The notes beneath the pieces are model-generated. The model was not told the origin of the DNA and ran no database searches. It worked only from the letters and a program-made list of their open reading frames with translations. 64,000 nt of DNA, taken from positions 1,786,871 through 1,850,870 of the forward strand of contig JAUJYN010000029.1 of assembly GCA_030737835.1 (NCBI GenBank), given 5' to 3'. Of the stretch, positions 1-64,000 are shown one piece after another. Position 1 is the stretch's first letter; every line of letters starts with the position of its first letter. The stretch comes from Acorus gramineus (lineage: Eukaryota > Streptophyta > Magnoliopsida > Acorales > Acoraceae). Position numbers and translations under genes: made by a program.

Positions 1-889
1 GGCTCCCATCAGTAGGCACCTCCTGATTTGGGACGGACTGTGCTGAATGTGGGGGTGGCCAAACGGCCTACGGAGTGGGGAGAGACTATCGGTGGACCAA
101 GGGTGACCATCAGCCTAGTCAGTCCCAATATCCTATGTCACCATATTGAGGGGTGAGGGTGAGGGTGTGGTGGGTCGGCGATGTGGCGACCTACTGGTTT
201 GTAAGTCCCAATATCCTATGTCACCTATTGAGGGGTGAGGGTGAGGGTGTAGTGGGTTGGCGATAGCGACCCACTAGTTTGGAAGTCCCAATATCCTATG
301 TCACCTATTGAGGGGTGAGGGTGAGGGTGTAGTGGGTTGGCGATAGCGACCCTCTGGATTTGTGTAGTTCCAGCCATTTGTGGCTTGATTAATAAAATTG
401 TGGTAATAATATCAAATTGTGGTTAATATAAGCTGTGATGCATGGGTTGTGCTGTTCACTGAGCGTGTGGCTCACCCCTCGCATATATTTTTCTCCAGTG
501 TCATCTGAGTCGGATCTAGAGGAGGAGCTCCCTGAGGGACTTCATCAGTAGCGGAGTAGCGCCACGTCCCGCGAGTATCAGAGGCTATCAGCATCCCTGT
601 TTGATTGTATATGTTGTATTCCGTCCGTTGGCACGCGTTTGTATATTATTTGGATGTTTTTGTATATATATTGGCTCTCACAGGACAGTTGATTATGTAT
701 CGAGTCTGTAATATGTTTTTGATTTACAGACTCAGTCTTTTAGCTTCCGCTATTTGTGTATATATCATGTCAGCCCTGCTTTTGTCTGTGTTGTCATTTT
801 AGCTGTTGTGTGAGTATGTTATTGAACTCCTGTTTGGACTGATATCATATATACACTTGCCGCGTCCCGGGGACGCCCGGGGCGTGACA
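1..889 (+). mobile_element. 3' portion of a Tekay-type LTR, inserted in R
   Basis: The segment matches the last third of the H 5' LTR (about 47440-48254) and ends with the family terminus ...GGGCGTGACA. No primer binding site follows it; the next base resumes the minus-strand LTR of R. It is therefore either a 3' LTR or a solo LTR, and its left end lies outside the window. It holds three G-rich tandem units (121-363) and a short open segment from 499 to a TAG at 549-551 that is shared with other copies. It carries no coding region of the element itself. Confidence 0.85.
121..363 (+). repeat. 80-bp G-rich tandem repeat, three units
   Basis: Units start at 121, 204 and 284, each with AGTCCCAATATCCTATGTCA followed by a run of GGGTGA repeats and a GTGGGT stretch. 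Each unit has four closely spaced runs of three or more G, the usual form of a G-quadruplex-capable motif. The H 5' LTR has two units (about 47560-47705) and the A LTRs have one. Confidence 0.85.
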
Positions 890-1163
890 ATTCGACCAAC
901 CAGGAACTCTCAAAACCCGGATACGATTCGGAACTGCATATTTTTTGAAACGTTACCAGAATTCGATAAAATTTTTATGGGTAGTACTAAACGGTACCAA
1001 GACCCATAATATGCAGTTAGATTTCTAATCAGAGTACTCAAACTCCTGCAGGTGGCTAAAAGCCAAAATTTTAGCGACTCCGATTAAAAAAAGAAAAGGC
1101 TCTCAATGACCTAGATGTGACCAAGGCTTAACCGAAATGGCTCCAAATGACACAGGCATAACA
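890..1163 (-). repeat. Element R, start of its 3' LTR
   Basis: On the minus strand this is the first 274 bases of a family 2 LTR. Read from 1163 leftward it starts TGTTATGCCTGTGTC and matches 1554-1829 of the C 5' LTR. It stops at 889, where another LTR is inserted. A reversed polypurine tract follows at 1164-1176, so this is the 3' LTR of a minus-strand element whose other LTR is probably 8900-15972. Confidence 0.85.
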
Positions 1164-1553
1164 TTCTCCCCCCCTTAGGAAATTTAGTCCTCGAAATTTA
1201 AGGAAACCCAAAGGGAAGACCGAATATAGCAAGTATCACGCATAGACCTTTTGCTCCCAAGTGGTCCATGCACCAGACTGGCGCTACCGACACACTGTAA
1301 TCAAAGAAACGGTCTTAGCGTGGAGCCACTTCTCATGCTGGTCCTTGACCTCGATCCACTGCTCCACGAATGACAAATCCAGCTCGAGGATGAGGCGGTC
1401 GAATGGAATGACTGAGGATCGTGGACATAACGCCACAGCCATGAAACAAGGACGACGTCGTGGGCATGAGCCAGTTGTGGGGGAAAGGCTAGATGACAAG
1501 CCACCTCCCCAATCCACTTAAAGACGAGAACCTGTCCGATGAAGGGCCGACTC
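1164..1553 (-). pseudogene. Element R, end of pol with chromodomain remnant
   Basis: The minus strand begins with a polypurine tract (CCTAAGGGGGGGAGAA, next to the LTR) and then shows the C-terminal end of a Tekay polyprotein. It covers the GPF...PPQLAHAHDV stretch after the integrase core, then the chromodomain region. It resembles the same part of C (about 7600-7930) and of A (about 31960-32359). It is a broken fossil with several breaks, cut on its left reading side by the insertion of C at 1554. The rest of the R interior is not seen again after C, so it was lost in the rearrangement that placed the R 5' LTR next to C. Confidence 0.75.
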
Positions 1554-4500
1554 TGTTATGCCTGTGTCATTTGGAGCCATTTTGGTTAAGCCTTGGTCGC
1601 ATCTCGGTCATTTAGGGCCTTTTTCTTTTTCGATCGGAGTCGCTAAAATTTTGGCTTTTAGCCACCTGCGGGAGTTGGAGTACTCTGATTGGAAATCTAA
1701 CTACATATTATGGGTCCTGGTACTGTTTCATACTACCCATAAAAATTTCATCGAATTCCGGTAACGTTTTGAAAAATATGCAGTTCCGAACCATATCCGG
1801 GTTTTGAGAGTTCCTGGTTGGTCGAATAGTGTGAGATATTTTGGGGATGTGGTGACCCTTGGTAACCTTACCCCCACCTTGCTTGGGGATGAAGAAACCA
1901 TTGGTTATTTGATATGTGAGTGGGTGAGCCTAACCCTAACCTCACCCCCCTTAAGGTCACCCCTAGGCACTATTTGGGCATGAAAATGACTTTTTTGCCC
2001 TCTGTCTCTCTCCCCCTCTCTCCCATTTCGTGGAACACCTTCTCTCCCTCTCTTGGTCTCTTTTTTTCTCCTCTTTGTGTGTGAAGAAGGAGGAGGAAGA
2101 AGCAATTGAAGGAAAAGATGAAGAAGAAGCACAAGAAAGAGTGAGAAAGGGTGAGTATGTGTTGTTGTTGTTGTTGTTTCTCTTCTCTATCCCCTTCTCA
2201 TGCCCCTTTGCACCCCTGTTTTCTGCCATGAAGGGATTGAGGAGATGCTGATGAGGTGGTGGTAGTGGTGGTGGTGGTTGAGGTGGTCGTGGGTGTGTCG
2301 AGAACCCCGCATCTCCCCATTTCCCTCCCCTATTTTGGTAAGGCAGCACTCTGTATTTTAAAGATCTCAGTGCATCTAGTATTTAGAGACACATTTTTAG
2401 GATTATGTCTTCATATGATATGATCATCTATGTGTCTAGTTGTTATATATGAAATTTGGGCTCATTATGATATCTGTGGTGTAAGTTAGAACCTGTTTTG
2501 CATGGCCTGTCCAGATTCGCGTAGGAATTGACCTGCTTCTGGAAATAATTTATTTCGGGCTTGTAGAGGAAAAATTAGGTTCTAATGTCTTCATGGATTA
2601 TGATCCCAGCATATCAGAGAATGTGCACGTTTTATTTCATAATTGTTGGAAGTGTATTGGGTGCTGTGGAGATCAATTAGTAGGGCTGGTTGCAGCAGGT
2701 TTGGCAGTTTTGTTTGGTTGAGTGTCAAGGAGTTGTTTGCATGTGTCTTGTGTGATAATATGGAAGTATCAGGGGTTAGGGTCTTCATGAAGTAGGCTTA
2801 TATGTGTGATAGGAGGTTCCATAATTTAATTATGGATCATTGGTTGTGTTTTGCAGATCTCATAGACCGGACGCGCGGCGATCCGGGTATCGGTGAGTGG
2901 TTTGATCCAACCCTTCGGGAAGCGTTGGATGCACATAGTCGTGCGTCGCGCATCCGTTGGGCACCCTGACTATACTACTTGTGTAGATAAGTAGTATGGC
3001 CATGCTTAGACTATAATATGTTAGATATCTTGCACGCTGGGCTTATATGGCATGTATTGTATCAATGTGTGAATGATTGTATCGCATGCGCCCCTCTAGT
3101 ATGGGCATGTATTCTGTAATGTGTATGGATGTATAGAATATGGCATGCCTTAGGTAGTATTTTAATACTACTCCTACCATATTAATTGGAATATCCAGCA
3201 TGATTAAGTCTGGGTTAATAACAGGCACCTGCCTAATATTCCCTTGCGATAAGACTCGAGGGCGTGGTGTAGTTGTTGCGCCCATGCTAATGGGGCAAAG
3301 CTATGACCAACTTCTTGAGATGATGATCTCTCTCGCCCTCTCCCTCTGCACGAACTGAGTAAGTAGATGCGATTTCCCACTCGACTCAGGTTCGTTTGGA
3401 ATATTGGCATGCACCTGTTAGTGCGCGAGATCGCGCTTGACCCTTTCTTTTAAGTTGGTGATATCCAACACATGCTTAAGTTATGCCTTGTGTGCTTATA
3501 TGATTAATGGCCACGTATGCATGTTTAAGTGGGCCATACCATGTATGATTTGTAAATCCATGTAAATCCATGTTAGGGAGTATCCCTATAATTATTTGAT
3601 AGGTTGTGCATGTAGTTCATGTACATAACTAAGATATAATTCTCCTATATATATGCGCATGTTAAAACTAATTAGGCCTATCTGAAATAGGCGTGGGTAT
3701 GACCCGTTGTCGGGTTGTACCTTATTAGTTAGAGCGCTAGCGATGTAATCGCCCCCGTGCATCCGAGCGATGCACTCGTTTGGAATTCAGGAGAATTCAT
3801 TATCTTATCGGTTTTGTTAAGCCGGTAGTTGTGGCATTAAGCTAGGCCTATAGGCGTGTATATGAACCGCTTGTTGGGTTATGTGCCTTGGGATTATTTC
3901 TGCGTGAGAGCAGAGGCAACCCCCTTGTGTTCGAGCGACGCAACCGTGTGGGAGTACAATAGTATTTGATATCATCGATATGTGATTATCGAGAGTAGTT
4001 TTTTCCATTGGGTTCGCTTTGCGAACATGGAGTGTTTCCTCCCAATGTCGTCCGTGTTGAAGAGGCCGGGTTGTAGCTGTCCTGACAGAGGGCTCCCATC
4101 CGTAGGTACCACCGATGCGTTCGGGAGCGTACTGATCGTGGGAGTGTACCAGGTAGAGGCTACCGGGAGAGGGCTAACGAATGATATTGCGAGCGTGGAA
4201 TCGTTCTCCCCTTCGTTGGATCCGATGTAGGAACTTCCCGGTGTTGGAAAAGCTGTCCTGACAGAGGGCTCCCATCCGTAGGTACCACCGATGCGTTCGG
4301 AAGCGTACTGATCGTGGGAGTATACCAGGTAGAGGCTACCGGGGAAAGGGCTACCGGTGGACCAAGGGTGTAGAGCAGTCTAATCTCTTCCAAAAGTCCT
4401 ATGTCACCTCTAAAGGGTGAGGGTGAGGATGAGGTGAAGACACGTCGCCGCGTGACCCATTCGTTGTTCGTCCGTTCCCATAGTTGTTGGGTCCGGTTGC

Positions 4501-5307
4501 GTATCGATGTTCAAAGACATCGTTGGGCAGTTATCTCGATGTAGATGATCCAGTAGCGTTGTGTAGACCAGTAATTCCGGGTCTCTTCGACCAACGGTAT
4601 GGTCTCTCCCCAAGAGACCCAAGAGTCTCCCTCCGGGAGTGAGGGTGAGGGTGAGGTTGGTGATCCAGTAGTGTTGTGTGGACCAGTAATTCCGCGTCTC
4701 TTCGACCAACTGTATGGTCTCTCCCCAAAGTCCCAAGAGCCTTCCTCCGGGAGTGAGGGTGAGGGTGATGTTGGTCGCGCCCGCGTGACCCTGTTATCCA
4801 TTGGGTTTCCACCCATGTTTTTCCTTGAAAGGAAATTGTTTTGAGTATTGAACTGTTGTATGGTGATTGGTTTCCAGCCACTCACTGAGCTTGTAGCTCA
4901 CCCCTCGCATACTGTTTCTTTTCAGGGGCAGTGTTGGGCGTGGAGCTGGAGCTTTCCTGTGGCGTGGTCTTATGGGCGTGGAGCGTTCTTCCGGCGGGTG
5001 GCGAGTGTGAGGCTGTCAGCAGTCCTAGAGTCATTTTATGTATTATAAATCGTGCATGTGGCACAGGTTGTATTTTATTTGGACTAGGCTTGGCTCTCAC
5101 AGGACAGTGATTGTGTATTCGAGTCTGTAATAATGTTTTTGGTTTACAGACATTGTTGATATCTTATGCTTCCGCTTTTCAGTCAGTTATCATTATCATT
5201 GCTTTGCCACCTTGTGTGTTGTTGTTGGAGTCTTTGTTGACCTCAGGTATTGATAGCTGATATTTCATTATTGCCACGTCTCGGGGACGGCCGCCCTGGG
5301 CGTGACA
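1554..5307 (+). repeat. C 5' LTR (family 2, full length)
   Basis: This 3754-bp LTR starts TGTTATGCCTGTG and ends GGGCGTGACA, followed by AAAGT and the primer site. It contains a donor-like GTAAGG at 2338, an acceptor-like TTTTGCAG ending at 2856, the 36-nt conserved segment 2857-2892, a donor-like GTGAGT at 2893, two copies of a 100-bp module (about 4079-4172 and 4256-4349), G-rich GGTGAGGGTGAGG stretches, and an acceptor-like TTTCTTTTCAG ending at 4925. Confidence 0.9.
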
Positions 5308-5312
5308 AAAGT

Positions 5313-5324
5313 TGGTATCAGAGC
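5313..5324 (+). other. Primer binding site of C
   Basis: TGGTATCAGAGC, complementary to the 3' end of plant initiator Met-tRNA, lies five bases after the LTR end. Confidence 0.9.
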
Positions 5325-8032
5325 CTGGTCCTGTCAGAGCCTAAGTCTAGTCGTATAGATGATGAGTCGTAGGATTGTCATCCGAGTACTCTTGTTTTAA
5401 TTTATCTTAGGTTGCTGACATGCCTCCTCGCATCCGTGGACGTGGACGTGACCACCCCTGGACCCCCTTAAGTTGTCGACTGAGTCGACTGAATAGGGTC
5501 AGTTGTTGGATCCCTTGTTGTGGGATTAAGGCTTGGGTAGGAGATTCCAGCCCAGTAGTATGATAGTGATGAATTGGTTGCAATTTCTAAGGTATGGATT
5601 GCGTCTCGATAATGGAGCTTCTTTCCCGTGCATCGGTATTGCTGGTAACCATGGAGTTCGCGTGCGGCGATAGTTTCAAGTTTTGAGGATGTGGCGTATT
5701 GCTCATTAAGGGGTGATGTCTTCTTCCAGCCTTCCTACTCAGGATTAAGGGGCCTTGCGGGGTCATCGTTGAGACCCGGGCTAGGGTACTCCGTGTTCCT
5801 TGTTTGGTTGTCGGGATATCCTATATCGGGACCTCAGGTGCCCTCCCAAGGTTTCTTTTCCCAGTCAAGGAATACCTTTGAAGCATCTATTGATGATTGA
5901 TTTTCCTCTCACTTGGAAGGTGCTGTAGCGAGTGGTGATGCGTACGATCGGGATTGGGTGCGTCCTATTGCAGCTTGGTGGGCGATCGCTTGTGGACTGG
6001 GTTCCATAGTGGCATCTGGAGTCGCTTCGATATATCATTGTGCGTTGTAGCTGCCCGGTTGAGGCCAGAGCCCTGTGAGGTGCTCCCAGATACTATGCTT
6101 GTTGGTGCGCCCATATGGCAGAGATAGTGGGCTTGGGAGGCTACCAGGTAGAGGCCACACCGGGAGAGTGCTACTGGATGATGTCGAGAGCGTGGACTCC
6201 TTGTGATGAATCTGCCCATTGAGTGCATGATGCTGGAGTTCCAATGGTTGTAGTAGGGCGACCTGTCGGTGGCGACATGTGAAGCACAGTTCGCGATACT
6301 GTCGCGTTTTGCCCCCACATGGGTCGTAAACGAGGAGACGCGATGCTAGCGTTCGTGATGGGACTCAACCGCCCTATCAGATAGATGACGTCGCATAGGC
6401 ATTGTCGAGGTTCGACGACCCCTTATTGCGTGTCTTGTGGATTAAGTGCGGTTGAGCGGCTTACCAAGCATGTAAGTGTCATCATGAGCGCCAGCCATGC
6501 TCGAGGAGCAGAATCTGGACTTAATTGTTCGAGGTGTTGTTTTGATCTTCCCGTGAGGGTTGAAGATCAGGTACCCCTTGCTGTGAATTGATGATCTATT
6601 TGACCAGCTCTGAAAGCGGGTGTCTGCTGTTAGATCGATCTTCGCACAAGGGTACCACAAGTTGGAGATCCGGGAGTTGGACATCCTGTAGATGGCCTTT
6701 CGTGACCATTTCGGGCACTACGAGTTTTAAGTACTGCTGTCGGGGTTGACGAATGCGCCGGATGCCTTCGTGGATCTCAAAAGTTTTATTGGGCCTCCAT
6801 GGACTACTTTGAGGTAGTCTTCGTTGAAATTGCTAGTAGCGAGATGTGAAAGTGATGGGTAACCTTGTTTCTCCTGGTTGGCATGCCCTCAGGCAAAGTT
6901 CGAGAATCATCATCGCGTTGGAAAGCGTCAGTCCATGGAGATTCCTCAGTGGACGTGGGAGTGGGTTATCAGGGATTGTTGCGGACTCGCTAATGTCACG
7001 TTCGGGTCACGACGCCGTCTAGGTGATCATTGACCGACTGACTAAGTCCGCGCTTCCCTCCCTAATCCGACTGATTGAGTCTCTGGACTCCTTGACGTGG
7101 GTTTCCACCTTCGCAATTGTTCGTCTTCATGGCACTCCGGTCGGCGCTATTTCAGGTTGAGACGCGAGGGTTACTTTGAGGTTGTGGCGCAGCCTTGGCA
7201 GGCTTTGGCGCGAGCCTCCATCTAAGTGCAGCGTTTCATCGCCGACGAATGGCCAAGCAAGAGGATGATTCAGACCTTGGAGGACATGCTAAGTGCCTGC
7301 GTGCTCGATGGTAAGGGCAGTTGGGTAAGGCACCACCCATTTGTTGGGGTATGCCTGCAAGACGACTGCCATTCGAGCATCCAGATGGACCTGAAAAGGC
7401 ACTCTACAGGCGCAGTTTTATACCTCCCTTGTGTTGGGACGGTTGAGGAGCGCCAGTTGGAGGGGCCACAAGTTATTTATTTGACCTTGCAGTGGCCAGG
7501 TTGGTTCATGTGTGCATCTGCACCTCCCAGAACCGATAGAAGGGCTACGCAGGTCATCGTCGCCAGGAGCTTACCTTCGGGTTTGGCGACCATGTTTTCC
7601 TGAAGGTGTCCCAGTTTAAGGGTATTCGATGTTTCGACGTTCGGGGCAAGCTGAGTTGGCCCTTCATCGGACCGTTTCTCGTCATTGAGTGGATTGGGGA
7701 GGTGGCTCGTCATGTAGCCTTTCCCCCACAGCTGGCTCATGCCCACGACGTCGTCCTTGTCTCATGGCTGAGGCATTATATCCACGATCCTGCTCAGTCA
7801 TTCTATTCGACCGTCTCATTCTCGAGCTGGATTTGTCATTCGTGGAGCAGTGGATCTAGGTCAAGGACCAACATGAGAAGAGGCTCCACGCTAAGACCGT
7901 TCCTTTGATTACAGTGTGTCGGTAGCGCCAGTCTGGTGCATAGACCACTTGGGAGCAAAAGGTCTATGCATGATACTTGCTATATTCGGTCTTCCCTTTG
8001 GGTTTCCTTAAATTTCGAGGACTAAATTTCCT

Positions 8033-8044
8033 AAGGGGGGAGAA
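8033..8044 (+). other. Polypurine tract of C
   Basis: AAGGGGGGAGAA lies directly before the TG of the 3' LTR at 8045. Confidence 0.9.
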
Positions 8045-8899
8045 TGTTATGCCTGTGTCATTTGGAGCCATTTTGGTTAAGCCTTGGTCGCATCTGGGTC
8101 ATTCAGGGCCTTTTTCTTTTTCGGAGTCGCTAAAATTTTGGCTTTTAGCCACCTGCGGGAGTTGGAGTACTCTGATTGGAAATCTAACTGCATATTATGG
8201 GTCCTGGTACTGTTTCGTACTACCCATAAAAATTTCATCGAATTCCGATAACGTTTTAAAAATATGCAGTTCCGAACCGTATCCGGGTTTTGAGAGTTCC
8301 TGGTTGGTCGAATAGTGTGAGATATTTTGGGGATGTGGTGACCCTTGGTAACCTTACCCCCACCTTGCTTGGGGATGAAGAAACCATTGTTTTTTTTTTA
8401 TATGTGAGTAGGTGAGCCTAACCCTAACCTCACCCCCCCTTAAGGTCACCCTAGGCACTATTTGGGCATGAAAATGACTTTTTTGCCCTCTCTCTCTCCC
8501 CCTCTCTCCCATTTCGTGGAACACCTTCTCTCCCTCTCTTGGTCTCTTTTTTTCTCCTCTTTGTGTGTGAAGAAGGAGGAGGAAGAAGCAATTGAAGGAA
8601 AAGATGAAGAAGAAGCACAAGAAAGAGTGAGAAAGGGTGAGTATGTGTTGTTGTTGTTGTTGTTTCTCTTCTCTCTATCCCCTTCTCATGCCCCTTTGCA
8701 CCCCTGTTTTCTGCCATGAAGGGCTTGAGGAGATGCTGATGAGGTGGTGGTAGTGGTGGTGGTGGTTGAGGTGGTCGTGGGTGTGTCGAGAACCCCGCAT
8801 CTCCCCATTTCCCTCCCCCTGTTTGGTAAGGCAGCACTCTGTATTTTAAATCTCAGTGCATCTAGTAGCTCACCTCTCGCATACTGTTTCTTTTCGGGG
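8045..8899 (+). repeat. C 3' LTR, incomplete, ends at a polarity flip
   Basis: Bases 8045 to about 8868 match the first 815 bases of the C 5' LTR. About 34 bases follow that match 4888-4925, far downstream in the LTR. At 8896-8899 (GGGG) the sequence turns into the reverse complement of the same LTR region. The two ends form a 10-bp stem, GTAGCTCACC at 8865-8874 with GGTGAGCTAC at 8898-8907. Confidence 0.85.
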
Positions 8900-9028
8900 T
8901 GAGCTACAAGCTCAGTGAGTGGCTGGAAATCAATCACCATACAACAGTTCAATACTAAAGCAATTTCCTTTCAAGGAAAACATGGGTGGAAACCCATGGA
9001 TAACAGGGTCACGCGGCGGCGCGACCAA

Positions 9029-9061
<33 letters not shown>

Positions 9062-12000
9062 CGGAGGAAGACTCTTGGGACTTTTGGGGAGAGACCATAC
9101 CGTTGGTCGAAGAGACGCGGAATTAGTGGTCCACACAACACTACTGAATCACCAACCTCACCCTCACCCTCACTCCCGGAGGGAGACTCTTGGGTCTCTT
9201 AGGGAGAGACCATACCGTTGGTCGAAGAGACCCGGAATTACTGGTCTACACAACGCTACTGGATCATCTACATCGGGATAACTGCCCAACGATGTCTTTG
9301 AACATCGATACGCAACCGGACCCAACGACTATGGGAACGGACGAACAACGAATGGGTCACGCTGCAACGTGTCTTCACCTCATCCTCACCCTCACCCTTT
9401 AGAGGTGATATAGGACTTTTGGAAGAGACTTAGACTGCTCTACACCCTTGGTCCACCGGTAGCCCTTTCCCCGGTTAGCCTCTACCTGGTATACTCCCAC
9501 GATCAGTACGCTTCCGAACGCATCGGTGGTACCTACGGATGGGAGCCCTCTGTCAGGACAGCTTTTCCAACACCGGGAAGTTCCTACATCGGATCCAACG
9601 AAGGGAGAACGATTCCACGCTCGCAATATCATTCGTTAGCCCTCTCCCGGGTAGCCTCTACCTGGTACACTCCCACGATCAGTACGCTCCCGAACGCATC
9701 GGTGGTACCTACGGATGGAAGCCCTCTGTCAGGACAGCTACAACCCGGGCCTCTTCATCATGGACGACATTGGGAGTAAATTGTCACGCCCCAGGGCGGC
9801 CGTCCCCGAGACGTGGCAATAATAAAATATCTGCTATCCATACCTGAGGTCAATAAAGGCTCCAACAACAATACACAAGGTGGCAAGGCAAGATAATGAT
9901 AACTGACTGAAAAGCGGAAGCATAATATATAAACAATGTCTGTAAATCAAAAACATTATTACAGACTCGAATACACAATCACTGTCTTGTGAGAGCCAAG
10001 TCTAGACCAAAGAAAATACAACCTGTGCCACATGCACGATTTACAAAACATAAAATGACTCTAGGAATGCTGACAGCCTCGCACTCACCATCCGCCGGAA
10101 GAACGCTCCACGCCCATAAGACCACGCCACAGGAAAGCTCCAACTCCACGCCCAACACTGCCCCTGAAAAGAAACAGTATGCGAGGGGTGAGCTACAAGC
10201 TCAGTGAGTGGTTGGAAACCAATCACCATACTACAGTTCAATACATAATCAATTCCCTTTTTCAAGGAAAAACATGGGTAGAAACCCAATGGATAACAGG
10301 GTCACGCGGCGGCGCGACCAACCTCACCCTCACCCTCGCTCCGGGAGGGAGACTCTTGGGACTTTTGGGAAGAGACCATACCGTCGGTCGAAGAGACCCG
10401 GAATTACTGGTCTACACAACACTACTGGATCATCTACATCTAGATAATTGCTCAAACGATGCCTTTAAACATCGATACAAGACCGGACCCAACAACTATG
10501 GGAACGGTCGAACAACGAATGGGTCACGCGGCGATATTCTTCACCTCATCCTCACCCTCACCCTTTAGGGGTGACATAGGACTTTTGGAAGAGATTTAGA
10601 CTGCTCTACACCCTTGGTCCACCGGTAGCCTCTCCCTCACTCCGTAGCCTCTACCTGGTATACTCCCACGATCAGCACCCTCCGATGCATCGGAGGTACC
10701 TACAGATGGGAGCCCTCTGTCATGCCGGGGAGTCCCTACTCGGATCCAACGAAGGGGAGAACGATTCCCACGCTCGCAACATCATTCGTTAACCCTCTCC
10801 CAGGTAGTATCTACAACCCGATCTCCTCAACTCACCGCTCTACACCCTTGGTCCGCCGGTAGCCCTTTCCCTAGGTAGCCTCTACCTGGTATACTCCCAC
10901 GATCAGTACTCTTCCGAATGCATCGGTGGTACCTACGGATGGGAGCCCTCTGTCAGGACAACTAAACCCGAGAAGTTTCTACATCGGATCCAACGAAGGG
11001 GAGAACGATCCCATGTTTGCAAAGCGAACCCAATGGAAAACAACTACTCTCGATACTCACTTATCGAGATATCAAAACATAGGCATAACAACAATCTATG
11101 CAACACACTCATATTAACCTTAAAATAATTAAAGTCCCTAAACGGGAGTAACTGTACAAGCTAGTGGGTCATAACATCGCCGACCCACCTCACCCTCACC
11201 CTCACCCTTTAAGGGGTGACATGGGCCTTTTGGGATAGACTAGACTGCTCTCCACCCTTGGTCCACCGGTAGCCTCTCCCACACTCCGTAGCCTCTACCT
11301 GGTATACTCCCACGATCAGCACCCTCCGACGCATCGGAGGTACCTACAGATGGGAGTCCTCTGTCAGGACAGCTTTCCAACGCCGGGGAGTCCCTACTCG
11401 GATCCAACGAAGGAGAGAAAACAGCCTACTCACGCGTATACGATCCTCTTGGATCCGTCGACAATGATTTCTAACACTACTAATGTCATGAATTCTCAAG
11501 AATTCCTCAAGGGCGCATAACTAAGATGCGGGGAAACATATATTATAACAACAAGGTTATAATATTCTCTAAGGCATGCTTATACCAATATAATCTCATT
11601 TGATTTAAATAAATTAAACTAAATGGGAAACATGCGTAGATCGAGGCTTTTCAAGCATGGGACATGGTGTCTAGGCATGTATGGGCCTCTATGCATGAAT
11701 CATGGGTGTATATCCCTAGCATATAATGTCTAACAAGGCATGGTTATATCATAGCAAACATGCATTAACATGGTATCTACATATTATAGCTAGGGGGCCC
11801 CATCGATGCGCGATGCGCGTCTATGCGGGTCGAGCGCATCCCTAGAGAGGGGGGGGGATTGGAATCGAACCACTCACCTTACAACCCGGGACCTCGCGCA
11901 TCCCATCCGACGAGATCTGCAAGGTAGGGGCATCCAATTTGGTGAGTAACAACACAATTTACACATGAAATTTACTAGAAATACCAAATACTCGGACAAG

Positions 12001-15000
12001 CATGCATACGGACTCGCACGCATGCGAGCACGCACGTACGCACGCGAGTCCGAGTGCCCCGACACCTACCCGAACCCTCGGGCAGCCACACGCATGGCCC
12101 CCCGCACGCGCACGCACGCACGCGCCCCAGCACCCTCGGCACGCTGCCGCGTGCCTGCCCGCGCCCCAGACGCGCTGCCGCGTGCGCCCGCGCGCACTGC
12201 GCGTCACACCCTCGGGTGCACTGCGCGCCCGCGCAGAACCCTGCGTATGCCCCAGCACGCTCATGCACGCACGCACACGCACGTGCGCGGGTGCACTGGC
12301 CCCCAGCCCCGCGCCCAGGCGCATGCCCAGGCGCACTGCCCCGCGCGCGCGCATGCTCGCGCGCGCCCGCGCGCACCCCCGCACCCAGCGCCCGCGCGCA
12401 CCCGCGCGCTCGCGCACATGCGCCCGCGCTCGTCTACGCGCCCGCCAACGCCTGCCACCGCCCGTCTGTACGCGCACACGCGCAGACTGCCCCCAACGCG
12501 CGCCCAGCCTTCCTTTACCCCTTTTTAACCCTCCCCAACCCCTCACACACACTCTAACTAATCTACCTGGCATGCATGACCTCCCCAACCATCCCAACAA
12601 CCCTAAAAATAAAAAAGAAGGGGAAGAGGACTTACCAAAAGAGGGAAACGGAAAGGGGGAGATGCGGGGCTCTCGACGCGCCCACGGCCACCTCAACCAC
12701 CACCACCACCACCACCACCACCACCTCTTCAGCCTCCTCAGCCTCCTTCTTGGCTGCAAAATCAGGGGGGGGGGAAGTCATGAAAAGGAGCTTGAGAGAG
12801 GAGGATCAACAACACAACACACCCACACAAACCTTCTTGTGCTTCCTTCTTCACCTTCTCCTTCACTTCTCTTTGTGACATTAACACAAACACTTGGGGG
12901 GCTTGAGAGAGAGGAAGAGAGAGCTTTGAAAACTGGGCGTGGGATGTGGGAGAGAGAGAGAGAGATATTTTGCCCAAATAAATATCTAAAGAGGGATGGA
13001 AATGACCATTTCATCTCTGACTTAGAAATTCTGTACATGCTTCACTAGAAAGGCCATAACTTCCTCAATATAGCTCCGAATTGCACAATTAAAATTCCGT
13101 TGGAAATCCAAGAAGATTATCTACAACTTTCATGTTTATGCCAAGATCAAATAATCTCTCCAGCTATTCCGAAATTAGAGCTAAACATAGAACAGGGCTG
13201 CTGCCAGAATTTCCCTCCCTGGGGTATACTTGGAAAAATACCCATAACTTTTACTACATGAATCCAGTTGATCTGATTCCACTTTTGTAAGAAAGCTAAC
13301 TCAAAACTGGACATCTCATAATAAAATCATATTTAAACCTCTTCATCTTGGATTTTAACAAAATCAAATCCAAATACCAAATTGGAAATACATAACTTTG
13401 AGGAAAAAATTATGTAGCCAAAATTTTCAATCAGAGCGCTCCAAATGACACAGGCATAACACATTCCATGTTCGCAAAGCGAACCCAATGGAAAAACAAC
13501 TACTCTCAATAAATCACATATCGATGATAGCGAACACTATTGTACTCCAACACGGTTGGGTCGCTCGGACACAAGGGGGGGGGTTGCCTCTGCTCTCACG
13601 CAGAAATAATCCCAAGGCACATAACCCAACAGACAGTTCATATACACACCTCGCACGGGTAGGCCCAGCTTAATACCACAACTATCGGCTTAACAAAACC
13701 GATAAGATAATGAATTCTCCTGAATTCCAAACGAGTGCATCGCTCGGATGCATGGGGCGATTACATCGCTAGCGCTCTAACTAATAAGGTACAACCCGAC
13801 AACGGTCATGCCCACGCCTATTTCAGATAGGCCTAATCAGTTTTAACATGCGCATAATTATTACATGAGAATTCTATCACTGAAGGAACTTGATCCACAT
13901 GCACAATAACATATGCTTAACTATAGGGTTTCTCCCTAACATGAGTATATGGCATAAACAACACATCATGCAACATACATACAAGGCAAGGCCTAACTAC
14001 ACATGCATATGAGGGCACTAATCGAATAAACATCCAAAATATACACTAACATGCGTTGGATATCGCCAACTTAAAAGAAAGGGTCAAGCCCAATCTCGCG
14101 CACTAACAGGTGAATACTAATATTCCAAATGAACCCGAGTCGAGTAGAAAATCACCTCTACTTACTCAGCTCGTGCAGAGGGAGAGGGTGAGAGAGATCA
14201 TCATCTCATGAAGTTGGTCATAGCTTTGCCCCATTAGCATGGGCGCAACAACTACACCACGCCCTCGAGTCTTATCGCAAGGGAATATTAGGCAGGTGCT
14301 CGTTATTAACCAAGACTTATTCTAATTTATATGGTGGGAGTAGTATTACAATACTACCTAAGGCATGCCATATTCTATACATCCATACACATTTCAAAAA
14401 TACTTGCCCATACTAGAGGGCGCATGCCACACAATCATTCATACATGTATACAATACATGTATATAAGTCTAGCATGCGAGATATCTACATATTATAGCT
14501 TAAGCATGGCCATACTACTTATCTACACAAGTAGTATAGCTAAGGTGCCCCATCGATGCGCGAAACACGACTTCGCGCGTCGAGCGCATCTCGAGGGGGG
14601 GGGGGGATTGGATCAAACCACTCACAGATACCCGTATCGTTGCGCGTCTGGTCTACGAGATCTGCAAAACACAACCAATGATCCACAATTAAAATATGGA
14701 ACCTCCTATCACACATGTAAGCCTACTTCATGAAGGCCCTAACCCCTGATACTTCCATATTATCACCCAAGACACATGCAAACAACTCCTTGACACTCAA
14801 CCAAGCAAAACTGCCAAACTGCTGCAACCAGCCCTACTAATTGGTCTCCACAGCACCCAATACACTTCCCAAAATTATGCAATAAATCATGCACATTCTC
14901 TGATATTCTGGGATCATAATCCATAAAGACATTAGAACCTAATTTTTCCTCTACAAGCTCGAAACAAATTATTTCCAGAAGCAGGTCAATTCCTACATGA

Positions 15001-15972
15001 ATCTGGACAGGCCATGCAAAACTGGTTCTAACTTACACCACAGATATCATAATGACCCCAAATTTCATATATAACAACTAGACACATATATGATCATATC
15101 ATATGAAGACATAATCCTAAAAATGTGCCTCTAAATACTAGATTCACTGAGATCTTTAAAATACAGAGTGCTGCCTTACCAAAACAGGGGGAGGGAAATG
15201 GGGAGATGCGGGGTTCTCGACACACCCACGACCACCTCAACCACCACCACCACTACCACCACCTCATCAGCATCTCCTCAAGCCCTTCATGGCAAAAAAC
15301 AGGGGTGCAAAGGGGCATGAGAAGGGGATAGAGAGAAGAGAAACAACAACAACAACAACAACACATACTCACCCTTTCTCACTCTTTCTTGTGCTTCTTC
15401 TTCATCTTTTCCTTCAATTGCTTCTTCCTCCTCCTTCACACACAAAGAGGAGAAAAAAAGAGACCAAGAGAGGGAGAGAAGGTGTTCCACGAAATGGGAG
15501 AGAGGGGGGAGAGAGAGAGAGGGCAAAAAAGTCATTTTCATGCCCAAATAGTGCCTAGGGGTGACCTTAAGGGGGGGGGGGTGAGGTTAGGGTTAGGCTC
15601 ACCCACTCACATATCAAATAACCAATGGTTTCTTCATCCCTAAGCAAGGTGGGGGTAAGGTTACCAAGGGTCACCACATCCCCAAAATATCTCACACTAT
15701 TCGACCAACCAGGAACTCTCAAAACCCGGATGCGATTCGGAACTGCATATTTTTCAAAACGTTATCGGAATTCGGTGAAATTTTTATGGGTAGTACTAAA
15801 CGGTACCAGGACCCATAATATGCAGTTAGATTTCCAATCAGAGTACTCTAACTCCCATAGGTGGCTAAAAGCTAAAATTTTAGCGACTCCGATCGAAAAA
15901 AGAAAAGGCCCTGAATGACCCAGATGTGACCAAGGCTTAACCGAAATGGCTCCAAATGACACAGGCATAACA
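8900..15972 (-). repeat. Element R, 5' LTR (interrupted)
   Basis: On the minus strand this corresponds to the first 3.3 kb of a family 2 LTR like the C 5' LTR. The pieces are 13462-15972 and 8900-9781, separated by the LTR at 9782-13461. The TG end is at 15972 and abuts Tat sequence. The part nearest the primer site is absent, lost at the polarity-flip junction. The right flanking pentamer is atgcg; the left flank of R is outside the window, so I cannot check a target duplication. Confidence 0.8.
9782..13461 (-). mobile_element. LTR S: complete minus-strand Tekay-type LTR, no interior
   Basis: This 3680-bp sequence starts TGTCACGCCCC at 9782 and ends ...GGCATAACA at 13461, the reverse of a complete family 2 LTR. 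Both flanks are R LTR sequence that reads on from one side to the other. The flanking pentamers (taaat left, cattc right) do not match, so it is a solo LTR either formed between two different insertions or altered at its edge. It belongs to the subfamily with three copies of the 100-bp module (near 10640, 10850 and 11270) and a CpG-dense block (11990-12510). A (GA)n run lies at about 12951-12964. The long Arg/Ala-rich frames across 11959-13048 are by-products of base composition. Confidence 0.85.
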
Positions 15973-17161
15973 ATGCGGAGGTGACAAGGTTAAGTCCACC
16001 GGCAGGGCAATGGAATTTGATCCAAAACCCAGCCGGAGGGGCCTCGAGGAGCACCGCCTCGTCCCGTTGTGTAGGGCAGTGGTAGGAGGAACAAGACCAG
16101 AGCCACCTACTGACTCGACCACACCGGCAAGAAGAGTTGCAATGGGTGGAACACGTCGCGGTTCCTTTGATTCAAGGAGCTCCCACCACGATCGTTCTGG
16201 ATAGTCCATCGCCAGAGAGATGTCGCCCATCCTCACCTCCTCGACCTCCGGCCACGGGGCATCCACCAATGGCCTCTGGGGCGACATAGATGGCGATGGA
16301 ATGAATCCCAACCATTTGGCATCCAAGAACCCTGGACCCAAATCTGGCGACTCTCCCAGCCGTGGATGTCGCCACGAGCCATGCTAATGACCAGCTCTTG
16401 CGCTCTAGCGCTCTGGCCCGGCGAGAGACATGAAAGGACGGGGACCGCCCGAAAGGATGAAGCCTTGATCTGATAGATCCAACAGATCTCGTTCAGGCCC
16501 AGCTCAACTCCTGTCTTCTTCCCCAACGCGACCACACACATCAAGACGCGGTATACGTTGGGAACGACCAGGATGGGATGGAGGCTGAAGAAATCAAGAA
16601 ACTCTACCACCAAGTGTAATAGAGGGAGAGAAAGACCCCCATCTGTGAAGTAGCTAGGGTGGAGGAGAACATAATCAAGATTGAGGGTGGGAACCTCATC
16701 TTTGGCCAACTCGTCAACCGTGAAGTTAGACGAGAGGCCCAACTCTCTATGGAGGGCAGCAGCAGTGGCAATTTCCTCCATGATAATAAGGAAAGGCGTG
16801 AGATGGGATGAGGGGCTCCTCCTTCTCACCCCCCTTTTTAATATCCGTTGAAGCGGCGCCTCGAGAAGACAACCGCACTTATTTTGCTACAAGTATCGAG
16901 GGGTAATCATCAATGCCAATAAAAAGGAGATTCACAAAATCCAAAGGGGTGCTGACGTTTGGATTTCCTAGACGCCATTTAGAGGCCACGCGCCATTAAG
17001 GCTGACAGAGAAAATCAGCTGTCCAATCCTAGGCAGGTCAGAGAATCCTGAGAAGGCAGACGACCAGATGATTGACCCCCAAAAAAGGAATGGAGGCGAG
17101 GTGATTTATCATGATCGTCTTCTCTCTTGATAAACCAAAAGAGTAGAGGGGAGGGGGCATC
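15973..17161 (-). pseudogene. Tat element, antisense extra ORF (PF04195-like) and 3' untranslated region
   Basis: A minus-strand frame of about 198 residues (16233-16829) continues as related sequence to 15973. It contains NLDYVLLHPSYF and, further on, LPLLHLVVEFLDFFSLHP followed by a VPNVYRVLMCVVAL stretch. This pattern fits the plant family annotated as 'putative gypsy type transposon' (PF04195), known in Tat-lineage elements as an extra ORF on the strand opposite to pol, between pol and the 3' LTR. The position fits: a plus-strand polypurine tract (17141-17158) and LTR start (17162) follow. Its function is unknown. The copy is a fossil, cut by R at 15972. I see nothing coding in 16830-17140. 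Confidence 0.65.
17141..17158 (+). other. Polypurine tract of the Tat element
   Basis: The purine run GAGTAGAGGGGAGGGGG lies just before the proposed LTR start TGTAGAGG at 17162. A few bases (CATC) separate them, so the exact LTR edge is uncertain by a few bases. Confidence 0.65.
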
Positions 17162-17348
17162 TGTAGAGGTAAAAATCCTCACCATGACACATGTTATATC
17201 AGGGGTAATGTGTCACACCAGGACGGACGTGGGCCTACCATGGGACCCGCAAATTCAAGTTCTGATCCTTGGCCATGATGACTCTGCCAAATGTACTAAA
17301 ACGACTAGATCCAGTGTCTAGTTGGGCGGTTGGGCACCTAGAGAGCGA

Positions 17349-17827
17349 CTAGTCTAAGGCACGACAAGACATGAGGTCTGGTCGGTCGACCTTACTTCTC
17401 GAAGGCAAGTAGTCTAAGGCACGACTAGACATGAGGTCTGGTCGGTCGACCTTACTCCTCGAAGGCGAGTAGTCTAAGGCACGACCAGACATGAGGTCTG
17501 GTCGATCGACCTTACTCCTCGAAGGCGAGTAGTCTAAGGCACGACCAAACATGAGGTATGGTCGGTCAACCTTTCTCCTCGAAGGCAAGTAGTCTAAGGC
17601 ACGACCAGACATGAGGTCTGGTCGGTCAACCTTATTCCTCGAAGGCGAGTAGTCTAAGGCACGACCAGACATGAGGTCTGGTTGGTCGACCTTACTCCTC
17701 AAAGGCGAGTAGTCTAAGGCACGACCAGACATGAGGTCTGGTTGGTCGACCTTACTCCTCGAAGGTGAGTAGTCTAAGGCATGACCAGAAATGAGGTCTG
17801 GTCGGTCGACCTTACTCCTCGAAAGCA
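17349..17827. repeat. 60-bp minisatellite, eight units, in the Tat LTR
   Basis: Eight units keep an exact 60-bp period. Each contains AGTAGTCTAAGGCACGAC, ATGAGGTCTGG and GGTCGACC-type palindromic sequence, with a few substitutions per unit. The minus strand is open through the array as a 20-residue repeat (SKVDRPDLMSGRALDY core) only because 60 is a multiple of three. Confidence 0.95.
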
Positions 17828-17965
17828 TGATGTGAAGCGTACAGGCGAGCACATCAAGAGACCCCAAGCAAGATGAAGAAACGGTCAGAAGACCACTAAC
17901 GCCTGTAACTTCCAAGGTAGCATTTAAGGCCCATTACCAACAAAACGTGGGTACTCAAGGACTGA

Positions 17966-20669
17966 TGTCACGCCCCAGGGCGGCCGTCCCCGATACGTGG
18001 CAAATATATATAATATCAGCAGTCCATACAGGAGATCAATAAAAGACTCTAAACAACCTCGAAGATAATAACACAATTAACAATGTAGCTGACATAATAT
18101 ATATACATATAGCGGAAGCTTAAACAACCTCGAAGATAATAACACAATTAACAATGTAGCTGACATAATATATATACATATAGTGGAAGCTTAAACGACT
18201 GAGTCTGTAATTAAAAGACATATTACAGACCAGAATACATAATCAACTGTCCTGTGAGAGCCAATACAAACAAAGACATCTATATAAAGTTTTGTGCCCA
18301 AGAACGAATAACAATACATACTAGCAAAAAGAAGGGGATGATGATGGCCTCTCACTCGCAGAACCCAAAACGCGAACGTTGTTCTGCTACTGATGTGATG
18401 CCTCGGGGAGCTCCTCCTTCAGATCCGACTCAGTAACAACTGGAGGGAAAGATATGAGAGGGGTGAGCCACACACTCAGTGAATGGCACAATTTATGCAA
18501 TACAACTCATATTAACCTTAAAATAATTGGTGGGTCGTAGCGTCGCCGACCCACCCCACCCTCACCCTCACCATTTAGAGGTGACATAGGACTTTTGGGA
18601 CAGATAGGACTGCTCCACACCCTTGGTCCACCGGTAGCCCTTTCCCCGGGTAGCCTCTACCTGGTATACTCCCATGGTCAGTACATTCCCGAATGCATCG
18701 GTAGTACCTACCGATGGGAGCCCTCTGTCAGGACAGCTTTTCCCAACCCGGTTAGTTCCTACTCGGATCCAACGAAGGGGAGAAAACAACCTACTCTCAC
18801 GGATACGATCCTCTTGGATCCGTCGACAACGATTACTAACACTACTAAGGAAATGAATTCTCAAGAATTCCTCCGGGGCGCATAACTAAGATGCGGGGAA
18901 AAACATACATTATAATAACAAGGTTATAATATTTTCTAAGGCATGCTTATACTAACATATTCTCATTTTGGTTTAATTAAATTAAACTAGATGGGAACAT
19001 GCATAGATCAAGGCTTTTCAAGCATGGGACATGGTGTCTAGGCATGTATGGGCCTCTATACATGATACATGGATGTATATCCCTAGCTTACGATGTCTAA
19101 CATGGTATGGTTACATCATAGCAAAACATGCATTAACATAAGTTTTCATTCACACAAGTTAATATGTAGTTATGGTGCCCCAAGGGAGGGCAATGCACGC
19201 CTACGTGCATCGAACGCCTCCCTACTGGGTTGGATTGACCCACTCACCGCAACCCGGGTCGTTGCGGAACCGTTCGCCAAGATCTGCAAGACAAGGGCAT
19301 TCAATATGGTGAGTAAACTACACAAATATACATGAAATTTACTAGAAATGCCAAAAACTCGGACAAGCATGCATACGGGCTCGCACGCATGCGAGTACGC
19401 ACGTACGCACGCAAGTCCGAGTGCCCCGACACCTACCCGAACCCTCGGGCAGCCACACGCATGGCCCCCTGCACACGTACGCGCCCATACGCACGCACGC
19501 ACGCGCCCCAACACCCCCTGGTGCATTGCCGCGCGCCCAGACGCGCTACCGCGCGCGCGCACATGCTCGCACGCGCCCGCGCGCAAAGCTAGTCCTACCT
19601 GCGCACACTCGCACGCACTGCGTGCCTACCCTGCGCAGAACCCCGCGCGTACTCTCGCGCGCCTGCGCGTAAGCGCATGCACCCGCCAGCGCGCCCGACT
19701 GTGCGCTCCAGTGCTTCCCTACGCGCGCAGAGGCGCGCGCACGCGTGCAAATGGCACCGCGCACGCGCCCAAACCTCCCCCACCCCCTTTTCAGCCCACA
19801 CACCCACCCTAAACCCTATGCATGGCATACATGAACACCCTAAGAGCCTTTATCAAACATTTAAACAAGGATAAGGGAGGAGGAGAGCTTACCAAAGGAG
19901 GGGAAAGAAAGGGGAGGAAATCGGGTGCCCTTGGCGCACCAAACCACCTCAACCGCCACCACCAACACCACCACCTTCTCAGCCACTCCTCAAGCCTTTA
20001 ATGGCTGAAATCAGGGGTTGGGGGGGAGGCATGAGAGGGAGTTAGAGAGAAGAGAATCAAAGCATAACAACAACAACCAAAGCTTGCACACACATACCTT
20101 TCTCTTTTCCTTTTAATGTTTCTTCTTCTCCTTCTTGTTCTTCTTTTATTTAACACAAAAAAAACAAAGAAAACCAGGGAGTGAAGGAGAGAGTGAGAGG
20201 GAGAGGATGAGAAGGGGACGCCCACCTATAGTGTACACACACACACTCACACACACATTCTTCATTAAATGTGAAAAAGGGGGTGGTTGGGGGATTGACT
20301 TTGAGTCAACCCAACCAAACTACCAAACAAAAACCCTTGACTAGTGAAAGGTCATCTTTGATTAGTTAAGGTCTTTGTTGACTTAGTCAAAGTCACCCTT
20401 TGACAATTCAAAATCGGTCAAAACCCGGATACGATTTGGAACTGCAAATTTTTTGAAACGTATCCAGAACTCGATGAAATTTCTGTGGCCAATACCAATG
20501 ACACCTGGACTCATAATATGCAGTTAGATTTTCAATCGGAGTTCTCGAACTCACACAGATAGCTAAAAGTCTAAAATTTTAGCGGCTCCGATCGAAAAAG
20601 AAAAATTGGAAAACTACCAGAAATGACCCAAAGGTGACCAATAGGCTAAAAAGTGACACATATATAACA
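17966..20669 (-). repeat. B 3' LTR
   Basis: This 2704-bp LTR runs from TGTCACGCCCC (reverse of ...GGGCGTGACA) to ...ACACATATATAACA. It differs from the B 5' LTR by an extra 71-bp tandem copy at 18122-18192. It contains the CpG-dense block (19365-19770) and the 36-nt conserved segment on the minus strand near 19248-19283. Confidence 0.92.
18051..18192. repeat. 71-bp tandem duplication in the B 3' LTR
   Basis: Two head-to-tail copies, 18051-18121 and 18122-18192, differ by one or two bases (AGCGGAAG versus AGTGGAAG). The B 5' LTR has one copy at the same place, so the duplication arose after insertion or in the last replication cycle. Confidence 0.92.
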
Positions 20670-20682
20670 TTCTTCCCCCCTT
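20670..20682 (-). other. Polypurine tract of B
   Basis: On the minus strand, AAGGGGGGAAGAA lies directly before the 3' LTR. Confidence 0.9.
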
Positions 20683-23600
20683 AGGAAATTTTGTCCACAA
20701 AATTTAATACAAAAACATCTAGGAAGGGAAAAGATGTGGATATGCGTCACGCATGGCGTCCTCGCGCTCCCAAGTGGCCTCGGCACCAGAACGGTGCTGC
20801 CATCGCACCTTAACCAACTGGACGGTCTTGGTGCGGAGCCTCTTCTCGCGTCGGTCCAGGATCTCGATCGGCTGCTCCACGAATGACAAGTCCGGCTCGA
20901 AGACGAGCGGCTCGAACGGAATAACGTGAGCAGGATCGTGGACGTAACGCCTCAGCTGCGAGACATGGAAGACGTCATGGGCTTGAGCCAACTGTGGGGG
21001 CAGGGCTATGCGATAGGCCACCTCTCCAATCCGCTCAAGGATGAGAAACGGCCCAATGTAACGCGGACTCAGCTTGCCCCGCACACCGAAACGGAAGATG
21101 CCCTTCGTCGGGGACACCTTCAGGAAAACATGGTCACCAACCTCGAAGGCGAGCTCACGGCGACGACGATCGGCGTAGCTCTTCTGACGGCTCTGAGCGA
21201 TTCGGATACGCTCACGAATCGTCTTGACCATCTCTGAGGTCTGGTGGACGATCTCTGGTCCCTCCAACTGGCGCTCTCCGACCTCGTCCCAACACAAGGG
21301 GGACCTGCAGCTGCGGCCATAGAGCGCTTCATATGGTGCCATCCGAATACTCGAGTGGTAGCTGTTGTTGTAGGCGAACTCCACCAACGGGAGATGCCTC
21401 TCCCAACTGCCCCCAAAGTCGAGAACGCAAGCTCGCAGCATGTCCTCCAGGGTCTGTATCGTCCTCTCCGACTGGCCGTCCGTCTGCGGATGAAACGCTG
21501 TACTGAAGGTTCGTACCAAGGGCGTGCTGGAGGCTGCGCCAGAACCTCGAAGTAAACCTCGCGTCTCTATCAGAAATGATGCTGACGGGAGTGCCATGGA
21601 GACGAACAATCTCGGAGACAAACAACTGTGCCAGGGTGTCCAGAGAATCGGTGAGTCGAATGGGGAGGAAATGAGCGGACTTAGTCAGTCGGTCGACGAT
21701 TACCCAGATGGCATCGCGACCCGAACGTGACCTCGGCAAACCCGAAACGAAGTCCATGGTGATCTGCTCCCACTTCCACTGAGGAATCTCAATGGACTGC
21801 AGCTTCCCCGCAGGACGCTGATGTTCCGACTTCACCTGCTGGCATACCAAGCAACGGGCAACGAAACGGCCAATATCCGCCTTCATCCCGCGCCACCAGT
21901 AGCCACGACGAAGGCCCCTGTACATCTTCGTGCCACCAGGATGCACTGTGTACCTCGAACGATGGGCCTCGTCCAAGATCTTCTGCTTCAGCTCTGCGTC
22001 GTCAGGAATGCATACTCGACCTCTGAACCGCAGGATTCCGTCCTCGCGAATCTGGTAGTCCGGACGCTCGCCCCGGGCGACGCCTTCAGAGAGGACTAGA
22101 AAGTGAGGATCCTGCCCCTGAGCCGTGCGGATCTCGTCGAGAAGAACGGGCTGCACCACTAGCCTGGCCAAAAAGCCACCCGCAGGTGTCTCTCGAACGC
22201 TGATCCAGCAAGCGGCCTCCTCCAGAAGCCTCCAACGACGTACAGCCAAGTGGGCGGCCATGCCCAAGGGCTGCCTGCTGAGAGCATCGGCCACGACATT
22301 CGCCTTACCCGGATGGTAAGCGATGTCACAGTCATAGTCCTTCAGGAACTCGACCCAACGTCGCTGACGCATGTTGAGCTCCGGCTGGGACTGCAAGTAA
22401 GTCAGGCTCTTGTGATCCGTGAAGAGCTCGAACTCCTCGCCATAGAGGTAGTGCCTCCACATCTTCAGCGCAAAGATGATCGCTGCTAACTCCAAATCGT
22501 GGGTGGGGTAATTCTGCTCATGGGGCTTCAACTGACGCGACGCGTAAGCCACAACCTTACCGTACTGCATCAGGACGCAACCCAAACCCAGCCGCGATGC
22601 ATCGGAGTAGACTGCGAACCCACCACTCCCAGACGGAATGGTAAGAACTGGCGCTGAGGTGAGTCTTCGCTTCAACTCCAGGAAGCTCTCCTCGCAAGAT
22701 GGGGACCACTCGAACCGGACATCCTTCCGAGTGAGGCGGGTCAGAGGCACAGCTATCTTCGAGAAACCCTCGACAAACCTCCGATAATAACCCGCCAAAC
22801 CCAGGAAGCTCCGAATCTCGGTGGGGTTCGACGGTCGCCGCCAATTCGACACGGCGAGCGTCTTGTCCGGGTCCACAGATATACCCTCGCCGGAAATCAC
22901 GTGGCCTAGAAAGGCCATACGCTCCAACCAGAACTCGCACTTACTGAACTTGGCGAACAACTGATGTCGGGCCAAAGTCTCCAAGACAGTGCGGAGATGG
23001 TCAGCGTGCTCCTCAAGACTCCTCGAGTACACCAGAATATCATCGATGAAGACTACCACGAAGGAGTCGAGGAAGGGCCGAAACACCCGGTTCATCAGAT
23101 CCATGAAGGCCGCCAGCGCATTCGTCAACCCAAACGGCAGTACTCGGAACTCGTAGTGCCCATAACGGGTACGAAAGGCCGTCTTCAGAATATCCGACTC
23201 CCGGATCTTCAGCTGATAGTAGCCCGAACGGAGATCGATCTTTGAAAAGACACGCGCTCCCTGGAGCTGGTCAAACAGATCGTCAATCCGCGGCAAGGGG
23301 TACTTGTTCTTCACGGTCCGCTTGTTCAGCTGCCTGTAATCAATACAAAGACGCAGCGAACCGTCCTTCTTCCGAACGAACAAAACAGGGGCTCCCCACG
23401 GAGAGACACTCGGACGTGCGAAGCCCTTCTCGAGCAACTCTTCCAGCTGCTCCTTGAGCACCTTCAGCTCTGCTGGGGCCATCCGGTACGGAGCTCTCGA
23501 AATCGGCTCGGTCCCCAGAATTAGATTAATCTCAAACTCGATCGCGCGATCCGGCGGTAGTCCCGGAAGATCATTGGGAAAAACCTCTGGATATTCTGCC

Positions 23601-24919
23601 ACGACCGGAGTCTGACTGATATCTGCCCGCAGTGGTGCATCCTCCTCAGCAATGTACGCCAGAAAACCCTCACATCCTCCCTGAAGGAGTCTCCACGCCT
23701 GGATGGATGACACGAACCCCAAAGGGGCTATGTCCCGATCGCCCACGAACTGGAAAGATCTCTGACCAGGGATGTGGAAAGACACCGACTTCACAAAATA
23801 GTCGATACTGGCGTGGCTAGCTGAGAGCCAATCCATTCCCAGGATGGCATCGAAGTCCGTCATGGCGAGCTCTACCAACTCTAATGGAAACTCATGCTCC
23901 GCAATCGCCACGGTACACCCCCGGTAAACAGAACGGAGGAGAATACGGTCTCCGACGGGCAATGATATCTCCAGCATAACATCAAGAGGGGCGGACACCA
24001 CGCCCATCCGTCTCGCGAAAACGGGACACGAACGAGTGCGTGGCTCCGGAATCAAATAGCACATATGCAGGAAGCTGGGAGATCAGAACAATACCTCGGA
24101 CAACGCTACCCGAAGCCTGCGCCTCCTCGGCTGTAAGTGCTGCAACACGACCCTGAACAAGCTGCGGCTGAGGAGCAGGGGCACGCCTCGCAGGCTGCAC
24201 TGGCTGCCTCCTCTGGTCAACTCGGCCACCCTGTGGCTGCTGCTGCTGGCGCGGCTGCTGCTGTAGCTGCTGCTGCGGCTGCTGTCGAGGCACAGGGGGT
24301 CGGCCAGCATCAGGGCAATCATAGGAAATATGTCCGACCCGCTGGCAATGGTAACAACGTCGCGTCTCCGGTCGCCTAGCCTGGACTGGTACTGCAGCAA
24401 TGGGTGCTGGACCTCGCACTGGCACCACATCGACTGGAGTAGCGGCGGCCGCTGGCTGATCAAAGCGGGGCCGCTTGCTCTTGCGACGTCCCTGGTCCTG
24501 GCTCCTGGGGGGCCTCTGGTCTGCAGAAGGGGTTTGAACCCCCAAAGGAACCCCAAGGTCTCGCTCAACTGTCCTCGCACGAGACACCAAGTCTGAGTAC
24601 CTCGAGAACGCCTGTGAGGTGACGTGCACCCTGATGGTGCTAATGAGACCCATCTCGAAACGACGGCATCGCGTCTCCTCATCCATCACTAAGGCGGGGG
24701 CGAACCGAGAAAGCCTCGTGAAACGTGTAGAGTAATCAGCGACTGACATGGAGCCCTGCGTCAGCTGCTCGAACTCTCGCATCACGATCTGGCGTGTCAA
24801 AAATGGGAAGTACTCCTCCAGAAAGTAACTCTGGAATCCAGCCCATAGAAGTCGCCCCACACCCTCGGGATGTCCACAGATCAGGTAGCCCACCACTTGG
24901 CGGCGCTACCCTTCAACAT

Positions 24920-27475
24920 TGTTATATATGTGTCACTTTTAGCCTTTTGGTCACCTTAGGGACATTTCTGGCAGTTTTCCAACTTTTTGTTTTTTTATCA
25001 GAACCGCTAAAATTTTGGACTTTTAGCTATCTTCATGAGTTCGAGAACTCCGATTGAAAATATAACTGCACATTATGTGTCCTGGTGCCATTTTGAACCA
25101 CTCACGAAAATTTCATCAAATTCTGATAACGTTTCAGAATTTGACAGTTCTGAATCGTATCCGGGTTTTGACTGAGTGGGAATGTCAAAGGGGGGACTTG
25201 ACCAAGTCAAAGAAGACTTGGACCAAGTCAAATTTGACCATTGACTTGGTCAAATACTTTTGTTTTTTTGTGTGGTTGGGTTGACTCAAAGTCAAGCCCA
25301 CCAAACCCTAATTGTTCTAAGTGTGTGAGTGTGTGTGTGTGTGTGTGTCACTAGTGTTGGGCGTCCCCCTTCTCTTCTCTCTCTCTCACACACACTCCAT
25401 CTCTCCCTCTTCTTTCCTTTGTTTCTCCCATTAGAGGTAGTAGAAGAAGAAGAAAAGGAAAACCCTAGAAGGGAAAAAGAGAGGTATGTGTGTGATCTAC
25501 CTTTGTATGGTTTTTGTTTTGATTTCCCTTTCTCTACCTCCCTCTCATGGCTTCCCCCACCTCTGTTTTCAGCCATCTTTAGGCCTTGAGAGTGGCTGAG
25601 GTGGTGGTGGTCTTGGTGGTGGCGGTTGTGGCGGTTTGGTGCGCAAAGGGCACCCGAGCTTCCTCCCTTTTTCCTTTCCCTCCTTGTTGGTAAGTCTTCC
25701 TCCTCCCCTAGCTTGTTTAGATGATTGATTAGGGTGTTTAAATGGTTATGCATGCTTTGCATAGGTGGTAGGGGGTGGAAGGGGCTCGGGCTCGCGCGCG
25801 GAGCCATCCGCGCGCAACGGCGCGCTGGCGGGCGTGCACGCGTACACGCAGACGCGCGGGCGTGCGCGCTGGCGTGCCCCCGGGGTGCTACGCGGGGGTG
25901 CAGTGCACGCGGGTACGCGCTGGGCTGGACTCGCGGTGCGCGCGAGCGTGCGCTCGGGCAGGGGCGCGGCAGTGCGCCAGGGGCGCAGGGGCGCATGCGT
26001 GCGTGCGCATTCGTGCGTGCGCGTGCGGGGGCCATGCGTATTGCTGCCCGAGGGTTCGGGAGAGTGTCGGGGCACTCGGACTCGCTTGCGTACGCGCGTG
26101 CTCGCATGCGTGCGAGTCCGTATGCATGCTTGTCCGAGTATTGGGTATTTCTAGTAAATTTCGTGTGTATTTGTGTAGTTTACTCACCATATTGAATGCC
26201 CATGTCTTGCAGATCTTGACGGACGGTCACGCAACGACCCGGGTTTCGGTGAGTGGGTCAATCCAACCCAGTAGGGAGGCGTTCGATGCACGTAGGCGTG
26301 CATTGCCCTCCCCTGGGGCACCATAATTGTATATTAACTTGTGATAAATGGAAAACTATGCAATGCATGATTAATATGATGTAACCATGCCACATTAGAC
26401 CTTGTATGCTAGGGATATGCACTCATATATCATGTATAGAGGCCCATACATGCCTAGACACCATGTCCCTGTATTGGAAAGCCCCGATCTATGCATGTTT
26501 CCCATTTAGTTTAATTTGTTTAAATCAAATGAGAACATATTGTTATAAGCATGCCTTAGAGAATATTATAACCTTGTTGTTATAATATATGTTTCCCCGC
26601 ATCTTAGTTATGCGCCCTGGAGGAATTCTTGAGAATTCATGACATTAGTGTTACAAATCGTTGTCGACGGATCCAAGAGGATCGTATCCGTATGAGTAGG
26701 CTGTCTTCTCCTTTTGGTTGGATCCGAGTAGGGACTCCCCGGCGTTGGAAAGCTGACCTGACAGAGGGCTCCCATCTGTAGGTACCTCCGATGCGTCGGA
26801 CAGTGCTGATCGTGGGAGTATACCAGGTAGAGGCTACGGAGTGTGGGAGAGGCTACCGGTGGACCAGGGTGGAGAGCGGTCTAGTCTGAAAAGGCCCATG
26901 TCACCCCCTTAAAGGGTAAGGGTGAGGGTGGGGTGGGTCGGCGATGTTACGACCCACTAACTTGTGTAGTTACTCCCGTTTAGGGACTATAATTATTTAA
27001 GGTTAATATGAGTTGTGTTGCATAGATTGTGCCATTCACTGAGCGTGTGGCTCACCCCTCGCATATTCTTTTCCTCCAGTTGTATCTGAGTCGGATCTGA
27101 AGGAGGAGCTCCCCGAGGCACCACAGCAGTAGCGGAGCAGCGTCACGTTTTGGGTTCTGCGAGTGAGAGGCCATCAGCATCCCCTTCTTGATTGTATGTA
27201 TTGTTATCCGTGCTTGGGCACACACTTGTATTTGGATGTCATTGTTTATATTGGCTCTCACAGGACAGTTGATTATGTATTCGGGTCTGTAATATGTCTT
27301 TGAATTACAGACTCAGTCGTTTAAGCTTCCGCTATATGTATATATATTATGTCAGCTCATTATTGTCTGTTTTCATTTTCGATGTTGTTTAGAGTATTTT
27401 ATTGATCTCCTGTATAGACTGCTGATATTATATATATTTGCCACGTATCGGGGACGGCCGCCCTGGGGCGTGACA
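24920..27475 (+). repeat. A 5' LTR
   Basis: This 2556-bp LTR runs TGTTATATATG...GGGCGTGACA. Splice-like signals in order are a donor AGGTATGTG (GT at 25484), acceptor TTTTCAG ending 25572, donor TTGGTAAGT (GT at 25690), acceptor CTTGCAG ending 26212, donor GGTGAGTGG (GT at 26249) and acceptor CCTCCAG ending 27079. A CpG-dense block (about 25785-26140) lies inside the second intron-like interval. A 10-bp-arm hairpin is at 26563-26588. A (GT)n run lies at about 25322-25348. Confidence 0.95.
26213..26248 (+). other. Conserved 36-nt segment between splice-like signals
   Basis: The segment begins ATCTTGACGGACGG and ends GGGTTTCG, flanked by TTGCAG and GTGAGTGG. Segments of exactly 36 nt with the same flanks occur in the C 5' LTR (2857-2892), A 3' LTR (33753-33788), H 5' LTR (46752-46787), L (62869-62904) and, on the minus strand, B. 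The S, G and F versions are 36-39 nt. Confidence 0.8.
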
Positions 27476-27480
27476 AAAGT

Positions 27481-27492
27481 TGGTATCAGAGC
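27481..27492 (+). other. Primer binding site of A
   Basis: TGGTATCAGAGC, complementary to the initiator Met-tRNA 3' end, lies five bases after the 5' LTR. Confidence 0.95.
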
Positions 27493-27588
27493 CTGGTCCT
27501 GTCAGAGCCAATTGTTTTCTTAGAGATGAGTCCTAGGATTTCTATATGAGTATTCTGATCCTAGTGTCTGTTTTCTTAGGTTGCTGAT

Positions 27589-30500
27589 ATGCCTCCTCGC
27601 AGAGGAACGTGTGGACGTGGTCCCCCTCGGCCCTTGGAGGTTTCCGAACCTACCAGAGGCGAGGAGTCTACTGGAGGGTCCTCGGCTATGGGGCCAGGAC
27701 CGGCGCAGGAGCCTCCTGCATGGGAGCGTGCTTACGCTCGTATCGCAGATCTAGTGGAGACTCAGACTAGGGCACTGGAGGCCCAGACTAGGGCGTTAGC
27801 TGAGCAGGCACGAGAGATCCAGGAGCTGCGGATGGCCCGCGAGGCAGTTCCACAGGTCCCCTTGGTGGCAGATCCACCGGTGGTGCCCGAGGTACCCCCT
27901 GTCCCAGTGGTGATTCCGGTGGTGGGAGTTCAGGATCCCCTAGAGAGGGAGGTGGAGCTAGAGGCTGCAGCACGAGTGCATCAGAGCGGCCTCACTGCCT
28001 TTCTGAAGCTCCACCCTCCCGAGTTCCATGGCCAGACGGACCCCCTTGCCCCTGAGCGTTGGTTGATGGAGGTAGACAAGATCTTCTCGACCATGCACTG
28101 CACCGACCGCCAGCGTGTCTCACTGGCCACCTTCATGTTGAAGGGTAGCGCCGCCGACTGGTGGGCTACCCGATCGGTGGACATCCCCGAGGGAGTGGAG
28201 CGACTTCTATGGGCTGGGTTCCGGAGGTACTTTCTGGAGGAGTACTTCCCGTTTTCGACACGCCAGATCGTGATGCGAGAGTTCGAGCAGCTGACGCAGG
28301 GCTCCATGTCAGTCGCTGACTACTCCACACGTTTCACGAGGCTTTCCCGGTTCGCCCCCGCCTTGGTGATGGATGAGGAGACGCGATGCCGTCGTTTCGA
28401 GATGGGTCTCATTAGCACCATCCGGGTGCATGTCACCTCACAGGCGTTCACGAGGTACTCAGACTTGGTGTCTCGTGCGAAGACAGTCGAGCGAGACCTT
28501 GGGGTCCCTTTGGGGGTTCCAACCCCTTCTGCAGACCAGAGGCCCCCCAGGAGCCAGGACCAGGGACATCGCAAGAAGAAGCGGCCCCGCTTTGATCAGT
28601 CAGCGGCCGCCGCTACTCCAGTCGATGTGGTGCCAGCGCGAGGTCCAGCACCCATTGCGGCAGTACCAGTCCAGGCCAGGCAACCGGAGATGCGGCGCTG
28701 TTACCATTGTCAGCGCGTCGGGCATATTTTATATAATTGCCCTGATGCTGGCCGACCCCGTGTGCTGCACCAGCAGCAGCAGCTGCAGCAGCAGCAGCCA
28801 CGCCAGCAGCAGCAGCCACAGCGTCAGCAGCAGCAGCCACAGGGTGGCCGAGTTGACCAGAGGAGGCAGCCAGTGCAGCCTGCGAGGCGTGCCCCTGCTC
28901 CTCAGCCGCAGTTTGTTCAGGGTCGAGTTGCAGCACTTTCAGCCGAGGAGGCGCAGGCTTCGGGTAGCGTGGTCCGAGGTATTGTTTTGATCTCCCAGCT
29001 CCCTGCATATGTGTTATTTGATTCCGGAGCCACGCACTCGTTCGTGTCTCCCGTTTTTGCGAGACGGATGGGCGTGGTGTCCGCCCCTCTTGATGTTATG
29101 CTGGAGATATCATTGCCCGTCGGAGACCGTATTCTCCTCCGTTCTGTTTACCGAGGGTGTACCGTGGTGATTGCGGAGCATGAGTTTCCAGTAGAGTTGG
29201 TAGAGCTCGCCATGACGGACTTCGATGCCATCCTGGGAATGGATTGGCTCTCAGCTAGTCACGCCAGCATCGACTGTTTTGCGAAGTCGGTGTCTTTCCA
29301 CCTTCCGGGTCGGAGATCTTTCCAGTTCGTGGGCGATCGTGACATAGCCCCTTTGGGGTTCGTGTCATCCATCCAGGCGTGGAGACTCCTTCAGGGAGGA
29401 TGTGAGGGCTTTCTGGCGTATATTGCTGAGGAGGATGCACCACTGCGGGCAGATATCAGTCAGACTCCGGTCGTGGTGGAATATCCGGAGGTTTTCCCCG
29501 ATGATCTTCCGGGATTACCGCCGGATCGCGCGATCGAGTTTGAGATTAATCTAATTCCGGGGACCGAGCCGATTTCGAGAGCTCCGTACCGGATGGCCCC
29601 AGCAGAGCTGAAGGTGCTCAAGGAGCAGTTGGAGGAGTTGCTCGAGAAGGGCTTCGCACGTCCGAGTGTTTCTCCGTGGGGAGCCCCTGTTTTGTTCGTT
29701 CGGAAGAAGGACGGTTCGCTGCGTCTTTGTATTGATTACAGGCAGCTGAACAAGCGGACCGTGAAGAACAAGTACCCCTTGCCACGGATTGACGATCTGT
29801 TTGACCAGCTCCAGGGAGCGCGTGTCTTTTCTAAGATCGATCTCCGTTCGGGCTACTATCAGCTGAAGATCCGGGAGTCAGATATTCCGAAGACGGCCTT
29901 TCGTACCCGTTATGGGCACTACGAGTTCCGAGTACTGCCGTTTGGGTTGACGAATGCGCCGGCAGCCTTCATGGATCTGATGAACCGGGTGTTTCGGCCC
30001 TTCCTCGACTCCTTCGTAGTAGTCTTCATCGATGATATTCTGGTGTACTCGAGGAGTCTTGAGGAGCACGCTGACCATCTCCGCACTGTCTTGGAGACTT
30101 TGGCCCGACATCAGTTGTTCGCCAAGTTCAGTAAGTGCGAGTTTTGGTTGGAGCGTATGGCCTTTCTAGGCCACGTGATTTCCGGCGAGGGTATATCTGT
30201 GGACCCGGACAAGACGCTCGCCGTGTCGAATTGGCGTCGACCGTCGAACCCCACAGAGATTCGGAGCTTCCTGGGTTTGGCGGGTTATTATCGGAGGTTT
30301 GTCGAGGGTTTCTCGAAGATAGCTGTTCCTCTGACCCGCCTCACTCGGAAGGATGTCCGGTTCGAGTGGTCCCCATCTTGCGAGGAGAGCTTCCTGGAGT
30401 TGAAGCGAAGGCTCACCTCAGCGCCAGTTCTTACCATTCCGTCTGGGAGTGGTGGATTCGCAGTCTACTCCGATGCATCGCGGCTGGGTGTGGGTTGCGT

Positions 30501-32359
30501 CCTGATGCAGTACGGTAAGGTTGTGGCTTACGCGTCGCGTCAGTTGAAGCCCCATGAGCAGAATTACCCCACCCACGATTTAGAGTTAGCAGCGATCATC
30601 TTTGCGCTGAAGATGTGGAGGCACTACCTCTATGGCGAGGAGTTCGAGCTCTTCACTGATCACAAGAGCTTGACTTACTTGCAGTCCCAGCCGGAGCTCA
30701 ACATGCGTCAGAGACGTTGGGTCGAGTTCCTGAAGGACTATGATTGTGACATCGCTTACCATCCGGGTAAGGCGAATGTCGTGGCCGATGCTCTCAGCAG
30801 GCAGCCCTTGGGCATGGCCGCCCACTTGGCTGTACGTCGTTGGAGGCTTCTGGAGGAGGCCGCTTGCTGGATCAGCGTTCGAGAGACACCTGCGGGTGGC
30901 TTTTTGGCCAGGCTAGTGGTGCAGCCCGTTCTTCTCGACGAGATCCGCACGGCTCAGGGGCAGGATCCTCACTTTCTAGTCCTCTCTGAAGGCGTCGCCC
31001 GGGGCGAGCGTCCGGACTACCAGATTCGCGAGGACGGAATCCTGCGGTTCAGAGGTCGAGTATGCATTCCTGACGACGCAGAGTTGAAGCAGAAGATCTT
31101 GGACGAGGCCCATCGTTCGAGGTACACAGTGCATCCTGGTGGCACGAAGATGTACAGGGGCCTTCGTCGTGGCTACTGGTGGCGCGGGATGAAGGCGGAT
31201 ATTGGCCGTTTCGTTGCCCGTTGCTTGGTATGCCAGCAGGTGAAGTCGGAACATCAGCGTCCTGCGGGGAAGCTGCAGTCCATTGAGATTCCTCAGTGGA
31301 AGTGGGAGCAGATCACCATGGACTTCGTTTCGGGCTTGCCGAGGTCACGTTCGGGTCGCGATGCCATCTGGGTAATCGTCGACCGACTGACTAAGTCCGC
31401 TCATTTCCTCCCCATTCGACTCACCGATTCTCTGGACACCCTGGCGCAGTTGTTTGTCTCCGAGATTGTTCGTCTCCATGGCACTCCCGTCAGCATCATT
31501 TCTGATAGAGACGCGAGATTTACTTCGAGGTTCTGGCGTAGCCTTCAGCACGCCCTTGGTACGAACCTCCACTTCAGTACAGCGTTTCATCCGCAGACGG
31601 ACGGCCAGTCGGAGAGGACGATTCAGACCCTGGAGGACATGCTGCGAGCTTGCGTTCTCGACTTTGGGGGCAGTTGGGAGAGGCATCTTCCGTTGGTGGA
31701 GTTTGCCTACAACAACAGCTACCACTCGAGTATCCGGATGGCACCATATGAAGCGCTCTATGGCCGCAGCTGCAGGTCCCCCTTGTGTTGGGACGAGGTC
31801 GGAGAGCGCCAGTTGGAGGGACCAGAGATCATCCACCAGACCTCAGAGATGGTCAAGACGATTCGTGAGCGTATCCAGTCGCTCAGAGCCGTCAGAAGAG
31901 CTACGCCGATCGTCGTCGCCGTGAGCTCGCCTTCGAGGTTGGTGACCATGTTTTCCTGAAGGTGTCCCCGATGAAGGGCATCTTCCGTTTCGGTGTGCGG
32001 GGCAAGCTGAGTCCGCGTTTCATTGGGCCGTTTCTCATCCTCGAGCGGGTTGGAGAGGTGGCCTATCGCATAGCCCTGCCCCCACAGTTGGCTCAGCCCA
32101 TGACGTCTTCCATGTCTCGCAGCTGAGGCGTTACGTCCACGATCCTGCTCACGTTATTCCGTTCGAGCCGCTCGTCTTCGAGCCGGACTTGTCATTCGTG
32201 GAGCAGCCGATCGAGATCCTGGACCGACGCGAGAAGAGGCTCCGCACCAAGACCGTCCAGCTGGTTAAGGTGCGATGGCAGCACCGTTCTGGTGCCGAGG
32301 CCACTTGGGAGCGCGAGGACGCCATGCGTGGCGCATATCCGCATCTTTTCCCTTCCTAG
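27589..32359 (+). CDS. A gag-pol polyprotein region (gag, protease, RT, RNase H, integrase, chromodomain)
   Basis: This is a single long gag-pol frame, the usual Tekay arrangement. The start [13 protein letters not shown] sits ten bases after an acceptor-like TTTTCTTAG. Parts are the gag core (about 27990-28500), the CCHC knuckle (28699-28740), a Gln-rich linker (about 28770-28850), the aspartic protease DSGATHSF (29020), RT with [13 protein letters not shown] and [11 protein letters not shown] (active aspartates near 30028-30036), RNase H with [10 protein letters not shown] (near 30465), the integrase zinc motif (about 31110-31240), the integrase core with MDFVSGLP (31318), ISDRDARF (31498) and TDGQSER (about 31595-31615), and a chromodomain ending in PHLFPS at 32359. 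The product would assemble a virus-like particle, copy its RNA and integrate near silent chromatin. It looks nearly whole, with about one break; it is treated as a fossil. Confidence 0.93.
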
Positions 32360-32394
32360 ATGTTTTTGTATTAATTTTGTGGACAAAATTTCCT

Positions 32395-32407
32395 AAGGGG
32401 GGAAGAA
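32395..32407 (+). other. Polypurine tract of A
   Basis: AAGGGGGGAAGAA lies directly before the 3' LTR TG at 32408. Confidence 0.95.
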
Positions 32408-35023
32408 TGTTATATATGTGTCACTTTTAGCCTTCTGGTCACCTTTGGGACATTTCTGGCAGTTTTCTAACTTTTTCTTTTTTGATCGGAACCGCTAAAA
32501 TTTTGGACTTTTAGCTATCTGCATGAGCTCGAGAACTCCGATTGAAAATCTAACTGCACATTATGTGTCCTGGTGCCATTTCGAACCACTCACGAAAATT
32601 TCATCGAATTCCGGTAACGTCTTAGAATTTGGCAGTTCCGAATCGTATCCGGGTTTTGACCGAGTGGGAATGTCAAAGGGGGGACTTGACCAAGTCAAGG
32701 AGACTTGGACCAAGTTAAATTTGACCATTGACTTGGTCAAATCCTTTTATTTTTTTGTGTGGTTGGGTTGACTCAAAGTCAAGCCCACTAATTGTTCTAA
32801 GTGTGTGAGTGAGTGTGTGTGTGTGTGTGTGTCACTAGTGTTGGGCGTCCCCCTTCTCTTCTCTTCTCCATCTCTCTCACACACTCCATCTCTCCCTCTT
32901 CTTTGTTTCTCCATTAGAGGTAGTAGAAGGAGAAGAAAAAGAAAACCCTAGAAGGGAAAAAGAAAGGTATGTGTGTGATCTACCTTTGTATGGTATTTGT
33001 TTTGATTTTCCTTTCTCTACCTCCCTCTCATGGCTTCCCCCCCCTGTTTCAGCCATTTTTAGGGCTTGAGAGTGGCTGAGGTGGTGGTGGTCTTGGTGGT
33101 GGCGGTTGTGGCGGTTTGGTGCGCAAAGGGCACCCGAGCTTCCTCCCTTTTCCCTTCCCTCCTTGTTGGTAAGTCTTCCTCCTCCCCTAGCTTGTTTAGA
33201 TGATTGATTAGGGTTTTTAAATGGTTATGCATGCTATGCATAGGTGTTAGAGGGTGTGGGTGGACTGAGGAGGGGGTGGAAGGGGCTCGGGCGAGCGTGC
33301 GGAGCCATTTGTGCGCGTGCGCGCGCGTTTGCACGCGCAGATGGGGGCGCTGGCGGGCGCGCGTGCGTACGCGTAGACGCGCGGGCGTGCGCGCAGGGTG
33401 CTGCGCGGGCGCGCAGTGCGCGCGGGTACGCGCTGGGCTGGACGCGCGGTGCGCTCGAGCGTGCGCGCGGGCGCGGCAGCGCGTCTGGGTGCGCGGGCAA
33501 GGGCGCGGTAGTGTGCCGGAGGCGTAGGGGAGCATGCGTGCGTGCGCATTCGTGCGTGCGCGTGCGGGGGGCCATGCGTGTGGCTGCCCGAGGGTTCGGG
33601 TGGGTGTCGGGGCACTCGGACTCGCGTGCGTACGCGCGTGCTCGCATGCGTGCGAGTCCGTATGCATGCTTGTCCGAGTATTGGGTATTTCTAGTAAATT
33701 TCGTATGTATATGTGTAGTTTACTCACCATATTGAATGCCCATGTCTTGCAGATCTTGACGAACGGTCACGCAACGACCCCGGTTTCGGTTAGTGGGTCA
33801 ACCCAACCTAGTAGGGAGGCGTTCGATGCACGTAGGCATGCATTGCCCTCCCCTGGGGCACCATAATTGTATATTAACTTGTGATAAATGAAAAACTATG
33901 CAATGCATGATTAATATGATGTAACCATGCCACATTAGACCTTGTATGCTAGGGATATGCACCCATATATCATGTATAGAGGCCCATACATGCCTAGCCA
34001 CCATGTTCCCTGATTGTAAAAGCCTCGATCTACGCATGATTCCCATTTAGTTTAATTTGTTTAAATCAAATGAGAACATATTGTTATAAGCATGCCTTAG
34101 AGAATATTATAACCTTGTTGTTATAATATATGTTTCCCCGCATCTTAGTTATGCGCCCTGGAGGAATTCTTGAGAATTCGTGACATTAGTAGTGTTACAA
34201 ATCGTTGTCGACGGATCCAAGAGGATCGTATCCGTGTGAGTAGGCTGTCTTCTCCCTTTGGTTGGATCCGAGTAGGGACTCCCCGACGTTGGAAAGCTGA
34301 CCTGACAGAGGGCTCCCATCTGTAGGTACCTCCGATGCGTCGGACAGTGCTGATCGTGGGAGTATACCAGGTAGAGGCTACGGAGTGTGGGAGAGGCTAC
34401 CGGGTGGACCAAGGGTGGAGAGCAGTCTAGTCTGAAAAGGCCCATGTCACCCCCTTAAAGGGTAAGGGTGAGGGTGGGGTGGGTCGGCGATGTTACGACC
34501 CACTAACTTGTGTAGTTACTCCCGTTTAGGGACTATAATTATTTAAGGTTAATATGAGTTGTGTTGCATAGATTGTGCCATTCACTGAGCGTGTGGCTCA
34601 CCCCTCGCATATTCTTTTCCTCCAGTTGTATCTGAGTCGGATCTGAAGGAGGAGCTCCCCGAGGCACCACAGCAGTAGCGGAGCAGCGTCACGTTTTGGG
34701 TTCTGCGAGTGAGAGGCCATCAGCATCCCCTTCTTGATTGTATGTATTGTTATCCGTCCTTGGGCACACACTTGTATTTGGATGTCATTGTTTATATTGG
34801 CTCTCACAGGACAGTTGATTTGTATTCGGGTCTGTAATATGTCTTTGAATTACAGACTCAGTCGTTTAAGCTTCCGCTATATGTATATATATTATGTCAG
34901 CTACATTATTGTCTGTGTTGTCATTTTCGATGTTGTTTAGAGTATTTTATTGATCTCCTGTATAGACTGCTGATATTATATATATTTGCCACGTATCGGG
35001 GACGGCCGCCCTGGGGCGTGACA
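32408..35023 (+). repeat. A 3' LTR
   Basis: This 2616-bp LTR has the same plan as the 5' LTR: 36-nt segment at 33753-33788, CpG-dense block about 33285-33665, (GT)n run near 32806-32832. It ends GGGCGTGACA and is followed by the target duplication aacat and then B gag. Where the two LTRs differ in the first 330 bases, the 3' copy mostly keeps C or G. Confidence 0.95.
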
Positions 35024-35650
35024 AACATGAAGGTGGCCAGTGAGACACGCTGGCGGTCGGTGCAGTGCATGGTCGAGAAGATCTTGTCTATCTCCATCAA
35101 CCAACGCTCGGGGGCAAGGGGGTCCGCCGACAAGCCATAGAACTCGGGAGGGTGAAGCTTCAGAAAGGCGGTGAGGCCGCTCTGATGCACACGTGCCGCA
35201 GCCTCTAGCTCCACCTCCCTCTCTAGGGGATCCTGAATTCCCTCTACTGGAATCTCCACTAGGACAGGGGGTACCTCGGGCACCACAGGTGGATCTGCTA
35301 CCAAGGGGACTTGCGGAGCTCCTGGATCTCTCACGCCTGATCAGCCAACCCCCTAGTCTGGGCCTCCAGTGCCCTGGTCTGAGTCTCCAATAGATCTGCG
35401 ATACGAGCATAAGCACGCTCCCATGTAGGAGGCTCCTGCGCTGGTCCTGGCCCAATAGCCGAGGACCCTCCAGTAGACTCCTCGCCTCTGGAAGGTTCAG
35501 AAACCTCCAAGGCCCGAGGGGGACCACGTCCACGCATCCCTCTGCGAGGAGGCATATCAGCAACCTAAGAAACAGACACTAGGATCAGAATACTCATATA
35601 GAAATCCTAGGACTCATCTCTAAGAAAACAATTGGCTCTGACAGGACCAG

Positions 35651-35662
35651 GCTCTGATACCA
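35651..35662 (-). other. Primer binding site of B
   Basis: GCTCTGATACCA on the plus strand is the reverse of TGGTATCAGAGC. It lies five bases from the B 5' LTR at 35668. Confidence 0.95.
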
Positions 35663-35667
35663 ACTTT

Positions 35668-38307
35668 TGTCACGCCCCAAGGCGGCCGTCCCCGATACGT
35701 GGAATATATATATAATATCAGCAGTCCATACAAAAGATCAATAAAAGACTCTAAACAACCTCGAAGATAATATCACAATTAACAATGTAGCTGACATAAT
35801 ATATATACATATAGCGGAAGCTTAAACGACTGAGTCTGTAATTCAAAGACATATTACAGACCAGAATACATAATCAACTATCCTGTGAGAGCCAATATAA
35901 ATAAAGACATCCATATACAAGTATTGTGCCCAACCACGAATAACAATACATACTAGCAGAAAGAAGGGGATGCTGATGGCCACTCACTCATAGAACCCAA
36001 AACACGAACGCTGCTCCGCTACTGATGTGATGCCTCGGGGAGCTCCTCCTTCAGATCCGACTTAGTAACAACTGGAGGAAAAGATATGAGAGGGGTGAGC
36101 CACACGCTCAGTGAATGGCACAATCTATGCAACACAACTCATATTAACCTTAAAATAATTAAAGTCCCAAAATGGGAGTAACTGCACAAATTGGTGGGTC
36201 GTAGCGTCGCCGACCCACCCCACCCTCACCCTCACCCTTTAGAGGTGACATAGGACTTTTGGGACAGATTAGACTGCTCCACACCCTTGGTCCACCGGTA
36301 GCCCTTTCCCCGGGTAGCCTTTACCTGGTATACTCCCATGGTCAGTACGTTCCCGAATGCATCGGTAGTACCTACCGATGGGAGCCCTCTGTCAGGACAG
36401 CTTTTCCCAACCCGGTTAGTTCCTACTCGGATCCAACGAAGGGGAGAAAACAACCTACTCTCACGGATACGATCCTCTTGGATCCGTCGACAACGATTAC
36501 TAACACTACTAAGGAAATGAATTCTCAAGAATTCCTCCGGGGCACATAATTAAGATGCGGGAAAAAACATATATTATAATAACAAGGTTATAATATTTTC
36601 TAAGGCATGCTTATACTAACATATTCTCATTTTGGTTTAATTAAATTAAACTAGATGGGAACATGCATAGATCAAGGCTTTTCAAGCATGGGACATGGTG
36701 TCTAGGCATGTATGGGCCTCTATACATGATACATGGATGTATATCCCTAGCATACAATGTCTAACATGGTATGGTTACATCATAGCAAAACATGCATTAA
36801 CATAAGTTTTCATTCACACAAGTTAATATGTAGTTATGGTGCCCCAGGGGAGGGCAATGCACGCTTACGTGTATCGAACGCCTCCCTACTGGATTGGATT
36901 AACCCACTCACCGCAACCCGGGTCGTTGCGGAACCGTTCGCCAAGATCTGCAAGACAAGGGGGCATTCAATATGGTGAGTAAACTACACAAATATACATG
37001 AAATTTACTAGAAATGCCAAAAAAGTCGGACAAGCATGCATACGGGCTCGCACGCATGCGAGTACGCACGTACGCACGCAAGTCCGAGTGCCCTGACACC
37101 TACCCGAACCCTCGGGCAGCCACACGCATGGCCCCCCGCACGGGTACGCACGCGCCCCTGCACCCCCTGGCGCACTGCCGCGCGCCTGCCTGCTTGCCCA
37201 GATGTGCTGCCGCGCGATCGGGCATGCTCGCGCGCACTGCACATCCTGCCTGCGAGCACTCACGCGCACTGCGCCCCCGCCTAGCACCCCGCGCGCACGC
37301 TCGTGCGCCTGCGCGTACACGCGTGTGCCCGCCAGCACGCCCGACTGTGCGCTCCAGCGTTGCGTGCGCAGACGCGCGCGCGCGCCCAAACCTCCCCCAC
37401 CCCCTCCTCAGCCCACACACCCACCCTAAACCCTATGCATGGCATACATGAACACCCTAAGAGCCTTTATCAAACATTTAAACAAGGATAAGGAAGGAGG
37501 AGAGCTTACCCAAGGTGGGGAAAGAAAGGGGAGGAAATCGGGTGCCCTTGGCGCACCAAACCACCTCAACCGCCACCACCAACACCACCACCTTCTCAGC
37601 CACTCCTCAAGCCCTTAATGGCTGAAATCAGGGGTTGGGGGGGGGGGGGGGAGGCATGAGAGGGAGTTAGAGAGGAGAGAACCAAAGCATAACAACAACA
37701 ACCAAAGCTTACACACACATACCTTTCCCTTTTTCCTTTTAATGTTTCTTCTTCTCCCTCTTGTTCTTCTTTTATTTAACACAAAAAAAAACAAAGAAAA
37801 CCAGGGAGTGAAGGAGAGAGTGAGAGGGAGAGGAGGAGAAGGGGACGCCCACCACTAGTGCACACACACACTCACACACACTCACACACACACTTACATT
37901 AAATGTGAAAAAAGGGGTGGTTGGGGGATTGACTTTGAGTCAACCCAACCAAACTACCAAACAAAAACCCTTGACTAGTCAAAGGTCATCTTTGACTAGT
38001 CAAGGTCTTCGTTGACTCGGTCAAAGTCACCCTTTGACAATCCAAAATCGGTCAAAACCCGGATACGATTCGGAACTGCAAAATTTTCTGAAACGTATCC
38101 AGAACTCGATGAAATTTCTGAGGCCAATACCAACTGGTACCAGGACCCATAACATGCAGCTAGATTTCCAATCGGAGTACTCGAACTCACACAGATAGCT
38201 AAAAGTCCAAAATTTTAGCGGCTCCGATCGAAAAAGAAAAAAATTGGAAAATTGCCAGAATTGACCCAAAGGTGACCAATAGGCTAAAAAGTGACACATA
38301 TATTACA
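35668..38307 (-). repeat. B 5' LTR
   Basis: This 2640-bp LTR is the reverse of TGTAATATATG...GGCGTGACA. It has one copy of the 71-bp unit that is doubled in the 3' LTR, a CpG-dense block at about 37025-37400, a poly-G run near 37637-37651 and a (CA)n-rich stretch near 37861-37892. Confidence 0.93.
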
Positions 38308-39328
38308 ACTGACGTGGAGCATAAATACCTGGGACATTTCCCTGGAAAAAGGCCCACTAAACACTTAGTGGCAAGGCGGTTACAAGGGTAATTGAAGGAA
38401 CTACGTTTGACTTGATCCCCAAGACATAGGCAGCCTATAAAGAGGTCGCGCGCTCAACACTCTAAGGGCACAGTCAAGCAAGGTAAAAAAAGTTATCCAT
38501 TGAGTCAAGCACAATCATTGTGCGTCATTTGTGTTATTTCCTACACAGTCATTGAGAGAATTGAAGTATAGCTACAAGAATTCATACTGCTTGAGTTCTT
38601 TTTTTTTCTAATAAATTTACAAATTTAACTGAAGGGGGAAAATATCCACCTCAACATGTATTTTGAATTCTTTAAAAATAATAAATCAGATGGAATGAGG
38701 TATATACTTTTATAAAAATTGAAGCATATGCTTCAATGAATTGCATGGATACATTTATAGAAAATGTTAAAAATTTATATCGATGTATATATCTCATTTA
38801 TGTGAGTATATGTTTCAGTGATTTCCTATCCATCCCGACCCAATCCTATGGACCCGTGGACCCACCCTTATATAACAAAAAAAAAAATTTGAAGCATGTT
38901 TGTCTATCAGTTTTAAAGGAATATTTAAACAGGATTGTGGGCGTCAAAATTTCAGAGCCTACCAATGTGGGCCGGGTCCAGAAGACCCACGATGTAACGG
39001 GCCGGAACCGATCAAGCTAGGCCCGTTAGCCCACCTAAATCCGACGACCACCTTCTAAGTTAGTACATATCCAATTATGTTTTTCCTTGATCCCCTTGGA
39101 TATATTTTATTGATTGGTAATTATCAACATTCAATGAAAATATATCATAGGATCAAGTCATCATTGACTAAATCCAGGAAATCTCAACTAAATATGGATA
39201 TACATGTCAACTTATAATTGACTAAATCCAATGAGTATATCTATTGTCCCCCCACTAATGACTGATGAATTCTCGTCCGTCCGATGGAAAAGGGTCGATC
39301 AGAAACCCTAATACCATCCGAAATCCTC

Positions 39329-39336
39329 TATAAATA
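39329..39336 (+). promoter_or_regulatory. TATA box in the Tat LTR
   Basis: CTCTATAAATAGGGGG is a strong plant TATA context about 200 bases before the LTR end, the expected place for the U3/R boundary. A weaker CCTATAAAGAGG at about 38434 is an alternative. Confidence 0.6.
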
Positions 39337-39542
39337 GGGGGTAACTTCTCACAGAAAAGGTATGCACAGTTCTTTTTGAAAAGGTATGCATCGAAGGGTC
39401 TTTCACAGGTCCCCACCTCCCTGTGTCCATGACGTTCAAGGAGTGCTCCCCGGTGGAAGATGACCGAATCAGGCTGAGGAGAACAGGAGTGGCCGGATCA
39501 GCTCACCCGAATCCGATAAGCTGAATTTCTGCCCCTCCAGTT

Positions 39543-39560
39543 TGGCGCCATCTGTGGGAA
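39543..39560 (+). other. Primer binding site of the Tat element
   Basis: TGGCGCCATCTGTGGGAA begins within a few bases of the LTR end. This form of site is characteristic of Tat-lineage elements. I do not assign the tRNA. Confidence 0.75.
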
Positions 39561-41711
39561 TTGTGAATGCAAAGCCTAGCTCGTTGTTATGCTGTTATGC
39601 TTGTGTCATTTGGAGCCTTTTTTTTATTTATCGAAGTCGCTAAAATTTTGGCTTTTAGTCACCTACGGGAGTTGGAGTACTCTGATTGAAAATCTAACTA
39701 CATATTATGGGTCCTGGTACCGTTTTGTACTACCCATAAAAATTTCATCGAATTTCGTTAACGTTTTGAAAAATATGCAGTTCTGAACGGTATCCGGGTT
39801 TTGAGAGTTCCTAGTTTGGTTGGTTGAATAGTGTTAGATATTTTGGTGAATATGGTCACCTTGGGTAACCTTACCCCCCTTTGCTTAATGGTGAAGCAAT
39901 CTCTTGGTGTTTTAGGGTGTTAGTGGGTGACCCTAACCCTAAACTCACCCCCCTCTCCCAATCTTGTTCTCACCCCCCTCCCCCCCCCCCCCCATTTGAG
40001 AAAAATTCTCTCTCTCCCTCTCCCTCTCCCACTCCCACTCCCTACGTCTCCCTCTCTTTTGGCTCTCTTTCTCTCTTTCACACATCCCCCATGTGTTTGA
40101 CAAAATGCCAAGGAGAAGAAGATGGAGCAAGAAGAGGAGGTGCAAGTGCAAGACTAGGTGAGTGTGTGCTCATGTGTTGTTGTTGGTGTTTCTCCTCCCT
40201 CTCCTCCTCCCCTAGCCCCTCTAATGGGTTCCCCCTGGTCAGCAAGAAGAAGAGAAGCAAAGATGGAGGTGGTGGTAGTGGTGGTGGTGGTCGAGGTGGT
40301 CAAGGCGCTTGCGAGCCCCTACATCTCCCCCTTCCCTTCCCCCTCTCTTTGATGAGTTTTCCCTCTTCTTTATTTGGGTTTTTATGCATGTTTGGGTGTG
40401 TTGGGAGGTCATGCATGCTAGGTAGTTGGGTTAGGGTGTGTTAGGGCGGTAGGGAAGAGGTTAGAGTTGGCTAGAGGCCCGCAAGGGTTTGTCCGCGCAC
40501 GTGCGCGCGCGGGCGCTCCCGCAGAGGGGCGCAAGCGGGCTCGTGCGCTTGCGCGCGGGCACGCAGTTGCATGCGGAGCGAGCGTACAGGTTCGCGCGGG
40601 CACTGGCAGCGCGCGCGGTGCGCTCGAGAGTGCGCGCGCGTAGGGCAGCGAGTCTGGGCACGCTTGGGCATGCGGCAAGGCACCAGTGTGCGCGTGGGCT
40701 GCTGAGTGGCTCAGGTAGGTGCTGGGGCACTCGAGCATGCGTGCGTACATGCGTGCTCGCATGTGTGTGAGCTCATATGCGAGCATGTCTAAGTCTTTGG
40801 AATTTCTAGTTAAATTCTAAGTGTTTTAATGTGGTTATACTCACCATTTTGATGTCCTTACCTTGTAGATCTCATCGGATGGGATGCGCGAGGTCCCAGG
40901 TTGCGGTGAGTGGTTTGATCCAACCCTTTGGGATGTGCTCGATGCATGTAGTCGTGCATCGCGCATCCATGAGGCTTCTTTGCACCCTAAATATGCTAGA
41001 TATTTGCATGCTAGGCTTGTATAGTTCGTATATTGCGTAGAACCCCTTTTCTACCATATACTTGTCTATGTATCATATTCATGTGTGAATTATTATGTAT
41101 GCATGCACCCTTCATGTATGGGCATGTGTGATGTGTGTTTTCATGAATGTATGGAATAAGCATGCCTTAGGTAGTCTCTATGAGTAATACTACCATATTA
41201 ATTGGAATATCCAACATGATTAGGTCTGGGTTAATAACTAGCACATGCCTAATATTCCCTTGTGATAAGACTCGAGGGCGTTGTGTAGTTGTTGCGCCCA
41301 TGCTAATGGGGCAAAGCTATGATCAACTTCAAGATATGATGAGCTCTCTCTCGTCCTCTCCCTTTGTACGAACTGAGTAAGTAGATGCGATTTCCTACTT
41401 GACTCAGGTTCGTTTGGAATATTAGCATGCACCAGTTAGTGTGCGAGATCGCGCTTAACCCTTCCCTTTTAAGTTGGTGATATCCAACGCATTTTAGGGT
41501 ATACCTTGTATGCTTATGTGCTTGTATGAGGTAGGCTTGTATGCTAGCACGCTTGTATGCATATTATTTAGCCATGCATGATATGTATGTTGTATATGTA
41601 TATTGTTAATGCTTTCTATCCATGTTAGGGAGTATCCCTATAATTAATTAATATGTTATCGTGCATGTAATTCATGTACATAACTAAGATATAATTCTCC
41701 TATAATATATA

Positions 41712-42698
41712 CTGTGCTTCACATGCCGCCAGAGATAGGTCGCTCAACTATAACCATTGGAACTCCAGCATCCTGCACTCCATGGGCAGATTCATCACGG
41801 GGAGTCCATGCTCTCAACATCATTTAGCAGCACTCTCCCAGTGTGGCCTCTACCTGGTAGCCTCCCAAGCCCGCTATCTCTGCCATATGGGCGCACCAAC
41901 AAGCATAGTATCTGGGAGCACCTCACAGGACTCTGGCCTCAACCGGGCAGCTACAACGCTCAATGATATATCGAAGCGACTCCAGATGCCACTGTGGAAC
42001 CCAGTCCACAAGCAATCGCCCACCAAGCTGCAATAGGATGCACCCAATCCCGATCGTACGCATCACCACTCGCTACAGCACCTTCCAAGTGAGAGGAAAA
42101 ATCCATCATCAATTTGATGCTTCTAAGGTATTCCTTGACTGGGAAAAGAACCTTGGCAGGGCACCATGAGGTCCCGATATAGGATATCCCGACAACCAAA
42201 CAAGGAACACGGAGTACCCTAGCCCGGGTCTCAACGCTGACCCTGCAAGGCCCTTTAATCCTGAGTAGGAAGACTAGAAGAAGACATCACCCCTTAATGA
42301 GCAATATACCACATCCTCAACACTTGAAACTGGCACCGCACGCGAACTCCATGGTTACTAGCGATACCGATGCACGGGGAAGAAGCTCCATTATCGAGAC
42401 GCAATCCATACCTTAGAAATTGTGACCAATTCATCACTATCACACTACTAGGCTAGAATCTCCTACCCAAGCCTTAATCCCGCAACAAGGGATCCAACAA
42501 CTGACCCTAACCAGTCGACCCAGTCGACAACTTAAGGGTGGGTCCAGGGGGTCACGTCCACGTCAACGGATGCGAGGAGGCATGTCAGCAACCTAAGATA
42601 ACTTCTAAAACAAGAGTACTCGGATGACAATCCTACGACTCATCATCTATACGACTAGACTTAGGCTCTGACAGGACCAGGCTCTGATACCAACTTTT
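41712..42698 (-). pseudogene. Element G interior, mostly noncoding
   Basis: On the minus strand, from the primer site leftward, there is a leader, a gag start (ATGCCTCCTCGC near 42570-42581) and then the same noncoding block as in C (about 5460-6260), ending abruptly against the plus-strand LTR of F at about 41712. No protease or RT is recognisable. G belongs to the same non-autonomous form as C. It is a fossil; most of its interior and its 3' LTR are missing. Confidence 0.75.
42681..42692 (-). other. Primer binding site of G
   Basis: The reverse of TGGTATCAGAGC lies next to the G LTR edge at 42699. Confidence 0.9.
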
Positions 42699-45166
42699 TG
42701 TCACGCCCCAGGCGTCCCTGAGACGTGGCAAAATTAATAAATATCAGCTATCAATACCTGAGGTCAATAAAGACACCAACAACAATACACAAGGCGGCAA
42801 AGCAAGATAATGATAACTGACTGAAAAGCGGAAGCATAATATATAAACAATGTCTATAAATCAAAAATTTTAAAGACTCGAATACACAATCACTGTCCTG
42901 TGAGAGCCAAGTCTAGACCAAAGAAAATACAACCTATGCCACATGCACGATTTACAAAGCATAAAATGACTAGGAATGCTGACAGCCTCGCACTCGCCAC
43001 CCGCTGAAAGAACGCTCCACGCCCATAAGACCACGCCACAGGAAAGCTCCAGCTCCACGCCCAACACTGCCCCTGAAAAGAAACAGTATGCGAGGGGTGA
43101 GCTACAAGCTCAGTGAGTGGCTGGAAACCAATCACCATACTACAGTTCAATACATAATCAATTTCCTTTCAAGGAAAACATGGGTGGAAACCCATGGATA
43201 ACTGGGTCACGCGGCGGCGCGACCAACCTCACCCCCACCCTCACTCCCGGAGGGAGTCTTTTGGGACTTTTGGGGAGAGACCATACCGTCGGTCGAAGAG
43301 ACCCGATTTACTGCTTTGGAGAGAGACCATACCGTCGGTCGAAGAGACCCAGATTTACTGGTCTGGGGAGAGACCATACCGTCGGTCGAAGAGACCCGGA
43401 TTTACTGGTCTACTCAACACTACTGGATCATCTACATCTAGATAATTGCTCAAACGATGCCTTTAAACATCGATTTAAGACCCGACCCAACAACTATGGG
43501 AAGGGTCGAACAACGAATGGGTCACGCTGTGATATTCTTCACCTCATCCTTACCCTCACTCCTGGAGGGAGACTTTTGGGACTTTTGGAAGAGATTTAGA
43601 CTGCTCTACACCCTTGGTCCACCCAGTAGCCTCTCCCACACTCTGTAGCCTCTACCTGGTATACTCACACGATCAGCATTGTCCGACGCATCGGAGGTAC
43701 CTACAGATGGGAGCCCTCTGTCAGGACAGCTTTCCAACGCCGGGGAGTCCCTACTCGGATCCAACCAAAAGGGAGAACGATTCCCACTCCCGCAACATCA
43801 TTCGTTAACCCTCTCCCGGGTAGTATCTACGACCCGATCTCCTCAACTCACCGCTCTACACCCTTGGTCCGCCGGTAGCCCTTTCCTCGGGTAGCCTCTA
43901 CCTAGTATACTCCCACGATCAGTACTCTTCCGAATGCATCGGTGGTACCTACGGATGGGAGCCCTCTGTCAGGACAACTAAACCCGAGAAGTTCCTACAT
44001 CGGATCCAACGAAGGGGAGAACGATCCCATGTTCGCAAAGCGAACCCAACGAAAAACAACTACTCTGGAAACTCACTTATCGAGATATCAAAACATAGGC
44101 ATAACAACAATCAACACACTCATATTAACCTTAAAGTACTCATAATCCCTATACGAGAGTAACTACACAAGTTAGATGGTCGTAACATCGCCGACCCTCC
44201 CCACCCTCACCCTTTAGGGGTGACATGGCCCTTTTTAGACTAGACCGCTCTCCACCCTTGGTCCACCCGGTAGCCTCTCCCACACTCCGTAGCCTCTACC
44301 TGGTATACTCCCATGATCAGCACTGTCCGACGCATCGGAGGTACCTACAGATGGGAGCCCTCTGTCAGGTCAGCTTTCCAACGCCGGGGAGTCCCTACAT
44401 CGGATCCAACCAAAAGGAGAAGACAACCTACTCACGCGGATACGATCCTCTTGGATCCGTCGACAATGATTTGTAACACTACTAATGTCATGAATTCTCA
44501 AGAATTCCTCCAGGGCGCATAACTAAGATGCGGGGAAACATATATTATAACAACAAGGTTATAATATTCTCTAAGGCATGCTTATAACAATATATTCACA
44601 TTTGATTTAAATAAATTAAACTAAATGGGAAACATGCATAGATAGGGGCTTTCCAATCAAGGGACATGGTGTCTAGGCATGTATGGGCCTCTATACATGG
44701 TATATGGATGTATATCCCTAGCATACAAGGTCTAATGTGGCATGGTTACATCATATTAATCATGCATTGCATAGTTTTTCATACTATAGCTAGGGGGGCC
44801 CCATCGATGCGCGACGCGCGTCTATGCGGGTCGAGCGCATCCCTAGAGAGGGGGGGGGGATTGGAATCAAACCACTGACCATTACCCGGGACCTCACGCA
44901 TCCCATCCGACGTGATCTGCAGGGTAAGGGCATTCAATATGGTGAGTAAACTACACAAATATACATGAAATTTACTAGAAATACCCAATACTCGGACAAG
45001 CATGCATACGGACTCGCATGCATGCGAGCACGCATGTACGCACGCGAGTCCGAGTGCCCCGACACCTACCCGAACCCTCGGGCAGCCACACGCATGGCCC
45101 CCCACACGCGCACGCACGCATACGCACGCACGCACGCGCCCCAGCACCCTCGGCGCACTGCTGCGC
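42699..45166 (-). repeat. G 5' LTR, front part
   Basis: The minus-strand family 2 LTR runs from TGTCACGCCCC at 42699 to the CpG-dense block, where H begins at about 45167. It has three copies of the 100-bp module (near 43610, 43860 and 44270) and short tandem copies of a GAGAGACCATACCGTCGG stretch (about 43275-43410). Its final 930 bases (about 44237-45166) have a close second copy at 53028-53960. Confidence 0.85.
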
Positions 45167-45590
45167 TCTTATATATGTCACTTTTAACCTTCTGGTAACC
45201 ATTGGACCATTCTGGCAGTTTTTCGGTTTTTTTCGTTTTTCGATCGGAACCGCTAAAATTTCGGGCTTTTAGCTATCACCCTGAGATTGAGGGCTCCGAT
45301 TGAAAATCTAACTGCATATTATGTGTCCTGGTGCCATTCCAAGCCGCTCACGAAAATTTCGTCGAATTCCGGTAACGTTTCAGAATTTCACAGTTCTGGG
45401 GCGTATCCGGGTTTTGACCGAGCGAGAAGTCATTGGGAAAGTTGACTTGGTCAAAGTGGGCCCATAGACTTGGTCAACCCCTTTTGTTTTTATTTGTGGT
45501 TGAGTTGACCCAAGTCAAAACTCACTTAATCCTCTCTAATCCTCTCTTAAGCCCTAATTAAACCTAGTTAGGCTAATCTAAGTGAGAGGA

Positions 45591-45603
45591 TTATATATAT
45601 AAG
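45591..45603 (+). promoter_or_regulatory. TATA-like core promoter in the H 5' LTR
   Basis: TTATATATATAAG lies about 425 bases into the LTR, upstream of the first donor-like signal. The matching place in the 3' LTR (about 51541) reads TTATATTTAAG. Confidence 0.5.
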
Positions 45604-47102
45604 TGAGCTAAAATTAGCCCCCCACTATTCATCTTCTTCTCCAATGGATTTCTCTCTCCCCCTCTCTCTTTTTCTTGGTTTTGACCTAGCTAGAGGGGTT
45701 AAAATCAAAAGCACAAAGAAGAGAAAGGTTAGATCTCATCCCGATCTATCCACCGGTGGTCTCGGATTCGAGTTCCCGCGAGTTTGACCCCCTCTAACAC
45801 CCTCTTTTCTCCTCTGATTTCAGCCCCTTTGAAGGTTGAAAGAGTTCTTGGTGGTGGAGGGCTTTGGGGAGGTGTTTCGGTGCACGAAGAGCTCCCGGTC
45901 TTCCCTTCCTTCCTTTCCTTCCTAGGGTAAGCTTTCTTTTCCTCCTTTTCTTGCTTAGATGCTTGTTTAGGAGGTGTTTGGGGTGCTGGTGGTTGTGGGT
46001 GGTTGCTGGTGGCTGTTGGAGGCCATTGGTGGCCGGTGAGGGGTGGTAGAGTGGCTCGGGCAGGCAGGCAGGGTAGGCGGGCTGTCCCAGGTAGGCTGGC
46101 AGGCAGGCAGGGCAGCGCAGGCGACACAGGCTGGGCGTTGTGGGGAGTGCACGCGCGTGTGCGCGCGGGCGTGCGCTCGGGTGGAGTAGGAGGGTGTGCT
46201 GGGCGCTGGGCGCGGGTGCTGGGCGAAAGTCGCGGATGCTGGGCGTTGGGGTGCTGCGCGCTGGGCGCCGTGCGGGGGCGTGCGCGCGGGGCGCTGCGCG
46301 AGGCGCAGTGCGTGCCGTGTGGGTGCGCGTGCGGGGCGCTGCGCTGGGACGCAGTGCGCGCGGGTGCACCCGGGGCTGGATGAGCGGGTGGTGCGAGCGG
46401 GTGATCCGAGCGGGGGGTGCGCGCGGGGCGAGGCGATGGGGTGCGGGTGTGCGCGCGGGTTGCTGCGCTGGGGTGCAGTGAGCGCGCGGTGCACCCGGGA
46501 GGTCTCGGCAGGGTGTCCGGGCGTGCGGGCTGAGCTCGGCAGGGCGTCTGGGGGCGCGGGCAGGGGCTCGGCTGCGCGCCCGGGGCGGGTGGCTGTGCGT
46601 GCGGCTGCCCGGGGGTTCGGGAATGGGTTGGGGTGCTCGAGCTCGCGTGCGTACAGGCCGTATGTACGCTTGTCCGAGTGTTGTGTATTTTTAGGTATTT
46701 TTGGATTTATTTGTGTATTTTACTCACCGATCTGATTATCCTATCTTGCAGATCTGGACGGACGGTCGTGCGACGACCCGGCTACCGGTGAGTGGGACAA
46801 TCCAACCCAGTAGGGAGGCGTTACATGCACTTGGGCGTATACCGCCCTCCCCTGGGGCACCATGGATTTATATAAACTGTTATAATGTGTAATCCATGCA
46901 AGCATGATAAAAATGTAGTATGCATGCTACCCTAGACTCTGTATGTTAGGGACTTGCACCCTTAGGATATGTGTAAGAGCCATGCATCCTGTCACCCTGT
47001 TCTCATGCTAGGAAGCCTCGGCCTATGCATGCGTCCTACTAGTTTATTTTATTAAATTAAATGCAAGCTTAAGTTTAATTGCATGCCTTAGATAATATTA
47101 TA

Positions 47103-47221
47103 GGGAGGGGCCTTGCGAGGTCAACATTGAGACCCGGGTTAGGGTACTCCGTGTTCCTTGTTTGGTTGTCGGGATGTCCTATATCGGGACCTCACGCTGC
47201 CCTCCCAAGGTTTCTTTCCCA
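47103..47221 (+). repeat. 119-bp module inserted in the H LTR between 11-bp direct repeats
   Basis: ATAATATTATA stands at 47092-47102 and again at 47222-47232, with GGGAGGGGCC...TTTCTTTCCCA between. The insert matches interior sequence of C (about 5747-5855) and of H itself (about 50320-50440), and the reverse of G near 42150-42260. Other LTR copies lack it here and have an unbroken hairpin. Confidence 0.85.
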
Positions 47222-48259
47222 ATAATATTATACCCTTGTTATTATTATTATTATGCATGTTCCCCGCATCTTGGTTATGCGCCCTGGAGGAATTCTGAAG
47301 AATTCATGACATTAGAGTTATTATGATGTGTTGTCAGCGGATCCGAGTGGATCATATGCGTATGGATAGGCTGTTCTGTTCCCTTCGTTGGATCCGTGTA
47401 GAGACTGCTTCAGCGTTAGAAAGGTCGTCCCGTAGAGGGCTCCCATCAGTAGGCACCTCCTGATTTGGGACGGACTGTGCTGAATGTGGGAGTGGCCAAG
47501 CGACCTACGGAGTGGAGGAGAGACTATCGGTGGACCAAGGGTGACCAACAGCCTAGTCAGTCCCAATATCCTATGTCACCATATTGAGGGGTGAGGGTGA
47601 GGGTGTAGTGGGTTGGCGATAGCGACCCACTGGTTTGTAAGTCCCAATATCCTATGTCACCTATTGAGAGGTGAGGGTGAGGGTGTGGTGGGTCGGCGTT
47701 GTAGCGACCCACTGGATTTGTGTAGCTGTTGCCATTTTGTGGCTTTTACTAATGAGATTGTGGATTAGTAAGATCTGGTGGTTAATATAAATTGTGATGC
47801 ATGGGTTGTGCTGTTCACTGAGCGTGTGGCTCACCCCTCGCATAATATTTTTCTCCAGTGTCATCTGAGTCGGATCTGGAGGAAGAGCTCCCCGAGGGAC
47901 TTCATCAGTAGCGGAGTAGCGCCACGTCCCGCGAGTATCAGAGGCTATCAGCATCCCTTTTGCTTGTATGTATTATATTCCGTGCTTGGGCATGCGTTTG
48001 TATTGTATTTGGATGTCTTTGTATATATTGGCTCTCACAGGACAGTTGATTATGTATCGAGTCTGTAATATGTTTTGGATTACAGATTCAGTCTTTTAGC
48101 TTCCGCTTTTGGTGTATATATCATGTCAGCCCTGCTTTTGTTGTCTTTGTTGTCATTTTAGCTGTTGTGTGAGTATGTTATTGAACTCCTATTTATACTA
48201 ATATCATATATACACTTGCCGCGTCCCGGGGACGGCCGACCCTGGGGCGTGACAAAAGT

Positions 48260-48271
48260 TGGTATCAGAGC
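48260..48271 (+). other. Primer binding site of H
   Basis: TGGTATCAGAGC lies five bases after the 5' LTR end. Confidence 0.95.
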
Positions 48272-48373
48272 CTGGTCCTGTCAGAGCCAATGGTCTTCTT
48301 TTCGTAGAGATGAGTCCTAGGATTTCTATATGAGTATGCTGATCCTAGTGTCTGGTTTTCTTAGGTTGCTGAT

Positions 48374-49679
48374 ATGCCTCCTCGCAGAGGACGGCGCGGA
48401 CATGGTTTCCGGACCTACTAGAGGCGAGGATGCTACTGGAGAGTCCACGGCTGTGAGGCCAGGATCGGCGCAGGAGCCTCCCGCATGGGAACGTGCGTTC
48501 GCTCGGATAGCGGATTTAGTGGAGACTCAGACCAAGGCACTGGAGGCCCAGACCAGAGTGTTGGTAGAGCAGGCGCGGGAGATCCAGGAGCTGAGGGCGG
48601 CCCGTGATGCAGTTCCACAGGTCCCCTTGGTGGCAGATCCGCCTGTGGTACCCGAAGTACCCCCAATCCCCGTGGCGGTTCCGGCGGTGAGAGTTCAGGA
48701 TCCCCTGGCGAGGGAGGTGGAGCTGGAGGCTGCAGCGCGGGTGCAGCAGAGTGGCCTCGCAGCCTTTCTGAAGCTCCACCCTCCCGAGTTCTATGGCCAG
48801 TTGGGGGATCCTCTTGCTCCAGAGCGATGGTTGATGGAGGTGGATATGATCTTCTCGACTATGCATTGCACGGATCGCCAGCGAGTCTCCCTTGCCACCT
48901 TCATGCTGAAGGGTAGCGCTGCCGACTGGTGGGCTACCCGAGTGGTGGACATCCCCGAAGGATTGGAGCAGCTTTCATGGGCGGGATTCCGGAGGTATTT
49001 CCTGGAGGAGTACTTCCCGTTCTCGGCGCGGCAGATCGTGATGCAGGAGTTTGAGCGGTTGACGCAGGGCTCTATGTCTGTCATCGACTACTCCACGCGC
49101 TTCACGAGGCTATCCAGATTCGCTCCAGCCTTGGTGATGGACGAAGAGATGCGGTGCCGTCGTTTCGAGCTTGGTCTCTGCAGCGCCATTCGGGTGCATG
49201 TCTCCTCCCAGGCTTTCTCGAGGTTCTCGAACTTGGTGTCTCGGGCGAAGACAGTCGAGCGAGACCTCGGGATCCTCGTGAGGGTTCCGACCCCTTCTGC
49301 AGATCAGAGTCCTCCCAGGAGCCAGGACCAGGGACAGCGCAAGAGGAGGAGGCCCCGTTTTGATCAGTTAGCGGCTGCCTCTCCTCCAGCTGATGTGGTG
49401 CCAGTGTGGGATCCATCACCCATTGCGGCAGTGCCAATCCAGTCCTGGCGGCCAGAGACGCGGCGCTGTTACCATTGTCAGCGCATCGGGCATATCTCGT
49501 ATAATTGCCCAGATGCTGGTCGACCCCGCGTGCAGCCTCAGCGTCAGCAGCCAGTGCAGCCGGCGAGGCGTGCCCCTGCTCCTCAGCCGCAATTTGTTCA
49601 GGGCAGAGTTGCAGCTCTTTCGGCCGAGGAGGCGCAGGTTCCGGGTGTCATGGTTCGAGGTAATGTTTTGTTTCCCTAG
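48374..49679 (+). pseudogene. H gag
   Basis: This Tekay gag is close to that of A: start ATGCCTCCTCGC at 48374, conserved core with [12 protein letters not shown] and [17 protein letters not shown], then [12 protein letters not shown], and a CCHC knuckle CYHCQRIGHISYNC (about 49468-49510). The Gln-rich linker of A is nearly absent here. Protease does not follow; the sequence turns into LTR-like and noncoding pieces at about 49680. It is a fossil with several breaks across the element. Gag would form the particle shell. Confidence 0.85.
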
Positions 49680-50480
49680 CTCCCTATAAATATATGTGTG
49701 TTGGTTGCTGTTAAGCATGTGTGTAATATCTCGATGAGCGGGTATCGAAAGTGGTTGTTCAAGTTGAGGCCGGGTTGTAGCCATCCTGGCAGAAGGCTCC
49801 CATCCGTAGGTACCACCGATGCAGTCGGAGGGGTACTGATCGTGGGAGTATGCCAGGTAGGGGCTACCCGGAAGAAGATTAAGGAATGATGTCGCGAGCG
49901 TGGAATCGTTCTCCCTTCGTTGGATCCGTGTAGGGACTCCTCAGCGTTAGAGAGGCCTTCCTGACAGAGGGCTCCCATCAGTAGGCACCTCCTGATTTGG
50001 GTTCGGACTGTGCTGAATTGTGGGAGCGGACCAGGCGGCCTACGGTGTGGAGGAGAGGCTACCGGTGGACCAGGGGTGTAGAGCAGTCTAAGTCTCTCCC
50101 AAAGTCCCAATATGTCTCCTGATGGAGTGAGGGTGTGGATGAGGCGAAGACGCGTCGCCTCGTGACCCAATTGTTGTTCGACCGTTCCCAAGGATGTTGG
50201 GTCCGGTCTTGTGATGGATGTTGAAGGATATCGGTGGGTGATTATCTAGATGTAGATGATCCAGTGCGGTTGGTTGTGTTCTTTAAGGGTGATGTCTTTT
50301 CTAGTGTTCTTTTTCTGGTTTAAGGGGCCATGTGAGGTCAGCGTTGAGACCCGGGCTAGGGTACTTCGTGTTCCTTGTTTGGTTGTCGGGGTATCCTATA
50401 TCGGGACCTCAAGGTGCCCTCCCGAGGTTTCTTTTCCCAGTCAAGGAATACCCTGGAAGCATCAGCTGATGGTGGATTAA
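49680..50480 (+). other. Patchwork of LTR-derived and noncoding interior sequence in H
   Basis: Bases 49680 to about 50270 resemble the family 2 LTR (module GGCTCCCATC...GTAGGTACC, then the GTAGAGCAGTCTA and GATGATCCAGT stretches, compare 4060-4560). About 50280-50480 matches the noncoding block of C (about 5700-5895). No protein is recognisable. This patchwork occupies the place where protease and most of RT would be. Confidence 0.75.
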
Positions 50481-51068
50481 GTGCGAGATTTGGTTGGAGC
50501 GGATGGTTTTCTGGGCCACGTGATTTCCTGCAAGGGCATATCTGTGGACCCGGTCAAGTTGCTCGCCGTGTCAAATTGGCGTCGACCGTCGAACCCTGCA
50601 GAGATTCGGAGCTTCCTGGGCCTGGCGGGTTATTGCGGGAGGTCTGTCGAGGGTTTCTCGAGGATAGCTGTACCTCCTAACCGCCTCGCTTTGAAGGATG
50701 TCCGGTTCGAACGGTCCCCGTCTTGCGAGGAGAGCTTCCTGGAGTTTAAGCGAAGGCTCACCTCAGCGCCAGTTCTTACCCTTCCGTCTAGGAGGGGTGG
50801 GTTCGCAGGTTGCTCTGAGGCATCGCGGTTGGGTGTGTGTTGCGTCCACGATCCTGCTCCCGTCATTCGGTTCGAGCCGCTCGTCTTCGAGCCGGACTTG
50901 TCATTCGAGGAGCAGCCGATTGAGATCATGGACCGCCGCGAGAAAGGGCTCCGCACCAAGACCGTCCAGTTGGTCAAGGTGCGATGGCAGCACCGTTCCG
51001 GTGCCGAGGCCCCTTGAGAGCTCGAGGACGCCTTGCGTGACGCGTATCCGCATCTCTTCCCTTCCTAG
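50481..51068 (+). pseudogene. H end of pol: RT tail and chromodomain
   Basis: The sequence shows the end of RT (GHVISCKGISVDP, then [20 protein letters not shown]), the start of RNase H, and the chromodomain region ([20 protein letters not shown], then [16 protein letters not shown]). The integrase core is not present. It is a fossil and part of a strongly reduced pol. Confidence 0.85.
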
Positions 51069-51102
51069 ATGTTTTTGTATTATTTTGAGGACAAAATTTC
51101 CT

Positions 51103-51115
51103 AAGGGGGGAAGAA
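51103..51115 (+). other. Polypurine tract of H
   Basis: AAGGGGGGAAGAA lies directly before TGTTATATATG at 51116. Confidence 0.92.
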
Positions 51116-53027
51116 TGTTATATATGTGTCACTTTTAACCTTCTGGTAACCATTGGACCATTCTGGCAGTTTTTCAGTTTTTTTCGTTTTTCGATCGGAA
51201 CCGTTAAAATTTTGGGCTTTTAGCTATCACCCTGAGATTGAGGGCTCCGATTGAAAATCTAACTGCATATTATGTGTCCTGGTGCCATTCCAAGCCGCTC
51301 ACGAAAATTTCGTCGAATTCCGGTAACGTTTCAGAATTTCACAGTTCCGGGGCGTATCCGGGTTTTGACCGAGCGAGAAGTCATTGGGAGAGTTGACTTG
51401 GTCAAAGTGGGCCCATAGACTTGGTCAACCCCTTTTGTTTTTATTTGTGGTTGAGTTGACCTAAGTCAAAACTCACTTAAACCCTCACTAATCCTTTCTT
51501 AGCCCTAATTAAACCTAGTTAGGCTAATCTAAGTGAGAGGTTATATTTAAGTGAGCTAAAAATATCTCCCCACTATTCATCTTCTTCTCCATTTGATTTT
51601 CTCTCTCCCCCTCTCTCTTTTTCTTGATTTTAAGCTAGTTAGAGTGCTTGAAATCAAAAACACAAAGAAGAGAAAGGTTAGATCTCATCCCGATCTATCT
51701 ACCGGTGGTCTCGGATTCGAGTTCCCGCGAGTTTGACCCCCTCTAACACCCTCTTTTCTCCTCTGATTTCAGCCCCTTTGAAGGTTGAAAGAGTTCTTGG
51801 TGGTGGAGGGCTTTGGGGAGGTGTTTCGGTGCACGAAGAGCTCCCGGTCTTCCCTTCCTTCCTTTCCTTCCTAGGGTAAGCTTTCTTTCCTTCCTTTTCT
51901 TGCATTAGATGCTTGTTTAGGAGGTGTTTGGGTGCTGGTGGCTGTGGGTGGTTGCTCGTAGCTGTTGGAGGCCATTGGTGGCCGGTGAGGGGTGGTAGAG
52001 TGGCTCGGGCAGGCAGGCAGGGCAGGCGGGCTGTCCCGGGTAGGCTGACAGGGCAGCGCAGGCTGGCCGCTGTGGGGCAGGCGCGCCCAAACGGGCGCTA
52101 GCGGGCGCGCAGACGCGCGCGGGCGCGTGCGCGCGGGTGCTGGCGCGAGCAGGGGTGAGGGTTGTAGAGCAGTCTAAGTCTCTTCCCAAAGTCCCAAGAT
52201 GTCTCCTTTCAGGAGTGAGGGTGTGGATGAGGCGAAGACACGTCGCCTCATGACCCATTCGTTGTTCGACCGTTCCCATATTTGTTGGGTCCGGTCTCGT
52301 GATCGATGTTGAAGGACATCGTTGGGCGATTATCTAGATGTAGATGATCCAGTAGTGTTGAGTAGACCAGTAAATCCGGGTCTCTTCGACCGACGGTATG
52401 GTCTCTAGACCAGTAAATCCGGGTCTTCGACCGACGGTATGGTCTCTCCCCATAAGTCCCAAAAGACTCCCTCCGGGAGTGAGGGTGGGGGTGAGGTTGG
52501 TCGCGCCGCCGCGTGACCCAGTGATCCATGGGTTTCTACCCATGTTTTCCTTGAAAGGAAATTGATTATGTATTGAACTGTAGATTGGTGATTGGTTTTC
52601 AGCCACTCATTGAGCTTGTAGCTCACCCCTCGCATACTGTTTCTTTTCAGGGGCAGTGCTGGGCGTGGAGCTGGAGCTTCCTGTGGCATGGTCTTATGGG
52701 CGTGGAGCGTTCTGTCGGCGGGTGGCGTGTGCGAGGCTGTCAGCATTCCTAGAGTCATTTTATGCTTTGTAAATCGTGCATGTGGCACAGGTTGTATTTT
52801 ATTTGGTCTAGACTTGGCTTTCACAGGACATTGATTGTGTATTCGGGAGCCATAATGTTTTTGATTTACAGACATTGTTATATATTATGCTTCCGCTTTT
52901 CAGTCAGTTATCATTATCTTGCTTTGCCGCCTTGTGTATTGTTGTTGGAGTCTTTATTGACCTCAGGTATTGATAGCTGATATTTATTATTGCCACGTCT
53001 TGGGGATGGCCGCCCTGGGGCGTGACA
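51116..53027 (+). repeat. H 3' LTR, chimeric
   Basis: The first part, to about 52150, matches the H 5' LTR (45167 to about 46140). The rest, to 53027, matches the end of a family 2 LTR (C 4360-5307). The two LTRs of one element should be copies of each other, so the switch at about 52150 marks exchange with another insertion after H landed. Confidence 0.8.
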
Positions 53028-54750
53028 AGACTGCTCTACACCCTTGGTCCACCAGTAGCCTCTCCCACACTCCGTAGCCTCTACCTGGTATACTCCCACG
53101 ATCAGCATAGTTCGACGCATCAGAGGTACCTACAGATGGGAGCCCTCTGTCAGGTCAGCTTTCCAATGCCGGGGAGTCCCTACATCGGATCCAACCAAAA
53201 AGAGAAGACAGCCTACTCACGCGGATACGATCCTCTTGGATCCGTCGACAACGATTTGTAACACTACTAATGTCATGAATTCTCAAGAATTCCTCCAGGG
53301 CGCATAACTAAGATGCGGGGAAACATATATTATAACAACAAGGTTATAATATTCTCCAAGGCATGCTTATAACAATATATTCACATTTGATTTAAATAAA
53401 TTAAACTAAATGGGAAACATGCATAGATAGGGGCTTTCCAATCAAGGGACATGGTGTCTAGGCATGTATGGGCCTCTATACATGGTATATGGATGTATAT
53501 CCCTAGCATACAAGGTCTAATGTGGCATGGTTACATCATATTAATCATGCATTGCATAGTTTTTCATACTATAGCTGGGGGGGGCCCATCGATGCGTGAC
53601 ACACGTCTATGTGGGTTGAGCGCATCCCTAGAGAGGGGGGGGGGGGGATTGGAATCAAACCACTGACCATTACCCGGGACCTCACGCATCCCATCCGACG
53701 AGATCTGCAGGGTAAGCGCATTCAATATGGTGAGTAAACTACACAAATATACATGAAATTTACTAGAAATACCAAATACTCGGACAAGCATGCATACGGA
53801 CTCGCACTCATGCGAGCACGCACGTACGCACGCGAGTCCGAGTGCCCCGACACCTACCCGAACCCTCGGGCAGCCACACGCATGGCCCCCCGCACGCGCA
53901 CGCAAGCATACGCACGCACGCACGCGCCCCAGCACCCTCGGCGCACTGCCGCGCGCCTACCCGCGCGCCCAGACGCGCTGCCGCGCTCGTGCACACCGCG
54001 CGTTCAGCCCAGCGCGTACCCGCGCGCACTGCGCCCCCCGCGCAGCACCCTGCGCGCATGCCCCAGCACACGCATGCACGCGCACCCACGCGCGCGAGCG
54101 CAATGGTCCCCAGCCCCACGCCCAGGCGCATGCCCAGGCGCAATGCTCCGTGCGCGCGCACTCACGCGCACCCCCGCTCACGCCAGCACCTGAGCGCACC
54201 CGCGCGACCACTCCGCGCGCACCCGCGCACTCGCGCGCACGCGCCCGCGCGCGTCTGCGCGCCCGCCAGCGCCTGCCAGCGCCCGCCTGCGCGCGCACGC
54301 GCGCAGACAGCTCCCGATGCGCGCCCAGCCAACCCTAACCCCATTTTAACCCTCCCCAACCCCTCACACACACTCTAACCCCTATGCATAGCATGCATGA
54401 CTTCCCCAACCATCCCAACAACCCTAAAAATCAAAAAGAAGGGGAAGAGGACTTACCAAAAGAGGGAAACGGAAAGGGGGAGATGCGGGGCTCTCGACGC
54501 GCCCACGACCACCTCAACCACCACCACCACCACCTCCTCAGCCTCTCCTCAGCCTCCTCCTTGGCTGAAAATCAGGGGGGAAGGATCATGAGAGGGAGCT
54601 TGAGAGAAGAGAAGATCAACAACAACAACACATGAACAACCCTTCTCTTCTTCCTTCACCATCTCCTTCTCTTTGGGGAATTAAAACAAACACCTAGGGG
54701 GGGCTTTGAAAAGAGAGAAGAGAGGGCCAAGAAAATGGACGTGGAAGTGA

Positions 54751-54800
<50 letters not shown>

Positions 54801-55295
54801 ATTTGTTGCACATAAATATCTAAAGAGGGATGGAAATGACCATTTCATCCCTGACTTAGAAATTCTGCGCATGCTTCACTAGAACAGCCATAACTTCCTC
54901 GATATAGCTCCGAATCGCACAATTCCAAGTTCGTTGGAAAGCTAAGAAGATTATATACAACTTTCATGTTTATGCCAAGATCAAATAATCTCTCCAGCTA
55001 TTCCGAAATTAGAGCTAAACATAGAACAGGGCTGCTGCCAGAATTTCCCTCCCCGGGGTATACTTGGTAAAATACCCATAACTTTTATTACAGGAATCCA
55101 GTTGACCTAATTCCACTTTTGTACGAAAGCTAACTCAAAACTGGACATCTCATAATAAAATCATATTTAAACCTCTTCATCTTGGATTTTAACAAAATCA
55201 AATCCAAATACCAAATTGGAAATACGTAACTTCGAGGAAAAAATTATGTAGCTAAAATTTTCAATCAGAGTGCTCCAAATGACACAGGCACAACA
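53028..55295 (-). repeat. Minus-strand family 2 LTR, TG-end portion
   Basis: The segment runs from the 100-bp module at 53028 to the TG end at 55295 (...GACACAGGCACAACA), next to F at 55296. It contains the CpG-dense block (about 53775-54330), a poly-G run near 53637-53647 and a (GA)n run (54755-54796). Its first 930 bases repeat 44237-45166, so it is not the simple continuation of the G LTR. Confidence 0.85.
54755..54796. repeat. (GA)n microsatellite
   Basis: About 21 GA units lie in the LTR leader. The same place in K has about 20 units (60575-60614), and S has a much shorter run near 12951. Confidence 0.95.
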
Positions 55296-55752
55296 GTAAT
55301 GGTGATTTGTTTCCAACCACTCACTGAGCTTGTAGCTCACCCCTCGCATACTAATTCTTTTAAGGGGTACTATTGGACGTGGAGCTGGAGCTTCCGGTGG
55401 CGTGGTCTTATGTGCGTGGAACGTTCTGTCCGGCGGGTGGCGAGTGCGAGGCTGTCAGCAGTCCTAGAGTCATTTTATGTATTGTAAATCGTGCATGTAG
55501 CACAGGTTGTATTTTATTTGGACTAGACTTGGCTTTCACAGGACATTGATTGTGTATTCGAGTCTGTAATGATATTTTTGGTTTATAGACTTATTGATAT
55601 TTTTATGCTTTCGCTTTTTAGTTGAATTATCAGTTATCATTGCTTTGCGAGCTGGTGTGTTATTTATTGGAGTCATTATTGACCTCTTGTACTTGATAGC
55701 TGATACTTTATATATTGCCACATCTCGAGACGGCCGCCCTGGGGCGTGGCAT

Positions 55753-57180
55753 ATGCCTCCCAAGAAAACTCTCCCACTTACGTCAGTGCTGGCCAATACG
55801 TCAGCGGCCAACCTGTCATCCCTTCATGGTGTGACTGAAGGCGATGAACCTGGCCCCGAGATCATTGTTCTACAATAAATCTGTGACGAAGCTCTCACCC
55901 GAGCAGAGCGTGCTGAGAAGCGGAACGAGGAGTTTTGTCTACACGATTGAGGTTGCCCGAGAAGAGAACGAGCGCCTCCAGGCCGAACGGGATAATGTCA
56001 ATCCCCCGAGCCAGCAATGGTCCGTGCCTCAATGCCTAACTATACCCAGCAAACCAATGGGCACGTCGACCCTCCTGGGAATGATCATCTGGAGCAACCC
56101 GTAGTCTCGTAAAACACCATCGCTCCCTCCAAGCGACCCCGTGAAGCGGATCACGTCTGGCAGGACAGGCAAGATAACATGAGGAGAGAAGTGGACCGCC
56201 ATATCCTCAGCAATCTAAAGCCCCGAACCCAAGCAAATATAGTCATGCAAAATGGCACATCTAATCAACAACTCTCTGTTCGTAGATGAGATCGTCTGCG
56301 CACCCAAACCAGATAAGTTCACGCCTCCAGAGTTCAAATTGTTCGAAGGGAAGTCTGATCCCACCGGGCACATTTTCCATTATCAGCAACTCATGTCCCT
56401 CGATGCATGAGATGATGCCTTACTCTGCAAGGTATTTCCCTAAAGTATCGGAGGGCAGGCCTTGACTTAGTTTCGTAAGCTACCAGCCGGATCCATTGTT
56501 GACTTCCGCGGTCTATGCAAGCATTCATTAGCCACTACATATGCCATTGCAAGCCCAAGAAGGACGTGGCAAGCTTGTTTGGGATGAAGCAGAAGTAGGG
56601 CAAGTGTCTCTAAGACTATCTCACGCGCTTCACCGAGGAAATGACGCAGATCGAATCATGCGACCCTCAAACTGCGGCTATGGCGTTCCGGGGAGGACTG
56701 ATTTCCATCGGACACCTTTATGAGTCCCTTGTCCATAAACCTCCTACCAACATGGCAGATGTGCTCTCCTGCGCAGAGGGGTCCATTCGCCTAGAGGACG
56801 ACATCTCATTCACTGCTTGCAAGGCAACCACCATCATCACGGTTGGCCCCCCTCAGAAGGAGAGCCATCCCCCTAAGAAGCAGTTCTCCATGATGTCACA
56901 AAAGGACGATGAAAAGCCTGCCAGCTCTCATCCTCAGAAAGGGAAGGACTTCGTAACAACTCCCTCACTGAGTCAATATGGCAACTTTGGCGTGACAAGG
57001 ACAAGGAGTATTTCAAAGCCCATTTCTCGATTCGAACCCCGGTAGAGAATCGTGACCAAACCCTCAAGCGTGAATTCCATAATGAGGTAGGAAAAACCAG
57101 TGAGGAGTGCAGGAGCCTGCACGAGCAGATTGAGAACTTTGATCGGGGATGGACGCCTCACACACTATGTAGCACGGCAC
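55753..57180 (+). pseudogene. Tat gag
   Basis: The sequence starts at the ATGCCTCCCAAG shared with the target duplication of F. A gag core is recognisable at about 56300-56720 (Retrotrans_gag-like region beginning near the phrase for CAPKPDKFTPPEFK). A charged, Pro/Lys-rich stretch follows to about 57000. It is an old fossil with many breaks, clearly more decayed than A or B. Its role in the intact element is the particle protein. Confidence 0.65.
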
Positions 57181-57242
57181 CCTAATATAGCCAAACAAAA
57201 TGGTGACGGAATGACAACGCCCCAAAGCCAGGAGAGCCCCCG

Positions 57243-57818
57243 ATGAGGGTCATCGCTGTCATCCATGAAAGACGCATCCCAGACGGTCTGGAACCAAATT
57301 TGAGGACACAACCAGGGTCTCAAAAATGCGCCATCATAAAACAGGCCCCCGAACGTGAAACTGCTGTCAACTCTATTTGCTTTGGAGCTGATGATCTCGA
57401 ACAGGTATCCCTACCACATGCTGACCCCCTGGTCATTACTATATACATATGCAATTGCCAGGTGCAGAGGGTTATGATCGACGGAGGCAGCAGCGTGGAC
57501 ATCCTATTCCTACACGCTTATCGTCGGACGGGGCTGGACATGGAAGGCATCAAGCGTTCCAACCCTCCACTGATAGGGTTTGATGGAAGGAGGGTGAGCC
57601 CAGTCGGTGTGGTAACCCTTCCGGTGACAGCGGCCGACCGCACCCTCATCGTTGAGTTCATCATCACTGACTCCCCCTCTGCATATAACACCATCATGGG
57701 TCGTGAGTGGATTCATCAAATGGAGGGGGTTCCGTCCACTCTACATCAGGTGATGCGATGTCTCACGAAGGACGGGTGTTCAACCATCGACATCTGCGGG
57801 GATCAAGTGGTGGCTTGA
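57243..57818 (+). pseudogene. Tat protease region
   Basis: A 191-residue open stretch contains FGADDLEQVSLPHADPLVI, then VMIDGGSSVDILF, and later ADRTLIVEFIITDSPSAYN with IMGREWI. These are the ordered landmarks of Tat-lineage aspartic proteases (DGGSS active-site loop, and the YN.I.GR.W stretch near the C-terminus). It would cut the polyprotein. It continues to 57919, where LTR K is inserted. It is part of a fossil element with many breaks. Confidence 0.85.
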
Positions 57819-57919
57819 AAGTGTTACGCTCTAGAGATCCAGGTGCCGGACCGTCCTGTGCAAGGACATATGTCCCCAGATGCATAGCAATTAACGGATC
57901 GGCCATCCAAGTGGGCTCA

Positions 57920-60570
57920 TGTCACGCCCCAGGCGTCCCCAAGACGTGGCAAAGGTAATAAATATTAGCTATCAATACCTGAGGTCAATAAAGACACCAA
58001 CAACAATACACAAGGCGGCAAAGCAAGATAATGATAACTGACTGAAAAGCGGAAGCATAATATATAAACAATGTTTGTAAACCAAAAACATTATTACAGA
58101 CTCGAATACACAATCACTGTCCTGTGAGAGCCAAGTCTATACCAAAGAAAATACAACCTGTGCCACATGCACGATTTACAAAGCATAAAATGACTCTAGG
58201 AATGCTGACAGCCTCGCACTCGCCACCCGCCGGCAGAATGCTCCACGCCCATAAGACCACGCCACAGGAAAGCTCCAGCTCCACGCCCAACACTGCCCCT
58301 GAAAAGAAACAGTATGCGAGGGGTGAGCTACAAGCTCAGTGAGTGGCTGGAAACCAATCACCATACTACAGTTCAATACATAATCAATTTCCTTTCAAGG
58401 AAAACATGGGTGGAAACCCATGGATAACTGGGTCACGCGGCGGCGCGACCAACCTCACCCCCACCCTCACTCCCGGAGGGAGTCTTTTGGGACTTTTGGG
58501 GAGAGACCATACCGTCGGTCGAAGAGACCCGGATTTACTGGTCTGGGGAGAGACCATACCGTCGGTCGAAGAGACCCGGATGGGAGCCCTCTGTCAGGAC
58601 AACTAAACCCGAGAAGTTCCTACATCGGATCCAACGAAGGGGAGAACGATTCCATGTTCGCAAAGCGAACCCAAAGGAAAACAACTACTCTCGATACTCA
58701 CTTATCGAGATATCAAAACATAGGCATGACAACAATCAACACACTTATATTAACCTTAAAGTAGTCATAGTCCCTATACGGGAGTAACTACACAAGTTAG
58801 AGAGTCGTAACATCGCCGACCCACCCCACGCTCACCCTTTAGGGGTGTCATGGTCCTTTTGGGACAGACTAGACCGCTCTCCACCCCTGGTCCACCAGGT
58901 AGCCTCTCCCACACTCCGTAGCCTCTACCTGGTATACTCCCACTATCAGTACTGTCCGACGCATTGGAGGTACCTACGGACGGGAGCCCTCTGTCAGGTG
59001 GATCAGCTTTCCAACGCCGGGGAGTCCCTACATCGGATCCAACCAAAAGGAGAAGATAGCCTACTCACGCACGGATACAATCCTCTTGGATCCATCGACA
59101 ACGATTTCTAACACTCACATTATACTCACTGATGTCATAAATTCTCAAGAATTCCTCGAGGGCGCATAACTAAGATGCAAGCAAACATATATTATAACAA
59201 CAAGGTTATAATATTCTCTAAGACAGGCTCATAACAATATGCTCTCATTTTGATTTAAATAAATTAAACTAAATGGGTAACATGCATAGATATGGGCTTT
59301 CCAATCAAGGGTCATGGTGTCTAGGCATGTATGGGCCTCTATATATGATATATGAGTTCATATCCCTAGCATACAAGGTCTAATGTGGCATGGTTACGTC
59401 ATATAAATCATGCATTGCATAGTTTTTCATACTATAGCTAGGGGGCCCCATCGATGCGCGACACACGTCTACGCGCGTCGAGCGCATCCCTAGAGAGGGG
59501 GGGGGGGGGATTGGAATCGAACCACTCACCATTACCCAGGACCTCGCGCATCCCATCCGACGAGATCTGCAAGGTAAGGGCATTCAATATGGTGAGTAAC
59601 AACACAATTTATACATAGAAAACATTAGAAATCCCAAATACTCGGACAAGCATACATACGGACACGCACGCCTGCGAGCACGCCTACGGACTCGCACGCA
59701 TGCGAGCACGCACGTACGCACGCGAGTCTGAGTGCCCCGACACCTACCCGAACCCTCAAGCAGCCACACGCATGGCTCCCTACACACGCATGCATGAATG
59801 CGCACGCACGCACGCACCCCAACACCTTCGGCGCACTTTCGGGCACCTGCCCGCGCGCCCAGACGTGCTGCCGCGCACGCGCGCACGCTTGCGCGCACCC
59901 GCGCGCACCGCGCGTCCAGCCCAGCGCGTATCCCCGCACACTGCGCCCCCACGCAGCACCCTGCGCGCACACCCCAGCAAGCGCACGCACGCGCGCGCAC
60001 TGGTCCCCAGCCCCGTGCCCAGGCGCATGCCCAGGCGTACTGCCCCGCGCGCACCCCCGCTCGCGCCAGCACCCGCGCGCACCCGCGCGACCACTCCGCA
60101 CGCACCCGCGCGCGTCTGCGCGGGCACGCGCGCAGACAACCCCAAACGCGCGCCCAGCCAACCCTAACCCCATTTTAACCCTCCCCAACCCCTCACACAC
60201 ACCCTAACACATCTACCTAACATGCATGACCTTTCCAACCATCCCTAAGCCATAAAAACCAAGAAAAAAAGGGGAAAGGCTCACCTTGGGAGGGGAAACG
60301 AAAGGGGGAGGTTCGGGGGCCCTCGATGCACCCGCGACCACCTCAACCGCCACCACCACTACCACCACCTCCTCAGCCTCCTCCTTGGCTGAAAATCAGG
60401 GGGGAAGGATCATGAGGGGGAGCTTGAGAGAAGAGAAGATCAACAACAACAACAAAACCTACCATCACTTCCTCCTCCACCATCTCCTTCTCTTTGGGGA
60501 AATAAAACAAACACCTAGGGGGGTCTTTGAAAAGAGAGAAGAGAGGGCCAAGATGTGGGCGTGGAATTGA

Positions 60571-60618
<48 letters not shown>

Positions 60619-61083
60619 GCAACTAAATATCTAAAGAGGGATGGAAATGACCATTTCATCCCTGACTTAGAAATTCTGCGCATGCTTCACTAGAATAGCC
60701 ATAACTTTCTCGATATAGCTCCGTATTGCACAAGACGATTATCTACAACTTTCATGTTTATGCCAAGATCAAATAATCTCTCTAGCTATTCCGAAATTAG
60801 AGCTAAACATAGAGCAGGGCTGCTGCCAGAATTTCCCTTCCCGGGGTATACTTGGAAAAATACCCATAACTTTTACTACAGGAATCCAGTTGATCTCATT
60901 CCACTTTTGTACGATAGCTAACTCAAAACTGGACATCTCATAAAAAAATCATATTTAAACCTCTTCATCTTGGATTTTAACAAAATCAAATCCAAATACC
61001 AAATTGGAAATACATAACTTCAAGGAAAAAAATTATGTAGCCAAATTCTCGATCAGAGTGCTCCGACTGACACAGGCACAACA
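57920..61083 (-). mobile_element. Solo LTR K
   Basis: This 3164-bp minus-strand family 2 LTR runs from TGTCACGCCCC to ...CACAGGCACAACA. A perfect target duplication, gctca, lies at 57915-57919 and 61084-61088 in Tat pol. No interior is present, so it is a solo LTR from recombination between the two LTRs of one insertion. It has a CpG-dense block (about 59640-60160), a poly-G run near 59497-59509 and a (GA)n run (60575-60614). Confidence 0.95.
60575..60614. repeat. (GA)n microsatellite
   Basis: About 20 GA units lie in the leader part of LTR K. Confidence 0.95.
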
Positions 61084-61588
61084 GCTCAAGCGTTAATCGA
61101 GTCCGAGCTCGAACCACCCACTCTTGAGCCGGTCATCATCGTCCCCTGGATGGGGGCGATCTCAAGAAAATCATACAGGTGGGGAGCCTTCTCCCTAATG
61201 AAGAAAAGAAAACTATACTTTCATTTTTTATGGATAATAAGGATGTGTTCGCCTGGTCTCACTACAACATGCCTGGAATAGATCCCACCATTGCCATTGA
61301 TAAGTTGAACATTCGCCCCGACGCTATCTCGGTGAAACAGAAACAGCGGTGATTCGCACCCAAGCGGAACAAGGTGATCTTTGATGAGATAGACCGGCTT
61401 CTCACGGCCGGATTCATCCGAGATGTCCTCTACCTCGACTGGATATCCAACGTCGTCTTGGCGGAAAAGAAAGGCGGAAAGTGGAAGGTTTGCATTGACT
61501 TCATCAACCTCAACAAAGCATGCCCCAAAGACGGTTATCCGCTCCTGAAAATAGATCAGCTCGTAGATGCTACGATGGGTTATGAGCG
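61084..61588 (+). pseudogene. Tat reverse transcriptase, N-terminal part
   Basis: The segment resumes after K. The readable stretch from about 61374 has VIFDEIDRLLTAGFIRDV, then WISNVVLAEKKGGKWKVCID and LNKACPKDGYPLLKIDQLVD. This is the start of a Ty3/gypsy RT, and the KACPKD.YPL.KIDQLVD form is typical of Tat. LTR L interrupts it at 61589. It is an old fossil with many breaks across the element. Confidence 0.88.
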
Positions 61589-64000
61589 TGTTATGCTTGT
61601 GTCATTTGGAGCCATTTCGGTTAAGCCTTGATCACATCTGGGTCTTTCAGGGCCTTTTTCTTTTTCGATCGGAGTCGCTAAAATTTTGGCTTTTAGCTAT
61701 CTGCGGAAGTTGGAATACTCTGATTGAAAATCTAACTTCATATTATGGGTCCTGATACTGTTTGTACTACCCATAAAAATTTCATTGAATTCCGATAACG
61801 TTTTGAAAAATATGCAGTTCTGAATGACATCCGGATTTGGTCGTTACTGATTTGGATAATTGTGAGAAAATGCACACGCCAAAGTGGGGATGGTCAACTA
61901 AGTCTTGACGTTTTGTTTTTTTTCATTGGTTGGGTTGACTTGTCAACACCCCCCCTCCCACCAACTCACTTTATGAGAATTAAAGACCCCCATTTGTCTC
62001 TCTCTCTCCCCTTCTCAAGCAAATGAAGCCATCCGAGGCTTTCTTTTCTCCTCTACCTTTCATTGTGTATAATTGTTGGGAGTAATGGAGATCAAGGAGA
62101 AGAGGAGGAGGGAGTTCATGAGATGATCAAGATAGAGTGCAAGAAAGAGTTAGAAAGGGTGAGTATGTGTTGTTGTTGTTGTTGTTTCTCTTCTCTCTAT
62201 CCCCTTCTCATGCCCCTTTGCACCCCTGTTTTCTGCCATGAAGGGCTTAAGGAGATGCTGATGAGGTGGTGGTAGTGGTGGTGGTGGTTGAGGTGGTCGT
62301 GGGTGTGTCGAGAACCCCACATCTCCCCATTTCCCTCCCCCTGTTTTGGTAAGGCAGCACTCTGTATTTTAATGATCTCAGTGAATCTAGTATTTAGAGG
62401 CACATTTTTAGGATTATGTCTTCATATGATATGATCATCTATGTGTCTACTTGTTATATATGAAATTTGGGGTTCTTATGATATCTGTGGTGTAAGTTAG
62501 AACCTATTTTGTATGGCCTGTCCAGATTGGCATAGAAATTGACCAGCTTTTGGAAATAATTTATTTCGGTCTTGTAAAAGGCAAACTTAGGTTCTAATGT
62601 ATTCATGGATTATGATCCCAGCATATCAGAGAATGTGCATGTTTTATTTCATAATTTTTGGAAGTGTATTGGGTGCTGTGGAGATCAATTAGTAGGGCTG
62701 GTTGCAGCAGGTTTGGCAGTTTTGCTTGGTTGAGTGTCAAGGAGTTGTTTGCATGTGTCTTGGGTGATAATATGGAAGTATCAGGGGTTAGGGTCTTCAT
62801 GAAGTAAGCTTATATGTGTGATAGGAGGTTCCATAATTTAATTATGGATCATTGGTTGTGTTTTGTAGATCTCGTAGACCGGACGCGCGGCGATCCGGGT
62901 ATCTGTGAGTGGTTTGATCCAATCCCCCCCCTTGAGATGCGCTCGATGCACGTAGTCATGCATCGCGCATTGATGGGGCATCCTAGCTATATTACTTGTG
63001 TAGATAAGTAGTATGGCCATGCTTAAACTATAATATGTTAGATATCTTGCATGCTAGGCTTATATTGCATGTATTGTATCCATGTATGAATGATTGTATC
63101 GCATGCGCCCCTCTAGTATGGGCATGTATTTCTGTAATGTGTACGGATGTATAGAATAGGGCATGCCTTAGATAGTATTGTAATACTACTCCCACCATAT
63201 TAATTGGAATATCCAGCATGATTAAGTTTGGGTTAATAACGGGCACCTGCCTAATATTCCCTTACAATAAGACTCGAGGGCGTGGTGTAGTTGTTGCGCC
63301 CATGCTAATGGGGCAAAGCTATGACCAGCTTCATGAGATGATGATCTCTCTCGCCCTCTCCCTCTGCACGAACTGAGTAAGTAGATGCGATTTCCTACTC
63401 GACTCAGGTTCGTTTGGAATATTGGCATGCACCTGTTAGTGCGCGAGATTACGCTTGACCCTTTCTTTTTAAGTTGGTGATATCCAACGCATGCTTAAGT
63501 TATGCCTTGTGTGCTTATATGATTAATGGCCATACCTTGTATGCATGTTGTTTATGATGTAAATCCATGTTAGGGGTTACCCTTATAATCAATTGTTAGA
63601 TGATCGTGCATATGGTTCATGCACATAGCTATGATATGATTCTTCTGTTATATATATGCACATGTTAAAACTAAATAGGCCTATCTGAAATAGGCGTGGG
63701 TACGACCCGTCGTTGGGATGTACCTCATTAGTTAGTGTGCGAGCGATGTAATTGCCCCTGCGTCCGTGTGATGCACTTGAATGGAATTCAGGAGAATTCA
63801 TTTGTTGTATCGGTTTTGTTAAACCGGTAGCTTGGGCATTAAGTAGGCGATTAACGAGAGTAGTTGTTTTTCCATTGGGTTCGCTTTGCGAACATGGAGT
63901 GTTTCCTCCCAATGTCGTCCGTGTTGAAGCGGGCTGGGTTAAAGCTGTCCTGACAGAGGGCTCCCATCCGTAGGTACCACCGATGTGTTTGGAAGCGTAC
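61589..64000 (+). mobile_element. LTR L (family 2), runs off the window
   Basis: The segment starts TGTTATGCTTGTGTC in Tat RT and follows the C 5' LTR to the window end (about C position 4150), with a different leader stretch at about 61850-62150. It contains donor-like TTTTGGTAAGG (GT at 62349), acceptor-like TTTTGTAG ending 62868, the 36-nt segment 62869-62904 and donor GTGAGT. It could be a solo LTR or a 5' LTR. The left flank pentamer is gagcg. Confidence 0.88.

Follow-up and report, generated by a model that had tools for sequence, protein, structure and literature searches.

Element A and the splice-like layout of its LTRs

The window analysed here is a 64-kb stretch of the Acorus gramineus genome, and it holds on its forward strand an LTR retrotransposon, element A, whose 5' LTR (24920..27475) and 3' LTR (32408-35023) were read directly in the sequence, together with the 5-bp duplication AACAT that bounds them (24915-24919 and 35024-35028). 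The primer-binding site (PBS) of A, TGGTATCAGAGC at 27481..27492 (+), is presumably that of the initiator-Met tRNA. A single gag-pol frame of 1456 aa follows (27589..31959, +), in which Pfam places protease, RT, RNase H and integrase in the Ty3/gypsy order PR-RT-RH-INT; the zinc-binding domain of the integrase scores above the Pfam cut-off and the core match below it. With its LTRs, its PBS, and gag and pol in this order, A is a Ty3/gypsy LTR retrotransposon. An earlier sequence-only reading had used the name Tekay. The Tekay clade is not established for A; Pfam gave no Chromo match in the last 299 aa of A at E values up to 10, a search that diverged chromodomains may escape. From the sequence, A seems to have inserted into element B, which lies on the minus strand with LTRs at 38307-35668 and 20669-17966, the AACAT duplication flanking A. 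Beside the end of the B 3' LTR, at 17345-17825, stand direct repeats, offset by 60 and 120 bases and 92-94% alike. No known structured RNA was found in the 64-kb window at the Rfam threshold.

The sequence-only reading had placed a donor, an acceptor, a segment of about 36 nt and a second donor in one order in the LTRs of several elements, and this order was found as placed in the A 5' LTR, C, L, the A 3' LTR and B (minus strand). In the 5' LTR of A (+), intron 1 occupies 25484..25572 (89 nt, AGAG/GTATGT to TTTTCAG/CC), exon 2 25573..25689 (117 nt, with no ATG), intron 2 25690..26212 (523 nt, TTG/GTAAGT to TTGCAG/ATCT), exon 3, which is the 36-nt segment, 26213..26248, and the donor that follows it, here called donor 3 (GTGAGTGG), 26249..26256. 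Intron 2 of the A 3' LTR measures 584 nt (33169..33752, +; exon 3 33753-33788). Element C, of family 2, has an intron 1 of 83 nt (2151..2233, +), an exon 2 of 104 nt and an intron 2 of 519 nt with a GC of 0.38 (2338..2856, +; exon 3 2857-2892), while intron 2 is 520 nt long in L (62349..62868, +; exon 3 62869-62904) and 518 nt in a further family-2 LTR (14662..15179, -; exon 3 14661-14626). H carries an intron 2 of 825 nt (45927..46751, +; exon 3 46752-46787), the B 3' LTR one of 609 nt (19284..19892, -; exon 3 19283-19248), and a K-type LTR one of 719 nt (11917..12635, -) with an exon 3 of 39 nt; exon 3 of the B 5' LTR lies at 36947-36912 (-). Some details had to be amended: H has the layout, but with a donor of different place and form (TAGG/GTAAGC at 45927); the acceptor TTGCAG is that of A, but L reads TTGTAG; donor 3 is conserved but is mutated to GTTAGTGG in the A 3' LTR; and, of 67 copies in which the segment was measured, 56 have 36 nt and the others 37-39 nt.

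Copies for comparison were sampled through a PBS pattern, so that their choice was independent of the splice-like sites. The first 20 of 100 listed places were taken (4056 genome-wide), all of them on contig C1. The segment stands upstream of the PBS in 19 of these 20, with the acceptor AG intact in 18 of the 19 and GTGAGTGG following the segment in every one. Across 34 copies from the window and the PBS sample, the five border bases preceding the segment (0.94-1.00 conserved) exceed the filler at -30 to -13 (only 0.29-0.59), although the count was ungapped, which lowers distant positions; further conserved bases stand at -10 (1.00) and -32 (0.88), and conservation extends beyond the segment into the following ~20 bases. 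Among 72 unspliced copies, 67 have AG immediately before the segment. A rule-based search for the donor (a pyrimidine-preceded GT(A/G)AG) succeeded in 60, where intron 2 ranges from 431 to 1361 nt and from 0.36 to 0.74 in GC. Introns 1 and 2 both have GT...AG borders with donor and acceptor consensus. The borders are kept while the length and GC of the filler vary, and length is not kept. The result that the sequence-only reading had named as refuting, borders conserved no better than the filler, was not seen among the copies examined. The lengths of 523, 519 and 520 nt given earlier for A, C and L were correct, as was the difference in filler (GC 0.64 in A against 0.36-0.38 in C and L), but the argument for introns that had been built on a constant length falls: given the overall range and the 584 nt in A's own 3' LTR, the agreement is a coincidence, and equal length was dropped as evidence. 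The leader proposed from this layout would comprise exon 1, intron 1, exon 2, intron 2 and an exon 3 of 36-39 nt.

Copies that lack exactly the introns

Were the fillers retrotransposon introns, occasional reverse transcription of spliced RNA would be expected to leave LTRs without exactly the filler. The genome (398.6 Mb, 137 contigs) was searched for such copies, or fossils, with junction probes at up to 3 mismatches, the reversed pattern serving as control. The family-1 exon2/exon3 probe, of 25 bases, matched 6 places in the genome (control 0). All six were read; four are genuine (L009-L012), and L013 and L014, unspliced look-alikes whose acceptors are similar to the probe, were dropped as spliced copies. 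In L009, L011 and L012 the homologues of introns 1 and 2 of A (25484..25572 and 25690..26212) are precisely absent; L010 lacks intron 2 and retains intron 1. For family 2 the exon2/exon3 probe gave 46 places in the genome (control 0), of which 21 were read (L045-L064 and L086), and the junction was present in all 21; exons 1 and 2 are readable in 18 of these (17 of L045-L064, and L086), and intron 1 is missing in all 18. Other sequence lies upstream of the junction in L046, L047 and L052, from a few to ~100 bases away; that of L046 and L047 resembles the start of an LTR in inverted orientation, as a nested insertion would leave. An H-type junction probe matched 8 places (control 0), one of them L010; since two of the six family-1 matches proved false on reading, a few of the 25 unread family-2 matches and the seven other, unread H-type matches may be false as well. 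Both introns are missing in 21 of the 22 read copies with readable exons 1 and 2, the exception being L010.

A family-1 probe for the exon1/exon2 junction matched 5 places (control 0), and four of these lie 108-117 nt from an exon2/exon3 match (twice on C3, once each on C66 and C54), so that two independent probes agree. The fifth, C66:686293, a probe match only, is on the same strand as the C66 fossil and 5.1 kb away; the 5' LTR of that fossil was not found at C66:686900-690000. Of 40 candidates scored in a BLAST search with the intronless stretch of L009, 3 matched over the full length, and these are again the C66 and C3 copies; in the remaining 37, exons 1 and 2 matched separately.

Intron 1 itself carries a further trace of splicing. 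In the A, B and K copies it ends in TTTCAG or TTTTGCAG, followed by CCA. Four family-2 copies, namely C, D, L and the minus-strand copy at 15179, have lost this AG (TTTTCTG or TTTTTTG; TTTTCTG in C). In fossils of the lost-AG kind AAAGG is joined to GGCTTGAGG, which places the junction at the following AG, 8 nt further on (ATGAAG/GG in fossils related to C); in others, among them L045, L053, L060 and L061, the junction is at CCATGA. Read from these junctions, the shift of acceptor to the next AG is the behaviour of a spliceosome and is hard to explain otherwise.

The composition of intron 2 adds a point of its own. Intron 2 of A has a GC of 0.64 against 0.46, 0.58 and 0.61 in the A exons, with a CpG-dense, G+C-rich middle and AT-rich ends (25760-26120). 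By the usual plant rule introns are not G+C-richer than exons (PMC3735527), and intron 2 of A runs against it. Close relatives of the fossil L009 recovered by BLAST have an intron-2 GC of 0.61-0.67, and a G+C-rich intron 2 of this kind seems to be spliced.

The fossils read as insertions of leader-spliced element RNA. L012 is followed by a PBS, and L011 lies 5.6 kb on, on the same strand, both being intronless and 96-98% alike. Similarly, L086 and L056 are intronless family-2 LTRs on one strand, 5.7 kb apart and 96% alike, with a polypurine stretch preceding L056 (the place of a PBS downstream of L086 fell outside the stretch read). Each pair looks like the two ends of one element; for L011/L012 no clean target-site duplication was found, nor a polypurine tract before L011. 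L010 is a solo LTR with the 5-bp target-site duplication GGTTT on both sides.

Other copies were noted alongside these. The intronless pairs L055/L057 and L060/L061 stand on different contigs or 351 kb apart and are 94-98% alike; renewed movement of an intronless lineage, or two separate losses, may account for this. At C3:2035576-2042347 of the genome (G000), five family-2 acceptor matches on one strand follow at steps of ~1.68-1.69 kb, next to an intronless C3 element, which suggests a tandem array of LTR sequence.

A tree was drawn of 27 family-2 copies, 20 spliced and 7 unspliced, leaving out one short unspliced row and L046, whose exon 3 is broken. Spliced and unspliced copies are interleaved on it and cluster no more than shuffled labels do, with only 7 unspliced rows to place, some of them long-branched. 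The state changes 7 times, and at least 5 of these changes are forced by starred branches; intron loss thus recurs on this tree. The direction is not given by the tree alone. It comes from two other observations: unspliced acceptors far outnumber spliced places, by 1331 to 46 in family 2 and 10450 to ~11 in family 1 (rough figures, as the probes differ in reach), and groups A, C, H and K have a common intron-2 insertion point with GT-AG ends. Loss rather than gain follows from these. The opposite course, with intronless LTRs as the ancestral form and the fillers inserted later, can appeal to the silence of tree parsimony on direction, but it is highly improbable in the face of the same counts, and repeated gain at one base in four groups is implausible. 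We give as little credence to the proposal that the borders are ordinary blocks of shared ancestry and that the intronless copies arose by chance or by recombinational deletion. Conservation does run on past exon 3, as plain homology would have it; deletion, however, would not repeatedly end at GT and AG, and do so at both introns at once, as it would have to in 21 of 22 read copies, and such paired, precise losses contradict it, as do the reversed controls (0 against 46, 6 and 8 matches) and the two separate probes that mark the same loci in four of five cases. Indirectly, through retrotransposed copies, the genome record instead shows introns 1 and 2 to have been cut from element RNA at exactly these borders, and spliced element RNA to have been repeatedly reverse-transcribed and inserted. 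Taken as a whole, the best explanation is that the LTRs carry a spliceosomal leader whose spliced RNA has been copied back into the genome, and we put its probability at about 0.9.

Donor 3 and a proposed separation of RNA pools

The first two introns of the leader pattern in the sequence-only reading thus stand, on copies that lack exactly these stretches, but the further intron that it had drawn from donor 3 to an acceptor at 27078..27079 (+) does not. The junction of exon 3 to 27080 has 0 matches in the genome for family 1 and family 2 alike, and 24 of 25 read fossils run past exon 3 into the donor-3 sequence, the exception being L046, which is broken in exon 3. RNA spliced between these two sites would retain the PBS, and yet no junction was found, so that this intron is without support and was rejected. 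A candidate acceptor that the sequence-only reading had not named, and that appears to fit donor 3 better, lies at 27578..27579 (+; TTTTCTTAG/G, with TTAG/G at the border), 9 nt before the gag ATG, and its TTAG is present in 24 of 25 elements examined. The junction of donor 3 to this acceptor also has 0 matches in the genome, an outcome predicted both by a model in which the splice removes the PBS and by plain non-use of the donor. In the former, the mRNA would lack the PBS, could not be copied by the normal route and would leave no fossils. We hold it a little short of an even chance that donor 3 is joined to the acceptor before gag with removal of the PBS.

The distribution of ATGs bears on this candidate splice. 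Exons 1-3 of A hold 0 ATGs, against 3.6 in mononucleotide shuffles (a fraction of 0.022 of 5000 shuffles was as low; exon 1 was assumed to start at 25340), while introns 1-2 hold 14 and the stretch between 26249 and gag holds 34. With exon 1 assumed from ~25340, among the forms considered only the splice to the gag acceptor would make the gag AUG the first. The argument is not general: exons 1-2 of C, in family 2, hold 3 ATGs, and it was set aside there.

Since introns 1 and 2 are removed from the RNA and also lost in LTR copies, transcription must start upstream of intron 1, and both introns must fall within R-U5. Copying of spliced RNA erases the introns from new LTRs, and most replicating RNA would therefore be expected to keep them. 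An unspliced replication pool would then exist beside a spliced pool, and intronless copies would arise when the two leak into one another. It is known that introns can raise expression (intron-mediated enhancement), and the LTR introns might, on a weaker footing, be kept because they do so or because they hold promoter elements. The fullest form of the proposal is that LTR-resident introns separate translation from replication: splicing in three steps would yield a PBS-less mRNA with gag at the first AUG, only intron-retaining RNA would be a proper replication template, and intronless LTRs would count the mixing of pools. We offer this as a tentative reading, with the odds somewhat against it.

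Two other accounts give the splicing, or donor 3, another meaning. The splicing may be accidental, as in human L1, with cryptic sites in the promoter and leader, dead-end spliced copies and no service to the element; the spliced integrated elements of L1 are so described (PMC5860796), and here, too, spliced copies are a minority (46/1377 and ~11/10461 places, roughly, given probes of different reach). The sites are nevertheless kept across copy groups despite a three-fold range in intron-2 length and a GC from 0.36 to 0.74, and a lost acceptor has been replaced by its neighbour, which suggests upkeep; neither point is decisive, and we regard accident as unlikely, though deserving of some weight. 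Slightly less probable still is that donor 3 is kept not for splicing but to bind U1 and so to block premature polyadenylation in the 5' LTR, by analogy with the major splice donor of foamy virus, for which a role against premature polyadenylation has been reported (PMC3694450). The conservation of donor 3 with no junction from it in three probes speaks for this, but a good acceptor before gag is conserved as well.

Relation to known systems and implications

Human L1 is a LINE and has no LTRs. Its spliced integrated retrotransposed elements (SpIREs) arise when the 5' untranslated leader is spliced and the RNA is reverse-transcribed, giving copies without the intron (PMC5860796). They are the nearest precedent for the LTR fossils, which likewise look like inserted leader-spliced element RNA: as leader-spliced insertions the fossils belong with SpIREs, but as copies of an LTR retrotransposon they are not LINE-1 elements. 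They also differ from SpIREs in that the introns lie in the LTR, where one spliced template can erase the introns of both LTRs, and in that different copy groups have preserved the splice sites. Among plant LTR retrotransposons, two sources record spliced RNA for Ogre, EVADE, BARE1, Bagy2 and CRR, with splicing in BARE1 and EVADE leading to a separate Gag RNA (PMC12786077; PMC3735527). The introns of Ogre, EVADE, BARE1 and CRR are placed there in or between coding regions, unlike the LTR introns described here. A yeast Ty reporter of 1985 carried an artificial intron whose loss in new copies proved an RNA intermediate (described in PMC12786077); here, by contrast, the introns are the element's own and their loss is natural.

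The splice donor of foamy virus and of HTLV-1 lies in the R region, and only the donor is in the LTR, the acceptor being downstream. As in foamy virus (PMC3694450) and HTLV-1, the present leader has a 5' splice site within the RNA transcribed from the LTR, but it differs in that the donor and the acceptor of two introns both lie inside the LTR. In a review of 2025 the LTR elements of plants are said to 'generally lack introns', Ogre and EVADE being among the exceptions (PMC12786077). In the open-access literature searched, including passages of PMC12786077, PMC6317226 and PMC3735527, no description of introns wholly inside an LTR was found, and PMC3059260 has no mention of splicing, intron or leader.

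An intron in R-U5 is erased whenever spliced RNA is the template, yet more than ten thousand places in this genome keep the intron-2 acceptor (1331 and 10450). The ratio of intronless to intron-bearing LTRs would measure the leakage between pools, roughly 46 to 1331 in family 2 and ~11 to 10450 in family 1, and how a single transcript is shared between translation and reverse transcription would thereby become measurable. The splicing of a G+C-rich intron bears on how introns are recognised in plants. Annotation and age estimates in which spliced and unspliced LTRs are aligned with one another would mistake a precise intron loss for a large deletion.
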